A stretch of DNA of 64,000 nucleotides from an uncultured Eggerthellaceae bacterium (GTDB taxonomy: Bacteria > Actinomycetota > Coriobacteriia > Coriobacteriales > Eggerthellaceae). This document shows positions 1 through 64,000 of this stretch, one piece after another. Numbering within the stretch: the first letter of the stretch is position 1; the number at the start of each line of letters is the position of its first letter. The position numbers and the translations under genes are program-made. The stretch covers positions 1-64,000 of the forward strand of contig CALUHI010000016.1 in the NCBI GenBank assembly GCA_944320405.1, read 5' to 3'. The notes beneath the pieces are model-generated. The model was not told the DNA's origin and did no database searches. It saw only the letters and a list, made by a program, of their open reading frames with translations.

Positions 1-11
1 GGGAAAGATCA

Positions 12-39
12 AAACTTTTTTCCGCAAGGCGAAAAGTTT
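12..39. other. Inverted repeat upstream of tRNA-Pro
   Basis: Arms AAACTTTT (12-19) and AAAAGTTT (32-39) pair perfectly. The 12-nt interior can itself form a short CGC/GCG hairpin. It could be the terminator of a gene lying left of the window. A TAGTAT hexamer at 44-49 lies about 25 bp before the tRNA and may be its -10 box, but no good -35 was found. Confidence 0.4.
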
Positions 40-73
40 GTGGTAGTATATCCGTCGCTGCTTAATGCGGCAT

Positions 74-150
74 CGGGATGTGGCTCAGCTTGGTAGAGCG
101 CTGCGTTCGGGACGCAGAGGTCGCAGGTTCAAATCCTGTCATCCCGACCA
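74..150 (+). tRNA. tRNA-Pro (anticodon CGG)
   Basis: A full cloverleaf can be folded. The acceptor arm CGGGATG (74-80) pairs with CATCCCG (140-146). The anticodon stem CTGCG/CGCAG encloses loop TTCGGGA, giving anticodon CGG, which reads proline CCG codons. The T arm has the usual GGTTCAAATCC core. Discriminator A147 is followed by an encoded CCA end (148-150). The total length is 77 nt. A terminator hairpin follows 10 bp later, so this is probably a single-gene transcript or the last gene of one. Confidence 0.96.
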
Positions 151-160
151 TCGAATTCAC

Positions 161-193
161 GTTTCGCCGGATTATGCCGGCGAAACTGCTTTT
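161..193 (+). terminator. Rho-independent terminator of tRNA-Pro
   Basis: A perfect 10-bp stem, GTTTCGCCGG (161-170) with CCGGCGAAAC (177-186), has a 6-nt loop and is followed by TGCTTTT. It lies 10 bp downstream of the tRNA. Confidence 0.85.
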
Positions 194-216
194 CGGGCCA
201 AATCCGGTAACCCCGA

Positions 217-666
217 TCAGTCTTCCCCGCCTGCCGTCACCCGTTTTGGAACCTCACGTCCCAGATCCTCCAAGCGCGACAGAGGGACAACCAACGTCAG
301 AATCGTACCCTCCGACAAGACATCCCCCGCATCATCGTAGGCCGCCACGCGCCAAAACTGCTTCCGGCCGCCGTTTCGAGAAGGCTCCTCCCGATCGATG
401 TCGGCAATCGCACGCACCATGCCATGCACGCCGCTTTTGCGATGGCTCACGTTCACGTTGATGCCGAAAGGGCGCTCGATCGACGCGTCGGTGCGCGCCG
501 CAGCACCGTAGCTGGCAGCCGACTCCAAAAGCGCGAGGGTCGCCCCACCGTGCAGAAAGCCCCATTCCTGCAGTACCTTCGGACCGATGGGCATGGTCAG
601 CTCAACGTGATCGGGCGTGATCTCAACCACCGTCACGTCCATCGTATCAAGCATCGTCTTCGCCAC
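217..666 (-). CDS. PaaI-like hotdog-fold thioesterase
   Basis: 149 residues, the usual length for a single hotdog domain. It probably hydrolyses an acyl- or aryl-CoA thioester in the cytoplasm. The family signature is visible around residues 36-50: a Gly-Phe-Leu-His-Gly-Gly segment followed by the long hotdog helix. In PaaI/YbgC-like enzymes this segment carries the active-site region. The start is a GTG with a GGAGG about 10 nt upstream; an ATG four codons in is an alternative. The first 20 bp overlap the end of the upstream membrane-protein gene, so the two are probably translationally coupled. The substrate is not evident. The neighbouring amidase and flippase-like genes do not point to one pathway. 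Confidence 0.8.
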   Translation of the reverse strand: MAKTMLDTMDVTVVEITPDHVELTMPIGPKVLQEWGFLHGGATLALLESAASYGAAARTDASIERPFGINVNVSHRKSGVHGMVRAIADIDREEPSRNGGRKQFWRVAAYDDAGDVLSEGTILTLVVPLSRLEDLGREVPKRVTAGGED

Positions 667-1828
667 GGAGCTCTGCCCTCCCCCCGATCACTTCGGTCTT
701 AATTGGCTTGATCTCATTCTGGCTGAGCGTGGGAATATCGTATTCGGGAAGCTTGAAGCGCTTCTTGTGCTTTCCAGCCTCTTCGGCTTCCGTTGCCTGC
801 GGCGCAGCCTCGGCTTCTTTCTCTTCGCCGCGGAACGTCTTGGTCACGTTGATGAGCACCGCACCGATGATGAACGGCATCCAGAACACGATGCCGCGAT
901 ATACCAGACCGATCGCCATGCCCGCTGCGCTGGACTCACCGAACGCGGTAAAGGCAACCACGACCATCGCCTCGACCACACCCACGCCCTGCGGGGTGAT
1001 GGACACCATCGCGAACAGGGTGGCGACCACGTAACCGCACACCAACGGCTCGACAGAGGTGACGCCAAACGCCACGCCCACCAAGCAGAAGCAGGACAGC
1101 TCACACAGCGAGGCAATCAGCGAGCAGCCATACGCCTCCAGTGCAGGACGGGGGTTCTTTGCAATAAGCCCCGCAGCATCGGAAAACGACGTGACCAGCT
1201 TGCCCGCCCATGGGTTGAGGGGCTTCTTCTTGAAACGCACGAGCACGCCGTTCACCAGGCGCTCGATAGGACTGAGCACGCGCAGCACCACGGCGGGCCG
1301 CTTGCGGCCAAGCACCATGATCAGTGCCATCACGCCCACCAGCACTACCACGAGCATGCCAACGATGAACCACAGCGGCGAAAGCCCCACCGTAAGCGCC
1401 AGAATAAGGAAGGCGATGATCATGATGGAAGCGAAAGCTCCGTCAATGGTGATCTGCATGAGCAGCGCAGCCGACGTTGCCTTGCCCGCCTCGATGCCGC
1501 GCTTGCGGGCGTCATTGACCACAAGCGTGGTGCCCGCCAAATTAAGCGACGGCGCAATGGTGTTCATGAAGAAGGTACCGAATACCAACGGCAGCGTGGA
1601 GCGCGGGCTCATGCGCTCCTCCACCGATTTGAAGCAATGCGCGTATGCGAAGCTTTGGGAAAGGTATTTTCCCAGCTGAGTGCAGATAGCGGCAATCAAC
1701 GGCAGCGTGGATCCCTGCTTCATGGTTTCCACGAGCTCGACAAGCTGGTCGCCTCGCATGAACACCACCACGCACACGATGATGATCACCAAGCCGATCA
1801 GCAAAAGCCGTATGTTGTTGCCCTTCAT
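647..1828 (-). CDS. Flippase-like / LPG synthase transmembrane-domain protein
   Basis: 393 residues with about eight hydrophobic segments, matching the lysylphosphatidylglycerol synthetase TM domain family (UPF0104, AglD/MprF-flippase-like). These proteins move or present lipids in the membrane. The catalytic lysyl-transferase domain of MprF is absent, so this is the membrane half only. A conserved-looking segment with a cytoplasmic His/Phe-rich stretch and Asn-Thr-Ile-Ala-Pro-Ser is near residue 90. The C-terminus is a charged Lys/Glu-rich tail. I chose the ATG at 1828, which has GGAG 6 nt upstream, over the in-frame TTG at 1849. It lies 24 bp downstream of the amidase gene and overlaps the thioesterase gene, suggesting a three-gene operon. 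Confidence 0.8.
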   Translation of the reverse strand: MKGNNIRLLLIGLVIIIVCVVVFMRGDQLVELVETMKQGSTLPLIAAICTQLGKYLSQSFAYAHCFKSVEERMSPRSTLPLVFGTFFMNTIAPSLNLAGTTLVVNDARKRGIEAGKATSAALLMQITIDGAFASIMIIAFLILALTVGLSPLWFIVGMLVVVLVGVMALIMVLGRKRPAVVLRVLSPIERLVNGVLVRFKKKPLNPWAGKLVTSFSDAAGLIAKNPRPALEAYGCSLIASLCELSCFCLVGVAFGVTSVEPLVCGYVVATLFAMVSITPQGVGVVEAMVVVAFTAFGESSAAGMAIGLVYRGIVFWMPFIIGAVLINVTKTFRGEEKEAEAAPQATEAEEAGKHKKRFKLPEYDIPTLSQNEIKPIKTEVIGGRAELRGEDDA

Positions 1829-1852
1829 CAGCCGCTCCGGACGCCTCAACCG

Positions 1853-2749
1853 CTACAGCGAGAACCCGTACGCTGACAGCACGCGTTTGGGCACCATGAA
1901 GCGAACGGTCTTGTTCGGGTCCACCATCTGGCTGACGCGCACATCGCCGCACAGGCTGAAAAGCATCACGAGATCGGCCGGATCCTGTCCGGTTCGATCG
2001 GCGACCAAGTCAACCATCCGATGCACCGCTCCATCGGCGGCTTCGTCGAGCGAGGGCGCGGAATAGATGATGCCGAACTCGTCGGCGGTCTCGATGTAGG
2101 GAGTATCCAGGGAAAGCTCCGGCATCGCCGTGAGCGTCACCGTGGCATAGCCGGCAACTTCGGCGCCGGACACGCTGACCTCGCCGTCTCCCATCACGGC
2201 GTGCATGTCGCCACAGCCGAACAGCGCGCCATCCACCGCCACCGGGAAGTACAGCGTGGCGCCCACGCCGATCTGGGTGGTGTCCATGTTGCCGCCGTGG
2301 ACGGAAGGCGTTCCGCAGTTGACGGGGTCGCCCGCCGGCGCAACGCCGATGACGCCGATCATGGGATCGAGCGGCAGACGGACGTGCTCGTCCCACACGA
2401 GCTCGTCGCCCTCGATGACGCAAAGGCGCGTGCTCCACTTGTTCAGACGGTCGCCGTAGACGCCCTCGTCCTCACCGGTGCAGCTGGCGGTCTGATCGTC
2501 AAGCTCGATGCGGTCGATGGAAACCTTGAGCGCACCGCCCGCAACAGCGCCTTCGACATAGATCGGGCCCGTGGCGGGATTAATTGCATCCCAGTCGATG
2601 GAATCCAACTCGTCTTCAGGCGTGCGCACCTGATTGCCGAAGCAGTCCTTGGTTTGAATGCGCACCGTCTCGCCCGAAGCCACAGTCAAAGCAGGCTCGA
2701 GATCCTTCGAAAACGCATAGAAGATCTTGTCATCGGAAAGCTCGTACAT
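1853..2749 (-). CDS. Acetamidase/formamidase family protein
   Basis: 298 residues, matching the FmdA/AmdA family of zinc-dependent amidases that release ammonia from short amides. The glycine-rich core is visible in order: a Gly-Ala-Val-Ala-Gly-Gly segment near residue 70, a Pro-Met-Ile-Gly-Val-Ile-Gly-Val-Ala-Pro segment near 130, a Thr-Pro-Ser-Val-His-Gly-Gly-Asn-Met-Asp segment near 150, and Phe-Gly-Cys-Gly-Asp-Met-His-Ala with Gly-Asp-Gly-Glu near 180. The last two contain the metal and acid residues of the family. I chose the ATG at 2749; the in-frame GTG at 2764 would place GTGAGG inside the coding sequence, where it looks like the Shine-Dalgarno. It lies 182 bp downstream of purH with hairpins between, so it may be transcribed only partly with purH. 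Confidence 0.85.
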   Translation of the reverse strand: MYELSDDKIFYAFSKDLEPALTVASGETVRIQTKDCFGNQVRTPEDELDSIDWDAINPATGPIYVEGAVAGGALKVSIDRIELDDQTASCTGEDEGVYGDRLNKWSTRLCVIEGDELVWDEHVRLPLDPMIGVIGVAPAGDPVNCGTPSVHGGNMDTTQIGVGATLYFPVAVDGALFGCGDMHAVMGDGEVSVSGAEVAGYATVTLTAMPELSLDTPYIETADEFGIIYSAPSLDEAADGAVHRMVDLVADRTGQDPADLVMLFSLCGDVRVSQMVDPNKTVRFMVPKRVLSAYGFSL

Positions 2750-2900
2750 GACAGAAAACCTCACATCTCGTTCGTAACGTCAGCGAGGGCGTTCGGGGTG
2801 CCCCGAATCGCGGGGATCGCGAGGGCGAAGCGTACTTCGGTACGTGAGCCCTCGGGATCGCCGCGAGGCGGGGTGCCCCGGACGGCCGCAGCGTCAAGCA

Positions 2901-2928
2901 GTTCCGTTGGCCGGCAGGCCGACGGAAC
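2901..2928 (-). terminator. Hairpin after purH, possible terminator or attenuator
   Basis: Arms GTTCCGTTGGCC (2901-2912) and GGCCGACGGAAC (2917-2928) pair over 12 positions with one G-T wobble and a GGCA loop, 3 bp after the purH stop codon. No T-run follows on the minus strand, so it may stabilise or attenuate the transcript rather than end it. A second imperfect hairpin around a TTCG loop lies at about 2823-2851. Confidence 0.5.
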
Positions 2929-2931
2929 GAA

Positions 2932-4527
2932 CTAATGGCGGAAATGGCGGTGCCCTGTGAACACCATGGCGATGCCGTGCTCATCGCAAGCCTGGATGCT
3001 CTCATCGTCGCGGATGGAGCCGCCGGGCTGGATGATAGCGGTCACGCCGTAGCTTGCCAGCGTGTCGATGTTGTCGCGGAACGGGAAGAACGCATCCGAC
3101 GCGGCAACCAGGCCCTCCGCCAGCACGCCCATGCGCTCGCACGCCTCGTGGGCACGCTTGCAGGCCAGCTCCGCAGAGTCAACGCGATTAGGCTGACCAG
3201 GTCCCATGCCGATGCCCGCATGGTTCTTCGACACCAGGATGGCGTTGGACTTGACGCCCTTGCACACGCGCCACGCGAACAGCAGCTCGTGCATCTCCTC
3301 GTCGGTGGGCTTGCGCTTAGTGGGCACCGTGAAGTCCTCAGGCTTCTCGGTCACACGGTCGACGTTCTGCACCAGCATGCCGCCGTCGACGCTGCGGAAT
3401 TCAACCGCCACAGGGGCGTCCACGCCGCCCGTGCGCAGCACGCGCACGTTCTTCTTCTGCTGCAGCAGCTCGAGGGCACCCTGCTCGTAGCCGGGGGCGA
3501 TAACCACTTCGATGAACTGCTTGTTTTCGTTGATGTGCTCCACCATCTCCTGGGAGACTTCGACGTTGGCCGCGATGATGCCGCCGAACGCGCTTTTCGG
3601 GTCGCACGCGAACGCCTTGTCGTAGGCTTCGGCAACCGTAGCCGCCACGGCGGAACCGCAGGGATTCTGATGCTTCAGGATAACCACGGCCGGCTCGTCG
3701 AACTCGCGCACGAGCGACCAGCAAGCGTCGGTGTCGAGCAAGTTGTTGTAGGAGAGCTCCTTGCCGTTGAGCTGCTCGGCGTTCACCAGGCTGTGCGGCT
3801 GGGCGAACTCGTCCAGACGGTAGAACGCTGCCTTCTGATGCGGGTTCTCGCCGTAGCGCAGGCCCTGCTGCTTAACCATGTGCAGATCGACCGCGTCGGG
3901 CATCTCGTCGGGCAACCCCACGCCCTCGTCCAGCTGCTTTTCCAGCCAGCGAGCAATGGCGCCGTCGTAGGCGTTAGTGGTCTGGAACACGCGCAGCGCC
4001 AGCTTGCGGCGGGTCTCCAGCGTGGTGGCACCGTCGTTGGCGCGCATTTCCTCAAGGATGGCGTCGTAGCTGGCCGGATCGGTGACCACAGCAACTGACG
4101 CGTGGTTTTTAGCAGCAGAACGCAGCATGGACGGGCCGCCGATGTCAATGTTTTCGATGCAGGTGTCGAAGTCGGCGCCGCCAGCAACCGTCTTCTCGAA
4201 GGCGTAGAGGTTCACCACCACCATGTCGATCATCTGGATGCCGTGCTCGTCGGCTTCCGCCATGTGCTGCGGATTGTCGCGCTTCGCGAGCAAACCGCCG
4301 TGCACCATGGGATGCAGAGTCTTCACGCGGCCATCCATCATCTCGGGGAACTTCGTCACCTCGTCGATCGGGGTGACGGGAACGCCGCCCTCCGCGATAG
4401 CGCGGGCAGTGCCGCCCGTGGAGATGATCTCGGCGCCGAACTCGTCGTGCAGAGCACGCGCGAACTCGACGACGCCCGTCTTGTCAGTGACAGACATCAG
4501 AACACGCTTCACTTTGGGATTGTCCAT
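2932..4527 (-). CDS. purH: Bifunctional AICAR formyltransferase / IMP cyclohydrolase
   Basis: 531 residues, typical for PurH. It carries out the last two steps of IMP synthesis: formylation of AICAR with 10-formyl-THF, then ring closure. The N-terminal MGS-like cyclohydrolase domain (about 1-195) shows STGGTA near residue 37, the DGRVKTLHP segment and [11 protein letters not shown]. The C-terminal transformylase domain (about 200-531) shows LRYGENPHQ and the KHQNPCGSA segment with the catalytic Lys-His. It starts at ATG with GGAGG upstream at a somewhat long 12-nt spacing. It is the fourth purine gene in the window with purN, purM and purF, but these are split by other genes rather than in one operon. 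Confidence 0.97.
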
Positions 4528-4638
4528 GCTGATGCATACCTCCTCGCCCGATTACGCATATAAAAATAGAATACCAGCACCTGGTACGATTGTGTGGAAC
4601 ATGCCGGTCAAGCACGCAAAAGGCAACTCAAAGGGACG

Positions 4639-4705
4639 GGATGTGACAGGGGACGGTCCTGCTGTCACATCCAATGTGACAGCAGGACCGTCCCCTGTCA
4701 CATCC
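4639..4705. repeat. Perfect 32-bp inverted repeat (REP-like palindrome)
   Basis: Left arm 4639-4670 and right arm 4674-4705 are exact reverse complements over 32 bp with a CCA spacer (4671-4673). The arms contain GTGACAGGGGACGGTCC and its complement. It fills the 195-bp gap between purH and the XdhC-like gene. As RNA it would be a very stable hairpin. Its shape and its GGGACGGTCC core resemble REP/MITE elements mobilised by RAYT (Y1) transposases; no transposase is in the window. Confidence 0.85.
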
Positions 4706-4722
4706 TCAAGCGCGTCAGTCGG

Positions 4723-5715
4723 CTACTCCCTGCCGAGGCTCGATTCGTGTTTGGCGCGGGCTTCGTCGCTGTAGCGTTGGCGGTAACGCACGTCCACCAA
4801 CTCGGCAACAATGGCAATAGCAAGCTCGGCCGGGGTCTTCGCCCCGAACTTCAGACCGATGGGGCGCTTGATGCGCTCCCAGTCAGCCTCACTGCCGCCC
4901 TTCGCCAACACCAGATCGTGCACGGTGTCGTTCTTGCCCTTGCAGCCCATCATGCCGACGTAATGCGCGCAATGGCGCGTGCCCCACACGCAGCCTTCGG
5001 GGTCGAACATGTGCCCGCGCGTCAGCACACACACGTAGTCGGCGGGATCGCACGCAAGGTCGAACAACCCGTCGAAGCAGCCGCCCTCAAGCAGGATGCG
5101 ATGCGCGTCGGGAAAGCGCTTCTCGTTCAGGTAGGCAGGATCGTAGTCAACAACAGTCACCTTGAAACCCACGTGCGCCGCGAGCGCCGAAACTTCGCTG
5201 GCGGCATCAGAGGCGCCCAGCAGCCACACACGCACCGCATCGAACAGAGGCACAGAAAGCCACGTGAGCCCCTCGAACTGCTCGTTGTGCATGCTGGGTC
5301 CGCGCGTGACGTCTTTCATCTGGAACTTGTCGCGATCGGAATAAACGCGTGATGCCACGATCTCCTTGGCATCATTGCAGAAGAACACAAGCGGCTCTCC
5401 ATCGGCAGAGCCGATATCTCCGTACTTCTTCGTGACCTCGTTGTCGGTGTTGCGCTGCGCCTCAGCAGCGTCATAAACCACCTTGAATCCCACCCATGCG
5501 AGGTCGCCCTCATCCATCGCGCGCAGCGCACGTTCGAACGTGGGAATATCCGCCGCCGTCAAGCTTTCCACAACAACCTGCAGATACGACGGATCGACAT
5601 GCTCGTTGCCCGCAAGAGCCTCAGCCGAAAAGCACGGAAAGTCCTCTGTCGTCATCTTGGGCGTGCGTCCCGCACGCAGATCATCGACAATCGTTTCGAG
5701 CGTTTCCCTGTTCAT
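4723..5715 (-). CDS. XdhC/CoxI family molybdoenzyme maturation protein
   Basis: 330 residues. The C-terminal half is the XdhC Rossmann-like domain: a WLLGASDAASEVSALA nucleotide-binding-like start near residue 165, a YVCVLTRGHMFD segment near 247, YVGMMGCKGKN near 273, and an IGLKFGAKTPAELAIAIVAEL segment at 307-327. XdhC proteins bind the molybdenum cofactor and promote its sulfuration and insertion into hydroxylases. The N-terminal half is the XdhC/CoxI N-domain. It lies 12 bp downstream of purN, so the two are probably co-transcribed. No xanthine-dehydrogenase genes are next to it; the only molybdoenzyme here (8152-10233) belongs to another family. An independent role in purine or selenium-molybdenum hydroxylase maturation is possible but not shown. 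Confidence 0.8.
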   Translation of the reverse strand: MNRETLETIVDDLRAGRTPKMTTEDFPCFSAEALAGNEHVDPSYLQVVVESLTAADIPTFERALRAMDEGDLAWVGFKVVYDAAEAQRNTDNEVTKKYGDIGSADGEPLVFFCNDAKEIVASRVYSDRDKFQMKDVTRGPSMHNEQFEGLTWLSVPLFDAVRVWLLGASDAASEVSALAAHVGFKVTVVDYDPAYLNEKRFPDAHRILLEGGCFDGLFDLACDPADYVCVLTRGHMFDPEGCVWGTRHCAHYVGMMGCKGKNDTVHDLVLAKGGSEADWERIKRPIGLKFGAKTPAELAIAIVAELVDVRYRQRYSDEARAKHESSLGRE

Positions 5716-5727
5716 GTGCGAGCCTTT

Positions 5728-6342
5728 CTAGGAGATCGAAACCTTGCGGTCGTCGCCCACCGACACGCGGCCTTCGGCGATCCAGCGCAACACGCGCGGG
5801 TACAGCACGTGCTCCACCGCATGGATGGCCTCTTCCAGCTGGTCGACCGTCCAGCCTTCCTCCACGCGCACCGGCTCCTGCGCCACAATGGGGCCCTTGT
5901 CGTAGTCTTCGTTGGCGAAGTGGACGGTAACGCCCGTCACCTTGACGCCCGCATCGAACGCATCCTGGATGGCATGGGCTCCCTTGAACGAAGGCAGCAG
6001 CGCCGGATGCAGGTTAAGCACGCGATCGGGGAACGCGTTCAGCGTCACCGGGGTGACTTTGCGCATGTAACCCGCCATCACGACGTATTCGGCGCCGGCT
6101 GCGCGCAGCTCGTCGACGATCAGCTGGTCCGCCGCCTCAACATCGGCGTATTTCGAGCGATCCATCACGACCACGGGGATACCGACCTGCTGGGCGCGCT
6201 CGATGCCGTAGGCATCGGGACGCGAGGAGACAACCTTCACGATGTCCACCGGCAGCCCGTCGTCGTGGACAGCGTCGATGATGGCTTGCAAGTTGGTTCC
6301 GCTGCCGGAAAGCAGCACGCCGATCTTCAACGGATTAGGCAT
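5728..6342 (-). CDS. purN: Phosphoribosylglycinamide formyltransferase
   Basis: 204 residues, normal for PurN, the 10-formyl-THF-dependent GAR formyltransferase (step 3 of purine synthesis). Visible motifs are the N-terminal LLSGSGTNLQAI phosphate-binding loop, the catalytic segment with HPALLPSF near residue 109, and the following GVTVHFANEDYDKGPIVAQ with the conserved His and Asp. The ATG at 6342 has AGGAAAGG at good spacing; a longer in-frame extension upstream lacks one. A TACAAT hexamer at 6376-6381 (minus strand) is a possible -10 box. It is the first gene of a minus-strand run with the XdhC-like gene and probably purH. Confidence 0.95.
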   Translation of the reverse strand: MPNPLKIGVLLSGSGTNLQAIIDAVHDDGLPVDIVKVVSSRPDAYGIERAQQVGIPVVVMDRSKYADVEAADQLIVDELRAAGAEYVVMAGYMRKVTPVTLNAFPDRVLNLHPALLPSFKGAHAIQDAFDAGVKVTGVTVHFANEDYDKGPIVAQEPVRVEEGWTVDQLEEAIHAVEHVLYPRVLRWIAEGRVSVGDDRKVSIS

Positions 6343-6539
6343 GAGGGATCCTTTCCTCGAAAAGACTCTAATCACATTGTAAAGGGTGAGGCAGGATATA
6401 CAGCTCAGCAACTTTCTGCACGCGACAAACATGTCTCCATTTGGCTTCTTTCAATAGCCCGCATATATTCGATTTTCCGCAGCGCGCGACTTAGTGAAAC
6501 GTCAGTGAATACGGCGCCGCTTGCTTAGAGAGATCCGCT

Positions 6540-7682
6540 TTAATACCCAACGGCTGAAACTCCGTATTCCGCCTGTTCACGCGTAAACCCTTCAAATTCC
6601 AACTGATCGATCAGCCCGCTTCTAGAGAAAGACATGATTGACAAATAGCTCTCCGCCTTTAATGCCGCTTGCTCATTCCAATCAGCTCCGCAGTTATCTG
6701 CGGCAAAGGTAGAATCCTCATGAGAGAACCCTTCAAATTCTAACTGGTCCACAAGACCGGAATGCGAGAATGGCATGACGCTCAAGTAGCTCTGCGCCTT
6801 AGCGAGGGCATTCTTTTGCCCCATCGTCAGTTCAACCGTATAATCCTCGGTCCTTATCGTCTCCCCGCAGACAGAACACTTCAGAGCGCGAGTTCCCGGC
6901 ACTACTACCCCTGAAGAGGTCACGGTATAGTTTTCCTCAACAACCCACTCCCCTTCAGTGTGAGAAGTGGTCGGGATGGCCTCCTTAACGACTTCACCAC
7001 ACGTAGTGCAAACACCATGCTTTTCGCCTTGCTGCGAGCATGTTGCTTCCTTATCTACCGTCCATTCATCTATTGAATGACCTGCCGGATCACCGACTTT
7101 AACACCGCAACGTTTGCAAATTTGCGGCTCCGTACAAGTAGCCGGCGTCAGATCGTGATCAAGTCGATCTCCTTCAGTTGCTCCGCAGATCGAGCATGTT
7201 TTTGGATGATTGCATGTTGCCTCTTCCCATTCATGGAAGCAAATTACGTGATTCGCAAACAAACCCGCGATTACAAGCAGCAATACAAGAACCGCACATA
7301 CGCAAATGAGCGCAATCGAAGCTTTTTTATGCGCAAGCATCCAAAGCTTCATTTTTAAAATACCGGACTCATTCGACTGAACGGGAGGCGTGGAAGCAGC
7401 CTCCCCTCCTTCAAGATTAGAATCATCGGCGCTCCGCTCAACAGAAGGCTCCGCAGACTCCAGGGTGACAGAATGGCGCGATGGGTCAAGCGGCTCAACC
7501 GCTTCAGAAGTAGGGCTTTTCTCCGAAAGCTCAGCCTCATCCTTCTCGGATGCGCCGTCCTCGGTCTCAGCAAGTTGACCATCGGATCGAAGATCCGATT
7601 GGGTCATTTCTTCATCCAGATGGCTCGTCTCTAGATTATTACGCTCGCTATTCGAAGTATCGTTTTGCTCGCTTTCAGACAT
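6540..7682 (-). CDS. Membrane protein with zinc-ribbon-like repeats and Ltp domains
   Basis: 380 residues. Residues 1-118 are Ser/Glu-rich and probably disordered. A single transmembrane helix lies at 121-144. The region beyond it has successive Cys pairs (C163/C166, C189/C192, C225/C228, C269/C272) spaced like small zinc ribbons, each followed by acidic/His residues. At the C-terminus are two copies of the Ltp (host cell surface-exposed lipoprotein) repeat at about 292-337 and 340-380. They share the pattern A-SYLS-M-FS-SGL-DQLEFEGF. Ltp repeats were first described in a phage superinfection-exclusion lipoprotein but are common in Firmicutes and Actinobacteria membrane proteins of unknown role. 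The membrane topology is not certain. The gene stands alone. Confidence 0.7.
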   Translation of the reverse strand: MSESEQNDTSNSERNNLETSHLDEEMTQSDLRSDGQLAETEDGASEKDEAELSEKSPTSEAVEPLDPSRHSVTLESAEPSVERSADDSNLEGGEAASTPPVQSNESGILKMKLWMLAHKKASIALICVCAVLVLLLVIAGLFANHVICFHEWEEATCNHPKTCSICGATEGDRLDHDLTPATCTEPQICKRCGVKVGDPAGHSIDEWTVDKEATCSQQGEKHGVCTTCGEVVKEAIPTTSHTEGEWVVEENYTVTSSGVVVPGTRALKCSVCGETIRTEDYTVELTMGQKNALAKAQSYLSVMPFSHSGLVDQLEFEGFSHEDSTFAADNCGADWNEQAALKAESYLSIMSFSRSGLIDQLEFEGFTREQAEYGVSAVGY

Positions 7683-8151
7683 ACCCGCATCCCCTCTCTT
7701 CGAACCTTATAGGTTAAATTAAAGTATACAGAACTATTCTTCTTTTCCTTGCTGCAATAAGTACCATTGCCGGGAAACACGACCCTTAGAGCGAACGTGC
7801 TGCGATCTGGACTTTCATTTTAGTAACTTGGATGTTGGCTCCCACAGACAACAAACGCTACAAATCGTTTCGCTTGCCAGTATGGAAACATGGCTCTATA
7901 CCGCATTCATATAAGTCTTTTTTCTCCTCGGCAACATACCAATAACCTCCAGCAAAACCCATCAGGAAAACCTCCCTGCCCGCGCAAACATCGCGCAAAC
8001 TCGACAGACAATCGAATCAGGACTAGCATGCTTGCAAATACAAACATTACGAGACGAAGCAAGCTAGGACAGAAGCTTAATTCAATCCAACGGGACAGGA
8101 TCCGCATCTGGGGATAGCAAATCAGTCCATAGGCCAAACGAGGGAGGAACC
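7683..8151. other. Divergent intergenic region, AT-richer, no convincing gene
   Basis: 469 bp between the minus-strand Ltp protein and the plus-strand molybdoenzyme. Base composition is clearly more AT-rich than its surroundings. Short reading frames on either strand lack good Shine-Dalgarno sites and recognisable protein character. The GGGAGG at about 8140-8147 is the ribosome site of the molybdoenzyme. Promoters for both neighbours are expected here, but I could not identify a clean -35/-10 pair. Confidence 0.6.
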
Positions 8152-10233
8152 ATGCGCAAGAACGTCATCTGCGGGCTGTGCCAGGGCGCCTGCGATGTGA
8201 CGGTGGACATCGAGGACGGACGCATCACGAAAGTGCGCGCCGACAAGGATTCGCCGCGCGGCCGCGTGTGCCCGCGCGGGGCGCGCACGGCAGAAGCGCT
8301 CTACGGAGATGCGCGCATCATGTATCCGATGATCCGCGAAGGCGAACGCGGCGAAGGTAAGCTGCGCCGCGCCACCTGGGATGAAGCCCTCGACCGCGCC
8401 GCCGAGCTCATTCGCGGCGTCATCGATGCCCACGGAGCGCGGGCGTTCGCCACGTATTTCGGCCGCGGCATCCTAGGCACGCCCGTCGCACGCATGCAGA
8501 AAGGGAAAGAGGCCTTCGCGAAGCGCTTGGGTTCCCCCAACGACACCTCGTGCTCTTCGATTTGCAACCTCTCCGCCAACACCATCGTTCCTCAGACGAC
8601 GTTTGGCCTGGCCACACGCCAGATGCTCTTCGACATCGAGCACGCTGACGTCATCGTGTGCTGGGGAAAGAACCCTGCCAGCGATGAAGGTCCGCGCCTT
8701 CTGTTCAAGCGCATCAAAGCGGCACAGGAACGCGGCGCAAAGCTGGTCGTGGTTGATCCGCGCCAAACCGGCATCGGCGAGCACGCCGACTGGTGGGTGC
8801 CCGTGCGCCCCGGATCCGACGGCGCGCTGGCGCTCGCGTTGTTGAAAGTAATCATCGCCGAAGGTCGTTACGACAAGAAATTCGTGCGCGACTTCACCCG
8901 CGGCTTCGATGAGCTCGTCGCCTGCCTGGACACGTTGTCGCTTGCAACCCTCTCCCACCAGTGCGGCATCTCTGAAGACGACATACGCAAGCTTGCAGAT
9001 ATTCTGGCGTCCACCACGCGCGCGCCGCTGGTGTTTTACACCGGCATCGAGTACCAAGCCTCTGCGCTTCAAAACGCCCGCGCCATCTGGGTGCTTTGGG
9101 CCATCACGGGCAAGCTCGACGCCGAAGGCGGCGTGTTCTTCCGCATGAAGGGCGTGAAAACGATGGCGGGCAACCACCTTGCCAAAGGGGCGGAAGAGCC
9201 TCTTGGAGCACGCGAGTTCCCGCTGTTCTACCGCTACATGGGGCAAGGCGACCTCATCCGCTTCCCCCGTGCGGTGCTCGAAGACGACCCCTACCCCGTG
9301 CGTGGCCTTTTGGTGACGGGAGGCTCGCCTGCTACCACCTTCCCCGACAGCGAAACTTGGAAGCGCGCTTACGCCAAGTTGGACTGCCTTATCGCCATCG
9401 ACCGCTTCTTCACCGAGGAATGCCGCTGGGCAGATGTCGTACTGCCCGCCGCAAGCCTGTTCGAAACACCGCGCCTCGCATGGGGCGCTGACGGCGCGTT
9501 CGTGCGCGACCCCGTGGTCGAACCAGCAGGCGAGGCGCGCAACGACGTGCTCATCATGGCCGGAATCGCAAAAAGGCTGGGAACCGACGAGGGCCTGCCC
9601 CACAACGACGCCGAGCTGCGTGAATGGATGGTGGCCGGCGCCGTGACCCCTTACACCGACATGTGGACGCGCACCGTCCCCGAAGACGCGGAGTTCCGCA
9701 AATACGCTTCCGGTTCTCTGCGTGCCGACGGAACGCCGGGCTTTCCCACCCCGTCAGGCAAGTTCGAGATCGCATCGATGGTCTTGGGAGAGCACGGCAT
9801 CGAGCCGCTGCCGAAATATGTCGACGTCCACGACTTCATGGAAGAACCCGAAAGCGAATGGCCGTTTCTGCTTTCCACCGGAGCCCGCGACGATGCGCGC
9901 ATGGGCGCGTTCGGCGCGAACGTCCCCGGCATCGCCAAGCTGGACGACCCACACGCTGAGCTTTGCACCGAAGACGCCACTGCGCTCGGGGTGTCTGACG
10001 AGGACATGGTGCGCGTGAGCACGCACTTCGGCAGCTTGACGCTTCCCGTGCGCATAGCCGGGTTGGCGCGCGGGGCGGTGCACCTACCCCATGGCGGTGG
10101 CAGCAGCTACATGGCCCCCGCATGGCGCGACGGCAACTGCAACGATCTCGCAAGCCTGGACGCCGTGGACCCCGACACCGGATTCGCCCTGATCAAAACG
10201 CTTCCTTGCAAGGTGGAAAAGATCGAGGCGTAG
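8152..10233 (+). CDS. Molybdopterin oxidoreductase, cytoplasmic
   Basis: 693 residues of the DMSO-reductase (CISM) superfamily. The N-terminus binds a [4Fe-4S] cluster through C7, C10, C14 and C40. The molybdopterin domains follow, with a candidate Mo ligand in the NDTSCSSICN segment (C138, less likely C134). The C-terminal molydopterin-dinucleotide-binding domain starts near residue 555 (FLLSTGARDDARMGAF). There is no twin-arginine signal, so the enzyme stays in the cytoplasm. No iron-sulfur or membrane-anchor subunit gene is adjacent; it is a lone catalytic subunit. Eggerthella-type bacteria use many such enzymes, including catechol dehydroxylases, but the substrate cannot be read from sequence alone. 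It has a good SD (GGGAGG) and is followed by a terminator, so it is monocistronic. Confidence 0.88.
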   Translation: MRKNVICGLCQGACDVTVDIEDGRITKVRADKDSPRGRVCPRGARTAEALYGDARIMYPMIREGERGEGKLRRATWDEALDRAAELIRGVIDAHGARAFATYFGRGILGTPVARMQKGKEAFAKRLGSPNDTSCSSICNLSANTIVPQTTFGLATRQMLFDIEHADVIVCWGKNPASDEGPRLLFKRIKAAQERGAKLVVVDPRQTGIGEHADWWVPVRPGSDGALALALLKVIIAEGRYDKKFVRDFTRGFDELVACLDTLSLATLSHQCGISEDDIRKLADILASTTRAPLVFYTGIEYQASALQNARAIWVLWAITGKLDAEGGVFFRMKGVKTMAGNHLAKGAEEPLGAREFPLFYRYMGQGDLIRFPRAVLEDDPYPVRGLLVTGGSPATTFPDSETWKRAYAKLDCLIAIDRFFTEECRWADVVLPAASLFETPRLAWGADGAFVRDPVVEPAGEARNDVLIMAGIAKRLGTDEGLPHNDAELREWMVAGAVTPYTDMWTRTVPEDAEFRKYASGSLRADGTPGFPTPSGKFEIASMVLGEHGIEPLPKYVDVHDFMEEPESEWPFLLSTGARDDARMGAFGANVPGIAKLDDPHAELCTEDATALGVSDEDMVRVSTHFGSLTLPVRIAGLARGAVHLPHGGGSSYMAPAWRDGNCNDLASLDAVDPDTGFALIKTLPCKVEKIEA

Positions 10234-10237
10234 CGAA

Positions 10238-10276
10238 ACGGCCCTGTTGTGCATCGCGCAGCAGGGCCGTCGCTTT
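10238..10276 (+). terminator. Rho-independent terminator after the molybdoenzyme gene
   Basis: A 15-bp stem (10238-10252 with 10256-10270, two G-T wobbles) and an ATC loop are followed by CGCTTT. It ends inside the stop region of the convergent PIN gene. Confidence 0.8.
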
Positions 10277-10703
10277 AAGAAACGATCTCTAGATATTCCT
10301 TGCAATCAACCGCACGGATTCTCGACTTTCCGAAGGCGACAGCATCACGCGTAATGATGAAGTCGATGTCATTGAGCTCGGCGCATGCCCTTACAAGTCC
10401 GTCTTCGAAGTCAGGCTCGTTCGAATCAATGGACAACAGGCATTCCTCGCCGCCTAAAGGCACAACGGCCACGAGCCCTAAGAGCGCGTTCACAAGCCTG
10501 CGGCCTGTCGCTTCACCGTATTGTTTCGACAGAATGTAGTAAGCATCTTTGAACGACATCGCGGTGGCGAATCCGATGTCGCCTCCGCCATTGCATCTTT
10601 TGAGAACCGCACACGCCTCATCGGATTGAGGGCGCTCTTTGCAGACAGCGTCGAGCAAGATGTTCGTGTCAAGGAGCAATCTCCTGCGTTTGAAATCAAG
10701 CAT
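10275..10703 (-). CDS. PIN-domain ribonuclease toxin
   Basis: 142 residues from the ATG at 10703. It begins with the PIN signature LLLDTNILLD (first acidic residue near position 12). Later acidic residues (an EPDFEDGLVRACAE segment, then IITRDAVAF) complete the Mg-binding set expected of VapC-type RNases. The start overlaps the last 8 bp of the antitoxin gene, the typical coupled arrangement of a toxin-antitoxin operon. Targets of such toxins are usually tRNA or rRNA; nothing here tells which. The longer TTG start 12 bp upstream is less likely. Confidence 0.85.
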   Translation of the reverse strand: MLDFKRRRLLLDTNILLDAVCKERPQSDEACAVLKRCNGGGDIGFATAMSFKDAYYILSKQYGEATGRRLVNALLGLVAVVPLGGEECLLSIDSNEPDFEDGLVRACAELNDIDFIITRDAVAFGKSRIRAVDCKEYLEIVS

Positions 10704-10977
10704 AGCGACCTGCAATCATGGCTTTCATCTGCTCGTCGGTCTGGCTTCCGAGCCATGTCGATTCAGGCAGGGAGTCCCTGAGCGAGAAAAACGCATCCCA
10801 TGCATCGTCCGTCTCGCGGTCGCCCGCGATCGGTTGGGGAATTTCCCCCGTTTTCGCAATGTTCTCCCATACCGTCTTGATGATCGCGCCGGGCGTCAGC
10901 CCCGCCATCCGGATATGGGTATCCGCCTTGCGAACGACGCTCTCGTCAACCCTTCCAGAAATCACCGCCGTCGCCAT
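10696..10977 (-). CDS. RelB/DinJ-like antitoxin
   Basis: 93 residues. The N-terminal half has a ribbon-helix-helix pattern (ATAVISGRVDESVV, then a helix up to GLTPGAIIKTVWENI) as in RelB/DinJ antitoxins, which bind their own operator and neutralise the toxin with the C-terminal half. The ATG at 10977 has GGAAGGA at 6-7 nt; the reading frame extends further upstream but without a start signal. The pairing of a RelB-like antitoxin with a PIN toxin is a mixed combination, since RelB usually pairs with RelE. Confidence 0.78.
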   Translation of the reverse strand: MATAVISGRVDESVVRKADTHIRMAGLTPGAIIKTVWENIAKTGEIPQPIAGDRETDDAWDAFFSLRDSLPESTWLGSQTDEQMKAMIAGRYA

Positions 10978-10996
10978 GCCGCATCCTTCCCGTAGT

Positions 10997-11012
10997 TGTA
11001 TACGTGTATACA
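10997..11012. promoter_or_regulatory. Candidate toxin-antitoxin operator palindrome
   Basis: TGTATAC (10997-11003) and GTATACA (11006-11012) form a perfect inverted repeat with a GT spacer, 20 bp upstream of the antitoxin start. A further GTATA lies just beyond (about 11013-11017 and 11020-11024). The size and position fit a ribbon-helix-helix operator overlapping the TA promoter. Confidence 0.55.
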
Positions 11013-11086
11013 GTATAGCGTATAACTCAATCATTCGTTCGAGCATCGAAGCGAATTGACCGGTGGAACCGCATGCAGGGCACAGC

Positions 11087-11125
11087 GACAAGAAAAGCCG
11101 CCGTGCGAACTGCTTGCACGGCGGC
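11087..11125 (-). terminator. Rho-independent terminator of purM
   Basis: A perfect 10-bp stem GCCGCCGTGC (11097-11106) with GCACGGCGGC (11116-11125) and a 9-nt loop. On the minus strand it is followed by TTTTCTTGTC. It lies 66 bp after the purM stop. Confidence 0.85.
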
Positions 11126-11159
11126 CTGTTGTCTGAAAACCTCTTGTTATCTAGATGGC

Positions 11160-11192
11160 AATGAGAAAAAGTGACTGCCCCTTTTTCTCGTT
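11160..11192. repeat. REP-like palindrome overlapping the purM stop
   Basis: Arms AATGAGAAAAAG (11160-11171) and CTTTTTCTCGTT (11181-11192) differ from perfect complementarity at one position. The core is TGACTGCCC. It is the same design as the element at 23980-24016. The purM TAA lies at 11191-11193, so the element overlaps the stop codon. Confidence 0.75.
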
Positions 11193-12240
11193 ACGCGTAC
11201 TGGACCACGCCGGTGCCGGGGGTTACCTTGCCGACGATGGTTGGGTCTTCGCCAGACTCGCGAAGGTTTGCCATCACGGCATCTACCTGCGCGGGGTCAA
11301 CCAGCAAAATCATGCCCAGGCCCATGTTGAACGTCTTGCGCGCCTCTTCGTCGGAAAGGCCAGCAGCCTTGCAGCCCAGCTCGATGACGGCGGGAACCTC
11401 CCACGTGCCCGGCTCGACAACTGCATCAAGCGTCGCAGGCAGCGCGCGGTTCAGGTTCTCGGTGATGCCGCCGCCGGTGATGTGCGCGAGCGCATGCACG
11501 GCGCCGGGAAGCGCGCGCAGGCAGTTCAGAACAGGCTTCACGTAGATGCGGGTGGGTGCCAAAAGAGCCTCGCCCAAGGGGCGGCCGCCCAGGTCCTCGC
11601 AGGGTGCGGAAAGCTCTTCTGCCGTCTTGCCCTCCACCAGCACGCGGCGCACCAGCGAATAGCCGTTGGAATGGAAGCCGCTCGACTTCAGGCCGATGAG
11701 CACGTCGCCTTCGCACACGTTTTCGGGACCGATCATCTTCGGACGATCCACCACGCCCACCGTGAAGCCGGACAGATCGTAGTCGTCGGGATCCATCACG
11801 CCGGGATGCTCGGCCATCTCGCCGCCAATGAGGGCACAGCCCGCCTGACGGCAGCCTTCCGCGATGCCGCCCACGACATTGGCTACATGCTCGCGGCGCA
11901 GCTTGCCGATGGCGATGTAGTCCAGGAAGAACAGAGGCTCGGCACCTGCGGCAAGGATATCGTTCACGCACATGGCCACCAGATCGATGCCCACCGTGTC
12001 GTGCTTGCCCAGAAGCTGCGCAAGCTTGAGCTTGGTGCCCACGCCGTCAGTGCCAGAGATCATGATGGGATCTTCCATGCCCTTGAACGCCGCCGCGCTG
12101 AACAGCCCGCCGAAACCGCCGATGTCGCCGATGACCTCGGGACGGTACGTCGAATGCACGGCATCTTTGATGGCATCGACCGCCGCAGCGCCTTCTTCGA
12201 TGTCAACGCCTGCTTCGGCATAGGTGATCTGCTTGTCCAT
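11191..12240 (-). CDS. purM: Phosphoribosylformylglycinamidine cyclo-ligase (AIR synthetase)
   Basis: 349 residues, normal for PurM, the ATP-dependent ring-closing step from FGAM to AIR. The N-terminal half shows the YAEAGVDIE start, IGGFGGLF, SGTDGVGTKL and the MCVNDILAAGAEPLFFLDY segment. The C-terminal half shows the GLKSSGFHSNGYSL ATP-binding-like segment and ALAHITGGG. It has an AGGGGAGGG ribosome site. It follows purF on the same strand after a 101-bp gap that contains a perfect TATAAT, so purM probably has its own promoter in addition to read-through. It ends in a palindrome and a strong terminator. Confidence 0.97.
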   Translation of the reverse strand: MDKQITYAEAGVDIEEGAAAVDAIKDAVHSTYRPEVIGDIGGFGGLFSAAAFKGMEDPIMISGTDGVGTKLKLAQLLGKHDTVGIDLVAMCVNDILAAGAEPLFFLDYIAIGKLRREHVANVVGGIAEGCRQAGCALIGGEMAEHPGVMDPDDYDLSGFTVGVVDRPKMIGPENVCEGDVLIGLKSSGFHSNGYSLVRRVLVEGKTAEELSAPCEDLGGRPLGEALLAPTRIYVKPVLNCLRALPGAVHALAHITGGGITENLNRALPATLDAVVEPGTWEVPAVIELGCKAAGLSDEEARKTFNMGLGMILLVDPAQVDAVMANLRESGEDPTIVGKVTPGTGVVQYA

Positions 12241-12277
12241 CGGATTCCCTCCCCTTGGGTCGAATGATCATGCGTTC

Positions 12278-12283
12278 ATTATA
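12278..12283 (-). promoter_or_regulatory. Candidate purM -10 box
   Basis: The minus strand reads TATAAT exactly here, about 38 nt before the purM start. The -35 region at 16-17 bp is poor (CTCTTT-like). Only the -10 element is well supported. Confidence 0.5.
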
Positions 12284-12341
12284 CGTTGTCGCCAGCAAGA
12301 AAGAGCCGCAGGGATGTTGTCTGTCCCCCTCTTCAACAGCA

Positions 12342-13823
12342 TCAACGCATTGCGTCAAGTTCCGCCTGCCACGTGGCGGACACACGGCCCGGCTCCAAGA
12401 AGCTGCGTTTGCGCGCCCCCTCGGGAACGCCTACCGCATAATTGCCAGTAAAGCATGCGTCGCAGAACCCCGGATGGTCGGCGCTCACCGCCTCGTAAAG
12501 GCCCGGAAGCGAGATGTAGGCAAGCGAATCTGCACCAATCCAGCGGCACTGCTCTTCAAGCGTCAGATTCGCCGAGATCAGCTGGTCTTGCGTGTCGGTA
12601 TCGATGCCGTAGAAGCACGGCCACTTGACTTCGGGCGACTCAATGCGCAGATGCACCTCGGCCGCCCCGGCCTCGCGCAGCATCTGCACGAGCTTTTTGG
12701 ACGTGTTGCCACGCACGATGCTGTCGTCCACCACCACCAGGCGCTTGCCGGCGATGACTGACGGCAGCGGATTGAGCTTCAAACGAATACCCAGCTGGCG
12801 CATCGCCTGCGTAGGCTGGATGAACGTGCGACCCACGTAGCGGTTCTTTACGATGCCGTCGGAATACGGGATGCCGCTTTCCTCGGCGTATCCCATCGCC
12901 CCGGGCACACCGGAATCCGGAACGCCCAAAACAAGATCGGCTTCAACCGGCGCCTCGCGCGCAAGAATGCGGCCCATCGCACGGCGCGCCTGGTAGACGC
13001 TGCGCCCATCCATCACCGAATCGGGCCGTGCGAAGTACACGTACTCAAAGATGCATGCCGCGCGCCGCCGCGCCGGCACGGCCTGTTCGCTGAAGACGCC
13101 TTCCTTGTTGAAACGAACGACCTCGCCCGGCTCAACATCGCGCACGTATTCGGCGCCCACGATGTCCAATCCGCACGTCTCTGACGACACGACCCACCCG
13201 CGATCGTCGGGCAGCTTGCCGATGACCAGTGGTCGGATGCCATTGGGATCGCGGAACGCATACAGCGAATCAGGGCTGGCAAGCACCATCGCATAGGCGC
13301 CCTCCAACTGCTCCATCACGCCGCGGATGCCGTCGCGCAAATGATGGGTCTCGCGCGTGATCTTGCCGATGAGTTTCGCGGCCACTTCCGAATCGGTGCC
13401 GGCGCGCAGATGCTCGCCCGCGTCGATGAGGCGCGCGCGGATGGCATTGGTGTTGACGAGCGTGCCGTTATGCGCAAGCGCAACGAGCACTTCGTCGATG
13501 GCGGAGATGTGCGGTTGCGCCGCTTCCCACGACCCGCCGCCACTTGTGGCATATCTTGCATGCCCGACCGCCACGAACCCTTCAAGCGCCGCAAGACTCG
13601 CCTCGTCGAACACCTGCGTGACCAGGCCCAAATCCTTGGCCACCATCACCGTTTCACCATCGCCCACGGCAATGCCAGCACTTTCCTGACCGCGATGCTG
13701 CAGAGCCTGCAAGCCGAAGCACGTCATGCGCGCAACGTCTTCGCCGGGTGCAAACACGCCGAACACGGCGCATTCCTCTTCCAAACGATCCGGCCTCTCT
13801 CCGGGAAAAGCTGCAGTGCTCAT
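12342..13823 (-). CDS. purF: Amidophosphoribosyltransferase
   Basis: 493 residues. PurF makes phosphoribosylamine from PRPP and glutamine, the committed step of purine synthesis. The N-terminal Ntn glutaminase domain has its nucleophile at C18 (EECAVFGVF), behind a 17-residue propeptide that must be cleaved, as in the B. subtilis type. The QHRGQESAG loop follows. The PRTase domain shows VVVDDSIVRGNTSKK. Cysteines near AACIFEYVYF, KWPCFYGID and FCDACFTGNY match the [4Fe-4S] ligand set of the Bacillus enzyme, which confers oxygen sensitivity. The start overlaps the stop of the upstream sortase gene by ATGA, indicating translational coupling. Confidence 0.97.
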   Translation of the reverse strand: MSTAAFPGERPDRLEEECAVFGVFAPGEDVARMTCFGLQALQHRGQESAGIAVGDGETVMVAKDLGLVTQVFDEASLAALEGFVAVGHARYATSGGGSWEAAQPHISAIDEVLVALAHNGTLVNTNAIRARLIDAGEHLRAGTDSEVAAKLIGKITRETHHLRDGIRGVMEQLEGAYAMVLASPDSLYAFRDPNGIRPLVIGKLPDDRGWVVSSETCGLDIVGAEYVRDVEPGEVVRFNKEGVFSEQAVPARRRAACIFEYVYFARPDSVMDGRSVYQARRAMGRILAREAPVEADLVLGVPDSGVPGAMGYAEESGIPYSDGIVKNRYVGRTFIQPTQAMRQLGIRLKLNPLPSVIAGKRLVVVDDSIVRGNTSKKLVQMLREAGAAEVHLRIESPEVKWPCFYGIDTDTQDQLISANLTLEEQCRWIGADSLAYISLPGLYEAVSADHPGFCDACFTGNYAVGVPEGARKRSFLEPGRVSATWQAELDAMR

Positions 13824-14923
13824 GCCGCCGCCAACTCCTTCGATGCATCGGAAACGGCATCAGCCGCTTCTTGGTCCCCTTGGACATCCCCCGTGCCAGG
13901 CGTTCCGCCTACCGCATTATGACCCGCAACGGTGGTTTCCTCCACGTAGGCGAACAACACATACCTGCCGTCGGTAGGCAAGCTATCGCACGTCACGAAT
14001 GCGAAGGAGTGGTCGATGTCAGCCGCTGCAGGAAGCTCGCCCTCGGGCTCGGCGACCGTTCGGTTCATCTTGTCCTGGATGTACTCCGCCATTGCTTGAT
14101 CGCTTTCAAAAGAAGTGACTGCCAAAGGATCGTCGTAGCGGCAATGAACCAGCGAGAACGTCCGAAGCTTGTAGTTCCCCTCAGGAGTCAGCAGATAAAT
14201 GGTGCGGGTAGCGTTGAACTTCTCGGGGTCTGCCAGAGTATGGAAGCACGAGAACATGTCGCCGCTTCGCAGGTTGTGCCCGTAAACGATGTTGTTGGCA
14301 TCCGAGAAATCGCCCTGGTTCGCCGCCTGGAGGAAGATGGTGCCGTACGTGGCGCCCCATCCGGGCTCTCCATAGAAATCGTAGCGCAGATAGTATTCGT
14401 CGTTGTCGGTGTGGCATATCGGATAGTTCACCACGGTACCGGGGATGTAGATCCAGCCCACCACCTCGGGGTTAATTGCGCGCAGGGCGTCCCAGTCAAC
14501 CTGAAGCTCGGCAAGACTTGGAGCCTGAGTGTCGTCGGGAGCCTCAAACACCTGATCAGCAAGATCGTTGTAGTTGTTTTGCGCCTGCCAATACGAGAAC
14601 GCCAACGCCCCCAGCGCAACCACCGCAACAACGAAAACTGCCAAGGCGATCCAGAACACCACGCGCCACGGACCGCCCTTGCCTTTCTTCGCGGAAGCGT
14701 GCGCAGGACGGCGGCCGGATCCCGTCTGAACGGGAACGAACGCCCCGGGGGCCGCAGAAGGCGGATACTGGCCCCTGCGCTGCTGCGTTGTGTTGGCGGT
14801 TGATCGCGGAGCAGATACCGGACGCTGGCCACGATCACGTCGCGCAGCGTCAACCTCAGGACGCGCAGACGCAGCGGTTCGACGGCGAGTGCCGTATTCG
14901 TCGTTTCGCCGGTATTCAGTCAC
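13820..14923 (-). CDS. Class B sortase
   Basis: 367 residues from a GTG at 14923 with AAAGGA 6 nt upstream. Residues 1-95 are Arg/Pro/Ser-rich and disordered, followed by a transmembrane helix near 100-125, so the catalytic domain faces outward. The sortase core shows IPGTVVNYPI, YGHNLRSGDMFS with catalytic H216, and FVTCDSLPTDGRYVL with nucleophile C312 and the Arg nearby. The spacing and GHN motif fit class B. Sortase B enzymes attach proteins to peptidoglycan or build pili. No substrate gene is beside it. Its stop overlaps the purF start (ATGA), an unusual pairing of a surface enzyme with a purine gene. A terminator lies 65 bp upstream of the start. Confidence 0.9.
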   Translation of the reverse strand: MTEYRRNDEYGTRRRTAASARPEVDAARRDRGQRPVSAPRSTANTTQQRRGQYPPSAAPGAFVPVQTGSGRRPAHASAKKGKGGPWRVVFWIALAVFVVAVVALGALAFSYWQAQNNYNDLADQVFEAPDDTQAPSLAELQVDWDALRAINPEVVGWIYIPGTVVNYPICHTDNDEYYLRYDFYGEPGWGATYGTIFLQAANQGDFSDANNIVYGHNLRSGDMFSCFHTLADPEKFNATRTIYLLTPEGNYKLRTFSLVHCRYDDPLAVTSFESDQAMAEYIQDKMNRTVAEPEGELPAAADIDHSFAFVTCDSLPTDGRYVLFAYVEETTVAGHNAVGGTPGTGDVQGDQEAADAVSDASKELAAA

Positions 14924-14985
14924 AAGGCGTCCTTTCGTCTCTTCGCGGATCTCGGGCACTGCGCCTTTCACCGCGCCCCCACGGG

Positions 14986-15024
14986 CATTAAAACAGAAAC
15001 CGCCCGGCAAGTGCGGGCGGTTTC
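14986..15024 (-). terminator. Rho-independent terminator after the 37-residue membrane protein
   Basis: A perfect 11-bp stem GAAACCGCCCG (14996-15006) with CGGGCGGTTTC (15014-15024) and a 7-nt loop is followed on the minus strand by TGTTTTAATG. It lies 21 bp after the small gene and supports the downstream GTG start of the sortase. Confidence 0.88.
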
Positions 15025-15045
15025 AATCAGGCGTTTTTCACGAGC

Positions 15046-15159
15046 CTATTTCTTCTTCATCTCGTCGATAAAGCCCTTCACGATGAAGACCACGATGACG
15101 AGCACGATGATGGCCACGATGACCGGGATGGTCCATCCAGGCAGGAAGCTGAAATCCAT
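15046..15159 (-). CDS. Small single-helix membrane protein (37 residues)
   Basis: Starting at ATG 15159 and ending with TAG at 15046, the frame encodes [12 protein letters not shown], then a very hydrophobic Ile/Val-rich stretch (residues 11-27), then [16 protein letters not shown] lies 6 nt upstream of the start, and a strong terminator follows the stop, so it looks like a genuine expressed gene. The pattern is a single transmembrane helix with a basic C-terminal tail. Function is unknown. It lies 42 bp downstream of the polyphosphate:AMP phosphotransferase gene on the same strand, so the two may be co-transcribed. Confidence 0.75.
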
Positions 15160-15201
15160 TGAGGTCCTCCGTTCAAGCGCAAGCGCGCGTTTACTGGCAC
15201 A

Positions 15202-17061
15202 TTACGCGGAAATAATACCGCTATCATCCGACGAGCGCAAGCGAGCCTCAAGGGCGTCGGCCACCGACGAGACCACTTCGATGCGGGCAGCCTTCTTGTC
15301 GTCGCCGGGCACCACGATCCACGGCGCGTAGGGCGTGGAGGTCAGGCGGATCATGTCTTCGGCTGCGGTGCGGTACTGTGCAAGCTTTGCGCGGTTGCGC
15401 CAGTCCTCCGACGTGATCTTCCAGCGCTTCGAGGGGTTGTCCTCGCGCTCACGGAAACGGCAGAGCTGCTCTTCAGGGCTCACGTCAATCCAGAACTTCA
15501 GAAGGATGGCACCCCAGCGGGCAAGCTCGCGTTCGAAGTCGTTGATCTCGTCGTAGGCACGCCCCCACTCACCTGGCGTTGCGAAGCCCTCGATGCGCTC
15601 GACCAGCACGCGACCGTACCAGCTGCGGTCGTAGATGCCCACATGCCCCGCCTTGGGCAAACGCGTCCAGTAGCGCCACAGATGCGGATGCAAAAGCTCC
15701 GGACGCGTCGGCGCCGGGCTGGGATAGATGGTGTAGGCGCGGGCGTCGAGAGCTTGGGCCACGCGCTTGATGGCACCGCCCTTGCCCGCCGCGTCGCCGC
15801 CTTCGAACAGCGCGATCAGCGGAATGCGCTTGCGGTACATTTCAAGCTCCAGGCGGTACAGGCGCTTTTGCTCCTTCTTCAAGCGCTGCTTGTATTCCTC
15901 CTGGTCCATGGGCACGACCTCCTTGTCGTGCTTGGGAAGCGGTGCCGGATCGTCTACCAGGATGAAGCGAGACGCGGTAGGAGCCTGGGAGCGCTGCAGC
16001 TTTGCCTTGGCCTTGTCGGCGGCAACGGCGGCTTCGTCTTCTGCCGGATCCGCCGTGCGCGGGAAGCCGTCCTCAGTGAAGCCGGCGTTGGCCTCCTGGG
16101 AACCCTTGGCTCCGCCCGCAGCCGCCTCGGCAAGAGCCTTGTCGGAGTTTGCAGCAGCCGCCTCGGCCGCCGCCTTGGCGTTTTCGTCCTCGGGCGCGTC
16201 GAGTGCGCGCTCAAGCGCCTCGCACAGCGTTTCGGCAATCTTCAGATTGGCGGAGCGCTTCTCTTCGCCGTTGATGAGCGTCCACGGCGCGAAGCTGAAA
16301 TCGCTGCGGGAAAGCAAGCGGTCGTACAAGCGGTAAGCATGCGGGTAGTCAGCTGCACTGGCAAGCTTGCCCTCGCTCACGCGCCAACGCGTAGCAGGGT
16401 CGTCATACAGGCGCTCAAGACGGCGGCGCTGGGCCTTTTCGCGTACGTGCACGAAGAACTTGACCAGCACGTAGCCGTCGTTAACCAGCTGGCGCTCGAA
16501 CTCAGCGGCAGACTCGACGGCGGAATCGATGGAGCGCACGCTGCGCTCTTCGCGGGCATGCGCTGCCATGCGCTCAGCACGGCCCTTCTTGCCCTTGCCG
16601 CGGCAGCCGCCCTCGTCGCCCTTCTTCCCTTCGTGCTTGTCTTCGCACTCAGGATCTTCGGTCATCTCGGTGATCAGCATGCGCTCGACCGAAGACGAAT
16701 ACCACCCGCGGTCGTAGAACGTGATGGTGCCGCGCTCGCCGAGCGACGTCCAGAACTGCTGCATGGGCGGGAAGAAGTCCTGCACGCCCCACGGCGCACC
16801 GGTGAAGCCGCGGACGGCGGCCATGTCGAGGTCGGGCGTCACGTGGACGGAAGTGGCACGCGCATCCAGGCGGTACATCAGATCCGAGATGCGGCTGCCC
16901 TTGCCGGCGCCGTTCCATCCCTCAAACAGCACCACCAGGCCCACATGCTCGGCGCGGGCGCGCTGCTGCAGGGCGGTCAGACGCTCCATGAGCTCGTCGC
17001 GGCGCGCCTTGTACTCTTCTTTCTCGGGAGCTTCCCGGGTGAAATCGACGGTCTCGAGCAT
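15202..17061 (-). CDS. Two-domain polyphosphate kinase 2 (polyphosphate:AMP phosphotransferase-like)
   Basis: 619 residues, a tandem PPK2 protein like Acinetobacter Pap, which makes ADP from AMP and polyphosphate. Each domain has a P-loop-like motif: FEGWNGAGKG near residue 46 and FEGGDAAGKGG near 430. Each also has a lid/Walker-B-like YDR(G/S)WY segment (FYDRGWYSS; IYDRSWYGR). The domains are joined by an Ala/Glu-rich linker of about 90 residues. The first domain carries an extra Lys/Glu/Gly-rich insert after the EDPECED segment. The ATG at 17061 has GGAAGGGG 6 nt upstream; the longer frame upstream lacks this. It is divergent from ppx and ppk1, forming a polyphosphate cluster. Confidence 0.9.
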   Translation of the reverse strand: MLETVDFTREAPEKEEYKARRDELMERLTALQQRARAEHVGLVVLFEGWNGAGKGSRISDLMYRLDARATSVHVTPDLDMAAVRGFTGAPWGVQDFFPPMQQFWTSLGERGTITFYDRGWYSSSVERMLITEMTEDPECEDKHEGKKGDEGGCRGKGKKGRAERMAAHAREERSVRSIDSAVESAAEFERQLVNDGYVLVKFFVHVREKAQRRRLERLYDDPATRWRVSEGKLASAADYPHAYRLYDRLLSRSDFSFAPWTLINGEEKRSANLKIAETLCEALERALDAPEDENAKAAAEAAAANSDKALAEAAAGGAKGSQEANAGFTEDGFPRTADPAEDEAAVAADKAKAKLQRSQAPTASRFILVDDPAPLPKHDKEVVPMDQEEYKQRLKKEQKRLYRLELEMYRKRIPLIALFEGGDAAGKGGAIKRVAQALDARAYTIYPSPAPTRPELLHPHLWRYWTRLPKAGHVGIYDRSWYGRVLVERIEGFATPGEWGRAYDEINDFERELARWGAILLKFWIDVSPEEQLCRFREREDNPSKRWKITSEDWRNRAKLAQYRTAAEDMIRLTSTPYAPWIVVPGDDKKAARIEVVSSVADALEARLRSSDDSGIISA

Positions 17062-17418
17062 GTGCGTCCCCTTCCGCATCCTGCCGCCTTGCGCTGCGGC
17101 TGATTGCGGAAAGCCCGCACGCCGCATCGAAACGGTTGATTTTGCAACAATTTGATATTCTACCACGCCAGCACTCATTTTTAAGAATCAGGGCAGGCTC
17201 GCACGACATCCGAAAGAGTGGCGTCATCTCGGAAAACGACCATTTTGAGCAAACGAAGCATGCCAGCGCCGTTTGCCGCACCCCGCGCAGACACCGCTCA
17301 CGGAAAGTCTCTGTAAAATGAAGGTCAATCCGCGCCCGCGGCGCAGCGGCGTCGCGCCACCTTGGCTTACAATCGTCTTTCGGAGAAGAACCGAACGCCC
17401 CAAAGGAAGCGATCGACC
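17062..17418. other. Divergent intergenic region between PPK2 and ppx
   Basis: 357 bp without a supported gene. Weak promoter-like hexamers are present. On the minus strand TTAAAA (17179-17184) and TAGAAT (17157-17162) are 16 bp apart, for PPK2. On the plus strand TACAAT (17368-17373) lies 46 bp before ppx. Neither is strong. Confidence 0.4.
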
Positions 17419-18342
17419 ATGCCCAACTACGCCGTCATCGACCTTGGATCCAACTCCGTGCGCCTTGTCGTGTACGAAGTGGACAGCAACAAGAAGCGCT
17501 CCTACACCAACAAAGACTTCCGCAGCCTCATCAACGACAAGGTGATGGCAGGCCTTGCTGCCTACGTGGAAGACGGCGTGTTCACCGATGCGGGCATCAA
17601 GCGCGCCATCACCATCCTCAAAGGCCATCTGAAGCGCTCGCGCTACTTCGAATGCAAGCGCATCGACTGCTTCGCTACCGCCGTGCTGCGCAACGCCTCG
17701 AACTGCAACGAAGCCATCGCCGCCATTGAAGAGGGCGTGGGAATTCCCATCAACCTGCTTTCCGCCCGCGACGAAGCGCATCTGGGGTTCGTCGGCGCAA
17801 CGTGCGACCGCACGATCGAACGCGGCACGCTGATCGACATCGGCGGCGGCTCCACCGAGCTCACGCGCATCGACGGCGGCGTCGAATACGACAACGTGAG
17901 CCTGGGCCAAGGCTCGCTTTCTTCCTACGCCCGCTTCGTGAAGGACATCCTTCCCACGCCAGAAGAAGCACTTACCATACGCGCCGCGTTCATGGAGCTG
18001 CTCGATTCGCTTCCCGACCGCGACGCCTTCGAAGCGGAAACCTTCTACGGCATCGGCGGCACCGTGCGCGCCGCCGCAAAGATGTACGCGCAGACCCACG
18101 GCGAGGGAATTCGTCCCAAGACGCTCACGCCCGCTCAGGTGGACGGCATTTTGCGCATGCGTCGCAGCGATGCATCAGCGTACGCCCATAGCGCGCTCAA
18201 AGCGTCTGCCGAGCGCATCCACACGCTTACGCCCGGCTGCGTCATCCTAGAAGCGCTGCTTTCGGGCTTGGACGCGCAGAAGCTGGAGATCTGCAAGTTC
18301 GGCGTGCGCGAGGGCTACCTCATCGAGCGCGTGCTGAGCTAA
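17419..18342 (+). CDS. Exopolyphosphatase / pppGpp phosphohydrolase family
   Basis: 307 residues, the short (two-domain) Ppx/GppA form. It belongs to the actin-like ATPase fold: the first phosphate loop is AVIDLGSNSVRL at residues 5-16, and the second is LIDIGGGSTELT near 137. It is expected to hydrolyse polyphosphate from the end or to degrade pppGpp. The ATG at 17419 follows AAAGGAAG; the in-frame extension upstream starts with no ribosome site. It lies 162 bp upstream of ppk1 on the same strand and opposite the PPK2 gene, so synthesis and degradation of polyphosphate are encoded together. Confidence 0.92.
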   Translation: MPNYAVIDLGSNSVRLVVYEVDSNKKRSYTNKDFRSLINDKVMAGLAAYVEDGVFTDAGIKRAITILKGHLKRSRYFECKRIDCFATAVLRNASNCNEAIAAIEEGVGIPINLLSARDEAHLGFVGATCDRTIERGTLIDIGGGSTELTRIDGGVEYDNVSLGQGSLSSYARFVKDILPTPEEALTIRAAFMELLDSLPDRDAFEAETFYGIGGTVRAAAKMYAQTHGEGIRPKTLTPAQVDGILRMRRSDASAYAHSALKASAERIHTLTPGCVILEALLSGLDAQKLEICKFGVREGYLIERVLS

Positions 18343-18504
18343 CGCCCACCCAGTGCTGCCCCCTTGCCTCACCTTTAAAACTCCCGGTGAAACGCCATAT
18401 TTTGTCAGAGATGCGACGCTTGGGCTCATCGATTCAGAGGCCATTCCGTGGTATGATGTCCTAGTTCGCGTTTTTCGCTTAGATCTTGGACGAAAGGGGT
18501 ATCC

Positions 18505-20937
18505 ATGGGCGATCAAGAGACCACCCTTCACAGCCGACCCACGACCAGCTATCGCAAGGAGGGATACCCGCCGTACCTGCAGAACCGCGAGCTTTCCTGG
18601 CTCACGTTCAACGAGCGCGTGCTCGACCAAGGTTCCGACGAAACCGTGCCCATGCTGGAACGCTGGAACTTCGTTTCCATCTTCTGGAGCAATCTGCAGG
18701 AGTTCTTCATGGTGCGTGTCGGCAGCCTGACCGACCTGTCGCTTGCGAAAAAAGAGATCATCGACTCGAAGTCGGGCATGACCCCCGCCGAGCAGATCAA
18801 CGCCATCCATGAGCGCTGCCACGAGCTCTACCCCATCCAAGAGCGCGTGTTCGAGAAGATCCGCGCTGACCTCATGAAAGAAGGCGTCCATCACCTGCGT
18901 CCCGCCGACCTGAGCGCCGAGCAGCATGACTATCTGGCCGATTACTTCCAGGTCAACGTCATGCCGTTCCTTTCGCCCCAGATCATCAACTCGCGCCACC
19001 CCTTCCCCCACCTCGAGAACGGTGCCCTGTACGTGGTCGTGCGCCTAGACGAGGAAGCCGAAACCGGCAAGGGCAAAAAGAAGAAGAGCGAGAAGACCGA
19101 AAAAGCCGAAAAGGGCACCAAGAACATGGGTGCTGAGGGCGTGCTCATGGGGCTCATTCCCCTGCCGCGCCAGGCACAGCGCGTGGTGAAGCTGCCAGGC
19201 GAGGGCTTCCAGTTCATCTTGCTGGAGCATGTGATCGAGATGTTCGCATCGCAGGTGTTCAGCATGTACACGCTCAAGCATACCAACGTCATCTGCGTCA
19301 CCCGCAACGCCGACCTCGACGCCAACGAAGGCGCCGACGAAGCCGACGAGGATTACCGCGAGCACATGAAGCGCATCCTGAAGCGCCGCGGCCGCTTGGC
19401 GCCGGTCCGCTTGGAAAGCGAGCATCCGCTCTCCGACACCATGGGCAAGATGCTGCTCAAGCGCCTGAACCTCAAGGCGCATCAGACCTACGTCACCTCG
19501 GTGCCGCTCGATCTGGGTTACACCTGGGGCTTGGGCTCCATGGTTCCCAAGGAGATGCGCAACCGCCTGACCCCCGTGCCGTTCACGCCGCAATGGCCCG
19601 CAAGCCTGGAGCGCAACCGCTCCATCATCCAGCAGGTGACCGAGCGCGAAGTGCTTCTGTCCTACCCCTACGAGAGCATGGATGCGTTCGTGCAGCTTCT
19701 GCGCGAGGCGGCAAACGACCCGCAGGTCATCTCCATCAAGATCACGCTGTATCGCCTGGCAAGCCAGTCTCACCTGGCCGAGGCCCTCATCCATGCCGCT
19801 GAAAACGGCAAGCAGGTCACGGCGCTGTTCGAGCTGCGCGCCCGCTTCGACGAGAGCAACAACATCGAGTGGTCGCAGCGCTTCGAAGAGGCCGGCTGCA
19901 ACGTCATCTACGGCTTCCGCGACTACAAGGTGCACAGCAAGATCTGCTGTATCACGCGTCAGACCGAAAACGGCTTGCAGTACATCACGCAGTTGGGCAC
20001 TGGCAACTACAACGAGAAGACGGCCAAGCTCTACACCGACCTTTCGTTCATCACCACCGACGAGACCTTCGGCCGCGATGCCACCGACTTCTTCCGCAAC
20101 ATGGCGCTGGAGAACGCCTCGGACGACTACGACATCCTGTGGGTGGCTCCGCTGCAGATCAAGCCCTACATCATCGCCGGCATCGACAAGCAGATCGAGC
20201 TTGCGAAGAAGGGCGAGCCGTGCGGCTTGATGTTCAAGACGAACTCCATCACCGACCGCGCCATCATCGACAAGCTGGCCGAGGCATCGCAAGCAGGCGT
20301 GCCCATCACGTTGCTGGTACGCGGCATCAGCTGCATCGTCCCCGGCGTGGAGGGCTTCACCGAAAACGTGCGCGTGGTATCCATTGTCGGACGTCTGCTG
20401 GAGCACAGCCGCATTTACGGGTTCGGCCCGCGCGAGACCATGCGCGTGTACCTTTCCAGCGCCGACCTCATGACCCGCAACATGGACAAGCGCGTTGAGA
20501 TCGCCTGGCCCGTGCTCAATGACGAGCTTCGCCAGAAGATCATCAGCTACTTCGAAACCTGCATGACCGACACGGCCAAGCTGCGCGAGCTGCTCCCCGA
20601 CGGAACCTACACGCCGCTGCGCTCCTTTGTGCAGGAAGGCGAGGAGCCTTTCGATTCCCAGGAGCATCTGATCAAGCAAGCGCAGGTCGCCCGCGCTGCC
20701 GCCGTTCGCGAGGAGGCCGAGCGCGCGGCGAATCGTCGACAGAACGTCTCCCAGGTTGACTCGAAGGAAGCCGCGAAGGCGGTTGAGGCCAAGATTGCCG
20801 AGGCCGAGGCAGCACAGGCTGCAGCTCCGGCTCCACGCCCGAAACCGGCCGCACCCGCCGCGCAGGCCCCGCGCAAGGGCGGCATCATCTCCGGCGTGCT
20901 GGGCGCGCTGTTCAAGCCCAAGGGGCCGCGCCGCTAA
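18505..20937 (+). CDS. ppk1: Polyphosphate kinase 1
   Basis: 810 residues, longer than the usual 690-740. PPK1 reversibly transfers the ATP gamma-phosphate to polyphosphate. The N-domain starts with YLQNRELSWLTFNERVL. The catalytic domain contains the FELRARFDE loop and YKVHSKICCITR with the phosphorylated His477, and later a second conserved region ending SSADLMTRNMDKRVEI. Two features lengthen it: a Lys/Glu-rich insert near residues 190-210 and an Ala/Pro-rich tail from about 735 to 800. It has an SD GAAAGGGG. A TATGAT preceded by TGG at 18452-18457 is a possible extended -10. It ends at a bidirectional terminator. Confidence 0.96.
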   Translation: MGDQETTLHSRPTTSYRKEGYPPYLQNRELSWLTFNERVLDQGSDETVPMLERWNFVSIFWSNLQEFFMVRVGSLTDLSLAKKEIIDSKSGMTPAEQINAIHERCHELYPIQERVFEKIRADLMKEGVHHLRPADLSAEQHDYLADYFQVNVMPFLSPQIINSRHPFPHLENGALYVVVRLDEEAETGKGKKKKSEKTEKAEKGTKNMGAEGVLMGLIPLPRQAQRVVKLPGEGFQFILLEHVIEMFASQVFSMYTLKHTNVICVTRNADLDANEGADEADEDYREHMKRILKRRGRLAPVRLESEHPLSDTMGKMLLKRLNLKAHQTYVTSVPLDLGYTWGLGSMVPKEMRNRLTPVPFTPQWPASLERNRSIIQQVTEREVLLSYPYESMDAFVQLLREAANDPQVISIKITLYRLASQSHLAEALIHAAENGKQVTALFELRARFDESNNIEWSQRFEEAGCNVIYGFRDYKVHSKICCITRQTENGLQYITQLGTGNYNEKTAKLYTDLSFITTDETFGRDATDFFRNMALENASDDYDILWVAPLQIKPYIIAGIDKQIELAKKGEPCGLMFKTNSITDRAIIDKLAEASQAGVPITLLVRGISCIVPGVEGFTENVRVVSIVGRLLEHSRIYGFGPRETMRVYLSSADLMTRNMDKRVEIAWPVLNDELRQKIISYFETCMTDTAKLRELLPDGTYTPLRSFVQEGEEPFDSQEHLIKQAQVARAAAVREEAERAANRRQNVSQVDSKEAAKAVEAKIAEAEAAQAAAPAPRPKPAAPAAQAPRKGGIISGVLGALFKPKGPRR

Positions 20938-20967
20938 TTGAAGCGCAGTCTGCACCTCAGCAAAACA

Positions 20968-21001
20968 CAACGGCTGCCCAATAGGCAGCCGTTGTTCGTT
21001 T
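20968..21001. terminator. Bidirectional terminator between ppk1 and the LRR gene
   Basis: A perfect 11-bp stem CAACGGCTGCC (20968-20978) with GGCAGCCGTTG (20984-20994), loop CAATA. TTCGTTT follows on the plus strand and TGTTTTG on the minus strand, so it can end both convergent transcripts. Confidence 0.85.
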
Positions 21002-21053
21002 CGGAGCTATTTTCCCGCAGCGCGCATCAGGGCTGTCGAGTAGATAGCGTCAC

Positions 21054-22064
21054 CTAATCCTGCAGATACTCCTCCAACAGGTCATCGTCAGACGGATCGT
21101 CGTATGCCGCAATCCTCGCGCGGACGACGCGCATGCGCTCGCGCAACTCATCGATGCGCTGGGTCGCCTCATTGCGCTCTTTCCTGTCTGATGCATGAGC
21201 TTCCGCTGCTTCTGCCTCACGACGCTCGTCACGCAAGTACGCCAGCTCCTCTTCCGCATCAGCTCGATCCTGTTCATGGCGCGCTTGGTATGCCTTCAGC
21301 AAGTCGGCTCTGCAGGAATCCTTCACGTAGCCGTATCGCCCGATAACCTCCTGCGGAAACGCGTCTGGGAAGTTCCACTTCAAATCCTCTGGGATGCTGT
21401 CGAAATCGAGCTGCTCGCAGCCCTGGAACACGTCAGAACCCATTTCTTCGAGAGTTTCGGGAAAATGCACGCGCTTGAGCTTGTGACAGCTCGCGAACGC
21501 CTCTCGACCAATCGATTTCAATGCATCGGAAAACGCCACCTCTTCGAGCGACGAGCAGGAAGCGAAGGCACGCGTGCCCACCTGTTCAGCATGCTCGAAC
21601 GGTTCGACGTGCCCAAGCTCCTTGCACAGCGCGAACGCACGGCTTCCAACGGAAGACAGCTGGGCCGTCCCCGTCACCGCTCCCAGATGGTGGCACCCGA
21701 GAAACGTCCCGTCGGGGATCTCGCCAAGCGTTGCAGGCAGGTTCGCTTCGCGCAGCGACCGGCAATGCTCGAACGCATTGGGTTCAAGCGTTTCGAGGTT
21801 CGCAGAGAACCTCACCTTCGACATCATCCGGCATCCCGAAAACGCCCGTTTGCGCACCAAGGTGATGGAGTCAGGCATCCCGACTTCGGAGATCTTTCCT
21901 TGCTTGCGAAACGCTGATTCACCAATCGATACGCAGCCTTCGGGTATCTGAACCACAGTCTGGCCTTCCTCGGGCTCAAACCCCGTTACCTCCAGATGAA
22001 ACACCGGCGTTCCTTTCTTGGCACAGCAGCCATCATCGCACCTAAAGAACGGACGAGGGCTCAT
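21054..22064 (-). CDS. LRR_5 (BspA-type) leucine-rich repeat protein with coiled-coil tail
   Basis: 336 residues from ATG 22064. After a short Cys-containing N-terminus (RCDDGCCAKKG) there are about seven BspA-like leucine-rich repeats of about 23 residues (pattern: LP-SIG--AF--C--L--V-F). The C-terminal 90 residues are highly charged Glu/Arg/Ala and likely coiled coil. No signal peptide or anchor is visible, so it may be cytoplasmic, unlike secreted BspA adhesins. LRR_5 domains usually mediate protein binding; the partner is unknown. The start is uncertain because a longer frame runs into glmM; the chosen ATG follows a GGGGG at a short distance. Confidence 0.75.
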   Translation of the reverse strand: MSPRPFFRCDDGCCAKKGTPVFHLEVTGFEPEEGQTVVQIPEGCVSIGESAFRKQGKISEVGMPDSITLVRKRAFSGCRMMSKVRFSANLETLEPNAFEHCRSLREANLPATLGEIPDGTFLGCHHLGAVTGTAQLSSVGSRAFALCKELGHVEPFEHAEQVGTRAFASCSSLEEVAFSDALKSIGREAFASCHKLKRVHFPETLEEMGSDVFQGCEQLDFDSIPEDLKWNFPDAFPQEVIGRYGYVKDSCRADLLKAYQARHEQDRADAEEELAYLRDERREAEAAEAHASDRKERNEATQRIDELRERMRVVRARIAAYDDPSDDDLLEEYLQD

Positions 22065-22089
22065 TGCCCCCGTTCCGTAAAAGCCTTTG

Positions 22090-23478
22090 TTATTCAGCAC
22101 CCGCCTGCTCGACAACCGCAGCGATCGCTTTGGCGTGCGTGTCGGCGTCTTCTTTCTTCAACGCCTCCACCATCACACGGACAACCGGCTCGGTACCCGA
22201 GGGGCGCAGCAAAACGCGCCCGTCTTCGCCCAGGGCCGCTTCGGCAGCAGCAACCGCCTCCTTGACCGCAGGCTTTTCGCTGACGGTATGCTTGTCGGCA
22301 ACGCGCACGTTGATCAGTGTTTGCGGGAAGCGCGTCATCACCTTGACCGCCTCGGACACCGTCTTGCCCGTGCGCTTGATTGCGGCAAGGAACTGCACGG
22401 CGGTCATCAGGCCGTCACCCGTGGAGTTGTGCTCCAGCAAAATCATATGACCCGACTGCTCGCCACCGATAGCGTACCCCTTCGCACGCATCTCCTCGAG
22501 CACGTAGCGATCACCCACCTTGGTCTGGACCACATCGATGCCGTGGTCGCGCATCGCATGCACGAAGCCAAGATTGCACATTACCGTACTCACAGCGGTG
22601 TTGCCGGAAAGCAGACCGCGCTCCTTCATGTCCAGCGCGCAGACCGCCTCCACAACGTCACCGTCGATCTCTTCACCCTCAGGCGTCATCAGCATCACGC
22701 GGTCAGCGTCACCGTCATGGGCGATGCCCACGTCGGCACCTGTTTCCTCCATGAGTTCGCGCAGCGGGCCCAGATGGGTGGAACCGCAGTTCACGTTGAT
22801 GTCGTTGCCGTCGAAGTCGTCGTTGATGACGATGACTTCGGCACCCAGGCGGCGCAAAGCAGCGGGGCTGGTAAGCGACGAAGCGCCGTGGCCCGTGTCA
22901 AGGGCAATAGTCATGCCCGTGAAGTCTATGCCTTGGCTGCGAATGGAGCTAACCGCGTGCTCGATGTACATCTCGCACGCTTCCTCAACCTCCACGGCAA
23001 CGCCGAGTTCGGGGCCGCTGGGCATGGCGGCTTCCGGCACGCCTTCGCCCAAATCTTCGCTGTTCGTCAGCGCGATCACGCCCTCAAGGCCACCAGCTTT
23101 GACAAAGCGCTCAATGCGATCCTCCACTTCGTCAGGAAGCTTGAAGCCCTGGGCGTCGAACAGCTTGATGCCGTTGTACTCCGGCGGGTTGTGCGATGCG
23201 GAAATGACCGCACCGCCCGCAGCATTGAGCTCGCGAACCAGCAGCGCCACCGCTGGCGTGGGGATGATACCCGCCAGAAGCGCCGTGCCGCCAGCGCTGG
23301 TGATGCCGGCAACCATCGCCGCCTCCAGCATATCGCCGGAAAGGCGCGTGTCTTTGCCCACCACGATAGCCTTGCCCATAAACGTCACGGCAGCCTGGCC
23401 AAGGCGGTACGCCAGCTCGCAGGTGAGCTCGGTATTCGCCACGCCGCGAACGCCGTCGGTTCCAAAGAGTCGTGCCAT
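22090..23478 (-). CDS. glmM: Phosphoglucosamine mutase
   Basis: 462 residues, normal for GlmM, which interconverts glucosamine-6-P and glucosamine-1-P for peptidoglycan precursors. Motifs in order are LFGTDGVRGVAN at the N-terminus, the phosphoserine loop ISASHNPPEYNGIKLFD near residue 98, the metal loop AHDGDADRVML near 242, the sugar-binding GGEQSGHMI near 333, and the phosphate-binding RPSGTEPVVRVM near 428. It lies 1 bp downstream of the hisE-like gene's stop, so the two are co-transcribed. Confidence 0.97.
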   Translation of the reverse strand: MARLFGTDGVRGVANTELTCELAYRLGQAAVTFMGKAIVVGKDTRLSGDMLEAAMVAGITSAGGTALLAGIIPTPAVALLVRELNAAGGAVISASHNPPEYNGIKLFDAQGFKLPDEVEDRIERFVKAGGLEGVIALTNSEDLGEGVPEAAMPSGPELGVAVEVEEACEMYIEHAVSSIRSQGIDFTGMTIALDTGHGASSLTSPAALRRLGAEVIVINDDFDGNDINVNCGSTHLGPLRELMEETGADVGIAHDGDADRVMLMTPEGEEIDGDVVEAVCALDMKERGLLSGNTAVSTVMCNLGFVHAMRDHGIDVVQTKVGDRYVLEEMRAKGYAIGGEQSGHMILLEHNSTGDGLMTAVQFLAAIKRTGKTVSEAVKVMTRFPQTLINVRVADKHTVSEKPAVKEAVAAAEAALGEDGRVLLRPSGTEPVVRVMVEALKKEDADTHAKAIAAVVEQAGAE

Positions 23479-23479
23479 G

Positions 23480-23965
23480 CTAGTTCCCCCTTTTGATGTG
23501 TTCGGGTTTGAGCAGCACCGCCCCCTGCGGGCGCTCTTCCTCGGTCATGCGGCTATTGAGCTCGGCCGCGAACTCGTCAATCGAAATGCCGAAGCGCTCA
23601 AGCACCACCATCAGGTGGTACACGACATCGGCGGCTTCGTAACGAAGGTGGTCCACCGCCTCGTCGTAGTCGGGAGGCAAAGCCACCGTCAGATCGTCTG
23701 CGCCAGGAGATACCGCCAACGCAGCAGCCAGCGATGCGGCCGCACGCGATTCAACATCCTTGGCCGCCAACCCAACCTCGACCGCTTCTTCAGACACCTT
23801 CTTCAAAACCTTGTCCAAAGGCCCGGAAAGCAGCCTGCAGGTATAGCTTTCCTCCCCTGCCTCGCGGCGCGAAGCGATCGTGGCGGCAAGCGCCTCCATC
23901 GTCGCCCCAATTTGGGAGGCGGGCAGCTCCTGCCCATCCTCAGGAACGAATGTCTTGTCGGACAT
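23480..23965 (-). CDS. HisE-like phosphoribosyl-ATP pyrophosphatase (MazG-fold)
   Basis: 161 residues, longer than ordinary HisE (about 90-110). The all-alpha NTP-pyrophosphohydrolase motifs are present: LDKVLKKVSEEAVEVGLAAKD with the metal-binding Glu residues near 59-63, and LRYEAADVVYHLMVVL near 107-122. There is an N-terminal extension of about 25 residues and a loop of about 30 Ala/Asp-rich residues between the two helices. If it is HisE it catalyses step 2 of histidine synthesis. No other his genes are nearby, so a general house-cleaning nucleotide pyrophosphatase is an alternative. The ATG at 23965 has AAAGG at good spacing. Its stop and the glmM start are 1 bp apart. Confidence 0.75.
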   Translation of the reverse strand: MSDKTFVPEDGQELPASQIGATMEALAATIASRREAGEESYTCRLLSGPLDKVLKKVSEEAVEVGLAAKDVESRAAASLAAALAVSPGADDLTVALPPDYDEAVDHLRYEAADVVYHLMVVLERFGISIDEFAAELNSRMTEEERPQGAVLLKPEHIKRGN

Positions 23966-23979
23966 GGAAAGACCTTTCC

Positions 23980-24016
23980 AAAATGAGAAAAAGGGACCGT
24001 CACTTTTTCTCATTTT
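23980..24016. repeat. REP-like palindrome upstream of the hisE-like gene
   Basis: A perfect 14-bp stem AAAATGAGAAAAAG (23980-23993) with CTTTTTCTCATTTT (24003-24016) around GGACCGTCA. It has the same arms as the palindrome at 11160-11192. It sits between the hisE-like ribosome site and the rpoC terminator. Confidence 0.8.
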
Positions 24017-24032
24017 CACAGACGCGAGATCC

Positions 24033-24072
24033 ACCTCAAACGAAAAGAGGGCGTGTCGCAACACGCCCTCTT
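24033..24072 (-). terminator. Rho-independent terminator of rpoBC
   Basis: A perfect 12-bp stem AAGAGGGCGTGT (24045-24056) with ACACGCCCTCTT (24061-24072), loop CGCA. On the minus strand TTTTCGTTTG follows. It lies 12 bp after the rpoC stop. Confidence 0.92.
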
Positions 24073-24083
24073 GATTTCACGAG

Positions 24084-32039
<7,956 letters not shown>

Positions 32040-32094
32040 GAGGTCTTTCCTCCTTCAAGAGAATCCGTGAATCTGCGAAAAAATGCAACTGAAC

Positions 32095-32123
32095 ACAATA
32101 CGACGCAATATGCAAGTCGTCAA
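32095..32123 (-). promoter_or_regulatory. rpoBC promoter (sigma-70 type)
   Basis: On the minus strand TTGACG (32118-32123) and TATTGT (32095-32100) are separated by exactly 17 bp. An A/T-rich block (AAAAATTTTTC) just upstream of the -35 could serve as an UP element. The leader to the rpoB GTG is about 50 nt. Confidence 0.75.
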
Positions 32124-32361
32124 GAAAAATTTTTAGGAGATATGGAAATATGCGGGTTTCCAGTTATCTGCGGACAGCCTGAGGCGGCATGCGTTTTTAC
32201 GCGCATAGCCCCCGAGGCGAACTCCATTTCCAGGCGCGGGAGAGCGAACGGACGGCAGCGACGGACTAGCTATCCGCGTCAGGTGCCGCACCTCCCTCCT
32301 GCGCCAGCCCCTGCGGAGTTTCTCTCGTAGCGCGCTCGGGAACTAGGAAATGGAGGATGCT
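32124..32361. other. Junction between rpoB and the conjugative element
   Basis: Together with the rpoB leader this makes a 322-bp gene-free stretch. The part next to rpoB is AT-rich (UP-element-like), the rest is GC-rich. The left end of the element must lie here or shortly to the right, but no att-like direct repeat, tRNA end or integrase site could be recognised. The SD GGAGG at 32352-32356 belongs to the first element gene. Confidence 0.5.
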
Positions 32362-32733
32362 ATGAGAAACCATCGAGACCTTAACTTAAGCAAAATCCGC
32401 GAAGACGGCTGGCTCCCATCAAGCTACCCCTTCGCCCTTCTCCTTGACGAGCCGGAAGACGCTCCCGTGGAGTTCGTCATCGACGGGACTCCCGAGCAGG
32501 TCGCTGAGATCGAGCGCGCACACGCAGGCGAGCGCGAGGTATGGCTCAATCCCAATCTTTCCCCAGACTCGAAATTCCTTTTCTGCCTTCTGAACATGTT
32601 CCGCCATTCCGGCGAGGCCGTTCCCAAGCCCGCCTGGTTCATCACCATGTTCCATTTCACGGCGATCACCCTCTTCGCCTCCGTTGCAGAGCTTCGCGCG
32701 GCGAACCTTTTGCAGGCAGGTGAGTTCGAATGA
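32362..32733 (+). CDS. Hypothetical protein, first gene of the conjugative element
   Basis: 123 residues, not recognised. It is acidic, with no membrane segment or signal. There is a moderately hydrophobic C-terminal half (WFITMFHFTAITLFASVAELRA) that may form an amphipathic helix rather than a transmembrane helix. The ATG at 32362 sits 5 nt after GGAGG and is preferred over an ATG at 32350 that precedes that SD. Its stop overlaps the start of the next gene (ATGA), so it is translationally coupled to the replication-type protein and may act with it. Confidence 0.65.
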   Translation: MRNHRDLNLSKIREDGWLPSSYPFALLLDEPEDAPVEFVIDGTPEQVAEIERAHAGEREVWLNPNLSPDSKFLFCLLNMFRHSGEAVPKPAWFITMFHFTAITLFASVAELRAANLLQAGEFE

Positions 32734-33947
32734 CGTCGAGCACTTTCGAATACGATCCGCGTTTCGGTGACATCGGAATCATCGACGGCGGCATCTTGTC
32801 GGACGGTTATGGCATCGTTGCCCAAAAGGTCATGCGCGATTCAACCCTTCCCCGCGACGCACGCTTTCTCTACGCCTACCTCATGACGTTTATGAACGGA
32901 AGGGCATGCGCGTTTCCGGGTGTCGATACGCAGATCGAAGAGAGCGGCATGAGCCGCAAGAAGTATTACGAAATGCGCGGAATATTGGAAGAACGCGACC
33001 TTATCCGCATCCAAAAAGGACAGCGTAAAGGCCAGCGAAATTCCTTCAACATCTATTACTTCAACATGTTTCCCAAGCCGAAAACTAAGGAAACCACTCC
33101 ATCCGACGATAGTGGAAAAGTCGCAAAACCCCAGATCGCTCAACAGTTCCACAGTGAAACTGTTGAGAATTTGAGCGCTGTGGAAAACGGAAACGCTCCA
33201 TCCGACGATAGTGGAAAAGTCGCAAAACCCCAGGTCGCTCAACAGTTCCAATGTGATACTGGTCAGAATGAAACCCCTAATTATTTAGTTAATACTTGTA
33301 AATCTAACTACTATCCGTCCAACCAACCAGAAGGTACCTCCCAGGTTGGAACAGCGCATGGGCGCACATCCGTTTCCAGCCGAGCGGACGGACGGTCGGA
33401 CGGATCAAAAGATCGAAAATCCGAAACCTCCAATCAGCGCAACACTGCTCCCTTCCCCATTTCGGCCGAAGCCGACCGCGAGTGGGAGCTGATGGAGCGC
33501 GCAACCGTCAACCGCAACCTGATCCGTGCCGGGCGCGCTCCCTTCGATGCGCTCGTGGCCCGGGGCTACTCCCCCGCCGAAATCCGCATGGCGTGGGAGC
33601 AGCGCCAGAAGGCCGCGCGCGCCGAGGCGCGCAAGCCCCGTTTCTTCCCGCAGCTCAAGCGATGGCTCGAATCCGCCGCAGCAGACGGCGCACGGGCCAT
33701 GATCGAGGCTTTGCGCGCCGAAGGCGGCGGCGCGGTGATCCCAGTGGGCGCGCCGAAGACGCTGCCCGCGCTCGCGTCCGCCGACGAGCGGTTCGGTCGG
33801 GCGTACTGGGCGTTTCTCGATGCTCGAAGCCGCGTTGCGGAAGCGGGCGGCGATCCCGCTTCCGATGCCGACTGCAAGCGGCTCCACCGCGCGATGCAAT
33901 CCGAACGCAAGGCCGCCTACGAGCGGTTCGCAGCGAAACAAGAGTGA
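32730..33947 (+). CDS. Helix-turn-helix replication-initiator-like protein
   Basis: 405 residues. Residues 15-95 look like the winged-helix N-terminal domain of plasmid/ICE replication initiators (RepA_N or helix-turn-helix type): LPRDARFLYAYLMTF, then CAFPGVDTQIEESGMSRKKYYEMRGILEERDLI, in which the recognition helix can be placed. The middle (about 115-250) is a low-complexity linker with an internal duplication. The C-terminal part (about 250-400) is helical and basic, possibly a DnaD-like or DnaB-loading domain, but I see no firm motif. It probably initiates replication or regulates the element. It overlaps the upstream gene by 4 bp and is followed by a terminator hairpin. Confidence 0.65.
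   Translation: MTSSTFEYDPRFGDIGIIDGGILSDGYGIVAQKVMRDSTLPRDARFLYAYLMTFMNGRACAFPGVDTQIEESGMSRKKYYEMRGILEERDLIRIQKGQRKGQRNSFNIYYFNMFPKPKTKETTPSDDSGKVAKPQIAQQFHSETVENLSAVENGNAPSDDSGKVAKPQVAQQFQCDTGQNETPNYLVNTCKSNYYPSNQPEGTSQVGTAHGRTSVSSRADGRSDGSKDRKSETSNQRNTAPFPISAEADREWELMERATVNRNLIRAGRAPFDALVARGYSPAEIRMAWEQRQKAARAEARKPRFFPQLKRWLESAAADGARAMIEALRAEGGGAVIPVGAPKTLPALASADERFGRAYWAFLDARSRVAEAGGDPASDADCKRLHRAMQSERKAAYERFAAKQE
33097..33250 (+). repeat. 55-bp direct repeat inside the replication-type gene
   Basis: Copies at 33097-33151 and 33196-33250 are identical except for one A/G change. They start 99 bp apart, in frame, so the protein has two copies of a segment containing SDDSGKVAKPQ(I/V)AQQF. 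At the end of the first copy a 25-bp near-perfect palindrome (33141-33165) has arms CAACAGTT and AACTGTTG with inner CAC/GTG. The second copy is followed by a degenerate version. Confidence 0.85.
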
Positions 33948-34040
33948 ACCCACGCGCCGCCGCTTTCGGCGGATGGGCGCGCCATCGGCCATGGCGCCTG
34001 CCGCAGCGCCCCAACGGCTGCGGAATGCGACGAAAGGCTG

Positions 34041-34071
34041 CCGCCGGATGGGCCGACATCCGGCGGTTTTC
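34041..34071 (+). terminator. Terminator-like hairpin upstream of the transfer genes
   Basis: A perfect 10-bp stem CCGCCGGATG (34041-34050) with CATCCGGCGG (34057-34066), loop GGCCGA, is followed by TTTTC. It separates the replication-type gene from the transfer operon. A smaller hairpin CCGCCG-cttt-CGGCGG lies at 33957-33972. Confidence 0.75.
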
Positions 34072-34096
34072 AAAACGATCCGAGGAGGGTTGGGAA

Positions 34097-34879
34097 ATGA
34101 TCGATCTGGGCGATACCGCAGGCGAAGACCTGTCCCGCATGGCGTACAACGCGTTTACCCGCGCCCTGTCCGGGCGCTCGAAAAGCAAAACGACCGTCAA
34201 AGGCGACGTCATCAACGGCAACGTGGTGAACGCCGCCGGCGCGGGCGACTCCGCGCAGCGCTGGATGACCATCGAATCCCGAAGCGAAGCAGAGCACATG
34301 GCCGTTCAAGAGGCGCTTTCCGAGCATGGCGTGAGCTTTAACGCGACGTGGTCTCCTGATTTCGGGCGCGGCCAGTTCGCAGTTGCACCGAGCGATGTGC
34401 AGAAGGTGATGAACCTCATGGGTCAGGGCGCGCTTGCGAACCCGCAGGCTTCGCCTGGGCCGCCCTCCATGTCCGCGCAGGACCTTGCGGCGCGCGGCGT
34501 CGGGCAGGACTCGTTCATCATCTTCCAGACCCGCGAAGACGATCCGGGAGCCAAGATCATCGCCAATGCGCTTCAGCGCGAGGGCGTCAAGAACTTCACC
34601 GTGGCCACGCCCGACCCCCAGGGCCAGGTCCTGATCAGCGTCGCATCGGCAGATGCGCCGGCTCTCGTGCAGGTTGCCGAGAGCTACATCGACCAGGGAG
34701 TGATCGATGCGACGCGCTTCGAGGGGCTTGAGACGCTCAAGGAACGCGCCGCCATCGAGCATCGTGCGCAGACCGAGGCGCGTGCGGGCGATTTCCAGCG
34801 CGCCCAGGAGCGCGCGGAGGCCATCGCGCGCAATCGCTCGGTGCCCGCGCCCGAGCTTTCGAGGTCGGTGAGCAGGTAA
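34097..34879 (+). CDS. Conjugation protein in the PcfB position
   Basis: 260 residues from ATG 34097, which follows GAGGAGGG; the frame extends upstream without a start signal. The protein is soluble. It has a repeated alpha/beta pattern: EAEHMAVQEALSEHGVSFNATWSPD... and later DDPGAKIIANALQREGVKNFTVATPD. The two halves look like two copies of one small fold. The C-terminal 50 residues are an Arg/Ala/Glu helix. Immediately upstream of VirD4, with a 1-bp overlap (TAATG), Gram-positive elements usually carry PcfB/DUF3801, an accessory of the coupling protein and relaxosome. Assignment here rests on position, with only weak sequence resemblance. Confidence 0.5.
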   Translation: MIDLGDTAGEDLSRMAYNAFTRALSGRSKSKTTVKGDVINGNVVNAAGAGDSAQRWMTIESRSEAEHMAVQEALSEHGVSFNATWSPDFGRGQFAVAPSDVQKVMNLMGQGALANPQASPGPPSMSAQDLAARGVGQDSFIIFQTREDDPGAKIIANALQREGVKNFTVATPDPQGQVLISVASADAPALVQVAESYIDQGVIDATRFEGLETLKERAAIEHRAQTEARAGDFQRAQERAEAIARNRSVPAPELSRSVSR

Positions 34880-37560
34880 TGGCGATCTTCCACGGCAGAG
34901 GGGTCTCGGCAACCGAGCGCAAGACGCGGCTCACTGAGAGCGAGCGCCGCAAGCGGCGCAAGCTCATGTGCGTCGTCACGGCGTTCTCGGTCGTCTTCCT
35001 CTACGCCTTCGCATGGCTTTGGTCGGGCCTTGTCGCCGTGGGCTTCGCGAACATCGACCTTCTGTGGCCGCGCCTCGCGTCCGATCCGTTCCCGTTTTTC
35101 TCCCTTGACGAGGAGACGCTTTCCGGCTGCCTGTGCTGGGGCGCGATCGGTTTTCTGATCCCGTGGGTCTACTACTCGATGTGGGTCAGAAAGCAGGGCA
35201 ACTACGATCCGGGCGCTGAGCACGGCGATTCGCGCCTCGCCATCGCGGAGGACTTCTCCGACATCACCGACGCGGAGCTTCCCTCCAACAACCTCAAGTT
35301 CACGACGCACGCCTGGATGGCGGTGTGTCCGCGCGGCAAGGAGCTGGCCCGCGCGATGACCGCGCTCAACCTCAACGCTCTTGTGATCGGCACCTCGGGC
35401 GGCGGCAAGACGTCGTCTTATGCTAAGCCGCTCATTGCGGCGAGCATGGGCACGAGGCTGTGCCCGGGCGGCGTCGGTCCTTCCGGCATCGCTGATGAAG
35501 GGTTCGATTTGGTGTTCACCGACACCAAAGGCGACGTGCTTCCCGACGTGGGGCACGCGCTCGTGAACTCAGGCGCAGATGTGCGCTGTTTCAACGTGCG
35601 CGATCCGGAAAACTCCGACAAGTGCAACCCGTTCGCAAGCGTGAACACCGCATACGTCGATGCCGTCAATCCCCACGGCGCGCCTGTCGTCTGCACGGCA
35701 AGCGTCGATGGGGAAAAGCTCTCCCTCGGCGTGAAGGAGGGCAAGCCGTGCGAGGAGCTTTCCGTCGCCATCGACGGCGAGACGATCACGCGGGCTGGAG
35801 CCGCCCCCGCCCCATCGGAGGATTGGCTCTGCCCGGTTTGCCATGCGCCCATGCCGGCGGAAGCCTCGCTTTGCGCTGATCCCGACTGCACCGGCCGCCG
35901 CCCGTTGACGGCAGATGCGGCGCTCGCCGTCTCGTTCGGAGCGAACTCGTTCGCGTCCGGCGACGTTCGCGGCGTGGCGTTGCGCGTGCGTCTGCGCAAT
36001 CGCGATCTTGCCGCGCGCAGCGTTCGCATCGAGTGCGTTTTGCCGCATGGCATGCGCTACACCTCCTCGCATCTGTGCGGCACCGACGAGGAGGCCGGCG
36101 AGCTTCTGCTCACCCCGGAAGGCCTTCCATGCCTGCGCTGGGACGTGGAGGCGGAAGCGGGCGCCGTGCTCGCTCTCGACGCGGTGGCGCTGGTCGACAA
36201 AGTCTGCGAGATTTCCGGATCGATGCTCACGCGCATCTGCTCCTGCATCGTGAGCAACCTCAACGCCACCGAAGACGGCGCGAAGGAAGACCCGTTCTGG
36301 TCGCGCTGCGCGACGACGCTGTTCCAGGGAGATGCGGGCCTTCTGCTCCAAGCATGGGGCAAAAAGGAATGCACGCTTCCCGGCGTCATGGACCTGGTGC
36401 TCTCCCAGCAGGTCGATCCGGCGGATGTCGGCAAGGACGCGGTCGATCTGATGATGGAGGCATGGGAGACCGGCTATCTGCCCAAGACCTCCGGAAAAGC
36501 CGGCTGGGGCGTCTCAAACGCAACCCAGGTTCCGTGCGACGTGCGCGACCTGTCGCCAATCGAGGTCCTTGACGACGGCTATTGGAAGCCCAAGCCCGAC
36601 CAGCGGTGGTTCGGCCCGCACAAGCGCTCGGAGGACCCGGCGCTTTCCGCCTACTTCACGTACCGCAAGGGCGCGGTTGAGACGCGCCAGTCGGTTCTGA
36701 TCACCTCCGCCGCGACGCTGTCCTCGCTCATGTCGCCCACGATGCGCCGCCTGCTTTCCGAGGACACGCTCAACCTCGACGCTCTCGGATCGGGGAACGG
36801 ATCGCATGTGCTGTCGATCATCAGCCACGACCAGGACAAGACGTACAAGCCCTTGATCGCGCTCGTTTTCTTCCTGACGCTCATGCGCCTTGACGAGAAC
36901 GCGACCAAGCTTCCCGGTGCGCGGCTTCCGCGCCCGGTGCACATCCTCGCGGACGAGTTCAAGAACCTTGGCAAGCTGCCCGAGATCGACGGGGCGCTTG
37001 CGACGGTGCGCTCCAAGAACGTGTCGGTGAGCATGTGCGTGCAGTCCATCGACCAGCTCGACGGCACTTACGGCGAGCACGTCGCCGCCGAGCTTCGCGA
37101 CAACTGCGCGACGATCGTTTTCATGGGCGGCTCGAACGAAAAGACCTTGAAGAGTTTCGAGACGCTTTCCGGCACCGAGACGATCGACATGATCCAGACC
37201 TCCCGCTCGTTCGGCACATCGGGACAGACGACGGAAAGCCGCCAGGCGGTGCAGCGCCCCGTCGTGAGCGTGGGGCAGCTTCGCACTTGCCCGCCCACGC
37301 ATGCCTACGTCCTGATGAAGGGCAAGAACGCCTTCAAGGACTGGAAGACGGGTTTTGGGGCATACGACTTCTACGAATGGTTCGATCCGGCGCGCGAGGA
37401 TCGCGGCTGCTCGAAGGGCAAGCGAAAGTTCACCGAGTACTTCGATTTCGCACGCTACAAGGCAGACCGCGACGCGGGGCGGGTTCCCTATGACTTCGAC
37501 GAAAGGCTCAAAGCGATGCCGGCGGCTTGGGTTCCGGCAGATGAAGGAAAGGAGGGTTGA
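34879..37560 (+). CDS. VirD4/TraG-type coupling ATPase with zinc-ribbon insert
   Basis: 893 residues. It links the relaxosome to the transfer channel and drives DNA export. Two N-terminal transmembrane helices lie at about 30-50 and 72-98. Walker A GTSGGGKT is at 171-178, Walker B HILADEF at 688-694 (D692, E693), and the C-terminal arm has MLVQS-like and NC-TIVFMGGSNEKTL segments. Between NPFASVNTAYVD and VDKVCEISGSML, about 175 residues (262-437) are inserted compared with ordinary VirD4. The insert contains a four-Cys zinc ribbon (C318, C321, C332, C337) and a beta-rich region after it. The start overlaps the preceding stop by 1 bp, and its stop overlaps the next start. Confidence 0.92.
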   Translation: MAIFHGRGVSATERKTRLTESERRKRRKLMCVVTAFSVVFLYAFAWLWSGLVAVGFANIDLLWPRLASDPFPFFSLDEETLSGCLCWGAIGFLIPWVYYSMWVRKQGNYDPGAEHGDSRLAIAEDFSDITDAELPSNNLKFTTHAWMAVCPRGKELARAMTALNLNALVIGTSGGGKTSSYAKPLIAASMGTRLCPGGVGPSGIADEGFDLVFTDTKGDVLPDVGHALVNSGADVRCFNVRDPENSDKCNPFASVNTAYVDAVNPHGAPVVCTASVDGEKLSLGVKEGKPCEELSVAIDGETITRAGAAPAPSEDWLCPVCHAPMPAEASLCADPDCTGRRPLTADAALAVSFGANSFASGDVRGVALRVRLRNRDLAARSVRIECVLPHGMRYTSSHLCGTDEEAGELLLTPEGLPCLRWDVEAEAGAVLALDAVALVDKVCEISGSMLTRICSCIVSNLNATEDGAKEDPFWSRCATTLFQGDAGLLLQAWGKKECTLPGVMDLVLSQQVDPADVGKDAVDLMMEAWETGYLPKTSGKAGWGVSNATQVPCDVRDLSPIEVLDDGYWKPKPDQRWFGPHKRSEDPALSAYFTYRKGAVETRQSVLITSAATLSSLMSPTMRRLLSEDTLNLDALGSGNGSHVLSIISHDQDKTYKPLIALVFFLTLMRLDENATKLPGARLPRPVHILADEFKNLGKLPEIDGALATVRSKNVSVSMCVQSIDQLDGTYGEHVAAELRDNCATIVFMGGSNEKTLKSFETLSGTETIDMIQTSRSFGTSGQTTESRQAVQRPVVSVGQLRTCPPTHAYVLMKGKNAFKDWKTGFGAYDFYEWFDPAREDRGCSKGKRKFTEYFDFARYKADRDAGRVPYDFDERLKAMPAAWVPADEGKEG

Positions 37561-37775
37561 TGGGAGAAGGAATCGGGCTCAACGAGACGGTTGCGCTTCT
37601 GTCTGCGGCGGGCACGTTCGTCGGCGGGCTTTTGGTGGTGTTCGGCGGGTTCTGGCTGTTTCTGAACTTCAACCAGCAGACGCGGATCACCGGCCCGATC
37701 ATCCTCATGGTCGCAGGGGCCTGCATTTCGTCTCTGGCGGTGACTTTGGGGGGTGCGGCGAGCTTTTCAGCATAG
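37560..37775 (+). CDS. Small membrane protein, VirB2/Maff2-like (copy 1)
   Basis: 71 residues with two transmembrane helices (about 10-30 and 42-64) joined by a short polar loop (NFNQQTRIT). Size, topology and position between the VirD4 and PrgI genes fit the Maff2/TrbC-VirB2-like proteins of Gram-positive elements, candidates for the channel or pilin-like subunit. ATG 37560 overlaps the VirD4 stop (TGATG) with GGAGG upstream. It is a paralog of the protein at 37933: both have GG-LV-(F/I)-GxWLFLN at the end of helix 1. Confidence 0.72.
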   Translation: MGEGIGLNETVALLSAAGTFVGGLLVVFGGFWLFLNFNQQTRITGPIILMVAGACISSLAVTLGGAASFSA

Positions 37776-37779
37776 AAGT

Positions 37780-37844
37780 AGGGCTGGCGGAGGCTTCGCC
37801 TCGAACCCGGTTCGGAACCCCAATTCCTACACCGCACCAGCCCT
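37780..37844. other. Cloverleaf-like structured segment between the two small membrane genes
   Basis: Outer arms AGGGCTGG (37780-37787) and CCAGCCCT (37837-37844) are perfectly complementary. Inside are GAGGC-ttc-GCCTC (about 37790-37802) and GAACC-c-GGTTC (about 37803-37813), so the RNA can fold as a multi-branched structure. It lies in the 157-bp gap. No tRNA identity can be assigned on either strand. Confidence 0.5.
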
Positions 37845-37932
37845 GGCAGTTTGCGACGAAAGAGCGGGCAGCCCTTTCGCACTTCGGATTCTAGCACACG
37901 GTTTTGCAGGCAAAAACGGACAGGAGAGAAAA

Positions 37933-38151
37933 ATGCTTGACGACGTTATGAACAACATCCAGGCCGCTTTGCAGTACGGAGGCGCGCTCGTGCTCGTGAT
38001 CTCGGGTATCTGGCTTTTCCTGAACCTCCGAGATGGAGGCGGCGGCGGCGCGCAGCTCACGATGTCGATCGTTGGCTTGGTCGGCGGAGCGGGAGCCATG
38101 GGGCTTTCGTTTTTCCTCGGCAACCTCGACACGTCGTTCGCAGGTGAATAG
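37933..38151 (+). CDS. Small membrane protein, VirB2/Maff2-like (copy 2)
   Basis: 72 residues, with two hydrophobic helices (about 17-33 and 42-62) separated by a LRDGGGGGAQ loop. ATG 37933 follows CAGGAG. It ends 2 bp before the PrgI gene. It shares the first-helix pattern with the 37560 gene, so the pair probably arose by duplication and may form a hetero-oligomeric membrane channel or pilus subunit. There is no signal-peptidase site, which argues against a classical processed pilin. Confidence 0.7.
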   Translation: MLDDVMNNIQAALQYGGALVLVISGIWLFLNLRDGGGGGAQLTMSIVGLVGGAGAMGLSFFLGNLDTSFAGE

Positions 38152-38153
38152 CG

Positions 38154-38600
38154 ATGCTCACGCTGCCGATACAGAAGGACTTGGCCGATTACGAGCCCAA
38201 GGTCATAGGCAAGCTCACCAAGCGAACGCTCGTCTGCTCGGCATGCGCCATCGGCGCATCGCTTCTCATGGCGTTTTACCTCAACAGCGTCATCTGCGTA
38301 GGCATTGACGAATGGGGTTGGCTGGTCGTAATCGCCGCTTTGCCGTTCTGGGGCATCGGGTTTTGGAAACCCGACGGGATGCGCGCCGAGGAATGGCTTC
38401 CGCTGTGGGCGAAGCACGCGCTCGGAAAAGACGTCTTGATCTACCAGAGCGCATGGAAACGGGACGAGTTCGAAAAGGAGGTGGAGGATGTTCGGAAGAA
38501 AGAAAACGGCAAAGACGCCCGCCGCGCAGAGCGCGCCCTTGACGCAGTCTTCACCGGAGCAGGAGCTGAGCGCTTGCGCCCAAGCGACCTCCTTGGCTGA
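38154..38600 (+). CDS. PrgI family (VirB3-like) conjugation protein
   Basis: 148 residues. The N-terminus LPIQKDLADYEPKVIGKLTKRTL is the PrgI pattern, followed by two transmembrane helices (about 24-45 and 50-70) and FWKPDGMRAEEWL. PrgI is the VirB3-like partner of VirB4 at the inner face of the channel. The charged C-terminal tail overlaps the first 113 bp of virB4 in another frame. The ribosome site of virB4 (AAAAGGAGGTGGAGG) is inside this gene, so translation of the two is coupled. Confidence 0.85.
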   Translation: MLTLPIQKDLADYEPKVIGKLTKRTLVCSACAIGASLLMAFYLNSVICVGIDEWGWLVVIAALPFWGIGFWKPDGMRAEEWLPLWAKHALGKDVLIYQSAWKRDEFEKEVEDVRKKENGKDARRAERALDAVFTGAGAERLRPSDLLG

Positions 38601-41346
38601 TACCGCTGGACTGGGCACCCTTGACGCGACCGCCCTCTCGGCGTTCGCGCCTTCCGAAGCGCTCGGCACGCCTGTCGACAAGAAGGAGCGCAAACGGCTG
38701 ATGCGCGAGGCGAAAGCGGAGAAGCGGCGACTGGCCAAAGAGGAGCGCGAAATGCGCAAGACGTCGCAGGCCGCCGACATCCAACGCCAGCTCAAAGCGC
38801 GCGACAAGCAGCTCCAGCAGCGGCACCGCGCCGCGAAGCGCGCCCGCGCCATGAGCGACGACGTTCTCGGATGGCTTCCATGGGACGCGATATTCTCCGA
38901 CGGCACGTGCGTTGTGGTCCAGCCGAAGAAGAACGGCATCGGGCTTTACAGCGAGACCATCGAGTTCGACGACATCTCCTACCAGACGGCGCGCCGCACC
39001 GATCAGGAAATGGTGTTCGACCGCATGTGCGGCCTTTTGGAGGAATACGGCCCCGACAAGTCGATCCAGTACACCGTCTGGAACGAGCCGGTCGCCATCG
39101 GGCGGCTCGACACGGATTTCTTCGATGTCGAAGCGCAGCCCGAACAACTTGCTCCGTACGCGGCCGAGGCCAACGCGGTCATCGAGCGCAAGATGGCCGA
39201 AGGAAAATCAACGCTTCGTCGCCGTCGTTTCGTGACGTATTCGACTGGCGCGTACTCCCTTGCTGACGCGGTGCGAAGCCTCGCCTCGATGCGAACGAAG
39301 GTGTCCGACGCGCTCGGCGAGATCGGAGCCGGCACGCACCTTCTCGACGGTGCGGCGCGCGCCGCCGCAATCGCTCGCCTTTTGCGCCCGGACACGCCGT
39401 TCGACTTTTCTTACGAGCGCGACATCACCGCCGAGAACGGCCTCACGGTGAAGGATTTCGTCGCCCCGCAAGTGATCGACTTCAAGGCTTACAACAACAC
39501 GCGCGACGACACGTTCTTCGTCGTCGATGGCAAGACGTTCGGGCAGGTGCTCGTCGTCCGCACGATCACGCGCCTTACCGATTCCGCTTTCGCATCCATC
39601 GTCGATCTGCCGATCCCGCTTGCGGTGACGTGGCATCTGCAAGGATGGGACCAGGCCAAAGCGCTTTTGTTCGCCGCACAGCGGAGCAACTGGATCGACG
39701 CGGAGATAATCTCCGAGCAGCAAAGCGCGCTGCGGCGCGGATACGACGGCTCGATCGTGCCGTATGCGCTGTCGCATTCGAAAGCCGAAGCGCGCGAGGT
39801 GCTTGACGGCCTGGAGAACCGAGGCCAGAACCTCTACGACTTCACAGCGCTTATCTGCACGTGGGCTGACTCGATCGGCGAGCTTACCGATCAGGCTGTT
39901 CAGATCATCGACACGGCGCGCGCCCATGGCCTCGTCGTGGAGGTTCTGCCCAAACGCCAGCGCCAAGGCCTCTCTTCGATGCTTCCGGTCGGCGCGAACT
40001 CGGTGGAGGTGTCTCGCCTTCTCAACACTGCGCAGTGCGCACTGCTTTCGCCTTTCGCCACAGCGGAAAGCTACATGGTGCCGGGACGAGAGTACATCGG
40101 CGTGAACAAGCTTTCCAACAACCCGGTCGGCATCGACATCAAATCGCTCAAGAATCCGAGCGGGCTTGTTTCCGGCAAGCCGCGCAGCGGCAAGAGCTTC
40201 GCCGTCAAGCAGCTCATCATGTCGGTCATCATGGGCCATCCGCCCATCGAGGCCGCCAAGGCTCCGCGTGACTGCCAGAAATGCGGATGGCTCGGAATCA
40301 CCGAGGCGGACGCCTGCCCCAAGTGCGGCGCAGAGCTTCCCGAGGCGATGGCGGACCAGATCATCATCCTGGACCCCGCAGCCGAGTACGAGCCTTCAAC
40401 CGAGGCGGCGGGCGGGCGCGTGTTCCGCATGATGGCCGGCACGGACACCCACTTCAACCTGTTCGCGGTCAACGGCGCTGAGAAGGACGGCGTGGACGAG
40501 CGCGTGATGGCGCAGAAGATCAGCGCCGTCTGCGCGTTCACCGCCGCCATGGCGCACGAGGCGGGAGCTGCGCTTTCCGACGAGGAGCGCTCGATCATCA
40601 CGCGCTGCGTGTCGCAGGCTTACGAGGATGCGGGCGCGCGCGGCGAGGTGCCGATCCTGCAGGACTTCTACGAATCGCTCAAGCGCCAGCCCGAGGACGT
40701 GGCCCAGCGCTTGGCGCTCCGCTACGAGCGTTTCGTCACCGGCCCGAACAGCTTCCTCAACCACCAGAGCAACGTCGATTGGGGACGCCGCGTGATCGAC
40801 ATGTCGATCAAGGACTTGCCCGACGACATGCGCACGCCGGTTCTGATCGCCGAGCTTGAGGCTGTGCGCCAGCAGGTGTTCCACAACTTCGATCGCGGCA
40901 TCACGACGTGGCTGTTCGTGGACGAGCTGCAATCGCTTCTGCGCCACCAGGAGGTCGTCGACTACCTGACGCGTTTCTGGAGCGAGCTGCCGAAGTTCAA
41001 CCTGATCGCCATCGGGATCGTTCAGAACGCGAACCTGATCGCGAAGAACCGTTCGACCGCGACCATCGCGGCGAACTCGGACTTCTGCCTGCTGTTTGCG
41101 CAAAGCGCTGAGGACGCCGAGGCGTGGGCAAGGCTGAAGGGGCTTTCGGAGTCCGAGCTGAAGCACATCGACGAGACCGTGAAGCCCGGCGAGGGACTTG
41201 TTCTCGCAGGCAAGCTCCACATCCCCATTCGCGGCGAATGGCCGCAGGGCCTCATGTACGACCTGATGAACACCAAGGCAAGCGAGGTGGCGGAAAAGAA
41301 GCTCAAGGAGCGCTTCGAAGCCGCCCGGAAGGGATTGACGAATTAG
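38488..41346 (+). CDS. VirB4-type conjugation ATPase with zinc-ribbon insert
   Basis: 952 residues. It energises assembly of the transfer channel at the membrane. The N-terminal 130 residues are Ala/Lys/Arg-rich. The VirB4 N-domain (about 140-520) is followed by the RecA-like motor: Walker A GKPRSGKS at 563-570, Walker B TWLFVDELQSLL with D812-E813, and FWSELPKFNLIAIGIVQN. Directly after the Walker A helix there is a four-Cys zinc ribbon (C596, C599, C610, C613) that ordinary VirB4 lacks, before IIILDPAAEYE. The coupling protein has a comparable insert. ATG 38488 has a strong SD and overlaps prgI by 113 bp. Confidence 0.92.
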   Translation: MFGRKKTAKTPAAQSAPLTQSSPEQELSACAQATSLADTAGLGTLDATALSAFAPSEALGTPVDKKERKRLMREAKAEKRRLAKEEREMRKTSQAADIQRQLKARDKQLQQRHRAAKRARAMSDDVLGWLPWDAIFSDGTCVVVQPKKNGIGLYSETIEFDDISYQTARRTDQEMVFDRMCGLLEEYGPDKSIQYTVWNEPVAIGRLDTDFFDVEAQPEQLAPYAAEANAVIERKMAEGKSTLRRRRFVTYSTGAYSLADAVRSLASMRTKVSDALGEIGAGTHLLDGAARAAAIARLLRPDTPFDFSYERDITAENGLTVKDFVAPQVIDFKAYNNTRDDTFFVVDGKTFGQVLVVRTITRLTDSAFASIVDLPIPLAVTWHLQGWDQAKALLFAAQRSNWIDAEIISEQQSALRRGYDGSIVPYALSHSKAEAREVLDGLENRGQNLYDFTALICTWADSIGELTDQAVQIIDTARAHGLVVEVLPKRQRQGLSSMLPVGANSVEVSRLLNTAQCALLSPFATAESYMVPGREYIGVNKLSNNPVGIDIKSLKNPSGLVSGKPRSGKSFAVKQLIMSVIMGHPPIEAAKAPRDCQKCGWLGITEADACPKCGAELPEAMADQIIILDPAAEYEPSTEAAGGRVFRMMAGTDTHFNLFAVNGAEKDGVDERVMAQKISAVCAFTAAMAHEAGAALSDEERSIITRCVSQAYEDAGARGEVPILQDFYESLKRQPEDVAQRLALRYERFVTGPNSFLNHQSNVDWGRRVIDMSIKDLPDDMRTPVLIAELEAVRQQVFHNFDRGITTWLFVDELQSLLRHQEVVDYLTRFWSELPKFNLIAIGIVQNANLIAKNRSTATIAANSDFCLLFAQSAEDAEAWARLKGLSESELKHIDETVKPGEGLVLAGKLHIPIRGEWPQGLMYDLMNTKASEVAEKKLKERFEAARKGLTN

Positions 41347-41437
41347 CCGCTTCACCGACATAGGCGGAAGAGAGGTCGGCGAGCGCCGGCCCGCAAACGA
41401 GCTTGAGCCCGAGCGCGGCGCCGCTGCGCGCGCCGGC

Positions 41438-43240
41438 GTGAGCAAAGCTGAGGCCCCGTCTGCTTCTGCAGGCGTTGGCTACGCACGCGCCGGCTCGGCG
41501 ATGGCGTTCGATGAAGGAGTGGCCGACGAGTCTTCGATGCGCCCGCGTCCCGGCGAGCCGGGAGAGGCGGGCTTCGAAAACGGCCGCGAGGCTGGCGGCC
41601 ATGCGCGCACGTTCACCGATCGTGCGCGCGACGCTTCGCAAGACGTCGGCGGTGAAAGCGCTGTGCATGGAGGAACCGATCATGCTCGCGAAGGATCGGA
41701 GCGGCTGAGGTACGAGATGGAGCAGGCCGAAATCCGGATGCAGTCTGGACGGCTTGCAAGCTCCACGCGCCTTGCCCAGGCGGGCGGCGCGGGCGTTGAA
41801 ACCGCATCGCGCGCACTTGACGATTCAGGGCGCGAGGACCTCGGCGACGATGCAGGCGCTGACGCTTCCCGCATAGCAAGGCAGGCTGCTGACAAGGCCC
41901 TGGAAGCCGCCAGGTCATCCCAAGCTGCGTCGGCCGTTGCCGATGAGGCAGCAGCCTCCACGGGAAGATTCGCCGAAGCCGCGCGCGAAGCAAAGAGCGC
42001 GAAGAAGGCGACCGGCGGCATCGCGCGCCTCCGCGCGAAGATAGCCGCGCAGCGCATGGCGGCTCGCGCCTCTCAAAACGAGGCGGCGCGCGTTGCGTCC
42101 GGAACCGCCGCGAAAGCCATCCGCATCGCTTCGCCTGCAAAGGCGGTACTTTGGCCTGCGGCAATGGTCCTTCTCGCCATCCTGCTTTTGGTCGGCGTTG
42201 CGCTCGCATTCTCTTCCTGTGCCGGAATCATCGGCGGCATAGACAGCTCCCAGGAAGAGGATGTCGGACCCCTTGAGGGCGTCGAGGCCGAGATCGCGCA
42301 GTTCCTGCTTGACAAGGGACTGGGGGACGTCCAGGTCGCCGCCATCCTTGGAAACATCGTCAACGAGGCCGAGCGCGACGCGAACGGCAACATCGACGTT
42401 GAAAGCAACGTCAACTACGACGGCGTGTTCAGCTATCGGTACGAGCGTGCAGTTGGAATCTTCCAGTACACGCACGCATCGAACTCAATTCCGCCTATGC
42501 GGGGCCATGGATGCATCTACTGCGCGTTCATGGATTGGTGCACCGACAACAACAAGAACTGGGCCGATCTCCAAGCTCAGCTTGAGTTCTTCTGGACGCG
42601 CTACACGGCCTCATGGTGGGCGCGCTCCTACCACATCGTGTCGTCCGCTTCCACCGACCCTCCTGCCGGAACCGCCGTCGGAGGATCGCGTCGCGGGTTC
42701 GAGGAAACTGACGACGTGGCCCAGGCGACCCGCGAGTTCTGCTATGGGTTCGAAGCGCCAGGCGTGCCCCGCATATCCCAGCGCATTGCGGATGCGGAGC
42801 GGTTTTACGAAGCCCTCACCTCTGCATCGTATGTGGAGGCTGCGATCGCGATTGCAGCGGATGACACGCATGGGTACTCGATGGCGAACAGAACGATGAA
42901 TCCGGATGTGGACTGCTCGTCTCTTGTCTACTACGCGATGCTCCAGAGCGGCTATGCGGCCAGCCAGCTCGGCGGAACGTGGCCTTTCACGACCGATACG
43001 ATGCCCTCGATCCTGCCTGGCATCGGCTTCGAGAGGCATGCGTTCACAGACGTCGGATCGCTCAAACGAGGCGACATCCTGCTTCGCAGCGGACACACCG
43101 AAATCTACATCGGCGACGGCCAGAACGTCGGCGCCCATACGAATTATGACGGCGTAGCGGGAGACAGCTCGGGCGAGGAAGTCGACATAAGCCCATGCGG
43201 CACCAACTGGGATTGCTATTACCGCAAGAAGATCGCGTAA
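41438..43240 (+). CDS. Bifunctional cell-wall hydrolase (VirB1/CwlT-like), lysozyme plus NlpC/P60
   Basis: 600 residues from GTG 41438. Residues 1-230 are Ala/Arg/Glu-rich and disordered or helical. A transmembrane helix lies near 234-262. Next is a phage-tail-lysozyme-like domain (about 285-450; AAILGNIVNEAERD with a probable catalytic Glu, then AVGIFQYTH). Last is an NlpC/P60 peptidase (about 465-600; nucleophile C493 in DVDCSSLVYY, H553 in SGHTEIYIG). It opens peptidoglycan for the conjugation channel. The start is doubtful: the frame is open back to the virB4 stop and includes an ATT at 41342 with GGAAGG upstream. Confidence 0.85.
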   Translation: MSKAEAPSASAGVGYARAGSAMAFDEGVADESSMRPRPGEPGEAGFENGREAGGHARTFTDRARDASQDVGGESAVHGGTDHAREGSERLRYEMEQAEIRMQSGRLASSTRLAQAGGAGVETASRALDDSGREDLGDDAGADASRIARQAADKALEAARSSQAASAVADEAAASTGRFAEAAREAKSAKKATGGIARLRAKIAAQRMAARASQNEAARVASGTAAKAIRIASPAKAVLWPAAMVLLAILLLVGVALAFSSCAGIIGGIDSSQEEDVGPLEGVEAEIAQFLLDKGLGDVQVAAILGNIVNEAERDANGNIDVESNVNYDGVFSYRYERAVGIFQYTHASNSIPPMRGHGCIYCAFMDWCTDNNKNWADLQAQLEFFWTRYTASWWARSYHIVSSASTDPPAGTAVGGSRRGFEETDDVAQATREFCYGFEAPGVPRISQRIADAERFYEALTSASYVEAAIAIAADDTHGYSMANRTMNPDVDCSSLVYYAMLQSGYAASQLGGTWPFTTDTMPSILPGIGFERHAFTDVGSLKRGDILLRSGHTEIYIGDGQNVGAHTNYDGVAGDSSGEEVDISPCGTNWDCYYRKKIA

Positions 43241-43247
43241 GGACGGG

Positions 43248-44096
43248 ATGAGAACCATGGATACGTTGAAGGAAATGCTCAGGAACGTGAAGCCGTTGCC
43301 GGTTGCGCTTGCCGCCGCAGCGATCCTGCTTGTCGTGGGGCTCTCCGTTGCGCGATGCACGGCAGTGCATGCGCCTGAGCCGGTCGAAGAAGGGGCCCAG
43401 CAGGGCCAATCAGCAGGAACGGTGGGCACGGCGGCAGCCTCAAGCGTCGAACTCACGCAAGAGCAGTCTGACCTTATCGCCTCCTATTCCGCCGAAGAAC
43501 AGGAGCTTATCGACATCCTGGCAGCGAACGTGTGGACCTCGCAGCGCGAAACCTTGACGCTCACGTTCACACGCGATTCGTTCAGCGAATCGGCTGGCGA
43601 CGGGCAAACCGCAACGCGCACCTTCGCGATTTCGGCGGTCGAGGAAGAGACCGTTGAGGAAACCGGTGCGAACGGCGAGAAATCCCAAACCACGACCCGC
43701 ACGGCCGCGATTCTCACCGACGCAGGCACGTACTTCCTCAAGCTTAATCAGTTCGTCTCGATGGATGGGAGCCCCGACATGTGGTCTGTCGTTTCCGAGG
43801 CGTTCGAGCTCAGCGATTCATACGTTTTGGACGAGGCGTCCAAGGAGCTGTCGGTCCCCGACATGGATGAGGGATTCGCATCGCTGATCGACGGCCGCAC
43901 CGATGTTTTGAAGCAACGGCTCTCCGATTACTGCGCCCAGTTCTACCCCACCGCCAGCGCGATGGAATGGAGCGGCGAGGCTTCGGTGGACTGGAACGAC
44001 CATCTGGTTTCCACGACGTTCACGCTCGACAACACCGCAGCGTCGACCGTCAACGTCACCTACAACACCGAGTCCGGCGAGTTCACGATCGGATAG
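43248..44096 (+). CDS. Membrane-anchored conjugation protein, possibly VirB8-like
   Basis: 282 residues. There is a single transmembrane helix at about 17-37, a Gln/Ala-rich linker, and two extracytoplasmic beta-rich segments (about 80-170 and 205-282). Single-helix anchoring plus external NTF2-like domains is the architecture of VirB8/TcpC proteins, and the operon position between the hydrolase and the VirB6-like gene fits. No lipobox is present (Arg precedes the Cys). No sequence motif proves the family. The start is ATG 43248 or 43257. Confidence 0.45.
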   Translation: MRTMDTLKEMLRNVKPLPVALAAAAILLVVGLSVARCTAVHAPEPVEEGAQQGQSAGTVGTAAASSVELTQEQSDLIASYSAEEQELIDILAANVWTSQRETLTLTFTRDSFSESAGDGQTATRTFAISAVEEETVEETGANGEKSQTTTRTAAILTDAGTYFLKLNQFVSMDGSPDMWSVVSEAFELSDSYVLDEASKELSVPDMDEGFASLIDGRTDVLKQRLSDYCAQFYPTASAMEWSGEASVDWNDHLVSTTFTLDNTAASTVNVTYNTESGEFTIG

Positions 44097-44104
44097 GAGG
44101 GATG

Positions 44105-45118
44105 ATGGGTTTGCAGACAAATAAGGCTTTCCAGGTGCTTGCCGCCAACCGCGTCTTCCACATCGCTGCGCTTGTCTCGTTGTGCGCCATCGCCGCTTTC
44201 GGCACCGTTTTTGCCCTTCCTTCCTCCGCGCACGCGGCAGGTTTGTTCGACATCCCTGGCCAGATCACCGAATGGCTTTTGAACGACATCTTGAAGCCTC
44301 CCCTGGAAGCCATGCTGTCAGGCGCTTGGAACATCATCGGGATGATCGCCGAATCGACCATCCTCACCGCACCGTTCGATGCGATGCTCGGCTCAGGCGG
44401 CTATTCGGTGTTCAATTTGGCTGACGACGTGAACGACACGCTCGTCAAGCCCATCGCGCTTTCCATCCTTGCGCTTGCGATGCTCGTCCAGCTGATCCAC
44501 GTTGCCGGCAAGGCCGACCAGGACGCCGCGATGCCGATTCTGCGCGATCTCGTTCTGATCGCGCTGTTCTACGTGTGCTTCCGTTGGCTGATCAACAACT
44601 CGGCCGATCTGTGCGTGGCGGTCTACACCGACCTCAACGCCATCACCGCCGGCATCGCTGACGCGCCGACGCTCAACAGCAGCAGCGTCGCAATCGGACA
44701 GCTCACCAACATCGGCCAGGTCATCACGATGCTCTTAGTCATCGCCATCGTCTACCTCATGGCGCTTGGCGCCGCTGTCGTGACGATCGTCATGGCTTAC
44801 ATGCGCGCGTTCCAGCTCTACGTGTTCGCAGCGTTCGCGCCGATCCCGCTAGCGCTTCTCGGGTTCGAGCAGACAAGGCAGTACGGCATCGGCTTCATCA
44901 AGAACTTCGTCGCTCTTGTGCTCGCCGGAGCCGTGATGGTGTTTCTTCTGTACTGCTTCCCCCTTCTTGTGAACGCAGGTTTGTCTACGGGGCTGTTCGG
45001 CACGAGCTGGACCCCGGGATCGTTGCTCGGGCCCGTGACGATGATCGCGCTTTGCCTGCTTCTCATCATCGGAATGCTCAAGTCCGGTTCCATCGCACGT
45101 TCGGTTCTTGGAGAGTAA
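44105..45118 (+). CDS. VirB6/TrbL-like polytopic conjugation protein
   Basis: 337 residues. It begins with a hydrophobic signal-like segment ending at SSAHA-AG. It then has about six transmembrane helices, with a soluble loop between helix 1 and 2 (DIPGQITEWLLNDILKPPL). The C-terminal helix is followed by a short basic tail. The FAPIPLALLGFEQTRQYGIGFIKNF segment is typical of TrbL/VirB6 in Gram-positive elements. It is the central membrane pore protein of the T4SS. ATG 44105 is 4 nt after AGGAGG; the adjacent ATG at 44102 is too close. The stop is 10 bp before ardA. Confidence 0.82.
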   Translation: MGLQTNKAFQVLAANRVFHIAALVSLCAIAAFGTVFALPSSAHAAGLFDIPGQITEWLLNDILKPPLEAMLSGAWNIIGMIAESTILTAPFDAMLGSGGYSVFNLADDVNDTLVKPIALSILALAMLVQLIHVAGKADQDAAMPILRDLVLIALFYVCFRWLINNSADLCVAVYTDLNAITAGIADAPTLNSSSVAIGQLTNIGQVITMLLVIAIVYLMALGAAVVTIVMAYMRAFQLYVFAAFAPIPLALLGFEQTRQYGIGFIKNFVALVLAGAVMVFLLYCFPLLVNAGLSTGLFGTSWTPGSLLGPVTMIALCLLLIIGMLKSGSIARSVLGE

Positions 45119-45128
45119 GGAGGATGCG

Positions 45129-46793
45129 ATGTCCATATCGGTTTGCATCGGGAACTACGGGTACTACAACGAGGGAGAGCTGCGTGACGCGTGGATCGAG
45201 CTTCCCAAAACGCAGGAGCAGATCGACGGGTTCTTGGAAGAGCACGGGCTTCGCGACGCACAGCACGAGGAAACCTACATTTCGGACTACGACGGCATCC
45301 CGTTCGGGCTGCCTTATGGCAACGCGTTTTCCGAGTTCACCCCCCTTGACGACCTCAACCTCCTTGCGAAGAGAATGGATGACCTGTCTGAGCACGACAT
45401 CGAAAAGCTGACCGGCGCGTTCGCGGCAGGTTACGAGACCCCTGATTCGATCATGGAGATTTTGAACATCATCGATCAGGTCGATGAGCTGCCGTTCTTC
45501 CCTTGGCCCGACGACCTTTCCTATAAAAACGACGAAGAGCGCCTGGGGTACGCCATCGCAGATAAGCTCGGAGGGATCGAGCATCTGGACCGCAAAACGC
45601 TGGAATCGCATTTCGACTACGAGGGGTACGGCCGCGAGCTCGACCACTCCGGGTTCACGCTTGGCAAGGAAGGGTTTTTGGACTCCGGCATCGCGAATGT
45701 GCGCGACGGGCTCTACGATGCCGAAGAGATCGTCGAAGAGGCGGCGGCACGCGGGGTGGACGCGACGCTTGGCGACACCCCCGCAGAAGCAGCCAAGCGG
45801 CTTTTGTCCTACCTGGCCGCGTTCGAGTTCGTCGGTTTCGAAGCCGATTTGGAGAGCGACCCGCAGCTCATCGTCGCCGTCGGCAGCATGATCGAGGACT
45901 TGGACGATTCTGAGCGCGAAGCGCTGAGCCTGTATTCGAACCATGCCTCTTTCGGCCTTGGCGTCGAAGAGATCGGCAACATCGTCATGCAGGTCGACGA
46001 CATCAGATACCACCCGTATGCAGCCGATGCCGGCTCGCCCCACGAGCGCCTTGGCGAAACAGTCGTGGGTTGGGATGGCGGGATCTCCGGCGTCCCGCGT
46101 GAGGAGCTTGAACGGCATTTCGACTTCGAGGCGTACGGACGAGCCCTGGCAAACAACTTCTTCATGGGTCCTGGCGGCTATTTCGACGCCGTCGCCGACC
46201 TTCCTGACCGCAACCGTTTCTCCTGCGAAGAGCTGACCGAAGCGATCGAAGAGCGGTGGGCCGCATCGCAGGAGGCTCCATCGGCTGAGCGGACCCAAAG
46301 TCCCATTGCGCAGGCGCACGGCATCGGAGGCCCCAAGATAACGGGACATGAGCCGATCGAGAAAACCGGTTATTTGGGGCATGAGGCTTACAGCTACCCC
46401 GCCGCCGACAACCCGCACGGACGTTTCGCGTTCGCCACGAAAGAAGAGAGCCAGGCGGCGATGGAGCGCGACTTCAAAGCGCTCGATTCGCAGCTCCATG
46501 CGTTCTGCCATGACGCGGACGCCCCGCTCGCGTTCGGCTCGCCTGAAGAGCAGTTCCATGCCATGCGCACCCTCGCCGCCTGGCATGGAGGTGGCGAGCA
46601 GACGCCGGAGCTCAAAGACGCGATATGGGTGCGCGAGCTCGACGTGAAGGATGCGATGGCTGACCGCGGCCTGTTCTGGAACGCGACTCGCGGCGTGATA
46701 GGGCCTATGAAGGCGACGGACGATCCCGGCATGCCTTCGTATCCAGCGCCGTCGCGCAGCAGCGTCGCGCGGGCCAAAGGCGCGTCGCGCTAG
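45129..46793 (+). CDS. ardA: ArdA-type antirestriction protein with duplicated domain
   Basis: 554 residues, about three times a standard ArdA (about 165). Residues 1-190 are a complete ArdA: IGNYGYYNEGELRDAWIEL at the N-terminus, then DDLNLLAKRMDDL, and the C-terminal subdomain ERLGYAIADKLGG...LESHFDYEGYGREL. About 225-350 repeats the middle and C-terminal subdomains (ERLGETVVGWDGG...LERHFDFEAYGRAL). The last 180 residues are of unknown type with a C-terminal basic tail. ArdA mimics DNA with its acidic surface and blocks type I restriction when the element enters a new host. It has SD AGGAGG with 5-nt spacing. Confidence 0.88.
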   Translation: MSISVCIGNYGYYNEGELRDAWIELPKTQEQIDGFLEEHGLRDAQHEETYISDYDGIPFGLPYGNAFSEFTPLDDLNLLAKRMDDLSEHDIEKLTGAFAAGYETPDSIMEILNIIDQVDELPFFPWPDDLSYKNDEERLGYAIADKLGGIEHLDRKTLESHFDYEGYGRELDHSGFTLGKEGFLDSGIANVRDGLYDAEEIVEEAAARGVDATLGDTPAEAAKRLLSYLAAFEFVGFEADLESDPQLIVAVGSMIEDLDDSEREALSLYSNHASFGLGVEEIGNIVMQVDDIRYHPYAADAGSPHERLGETVVGWDGGISGVPREELERHFDFEAYGRALANNFFMGPGGYFDAVADLPDRNRFSCEELTEAIEERWAASQEAPSAERTQSPIAQAHGIGGPKITGHEPIEKTGYLGHEAYSYPAADNPHGRFAFATKEESQAAMERDFKALDSQLHAFCHDADAPLAFGSPEEQFHAMRTLAAWHGGGEQTPELKDAIWVRELDVKDAMADRGLFWNATRGVIGPMKATDDPGMPSYPAPSRSSVARAKGASR

Positions 46794-46835
46794 GGAGCTG
46801 ATGGATGGACGGACGGATCGGGAAGGAGGAAGGCT

Positions 46836-48695
46836 ATGCCAAACGAACGGATCCCGCACGCAACCGAGGCGCTTTTCGAGCGGTACTTGAGGCTTGACGC
46901 AGAAGAGCTTGCTGCGGCTGCGGAGGCGGCCCAAGACGAGCTTGAGCGCTTGGAGGCGATCGCCGACAGCCCGCGCCGCGCAGGCGCGCGCGTCGATGCT
47001 GAGGCGCTGAACGCCGCCTTCATCGAAAACGGCGCGGCAGCGTTCGCCGAGGCCATCCAGCGCGCGCAGACCGCAAGCAGCGGCGATTACGGCGCTCTCG
47101 CGCTGCAAGGCGCGCTCTACGGCATTCCCGCCACGTTCGACCAGCTCCTTTCCCGTTGCCAGAAAGAGCCGCTTGAGAGGCTTCACGGCATCATCGAGGG
47201 CGTGGAGGTATGGAGGCGGCGATTCGGGGAGGTCGGGCAGGCGACGTTTCGGGCGGGGACGCTTGAGCTGGCGTCGCTCGTCGCCAACGCAGATGGTGCG
47301 ATCGCGTCGGTCGAGGCAATGCTTCGCGCCGAGCGCGCGCGAAGGCTCTCCGCCGCAGACGGTGCGGCCGAGGGCAAATCCGAGCGAAACCGCGCGCGCC
47401 GCGCGAAAGAGCAGCTGGCCCTCATCCCCGAGGTCCGCGAAGAGTACGCCAACGCCGCCTTGACGGTCGCGTCGCATCCTTGGATCGCGGAGCGGATGGG
47501 CTACGGCGCAGAAAACGCCGTGCCCGTGCTCGCGCGCAAGGGCGTTGTTCCCAAGGAATTCACGGCACGCGCGTACGAGCGCGCGCTTGCGCAGGCGGCC
47601 GAGCCTGAAGAGGTCGAGGCGCTGATGGAGGGAATGGCCGACATCGATGCTGGCGGCATCCAAGCAGATGAAAAGGAGGACGTGAAGGAAGTGCTGGTCG
47701 AACAGAGAAGCGAGGCTCCGGCAGCTATCCCAAGCCAGGTGGACGACGCACGAGAGACTGCCGCTAACGAGGCGAAGGATGAGACGGCGGCGAGGGACGC
47801 GTTGATCGGCACCGGCGCTTCACCGGCACCTGGAGCGGGAAGGTCTGCTGAGGACGGCGGGGCGAAGGACGGCGAGACGGTCGCCGCAGCTGAGCAAGAG
47901 CCTTTGAGGGCCGGAGAGCGCCGGTTCGCGCGGATGCGCTTTTCGGCTGACGCGGTCCACCCCTACGAGACCAAGCCCAACGACAAAGGGGAGGTCTTCT
48001 CCAAAGCGGTCGTAAACCTGCCTGACGGGACCGCCATCGACGGGCGGTCCCTTGACGGGTACTCGGCCGACACGTTCTTGCGCGACTTCCACAAAGAGGC
48101 GCTTGCCATGGGCGAGCCGGTCGTGCTCGGTTGGCCTGCGGATCGGCCGGTGAGGCTGTTCGCGAAGGGAAAGCCGGCAGTGGAGGCCGACCCTTGGAAA
48201 CTCGCAAGCGCGGTGAAGGCCGCGCGCGAAAACGCCGTCGCCCCGGCTGCTTCCGAGCGCGAGGCGCAGCGCGTGGCGGTGAAGGTGCCCGCTTCTTGGG
48301 CGGTTGGGACGTTTACGACAAAACCCAACGCCGAAGGAAAGCGCTTTGACATGGTCCGCATCGCCATGCCGGCGGGCATGGAGGTGGCGGGGCAGGCGCT
48401 TGATGGGTTTACGTTCGCGACGTTTTTGCGCGACTTCCACAAGGAAGCGCTCGCGGATGGGCGCGATCTCGTCTTCCGGTTCGACGAGACCGAACCCGTC
48501 CGGCTCACCGACAAGGAGGGCACGGTCATCGAGGCGAACCCTTGGTCGCTCACGTGCGCCGTGAAGGCGGCGCGGGAGGGATTCGCCAAGGAGGCGGCAA
48601 CCTCCGGCAAGAGCGCCGATGCGGCACGGGAGGTCGCACGCGCCATCGCCAAAGGAGACGCTGCGCCCGTCGCAGCCAAAAGCGTGAGCTTGTGA
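46836..48695 (+). CDS. Conjugative-element protein with two copies of an unrecognised domain
   Basis: 619 residues, no known family recognised. The N-terminal part (1-280) is alpha-helical and Ala/Glu/Arg-rich. After a low-complexity linker (about 280-360), two copies of a domain of about 95 residues follow (about 368-465 and 475-575). They share RF/RV...P-G---G--L-G(Y/F)---TFLRDFHKEAL and EA(D/N)PW-L--AVKAARE. The protein has no signal or membrane helix. The following gene has a third, divergent copy. SD GGAGG is present. Possible roles include binding DNA or protecting transferred DNA, but nothing proves this. Confidence 0.6.
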   Translation: MPNERIPHATEALFERYLRLDAEELAAAAEAAQDELERLEAIADSPRRAGARVDAEALNAAFIENGAAAFAEAIQRAQTASSGDYGALALQGALYGIPATFDQLLSRCQKEPLERLHGIIEGVEVWRRRFGEVGQATFRAGTLELASLVANADGAIASVEAMLRAERARRLSAADGAAEGKSERNRARRAKEQLALIPEVREEYANAALTVASHPWIAERMGYGAENAVPVLARKGVVPKEFTARAYERALAQAAEPEEVEALMEGMADIDAGGIQADEKEDVKEVLVEQRSEAPAAIPSQVDDARETAANEAKDETAARDALIGTGASPAPGAGRSAEDGGAKDGETVAAAEQEPLRAGERRFARMRFSADAVHPYETKPNDKGEVFSKAVVNLPDGTAIDGRSLDGYSADTFLRDFHKEALAMGEPVVLGWPADRPVRLFAKGKPAVEADPWKLASAVKAARENAVAPAASEREAQRVAVKVPASWAVGTFTTKPNAEGKRFDMVRIAMPAGMEVAGQALDGFTFATFLRDFHKEALADGRDLVFRFDETEPVRLTDKEGTVIEANPWSLTCAVKAAREGFAKEAATSGKSADAAREVARAIAKGDAAPVAAKSVSL

Positions 48696-48714
48696 AGAGA
48701 GGAGGAATCCGGCA

Positions 48715-49206
48715 ATGGATGATCGCTTGAAACCGGGCGACGAGGCCAGGAAGAAGATCGAGTTCGTGAGCGTGCCGGCCGCTTCGGTCGCGCGCTTCTA
48801 CGCGTTCGCCAACGAAGGGGGCATGGGCCCCATCGAAGAGCGGGCGAGCGTTTTGATCCCGACCGGCACGAAGCTCGATTCCGGGTTCAATCTTTCCGGC
48901 TTTTCGTTCTGGACGGCGCTTTTCGACGAGACCCGCGAGGACATCGCGCGCAAGCGCCCGTTCGTGAGGATCGGGTTTGCAGGAACGACAAAGACGCTCA
49001 GCCGTCCTGACGGGTCGAAGGTGCGCATCGCCAACGACGAGCTTTGCGAGCTGTTCAAAAAGCTCTTCAGTGACGATGCGCATGGCGCGCCTGGAAGGGC
49101 GAGGAACGGAAGCAAGAGAAGCCCTTCGCGCGGCGGCGGCCGGGGCGGAGGGCGGAAAGGAGGTGCGCAGGCAGGAGCGAGAAACAGCCGACAGGCGGCG
49201 CGATAA
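48715..49206 (+). CDS. Single-domain relative of the preceding protein with basic Gly/Arg tail
   Basis: 163 residues. Residues 15-125 resemble one copy of the repeated domain in the preceding protein: VSVPAASVARFY..., SVLIPTGTKLDSGFNLSGFSFWTALFDETREDIA, then RPDGSKVRIANDELCELFKKLF. The last 38 residues are Arg/Lys/Gly/Ser (RGGG-type), suited to nucleic-acid binding. Together with the upstream gene this forms a two-gene family. SD GGAGG is 9 nt upstream. Function unknown. Confidence 0.6.
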   Translation: MDDRLKPGDEARKKIEFVSVPAASVARFYAFANEGGMGPIEERASVLIPTGTKLDSGFNLSGFSFWTALFDETREDIARKRPFVRIGFAGTTKTLSRPDGSKVRIANDELCELFKKLFSDDAHGAPGRARNGSKRSPSRGGGRGGGRKGGAQAGARNSRQAAR

Positions 49207-49235
49207 GCGCCATTGAGGATAGAGAGGATAAGAAC

Positions 49236-52200
49236 ATGCAAAGAATCAAAGAAAGGATGATCGCAAGCAAGGCGGCGCGCGTGCTGTTCGCCGCGCTGCT
49301 CGCCATCGGGCTTGTGCCCACGGCGACGCTGGCGCAGCCGCAGACGGCGGAGGCTGCCGGCACTTGCTACGTTCAAAAAGGCGATTGGATCTACTACTCC
49401 AACAACCGCACGAACGATTTCAGCATCGACGGCGAGATCGGCTACTGCGTGGAGCCTGACAAGGTCGGCCCGTCGACCGGGACGTACTCCACCAGCGAGC
49501 TTCAGCCGTACAGCGGCGGCAACACCGTTGCGACCTGGCAGGTACTTTATTTCGGGTACGGCGGGCCTGGCTACCAGCAGGGCTTGGATTCAGGGCTGTG
49601 GCCTGCGACAGACATTTTCGGTCGCCCCATGAGCAATGAGCTTCGCCAGGCCTGCACCCACATCATGCTCGCGGAAACCTACACCGGCTCGGCGGAGCAG
49701 GCGCTCGCCAAATGCGAGTTCTCGTTCACCAACTGGGCGAAGAAGAACATCCTGTACGGCGGATCGGGCAATCCCAACACGGAAACCGGGATCAGGAACC
49801 TCGCTAATTCGATGGGGCTCACCTCCGTTCAGGCGTTCCGCGACATCGGCTTCAACGCGTTCCAGGTCAACCCGAACAACGGCCGCCAGATCGTCGTGAG
49901 CTACACCTACAACCCCGGCGGTTACGTCGGCGTCGACAAGGACAGCTCGAACACCGATCTGACCGACGGCAACGCGCTTTACTCGCTCGCGGGAGCGCAG
50001 TACGGCGTATACGGCAGCTGGGACGATGCCAACAACCGCGCCAACGCGAAGGCGACGCTTACCACCGATGCCGAAGGCAGGGCGACAAGCGACCTGCTTC
50101 CGATGGGCACCTACTACGTCCGCGAAACCAAGGCTTCTACCGGTTACGCCCTTGACGACACGATCTATTCCGTTTCCGTCACGTCCGGCCAAACGACGTG
50201 GGCCGGCACGGGCGGCAAGGTCTACGATGCGCCGCAGAACGACCCGACGGTTATGTGGGTCGGCAAGATCGACCTTGAGACGACTCAGAACATGCCGCAG
50301 GGTTCCGCATCGCTTGCCGGGGCCGAGTTCACGGTCCGCTACTACGATGGACAGTACGGCACCGTCGAAGCGGCAGAGGCGTCCGGTGCTCCCACCAGGA
50401 CGTGGGTGGTGAAGACCAACGAACAAGGTGGAGCCATCCTTGACGAGGCATTCCTGGTGTCAGGGGATGATTTTTATACAAATTCAAACGGCACACCCAC
50501 CATTCCTCTTGGCACGGTTCTCATTCAGGAAACGAAGGCTCCGGAGGGGTACCTGCTTCCCGATCCGGCGCCGGTCTACGTGCGCAACGTGACCACTGAT
50601 GGAATTCTGGAATCCGTTGAGGTTTACAACGCGCCCACCCAGCCTGAAGAGGTCATGCGGGGCGGGGTCGTGATCCAGAAGACGGATGCGGAGACGGACG
50701 GCGATGCCCTTGGCTCCGCAACGCTTGAGGGTGCGGTGTTCCGCATCGTGAACGAGTCGGCCAACTCCGTCGTCATCGACGGCACAGAGGTCGCGCCTGG
50801 CGGCACCATCGTCGACATCACCACCGACGAGGGTGGCTACGCCAATACGCGCACCGACCTTCTCCCCTACGGCGACTACTCGGCAACCGAGATCGTCGCA
50901 CCTGACGGGTACCTGGGCACTGACGCGAAGGTGGAGTTCTCGATCACCGCTGACAAGCAGATCGTCGAGCTCTACGGAGACCAGGGTTTCCAGAACCAGG
51001 TGAAGCGCGGCGACCTTGAGTTCGGCAAGAAGGACGAGGCTTCCGGCACGTCCATGGCCAACATCCCGTTCAGAATCGCTTCCGAGACGACCGGCGAGAG
51101 CCACGTCATCGTGACGGATGCGAACGGCCAGGCCTCCACGGCCGCGAGCTGGAACGCGCACAGCACCGACACCAACGGCAACGACGATGCCGTTGACGGC
51201 GAGTACGACAGCGAAAGCGGCATCTGGTTCGGCGTCGACGCCGGCGCTGCCGTCGACGATTCGCTCGGCGCGCTGCCTTACGACACCTATACGCTCGAAG
51301 AGCTGCCGTGCCTGGCGAACGCCGGCCGCGAGCTGATCGAGCAGACCGGCATCGTGATCTCCCGCAACAACGTGACGGTCGATCTCGGCACGCTTGACGA
51401 CATCACGCCCGCGATCTCCACGACCGCGACGGATGCGGCCGACGGCGACAAGACGGTGGCCATGGGCCAGAGCGCCAAGGTCATCGACCGCGTTTCCTAC
51501 TCCGGCCTCGTTCCGGGAGACACCTACACGCTCAAGGGCTACATGGTGCTCACCGGCAGCGCCGAGCGCCTTGAGTTCGCAGGCGAGGCGGTTGAGGCGT
51601 CCGTCGAGTTCTCTCCTACCGCTCCTGCCGGCACCGTAGAGGTCGTCTTCGACCTTTCTGGCACGGTCGGCCTTCTGCCCAACGCCGAGGAGTTCAACGC
51701 CACGGTGTACGAAGAGCTTTACAAAGACGGCAGGCTGATGGCCGAGCACAAGGTGCTTGAGGACAGCGGCCAGACCGTGCGCTTCGTCTCCCCCACCCTC
51801 GGCACGGTCGCCGTTGACGGCATCGACGGCGACAAGGTGATCGCCACCGACACGGCTGCTAACATTTCCGACACTGTCAGCTACCGCAACCTTGAAGAGG
51901 GCGCGCAGTACAGGATCGTCACCGCTGCGGTCGCCTACGATAAGGCGAGCGAAGTGACGGCCGACAACATTTCCGCCGCGCTCGGCACCTCCGAGGCGAC
52001 GTTCACCGCACAGGAGGGCTTCGGCACTGTCGAGACCTCGGTTGCCTTCGATGCGACCGCCCTTGATGACGGCGCGAAGGTCGTCATCTTCGAATGGGTC
52101 TACGATGTCGCCGGCAACCTGGTTGCCGTGCATGCGGATGCTGAGGCAACCTCTCAGGCCGTCACCATCGAGCGTCCCGTGATCGGCACGACCGCGTCTG

Positions 52201-54761
52201 ATGCGGCCGATGGCGACCAGGAGCTGGTTGACGACGGCAGCCGCGAAGTCTCCATCATCGACATCGTGTCCTTCGACAACCTGATTCCGGGGCGCGAGTA
52301 CTCCGTCACCGGCATGCTGATGGACAAGACCACCGGCGATGCAGTGAAGGATGCCGAGGGCAATCCCGTCACTTCCACCGTTGCGTTCACGCCTGCGGTT
52401 TCCTCCGGCACGGTTGAGGTGCCCTTCACGTTCGATCCGTCAGCCATCCCGACCGGTGGCGAGGTCGTCGTGTTCGAGAACCTTTGCCTTGACGGCGTGG
52501 AAGTGGCCGTGCATGCCGACATCGACGATGCGGGCCAGACCGTCATCGTGACGCGCGCCGAGATCGGCACGACCGCGACTGACGCGGTTGACGGCGACAA
52601 ATACCTCGTGACCGATCCGGTCGCAACCATCAACGACAGCGTCCTCGTCCAGGGCGTCATCGCCGGCGAGGAGTACACCGCCATGGGCATCCTCATGGAC
52701 GCCGAGACCGGCCTGCCCTTCATCCAGGGCGAGGCCAGCGAAGCCGACATCGAGGCTGTCAGCGCTTGGTGGTCCGAGGTCAAGGCGGCCCTTGGCATGG
52801 ACGGCGAGAATCCCGCCATGCCCGCATCCATTGACGCGGCAGCCCTTGAGGCGCTGATGGCAGAGGACATCGCTTCGCGCGTGGTTTGCGGTGATTCGGC
52901 GTTCACGCTGAACGACGACTGGGGTACGGTTGACGTGGCCTTCGGCCCGTTTGACGCAAGCCAGCTTGAATCGGGTGATCGTCTCGTGGTCTTCGAGGCC
53001 GTTGCCAACATGGAAGGCTCGCTCGTCGTCGCGGTGCATGCTGACATCGTCGACGAGGGCCAGACCGTGACCGTTACCGAACCTGGCATCGGAACGACCG
53101 CTGTTGACGGGCTTGACGGCGACAAGAACGTAGTCGGCGATCCTGAGACGACCATCGTTGACACCGTCGAGTACTCCAACGTCATTCCTGGCCGCACCTA
53201 CTCTTTGACCGGCACGCTCATGGTCAAGAGCACGGGCGAGGCAGTGACGGATGCTGAGGACAACCCCGTGACCGCAACCGTCGAATTTGTGCCCGAGCAT
53301 GAGAGCGGCACGGTGGACGTCAAGTTCGGCCCGTTCGACAGCTCGCAGCTGATCGGGGACGCCATCGTGGCGTTCGAGACGCTTTACGCTGACGGCGTCG
53401 AGCTTGCGATCCATGCCGACATTGAAGACGCCGATCAGACGGTTGAGGTGACGGCCCCTGCCATCGACACCGTTGCCGTTGACGGCGTTGACGGCGATAA
53501 GGAGGTCGTCGTTGACCCCGAGGCGAAGATCGTTGACACGCTTTCCTACACCAACGTCGTTCCCGGCGAGTACACCGCGCACGCGATCCTGATGGACGCC
53601 GAGACCGGTCTTCCGATGCTGTTCGGCGAGGGCGCGGCTGAGATCACCGAGGTCGAGCTTCGCGCGTTCTGGAACAACCTGGTCGAGCTGATCGACGTGC
53701 AGCGCGTCGAGCCGGCTGACGAGGGCACCGAAGAGGGCGCTGAAGGTTCCGAGGGTGCCGACGAGGGCTATGAGACCGTCCTTCCCGATGACAGCTCCAT
53801 CGCGACGATCATCGAGCTTGCAAGCGAGCTTGAGGGTGCTGGCGAGGGCACCGAGAGCGACGAGTCCGGCGACGCTGCGGCGGATGATGGCGCTGAAGAG
53901 GGCGCTGAAGAGGAGGGCCAGGAGAGCGATCTTCCGGTCATCCCGACCGTTGCCGACTGGGACGGCGTGATCGACCTGCTTGAGAAGAACCCGGTCATCG
54001 CCGAGGCCATCGCGTTCGACATCGTCCAGTTCGATGCCGAGGCGGCTGCTGGCGAGGTCCAGGCGGACTTCGGCATCGATGCGAGCGGCCTTGCCGGCAA
54101 GCAGGCGGTCGTGTTCCAGGTGCTCACCCGCGCCGATTCCAACGGCACCGAATGGACGGTTGCCGCGCACGACGCCATCGACGACGCCGACCAGACGGTC
54201 GACATCGTGGCGAGCGAGATCGGCACCGAGGCCACCGACAAGACCGATGGCGACCATGAGGTAATGAACTCCGCCACGGCTGTGGTGGTTGACACCGTGA
54301 CCTACACCAACCTGATCCCCGGCAAGGAATACGAGCTGAAGGGCCAGCTGATGAACAAGGAGACGGGCAAGGTCCTGATCTCCAACGACAAGCCGGTCGA
54401 GGCTTCCGTGACGTTCGTCCCCAACACCCCCGACGGCACCGTTCAGCTTGAGTTCGCGTTCGACGCGACGGCCCTTGAGGGCGCTGAGCTGGTGGCGTTC
54501 GAGCATCTGTACAAGGACGGCATCGAGGTTGCAACCCATGCCGATATCAACGATGCGGCTCAGACCGTCAAGGTGACGGCTCCGCCCATCGGCGACAAAT
54601 ACGCCAAGGCGGGCGTCGATCTGATGCCGATCGTCGCTGGCGCCGCCGTTGCGGCGGTCGTCGGCGGCAGCCTGATCGCCTACGGCATTCGCCGCAAGGC
54701 CGTGGATGGCGCAGCTGAGGCTGCGGCTGTCGAGGCCGCAGAGGGCAAGGACGCCGAATAG
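49236..54761 (+). CDS. Large surface adhesin with thioester-like domain, SpaA-type and seven VaFE repeats
   Basis: 1841 residues. A signal peptide (1-40, ending about QTAEAA) leads to a thioester-domain-like region: YCVEP with C71, and a RQACTHIMLAE segment where a Gln is usual. SpaA/prealbumin-like domains follow (about 235-720) with ETKAS-GYAL and ETKAPEGYLLP E-box motifs. Seven VaFE/T-Q-ester repeats start near 727, 856, 983, 1110, 1286, 1410 and 1662, each with (I/L)-T-A-D--DGD and ending D-DA-QTV. Repeats 4 and 6 have long inserts; that of repeat 6 is very acidic. The end has a transmembrane helix and basic tail after KYAKAG, a non-LPXTG sorting-like site. Probably a cell-wall adhesin with ester-linked stalks. 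Confidence 0.85.
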   Translation: MQRIKERMIASKAARVLFAALLAIGLVPTATLAQPQTAEAAGTCYVQKGDWIYYSNNRTNDFSIDGEIGYCVEPDKVGPSTGTYSTSELQPYSGGNTVATWQVLYFGYGGPGYQQGLDSGLWPATDIFGRPMSNELRQACTHIMLAETYTGSAEQALAKCEFSFTNWAKKNILYGGSGNPNTETGIRNLANSMGLTSVQAFRDIGFNAFQVNPNNGRQIVVSYTYNPGGYVGVDKDSSNTDLTDGNALYSLAGAQYGVYGSWDDANNRANAKATLTTDAEGRATSDLLPMGTYYVRETKASTGYALDDTIYSVSVTSGQTTWAGTGGKVYDAPQNDPTVMWVGKIDLETTQNMPQGSASLAGAEFTVRYYDGQYGTVEAAEASGAPTRTWVVKTNEQGGAILDEAFLVSGDDFYTNSNGTPTIPLGTVLIQETKAPEGYLLPDPAPVYVRNVTTDGILESVEVYNAPTQPEEVMRGGVVIQKTDAETDGDALGSATLEGAVFRIVNESANSVVIDGTEVAPGGTIVDITTDEGGYANTRTDLLPYGDYSATEIVAPDGYLGTDAKVEFSITADKQIVELYGDQGFQNQVKRGDLEFGKKDEASGTSMANIPFRIASETTGESHVIVTDANGQASTAASWNAHSTDTNGNDDAVDGEYDSESGIWFGVDAGAAVDDSLGALPYDTYTLEELPCLANAGRELIEQTGIVISRNNVTVDLGTLDDITPAISTTATDAADGDKTVAMGQSAKVIDRVSYSGLVPGDTYTLKGYMVLTGSAERLEFAGEAVEASVEFSPTAPAGTVEVVFDLSGTVGLLPNAEEFNATVYEELYKDGRLMAEHKVLEDSGQTVRFVSPTLGTVAVDGIDGDKVIATDTAANISDTVSYRNLEEGAQYRIVTAAVAYDKASEVTADNISAALGTSEATFTAQEGFGTVETSVAFDATALDDGAKVVIFEWVYDVAGNLVAVHADAEATSQAVTIERPVIGTTASDAADGDQELVDDGSREVSIIDIVSFDNLIPGREYSVTGMLMDKTTGDAVKDAEGNPVTSTVAFTPAVSSGTVEVPFTFDPSAIPTGGEVVVFENLCLDGVEVAVHADIDDAGQTVIVTRAEIGTTATDAVDGDKYLVTDPVATINDSVLVQGVIAGEEYTAMGILMDAETGLPFIQGEASEADIEAVSAWWSEVKAALGMDGENPAMPASIDAAALEALMAEDIASRVVCGDSAFTLNDDWGTVDVAFGPFDASQLESGDRLVVFEAVANMEGSLVVAVHADIVDEGQTVTVTEPGIGTTAVDGLDGDKNVVGDPETTIVDTVEYSNVIPGRTYSLTGTLMVKSTGEAVTDAEDNPVTATVEFVPEHESGTVDVKFGPFDSSQLIGDAIVAFETLYADGVELAIHADIEDADQTVEVTAPAIDTVAVDGVDGDKEVVVDPEAKIVDTLSYTNVVPGEYTAHAILMDAETGLPMLFGEGAAEITEVELRAFWNNLVELIDVQRVEPADEGTEEGAEGSEGADEGYETVLPDDSSIATIIELASELEGAGEGTESDESGDAAADDGAEEGAEEEGQESDLPVIPTVADWDGVIDLLEKNPVIAEAIAFDIVQFDAEAAAGEVQADFGIDASGLAGKQAVVFQVLTRADSNGTEWTVAAHDAIDDADQTVDIVASEIGTEATDKTDGDHEVMNSATAVVVDTVTYTNLIPGKEYELKGQLMNKETGKVLISNDKPVEASVTFVPNTPDGTVQLEFAFDATALEGAELVAFEHLYKDGIEVATHADINDAAQTVKVTAPPIGDKYAKAGVDLMPIVAGAAVAAVVGGSLIAYGIRRKAVDGAAEAAAVEAAEGKDAE

Positions 54762-54796
54762 GCGCTCGGAGCCGAAAGGCTGAGGCATTGAAGCAA

Positions 54797-54896
54797 GGGG
54801 CTGGGCGGCAAAGCCGTCCAGCCCCCAAGGATGCGGATCGGGCGGTTCCGGCCGCTCGGTCCGAAGAGGGCGGGTTCCCAGCAGGGGGCCTGCTGG
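54797..54896 (+). other. Two strong hairpins between the adhesin and the next gene
   Basis: The first, GGGGCTGGGCGGC (54797-54809) with GCCGTCCAGCCCC (54813-54825), loop AAA, is 13 bp with one G-T. The second, CCAGCAGG (54878-54885) with CCTGCTGG (54889-54896), loop GGG, lies just before the SD of the next gene. Neither has a T-run, so they may partially terminate, protect the mRNA end or hide the SD. Confidence 0.6.
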
Positions 54897-54922
54897 AAGA
54901 GAAGCATGGAAGGAGGATGGAT

Positions 54923-55621
54923 ATGGCGCAAGGAAAGAGAAAAGGCGCCGCGTCGGCTGACGTCGAGCCGAAGGCGGTCGAACGCGTGACCGTGGATGCC
55001 GGCGCTGAGGAGACGGCTGCTTCCGAGACCCAGGTGCCGAGCCCGGCGCTCAAGCGCGGGCGCATGGTTGCCGGATTTCTGGCGTGCGCGGCGGTTGCAG
55101 CGGTTGTGGGCGCGGGCATCGCGACGGCGGCGCTTTTGCCGTCGTCGCAAGCGGCCGACCAGCGCGCGGCTGCGCTCGAAGAGCAGCTTGCCGCAGCAGA
55201 GCAGGAGCATCCCGAAGATGCGGCCCAGGCGGCGTGCGCGCACGAGTGGCGCACGCTTGGGCTGTTCGAGGAAAAGGAAGCCGTCACCCACACCGAAGAG
55301 GTGCCTGAAATCACTGAAGTGATCGACGTGCCCCACACCATATGCAACACGTGTTACGCGATCGTCGACGGTGAAACCGAAGCGCACACCGCCGCGACCG
55401 GGCATGCCGGTTTCTCGACCGACGTGCCGATCGCGACGACGGTCGTGACGCAAGAGGCCTACACGGAAGAGGTCGTGGACGAGCCTGCCGAGCAGCGGTT
55501 TACGCCGGTGCTTGAGTGGTGTCCGATCTGCGGCGATGTGCAGGCGGTTCCCGAGACCGAAGCGGCGGCGGATGGCGGCGTTGAAGACGCCGGGGCCAAC
55601 GCGGTCACCGAGGTTGGGTAG
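54923..55621 (+). CDS. Membrane-anchored extracytoplasmic zinc-ribbon protein
   Basis: 232 residues from ATG 54923, 6 nt after AGGAGG (the frame extends upstream over hairpins and is rejected). Residues 1-45 are charged, with a transmembrane helix near 47-72. Outside there are two CxxC pairs, CNTCY and CPICGD, with His residues between, consistent with one zinc site, and a Glu/Thr/Val-rich repeat-like stretch (EVPEITEVIDVPH, then TTVVTQEAYTEEVVDEPAEQ). Similar Cys-containing repeats occur in membrane proteins of Lactobacillales and Clostridia with unknown role. As it sits in the pilus operon it may be an accessory or chaperone. Confidence 0.6.
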   Translation: MAQGKRKGAASADVEPKAVERVTVDAGAEETAASETQVPSPALKRGRMVAGFLACAAVAAVVGAGIATAALLPSSQAADQRAAALEEQLAAAEQEHPEDAAQAACAHEWRTLGLFEEKEAVTHTEEVPEITEVIDVPHTICNTCYAIVDGETEAHTAATGHAGFSTDVPIATTVVTQEAYTEEVVDEPAEQRFTPVLEWCPICGDVQAVPETEAAADGGVEDAGANAVTEVG

Positions 55622-55664
55622 TGCGTGCCATGAGCCACAAAACCGGACGGATGGACGGACGGAA

Positions 55665-55722
55665 GCGTTACCGCAAACGGTAACGCGGTATGGCGGTAGA
55701 GCGGTATAGAAGCGAATACCGC
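55665..55722. promoter_or_regulatory. Cluster of CGGTA/TACCG motifs forming two inverted repeats
   Basis: GCGTTACCG (55665-55673) and CGGTAACGC (55678-55686) form a 9-bp hairpin with loop CAAA. GCGGTAT (55701-55707) and ATACCGC (55716-55722) form a second one with an 8-nt spacer. Further GCGGTA and GGCGGTA copies lie between them. It is upstream of the 106-residue gene and the class B sortase. It looks like an operator array or a structured leader. Confidence 0.55.
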
Positions 55723-55779
55723 ACATGAGGCAGTGGATCGGGTTCCTCAAAACGCGATCCGAGCGACGAAAGGAAGGTC

Positions 55780-56100
55780 ATGGAAGTCAAGATCATTCGC
55801 ATCCAGGGTGAAAGCGACCTCGTGAATCCCATCGAGGTCATCCGGTTTTGCCAGGATGGAAAGGAGCCTTGCGTCCGGTTCCGCATCGGACCCATGCTTG
55901 ACGACCCTTCGCGGTGGGCGCTCAACTTCGAGCGCCCCGCCACTCCACTGGATTCCGATTGGGTGGAGGGCTCATGGCATGCCGTGAGCACTTACCTCGA
56001 ACATGACGCAAGCGACTGCAAGGAGTACGCGGAATGGCTCGAAGAGCAAGTCTTGTTCATCGAGGTTGACGGCCAGATGGTCTGGTCCCCCCTGATCTAG
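55780..56100 (+). CDS. Hypothetical protein before the pilus sortase
   Basis: 106 residues, acidic, no signal or membrane helix, not recognised. It seems a compact alpha/beta protein (alternating EVKIIRIQGE, EVIRFCQDG, VRFRIGPM, LFIEVDGQMVW strands). SD AAAGGAAGG is 4 nt upstream. It lies 9 bp before the class B sortase gene and so is probably co-transcribed. A cytoplasmic regulatory or structural role is possible, but nothing in the sequence shows it. Confidence 0.6.
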   Translation: MEVKIIRIQGESDLVNPIEVIRFCQDGKEPCVRFRIGPMLDDPSRWALNFERPATPLDSDWVEGSWHAVSTYLEHDASDCKEYAEWLEEQVLFIEVDGQMVWSPLI

Positions 56101-56109
56101 GCGCATGCG

Positions 56110-56994
56110 ATGACGCGGACGTCCGGACATAGAGCTCCCATCGTCATCGGCGCAGTCTTGGTCGTTGCAGCCCTGGCCGTTGCCGGGTGGTTTCTGGCGA
56201 TGAGGGGGCAGGCCGTCAACGTGCAGCCCTCTCCCGGCCTGTCCCAGGATGAGCAGACCGAAAACGGAATGTGGCCTGTCGTCGATTGGGACTATTGGAA
56301 ATCGGTCAACCCTGACGTCATCGGGTGGATTTCGGTTCCAGGCACCAACGTGTCACAGCCGATCCTCCAATCATCCCCCGATGATCCCGACTTCTACCTG
56401 AGACGCGACATCCACGGCAACTTCAGCATGTGGGGCTGCATCTACCTCGATGGCGAATGCGAAGAAGGGCTTTTCGGCTCGCCCAACGCCGTCATCTACG
56501 GGCACCGCATGTCGGACGGGACGATGTTTGCGGAACTAGGTGGGTATTCCGATCAGGAGTGGGCGCGCGACCACGCGACTGTTCTCTTGCAGACACCGGA
56601 GGAACGGCGCGCCTACCAGGTGCGCTTCGCCCAGGTCGTCAACAACCGGACGCTTCCCAAGCGGGTCGATTTCGACGGCAAAGCCGATTTCGATGCATGG
56701 TACGCAGGCAGTCTGGAAGATGCGGCCATGGTGCTCGATGCCGAAGAGGCTCCTGTGCAGACGGTCTCGCTTGTTACGTGCAGCTACGGGCTTTTCTCCG
56801 ATCAGCGCACGGTGGCTGTCTGCTCGGGGGACTTCGAGGAGTCCGGATCGCTTGCGGTTGCAAAAAGGGCGGCCGCGCTGAAAGAGGTCTGGCCTGAGGA
56901 AGCAGCGCGCATCGAAGCGGCGGAGGCCGGATCGGCTGAAACCGGCAACCAGACCGCATCCGAAGCTCCCATCGGGTCGGACGGACGGATCTAG
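56110..56994 (+). CDS. Class B sortase of the pilus module
   Basis: 294 residues. A transmembrane anchor (about 10-30) is followed by the sortase barrel. Catalytic residues are H132 in VIYGHRM, C224 in VTCSYGLF and R233 in DQRTVAV. The WISVPGTNVSQPI and RRDIHGNFSMWGCIYLD segments match class B. The C-terminal 40 residues are an Ala/Glu helix. It probably attaches one of the large adhesins (perhaps the KYAKAG protein) or terminates the pilus. No SD is obvious at ATG 56110, and an earlier ATG at 56105 is out of frame, so translation may rely on the preceding gene. Confidence 0.88.
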   Translation: MTRTSGHRAPIVIGAVLVVAALAVAGWFLAMRGQAVNVQPSPGLSQDEQTENGMWPVVDWDYWKSVNPDVIGWISVPGTNVSQPILQSSPDDPDFYLRRDIHGNFSMWGCIYLDGECEEGLFGSPNAVIYGHRMSDGTMFAELGGYSDQEWARDHATVLLQTPEERRAYQVRFAQVVNNRTLPKRVDFDGKADFDAWYAGSLEDAAMVLDAEEAPVQTVSLVTCSYGLFSDQRTVAVCSGDFEESGSLAVAKRAAALKEVWPEEAARIEAAEAGSAETGNQTASEAPIGSDGRI

Positions 56995-56998
56995 ATCA

Positions 56999-57027
56999 AT
57001 GAAAAGGCGCTTTGAAAGGAGGTGATG
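56999..57027 (+). promoter_or_regulatory. Mini-ORF and unusually strong Shine-Dalgarno before the pilin gene
   Basis: ATG 56999 opens an 8-codon ORF ending in TGA at 57023-57025. Its end contains AAAGGAGGTGAT (57015-57026), almost the full complement of the 16S rRNA 3' end. The TGA overlaps an ATG at 57025 (TGATG) that starts a frame overlapping the pilin out of phase. The pilin ATG is at 57108 with its own AAAGGA. The arrangement suggests translational control of the pilin. Confidence 0.45.
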
Positions 57028-57107
57028 CCGCAGGTTAGAAACGGACATCCTGCGCGAATGTGGGAGACATCGAATCATCTTTTGAAACCAACGCGAAAGG
57101 AACCGAA

Positions 57108-58775
57108 ATGGCTCAAAACACCCTTATCAGCGGTTATCGCGGCATCGCGAAGGCGGCCGCCGGCAGCGTTCTTGCGCTCGCGCTCACTGCGGGCGTGGCC
57201 CTTCCCTCGGTCGCTTATGCCGACTTCATCGATCCGGCGTCGCCTGCTGCGACGACGTCCGATCTCGTCGTTTCCGGTGTGGAGCAGGGCGTCAACGTGA
57301 ACGCCTACCGCATCATCACGGCGATCTACGATACCGACTCTTACGAACCCTCAAGCGTGAGCTACGTGTGGGCAACGCCTGAGATCGCGCAGTGGGTGCA
57401 GCAGAACTACTCCACCTACGTGGGCGACAAGGTCGGCGACACCGACTACTACGCGGTCGCGGGGCTTTTTGACGACGACCTGAGCGATGACGGCGGCCTG
57501 ACCGGAACCCGCCCGACCGACAACGGAGCTGCAGGGTTCTACGATGCGATCTCCAACGCCATCAAGAGCGGCGATCTGAGCGTTGCCGCTGCCGGCACGG
57601 CGCAGGCAACGGACGGCTCTGCGACCATCGAGAACGTCGTCGCCGGTTCGTACCTCGTTCTGATCGAGAACGGCATGAAGGTCTACCGTCCTTCCGTGGC
57701 GAACCTTGCTCCGCAGTACGACGAGGGCTCTGAGTCTTGGAGCATGCCCGCCACCGCCACCATCACCGTCAAGGCGTCCGAGGTCCCGGTTGCAAAGACC
57801 GTCACCTCCAACACCGGCGACAAGACCTATGCAGTCGGTGACACCGTGAGCTACCAAATCGAGGTCGGCATCCCGGTTTACCCCGATGACGCGCTGAACA
57901 AGACGCTTGAGATTCACGACTCCCTGCCGGCAGGCCTTGCCCTTGCCACCGGCACCGTCAAGGTGTACGGCGCGACCGGCGAACAGACCCCCGGCTCCGG
58001 CGCAACCGAGCTGGACGTCGCTTTGATCGCGCGCGCCGGCAGCCCCGTTTCCGGCACGGCGTCCGCAAACTCCTTGGAGCTTGAGTTCGACTACCATCTA
58101 ATCTCGCAGTACGAGACGATCTTCGTCACCTACGATGCGACCGTGACCGGCTCGGCCGCCGTCGGCCCTGATGGCAACATCAACACCGTCACCGTCGATT
58201 ACGCCAACGACCCCTACGTCGCGGGCGATTTCGAGACCACCCCTGGCACGACCGCCACGGTCTACACCTACGGCATCGAGCTTGACAAGGTCGGCGAGCT
58301 GGGTGCCGCCCTTGAGGGCGCCGAGTTCACGCTCGCGAAAAAGGGCGCTGAGGGCACGCTTCTGAACTTCACCGGTGGCACGGACGGCGACTACACGTTC
58401 GCGGCAACGGGCGGAAGCTCCACCATCGTTTCCGCCGCTGACGGCTCGATCACGCTTTCCGGCCTCGACACCGGCACCTACGTGCTGACCGAGACCAAGG
58501 CGCCGGCAGGATACGCGAAGCTCGCCAACCCGATCGAGATCACCATCACCGACGCCAACCAGGACGGCACTGTTGACGCCAACGCCAACGCCGACAACGC
58601 CGGTTACGTGGACGTGACGGTTGAGAACAGCAAGACCTTCACCCTGCCCAAGACCGGCGGTCCTGGCACGATGGCCCTCACCGTCGCCGGCGTGGCGCTG
58701 GTTGCTGGCGGCGTGACGCTCACGTTGAAGCTGCGCCGCGACAAGAAGGCCGCCGAGGCAGGCGTCCAGGAATAG
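57108..58775 (+). CDS. LPKTG-anchored pilin with isopeptide-type domains
   Basis: 555 residues. A signal peptide (1-40, cleaved after SVAYA) precedes an N-domain (about 45-220). A D2-type isopeptide domain follows (about 225-385; EVPVAKTVTSNTGDKTYAVG and IHDSLPAGL). Next is a SpaA domain (about 390-500) with VLTETKAPAGYAK, an E-box with its structural Glu. The sorting signal is LPKTG at 513-517, then a hydrophobic segment and basic tail. It is likely the major pilus subunit, polymerised by the class C sortases that follow directly. ATG 57108 with AAAGGA was chosen over an upstream ATG at 57060. Confidence 0.92.
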   Translation: MAQNTLISGYRGIAKAAAGSVLALALTAGVALPSVAYADFIDPASPAATTSDLVVSGVEQGVNVNAYRIITAIYDTDSYEPSSVSYVWATPEIAQWVQQNYSTYVGDKVGDTDYYAVAGLFDDDLSDDGGLTGTRPTDNGAAGFYDAISNAIKSGDLSVAAAGTAQATDGSATIENVVAGSYLVLIENGMKVYRPSVANLAPQYDEGSESWSMPATATITVKASEVPVAKTVTSNTGDKTYAVGDTVSYQIEVGIPVYPDDALNKTLEIHDSLPAGLALATGTVKVYGATGEQTPGSGATELDVALIARAGSPVSGTASANSLELEFDYHLISQYETIFVTYDATVTGSAAVGPDGNINTVTVDYANDPYVAGDFETTPGTTATVYTYGIELDKVGELGAALEGAEFTLAKKGAEGTLLNFTGGTDGDYTFAATGGSSTIVSAADGSITLSGLDTGTYVLTETKAPAGYAKLANPIEITITDANQDGTVDANANADNAGYVDVTVENSKTFTLPKTGGPGTMALTVAGVALVAGGVTLTLKLRRDKKAAEAGVQE

Positions 58776-58779
58776 GCAC

Positions 58780-59637
58780 ATGCAGGGCAAGGGTGGAAAC
58801 GCAGCACGCATGATCGTGACCGTCGTCGCGGCCGCGTTGATCGCATTGGGAATCGCCGCCCTTGCCTACCCCGCCGTTTCCAACCTGATCGCCGCTCGCG
58901 AGCAGGCGGTCGTGGTTGACGCGTATGAAGACAGCTCGTCGGCGCTTGGCGCCGGCGAGCTTGAGGAGGAGTGGGAGCGCGCCCGCGTCTATAACGAGCA
59001 GCTTGCGGGCGATCCCGTGCACGACCCGTTCGTGCCGGGAAGCGGGTACGCCCTCCCCTCCAACTACTCGTCGGTTCTCAATCCGTCAAAAGACGGCTGC
59101 ATGGCGGTCATCGAGATTCCCAAGATCGGCGCGCTCATGCCCGTCTACCACGGAGTTTCCGAAGAGGTTCTGCGCAAAGGCGCAGGGCACATGGAGCAGA
59201 CGGCGCTGCCTATCGGCACGGAAGGCAGCAGGCCGGTCATCACGGGGCATCGAGGGCTGCCGGAAGCGGAGCTTTTCAGCAGGCTCGATGAATTGGACTT
59301 CGGCGACACGTTCCGGATCGGCGTTTTGGACGCCGACCTTTGGTACGAGGTCGTTGAGATCGAGGTCATCGAACCGGACCAGATGGAGACGCTTGCGGCG
59401 CAAGCGGACCGCGATCTGGTCACGCTCGTAACCTGCACGCCGTACGGCGTGAACACCCATCGCCTCCTGGTCACAGGAGAGCGGTGCGAAGCGCCTGAGA
59501 GCGAGGCGGCTGCGCCGACCTCGATCATCACGGGCGTCCCGTGGGAATGGTACGCCGCCGGCGGTGCGGCGGCGTTGATTGCGGTTTGCGGGGCCGTGAT
59601 CTGGAGAAAGAGGAAAGGAGCGAAAAGTGGGCGTTAA
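58780..59637 (+). CDS. Class C pilus sortase with DPF lid
   Basis: 285 residues. It has N-terminal and C-terminal transmembrane helices (about 10-35 and 250-270), as in pilin polymerases. The DPFVPGSGY segment is the class C lid that blocks the active site. H157 (TGHRG), C219 (LVTCTPYG) and R228 (NTHRLLV) are the catalytic residues. It starts 4 bp after the LPKTG pilin and most likely polymerises it. Confidence 0.93.
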   Translation: MQGKGGNAARMIVTVVAAALIALGIAALAYPAVSNLIAAREQAVVVDAYEDSSSALGAGELEEEWERARVYNEQLAGDPVHDPFVPGSGYALPSNYSSVLNPSKDGCMAVIEIPKIGALMPVYHGVSEEVLRKGAGHMEQTALPIGTEGSRPVITGHRGLPEAELFSRLDELDFGDTFRIGVLDADLWYEVVEIEVIEPDQMETLAAQADRDLVTLVTCTPYGVNTHRLLVTGERCEAPESEAAAPTSIITGVPWEWYAAGGAAALIAVCGAVIWRKRKGAKSGR

Positions 59638-59699
59638 GTCGGCCAGCAGGGAAACCAAACGGCGTCGTTTCGCATGCGGCATAGGAGCCGGGAGCGGTT

Positions 59700-60419
59700 A
59701 TGCCTAGCGCCGTCACAGAAAAGCGCAATTTGAAGCGGAAGGTGCTTGCGGTCTTGGCCGCAGCGCTCATCGCCGCAGGAGCGGCGGCGCTGCTCTTCCC
59801 CGCTGTTGAAGCGGCGGTCTACAAAGCAGGCGTCGACGGCATGCAGGCGGAGTTCGCCTCCGCCGTCGCCGCCATCGACGATCCGCGCAAAGCCGAACTC
59901 CACGACCTGCTCGAAGCGCGAAACGCCGCGTACTTCGAAAGCGGGCAGGATCACTTCACGTCGGTTGACTCCTACACCGACGACGACATCGACCTCACCG
60001 AGTACGGCCTGCCCGATCCCGACATCATCGGGTATCTGGACGTGCCGCGCCTCGGCGTGACGCTGCCGATCTACCTCGGGGCGTCGCAGGAGCACATGGT
60101 CAACGGCGCGGGACACCTCACCGAGACCTCGTATCCCATCGGCGGCGACAACACGAACTGCGTGATCGCCGCGCACAGAGGTTACAGCGGCAAGGCGATG
60201 TTCCGCGACATCGAGGCGCTTCAGATCGGCGACGAGATGACCATCGAGAACTTCGAGGGAACGCTCACCTACCGCTGCATCGAGCGCAAAGCAATATGGC
60301 CATGGGAAGTCGAGCAAGTGAGAATCCGCGAGGGTCAAGACCTCGTGACATTTTCCACGTGCCATCCGCTCGGGAACAACTACCAGAGGTTTCTGGTCGT
60401 GTTCGAGAGGGTGAGCTGA
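59700..60419 (+). CDS. Second class C-like sortase, no C-terminal helix
   Basis: 239 residues. One N-terminal transmembrane helix is at about 14-38. The barrel shows VPRLGVTLPIYLGAS, H159 (AAHRG), C221 (FSTCHPLGNNYQR) and R230. It lacks both the DPF lid and the C-terminal helix of the preceding enzyme; instead, residues 75-100 are acidic and Tyr-rich (SYTDDDIDLTEYGLPDPD), possibly a different lid. The SD is GGGAGCGG. The giant adhesin starts 1 bp after its stop, so it is coupled to that gene and may anchor or link it. Confidence 0.88.
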   Translation: MPSAVTEKRNLKRKVLAVLAAALIAAGAAALLFPAVEAAVYKAGVDGMQAEFASAVAAIDDPRKAELHDLLEARNAAYFESGQDHFTSVDSYTDDDIDLTEYGLPDPDIIGYLDVPRLGVTLPIYLGASQEHMVNGAGHLTETSYPIGGDNTNCVIAAHRGYSGKAMFRDIEALQIGDEMTIENFEGTLTYRCIERKAIWPWEVEQVRIREGQDLVTFSTCHPLGNNYQRFLVVFERVS

Positions 60420-60420
60420 C

Positions 60421-63400
60421 ATGGGCGTTTTCAGGCGAATCAAGAAGAGCTCCGGCAATACGGAAGGCAGGGTGATCAACATGAAAAGAAGAAGCGGACG
60501 ACGGCGCCGGATGGCGGCGTTTTGGAAGCGCGGCATCTCGTGCATGGCGGCGGCGCTGCTCGCGGCATCGCTTGCGATGCCGTCGCTTGCGGTCGCCGAG
60601 AACCCGGAGGCAGACGCCGTCGGGGCGGTTGAGGCGCCAAGCACCAGTGCGGATGGAGAGGCTGCAAGCGCGAACCTTCTGGCGGAAGAGGCCGCAAGTT
60701 CGGATGCCGAGAAGGTCGAAGGCGCAAGCACTGTCGTCGTGGAAAATGAAACTGCGAGTGACAACGCTGAAGCCGTTGAATCGGAAAAAGGTTCAGCGGA
60801 TGGAAACGAGGAAAGCGCAGCTGGCGTGACGGTTGAAGCCTCAAGCGCTGGTTCGGAGTCGGAGAATGAAGGGAGCGCGGACTCTGGCAATCCCGCTGTT
60901 GCCGTTCCGGCTGCTTCCAGTTCGTCTTCGGTGTCAAGCGAGCCGAAGGCAGAAGGCGATGGGCTCTCATACTCGTGGAACCTCGACGCATCGAGCACCG
61001 ACATGGTGGAGCTGGCCGACGACGGAACGCTTACCGTGGACGTCGACGACTACCGCAGCTCCAACCTCGTCATCGGCACGACCGTGTCGTGGACCGCGTC
61101 GGGAAGCGAGTACCGACCCGCGAAAAGCGTGGAAATCCACGTGCCCGATTACCTGTTCCTGGGCCGTGATGGCGAGCCGTACAAACCCGGCAACGATGAG
61201 AACGGGAACGCGACCAGAAACGGTCTTACGGTCTCATTCGGCGTGCCGCAAGCCCCGTCGGTCTCTGCCGACGGCTGGCAGTACGTCCATGACGACGAGA
61301 ACGACGAGTACGTCATCACGAACGCCCGCGAGCTGGCCCCTGGCACCAACTTCGTGTGCGAGGTCAATTATTCTTATAGTTACTCAAAAACAACAATCTA
61401 CGGCTTGGAATTCGATGGCAATTATCACTATGCATTAGCCTCTCTTCAACCTGGCTCCGCCGCCGCATCCGCGCGCTTGGTTGAAAACGGCCAGCAAAAC
61501 GAATCCCGCAACTTGTCTGCCACCTACGAGGTCCACGCCAACCTGAAGGAAGCCTCCGCCGAGGCGGCAGGGCTCTACATGGAATGGCAGGACGGATGGG
61601 GCGCGGCCCCTGCCGATGCGGGCGACTATTACTACGTCGTCTGGAACGCATCCGCCACGTTAGACTGGTTCTACGAGCCGTTCGAGCTTGAGGTCACCAC
61701 CGAATCCGACCTTGGGGAGGTCGTCGGCACCTCTTGCGTGTGGCCAAAAGAGAACAGCGTCCAGAGCTCCCTTCCTGATCCCGTCGACCCCAATGACGTT
61801 CCCATTTCTGCCGGGCACGGCTTTGCCATCACTGACGCTTTCGTTGTTGAGGCTGCGAAAATGGCTTTTGGTTCCACATATTTCAAAAACCAAGAAGCCC
61901 ATGCCCTCGTCCTCGCCCGCTATCCGAAAGCATCCGTCCCGAGCGGAGAGACGACCGAACTTGATCTGTCTGTGCAAGCAACACTCTCTCCCGCCGACCA
62001 TGATCGGCAAACGGCATCAGGCGCGGGCGAGACCCCGTTCACTCCCGTTGATTTTTCGGCTCCGTCCGGAAACAGCTTCGAACTCAACGCAGCTTCCGTT
62101 TCGGTATCTCAATATCGCTCGTCTTTCTACCAACACGAAGGTGACGGGCAGCTCGACGCTCTGCAAAAAGGCAAGCAGGCTCCCGGCCGCGCCTTCGCGC
62201 ATTCCATGCACGCATCCGCCTACGCAGAAACGCTCGGCGAGGGCATGGACCCTGCCGATCCCTCATCCTACGGGAAGAAACCTTACACCGTCGAGCTGAT
62301 CCAGGACATGGCGTACCTGAGCGGGCAGAGCAGCTTGCTCACAAGCGATGACTACGCCGTGACCCGTTTGCTCGACATCAACGCGACGGCGGTGACGCTC
62401 TACGAGCCCGTCGCCGACCCGTCGACCGGATCGCTTTCCGGCAAGGAGATCGAAGGGGAGATCGACCCGTTGGCCGTCACGGTGTCGACCGAGATCGGCG
62501 GCACATGGGTTCCCGTCGCCCAGTGGATGCAGACCGAGAACGGGCGCGTGGACCTCTCGACATTGAAGACGCTCCATCCGGGCGCCGAATTCGTCAAGTA
62601 CGACGAGGCCGAGCTGGTTCCGGGGATCAGACCGTCTATTGTCCACAACAGCTCACGCTACGACGGCCAGCAGCGCTGGGACCTCGACCTTCCCGCTGAC
62701 GCGACCGGCGTGAAGATGTCGTTCGAGACAACCGCGTTCGCCGCGTCGATAGGCGAGCAGGATTCCAGCCCTGCCTGGGGCATGGCGCCCGTCGTCGCCC
62801 TCAAGCCAAGCGATGCGGTCATGGGCTTCGTCGGAGACAAAACCCGCATCAACATGCATGGCCTCAACACGCTCGCCGTCCGAAACCTTGCCGGCGGTTT
62901 GGTCGGATTCGAAGGCGATCCCAAAGGCTCAACGTCTCTGTACGACTCGATAGAAGCGCATGACGTCGCATCGCATGGCGTATCGATGTTCCATGATTCC
63001 TATAATATGAATTTGGAAACAGGTTATAAAACCGCCAGTGCGTCATCGACGCAGTTTGGTTTTACAAACAACACTTCCACCGCCACCATCACCGAGGAAG
63101 GCCGCCTCGCCGAGTTCTATCTAACGACGCGAAGCGTCTACGATGACACCATCGAAGCACAGCACGAGGCGACGTTCTACGTCCTCATCCCCGAAGGCGC
63201 TACCGTCTCGATGGAGAGCTTGAGAGCCTTTGAGAGCATTGACGCTGTGATCAGTGCCACTAAATATGCTCCAGACGGCACAAGATATCTCCAGTCTTTC
63301 AAATACGTCGGCGATGAGGAGGTCTACGCTCCCGAAGCCGATATTACGTCGGTCGAGACGTTCGACGACTGGCGTGGCAGCAACCGCACGCTGCTCAAGG

Positions 63401-64000
63401 TTGGCGTGCGCGCCACAAGCGCAAACGCCTACGACGCCGGCGGCGCTGGAAACACGTATGTCGCCTACCCGACCCACCTTCGATCCGGGTTCAGGCTGAG
63501 CTTCGCCGTCAACTACCCATGGTCGTCGATGCAGGACTACGGCAGCACGCTTGAGTACCTGTACGCCTACGAAGGGTGTGGCGAAGACCTCTCCGAGTAC
63601 GGTTTGAAGGACAACGCGAGCGCGAGCTCGATTTCGGGCGGGTCGTCTTGGACGGATGCCGAGAAGGAGCTGATGGTTGACCTCTGCGGCGAGCGCTCGG
63701 GCGATCCCGTCTGGATGTATCGCAAAGCAACGCAAACCCTCAACTACCCCACGTCCGCCCAGTACGGGCTCTCGCTTGCCGCGAAGGGCGCAGACGAGGC
63801 GACGTGGCATATGGCGGGAAGCGGTCCCGAGCCGGCGACGGTGTACGCGGGAGAGCGCTACCAGTACCAGGTGCGCACGGCCATCGAGGACGACTCGACC
63901 GCAACGGGAAACGTCTTCTACCTTCCGCTTGAGTCGTACGAGGGGTCTGAGTGGCGCGGCGCCCTTGAGTCGGTGAGCACGTCGCAGATGAGCCAAGCGG
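60421..64000 (+). CDS. Giant secreted surface protein, partial (runs off the window)
   Basis: 1193 codons are present with no stop. Two in-frame starts are possible, ATG 60421 (1 bp after the sortase stop) and ATG 60481. A long, Arg-rich N-terminus leads into a signal sequence (about 40-58, ending SLAVA). Residues 60-180 are a Ser/Ala/Glu-rich stalk. The rest is beta-rich and Tyr/Asp/Ser-rich, like large adhesin tips, but no domain was recognised. The first structured region (about 180-330) has SSNLVIGTTVSWTASGSEY and PGTNFVCEVNYSYS and resembles isopeptide or Ig-like domains. Patches of AT-rich codons occur (about 61365-61440, 62985-63090). It is probably the tip adhesin of the pilus, with anchor and stop outside the window. 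Confidence 0.75.
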   Translation, partial: MGVFRRIKKSSGNTEGRVINMKRRSGRRRRMAAFWKRGISCMAAALLAASLAMPSLAVAENPEADAVGAVEAPSTSADGEAASANLLAEEAASSDAEKVEGASTVVVENETASDNAEAVESEKGSADGNEESAAGVTVEASSAGSESENEGSADSGNPAVAVPAASSSSSVSSEPKAEGDGLSYSWNLDASSTDMVELADDGTLTVDVDDYRSSNLVIGTTVSWTASGSEYRPAKSVEIHVPDYLFLGRDGEPYKPGNDENGNATRNGLTVSFGVPQAPSVSADGWQYVHDDENDEYVITNARELAPGTNFVCEVNYSYSYSKTTIYGLEFDGNYHYALASLQPGSAAASARLVENGQQNESRNLSATYEVHANLKEASAEAAGLYMEWQDGWGAAPADAGDYYYVVWNASATLDWFYEPFELEVTTESDLGEVVGTSCVWPKENSVQSSLPDPVDPNDVPISAGHGFAITDAFVVEAAKMAFGSTYFKNQEAHALVLARYPKASVPSGETTELDLSVQATLSPADHDRQTASGAGETPFTPVDFSAPSGNSFELNAASVSVSQYRSSFYQHEGDGQLDALQKGKQAPGRAFAHSMHASAYAETLGEGMDPADPSSYGKKPYTVELIQDMAYLSGQSSLLTSDDYAVTRLLDINATAVTLYEPVADPSTGSLSGKEIEGEIDPLAVTVSTEIGGTWVPVAQWMQTENGRVDLSTLKTLHPGAEFVKYDEAELVPGIRPSIVHNSSRYDGQQRWDLDLPADATGVKMSFETTAFAASIGEQDSSPAWGMAPVVALKPSDAVMGFVGDKTRINMHGLNTLAVRNLAGGLVGFEGDPKGSTSLYDSIEAHDVASHGVSMFHDSYNMNLETGYKTASASSTQFGFTNNTSTATITEEGRLAEFYLTTRSVYDDTIEAQHEATFYVLIPEGATVSMESLRAFESIDAVISATKYAPDGTRYLQSFKYVGDEEVYAPEADITSVETFDDWRGSNRTLLKVGVRATSANAYDAGGAGNTYVAYPTHLRSGFRLSFAVNYPWSSMQDYGSTLEYLYAYEGCGEDLSEYGLKDNASASSISGGSSWTDAEKELMVDLCGERSGDPVWMYRKATQTLNYPTSAQYGLSLAAKGADEATWHMAGSGPEPATVYAGERYQYQVRTAIEDDSTATGNVFYLPLESYEGSEWRGALESVSTSQMSQA

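Follow-up and report, generated by a model that had tools for sequence, protein, structure and literature searches.

A sequence that occurs three times in two adjacent genes of a conjugative element from an uncultured Eggerthellaceae bacterium is, on sequence grounds, a protein domain of about 110 aa that is named in none of the databases searched (Pfam, NCBIfam, PHROGs, PADLOC and PDB sequences). We describe here the family to which the domain belongs, the predicted fold of its members, the fixed slot that its genes occupy in transfer operons and the C-terminal tails that its members share with neighbouring proteins. From these observations we infer that the domain may bind nucleic acid (ssDNA), and that it may be recruited to the conjugative secretion machinery and delivered, or translocated, through it.

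The copies lie in a stretch of 64,000 nucleotides (hereafter the window; positions 1 to 64,000 of contig CALUHI010000016.1), where the two genes that bear them are laid out as follows.

46836..48695, + strand: P0001, 619 aa; an open frame whose ATG directly follows an AGGAGG-type ribosome site
aa 1-354 of P0001: N-terminal part, acidic (pI 4.7), Ala-rich, probably helical
47916..48236, + strand: domain copy A, aa ~361-467 of P0001 (from hmmsearch envelopes)
48258..48581, + strand: domain copy B, aa ~475-582 of P0001 (from hmmsearch envelopes)
48582..48692, + strand: C-terminal tail of P0001, ...ARAIAKGDAAPVAAKSVSL
48715..49206, + strand: P0002, 163 aa, consisting of domain copy C and an Arg/Gly-rich tail
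48739..49083, + strand: domain copy C, aa ~9-124 of P0002 (from profile matches)
49069..49203, + strand: Arg/Gly-rich basic tail of P0002, with a pI of 12.0 over the last 45 aa

Ribosome sites are good for both P0001 and P0002, and the intergenic gaps measure 19-42 bases. The domain copies are approximately neutral in charge. The N-terminal part of P0001 showed a marginal likeness to one 630-aa ORF only (E about 1e-3).

Far from lacking significant similarity, copies A and B are clear duplicates at the sequence level: their local alignment scored 218, against a mean of 26.5 and a maximum of 50 in 1000 shuffles. The alignment of A with C scored 63 (shuffle maximum 58, so that 0 of 1000 reached the score), and that of B with C scored 52, a value reached by 1 of 1000 shuffles. 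As these last two are weak when taken alone, copy C was tested with profiles from which it had been excluded. It was recovered at E = 3e-4, in a search of the whole genome, by a profile that combined A and B with two outside relatives; at Z = 10,000, two profiles made without C gave it values of 0.0014 and 0.0098, against 24 and 4.6 for the best hits among 200 and 800 shuffled controls, respectively. When the profile was built from outside relatives only, with A, B and C all left out, it still matched all three copies at Z = 10,000, with values of 1.2e-9 for A, 1.5e-8 for B and 0.0098 for C. The shuffles, together with the profiles that held no window copies, ruled out a chance repeat, and by the same comparisons copy C is a divergent relative of A and B. 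An earlier note on this DNA had proposed exactly this arrangement, with two copies in the gene at 46836 and a divergent one in the gene at 48715, and had described the Arg/Gly-rich end of the third copy; the shuffles, the profiles without C and the composition of the P0002 tail bear it out. It had also reported two patterns as common to all three copies. The first (PxGT...dG..L.G[YF].F) is indeed present in A, B and C, but the second (PW.L..AVKAAR) is well held in A and B only and is loose in C (RIANDELCELFKK).

Neither P0001 nor P0002 gave anything above chance level in Pfam, NCBIfam, PHROGs or PADLOC, and their relatives were likewise without a known-family match. PDB sequences contained no match for P0001 or for the family profile, and no relative of the domain was found in plasmid records, in phage records or in two viral-contig scans. 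Models for ArdA and ArdC matched neighbouring proteins only, not P0001 or P0002, and the SSB family was absent from all family matches of the domain proteins. These null searches ruled out assignment to a known family. The view that the family is new and nameless is thereby upheld, in that Pfam searches of P0001, P0002 and their relatives brought up no known DUF, and neither PDB sequences nor folds provided a significant match.

Structure prediction, which had been proposed as a check, gave a confident AlphaFold2 model of copy B (pLDDT 92.2), with seven strands and two helices, and a comparable one of a stand-alone member from Bifidobacterium merycicum (L039; pLDDT 93.0). In both models the predicted domain is mostly beta and has a long helix at its C-terminus. 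Among solved structures there was no significant match to either model (best Z 2.7, Foldseek E at least 0.049), nor did predicted viral proteins yield a significant structural match to copy B. The low-scoring list for copy B contained SSB, PriB and LEF-3 (Z 2.1-2.7) as well as eIF5A, and that for the Bifidobacterium member contained Pur-alpha/Whirly (Z at most 2.7). Because the two lists lean different ways, one towards OB-like folds and the other towards Pur-alpha/Whirly, we claim no fold for the domain, and the SSB, PriB, LEF-3 and Pur-alpha entries, obtained from predicted models, bear on nucleic-acid binding as a hint only. The domain resembles SSB (an OB-fold protein), PriB, LEF-3 and PUR/Whirly through weak structure-comparison entries, and differs from all of them in having no sequence match and a Z of at most 2.7.

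As hints of nucleic-acid binding we counted these fold lists, the RGG-like tail of P0002 and a short C-terminal ending, D[IVL][PA]F, which was searched for after one case had already been seen. In all the DNA fetched, the ORFs with this ending were three family members and one SSB-like protein, and no others. The three members (at L075, L079 and L144) end in DIPF or DIAF and in this acidic tip are like SSB; most other members, and the window copies, are unlike it in that they carry no such ending. Given that no solved structure matched significantly, the argument for nucleic-acid binding is built from weak hints, and on the strength of sequence and models together we consider that the domain probably binds nucleic acid.

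Single-protein searches found few relatives, and a profile in which A and B were joined by two relatives opened up a large set of stand-alone proteins. This link between subfamilies was found in both directions, with a profile-profile probability of 96.6 (E 5e-10). The usual member is a single-domain, stand-alone protein of 150-200 aa. Members occur in 66 of the 396 Coriobacteriia genomes sampled and in 38 of their 153 genera (searched with a 30-row alignment); when the whole phylum was sampled, every clear match fell within the window's own taxonomic order. A scan of 84,980 species genomes, aimed at proteins closely related to the stand-alone form, recovered 43 loci; most came from Coriobacteriia, and Bifidobacterium, Varibaculum and Arcanobacterium contributed one each. 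With such a spread, the family can no longer be called small, as the earlier note had it. One genome (G327) has a lone domain gene (L088:9800-10360, minus strand) that lacks a tag and is surrounded by apparently ordinary chromosomal genes, conjugation genes being absent from its vicinity.

The genes that surround P0001 and P0002 in the window are the following.

34097..34879, + strand: uncharacterised gene just before virD4, with the tail ...AEAIARNRSVPAPELSRSVSR
34879..37560, + strand: VirD4-type coupling protein gene (PF02534, 2.4e-37)
38488..41346, + strand: VirB4 ATPase gene of the CD1110 family (NF045971, 601.9 bits, cut-off 325)
43967..45118, + strand: VirB6/TrbL-like membrane protein gene (weak Pfam TrbL match), upstream border of the slot
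45108..46793, + strand: ArdA antirestriction protein gene, with two ArdA stretches (PF07275, E = 1.6e-27)
49236..54761, + strand: large surface/pilin-like protein gene, downstream border of the slot

The VirD4 of the window is a clear VirD4 by Pfam, although it scored 237.1 bits against the CD1115-family model NF045973, below the cut-off of 250. For the gene just before virD4, a PcfB/DUF3801 identity was considered and set aside, as it found no Pfam support. Host rpoB-rpoC genes precede the element, whose relaxase is encoded beyond the window, on the same contig at about 83-84.6 kb. The host RpoC (1471 aa; window 24084-28499, minus strand) is itself unusual, since it carries a fused match to the alpha-subunit C-terminal domain (PF03118, aa 1323-1374, E = 1.6e-9).

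The position of the domain gene is fixed across elements. A TrbL-like gene stands immediately 5' of it in 36 of the 38 loci of the 43-locus scan that had enough flank, and a large surface-protein gene (a homologue or one similarly large) immediately 3' of it in 37 of 39; these counts are per locus and do not represent independent events, the homologue sets being redundant between loci. In the window the same slot (45118-49236) holds ArdA, P0001 and P0002 between the TrbL-like and surface genes, in agreement with the earlier placement of the repeats between ardA and a pilus gene. P0002 adjoins the surface gene, which makes it the positional equivalent of the stand-alone member in other ICEs. 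At one locus (L083:8707-15942, partly N-masked), large surface-type ORFs follow one another, at least two of them with the same starting residues and three with near-identical ends.

That the gene is held in one slot of the transfer operon argues for a core role in transfer rather than for an optional counter-defence. The gene keeps strictly, and with tight spacing, to its place between virB6 and the adhesin gene, and this also speaks for a component of another kind, namely a cytoplasmic assembly or regulatory factor that belongs to the secretion machine or to adhesin production (e.g., one that partners VirB6 or the surface protein), would make no contact with DNA and would stay in the cell. 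The member at L144, which adjoins a pilin gene despite a rearranged gene order, fits such a factor, as does the failure of nucleic-acid-binding folds to give a significant match. Yet free-standing copies are found outside the slot in G100, G070 and G327, and some tails, described below, are common to the domain proteins and to anti-restriction and polyvalent proteins, so that we regard an assembly or regulatory role as unlikely.

The order ArdA, domain, domain is repeated in one other genome (G357, at L143), and in G070 and G154 ArdA is followed by a domain protein; ArdA is a recurrent partner of the domain, not the rule. Its adjacency in these three genomes and the window, the ArdC-type metalloprotease in G100 and the tails common to domain proteins and ArdA/ArdC-type proteins would all suit an anti-restriction or other anti-defence factor that acts with ArdA. 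In nearly all other elements, however, the domain gene is flanked by virB6 and the adhesin gene with no ArdA between them, the ArdA-adjacent forms are a minority, and neither PADLOC nor Pfam returned a match. A specifically anti-defence role, which the earlier note had put forward, is weakened rather than favoured by the fact that the domain usually adjoins VirB6/TrbL and a surface adhesin instead of ArdA, and we hold it to be distinctly unlikely; the DNA-handling role suggested alongside it is plausible, to judge from the sequence. The domain is like ArdA, ArdC and the polyvalent proteins of conjugative elements (PMC5512222) in that it is encoded beside them and in some elements has tails in common with them; it is unlike them in being another domain, with no Pfam match, and in usually forming a stand-alone gene of the transfer operon without an adjacent ArdA.

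The patterns that describe the tails were drawn by eye and then tested by their position and against control sequence. Tails of the stand-alone family follow the form L(A/D)xRAxxARxASxA. The pattern L[ASGD][DEQSGRK][RK][AV]..[AVT][KRT].[AGS][SA], taken from tails of domain proteins, was matched 50 times in 5571 unique six-frame ORFs, each of the 50 matches lying no more than 60 aa from the C-terminus, and its carriers belong to the domain family and to two unrelated families encoded near virD4. The tails are not a mere trace of duplicated proteins, because the bodies, minus their last 45 aa, show no similarity. The C-terminus of a 1996-aa SNF2 helicase/methylase protein, encoded directly after a domain gene (L145:4115-10105, minus strand, in G267), agrees with a looser version of the pattern; judging by its sequence, this methylase-helicase probably shares the tail of the domain family.

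Other elements carry other tails. In G100 the pattern sLDdLceeKxxEA matched 12 ORFs (L082-L084, G100:C2, + strand), each time 27-40 aa from the C-terminus, with no other match in the 59,617 residues of the element and none in 398,286 control residues. The carriers include an ArdC-type metalloprotease (MPTase-PolyVal), a stand-alone domain protein, a DUF3846 protein and several orphans. With window proteins as queries, the 80 kb retrieved from the G100 contig yielded no relative of the window VirD4 or VirB4. In G070 and G154 (L086 and L087), ArdA, the domain protein and one further gene have Ala-rich ...[KR]L tails ending in AAKL, APKL or GNRL; Ala-rich tails of the [KR]L type occurred in 0 of 1030 control ORFs. 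Tail similarity within the window is only suggestive: the tail of P0001 is weakly like that of the gene before virD4 (12 of 2000 shuffles reached the score, uncorrected for the 10 pairs compared), and the tails of the window ArdA and of P0002 matched none of the other window tails compared. The relaxases of these ICEs, which are certain substrates of the T4SS, end in Arg-rich tails, with no tag.

The sharing of tails between domain proteins and neighbouring anti-restriction proteins suggests that their carriers are sent along with the transferred DNA. Tails that are common to unrelated accessory proteins, yet differ from one element type to the next, are what would be expected of docking signals for the element's own coupling protein or relaxosome. 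Bacterial C-terminal degrons have Ala-rich ends, which the tail ends in G070 and G154 resemble; this resemblance and the untagged relaxases would be consistent with tails that serve as degradation or localisation tags, not as secretion signals, and that have nothing to do with the function of the domain. Such an explanation appears very improbable to us, given that each of the three tail types is confined to its own type of element, a pattern that fits element-specific docking and not host proteases.

We therefore return to the reading that we prefer, in which the domain protein is an accessory protein core to DNA transfer by CD1110-type conjugative elements in Coriobacteriia. It would be produced in the donor from the transfer operon, where its gene lies between virB6 and the adhesin gene, and would probably bind nucleic acid; its element-specific C-terminal tail would most likely recruit it to the VirD4 coupling protein or to the relaxosome, after which it would be loaded on, or travel with, the strand that is being transferred. 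The single gene would have turned, in the window, into three copies in two genes beside ArdA. As the D[IVL][PA]F pattern was chosen after one case, we rate this composite mechanism at a little under an even chance.

An F-type T4SS is known to translocate SSB, ParA, ParB and PsiB (PMC8406263), and the fate proposed here, the delivery of accessory proteins with DNA, would be analogous; in contrast, the system of the domain is a Gram-positive one of CD1110 type. The anti-restriction protein ArdC binds ssDNA, and the ArdC of R388 is needed through its expression in the recipient, not in the donor (PMC7213743), which calls for caution in assuming delivery. A bolder proposal, possible in our opinion although rather doubtful, is that Coriobacteriia conjugative elements put modular, element-specific C-terminal tags on a whole set of unrelated proteins (the domain protein, ArdA, the ArdC-type metalloprotease, the methylase-helicase and a dozen orphans). 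By way of the Gram-positive T4SS these proteins would reach the recipient, where they would guard and process the entering strand before any gene expression.

The domain gene represents a missing part of Gram-positive conjugation, nameless and fixed in its slot, across a class of gut bacteria. If the tails are secretion signals, sequence alone would list the proteins that Gram-positive elements send to their recipients, and protein delivery by Gram-positive systems would become directly testable.
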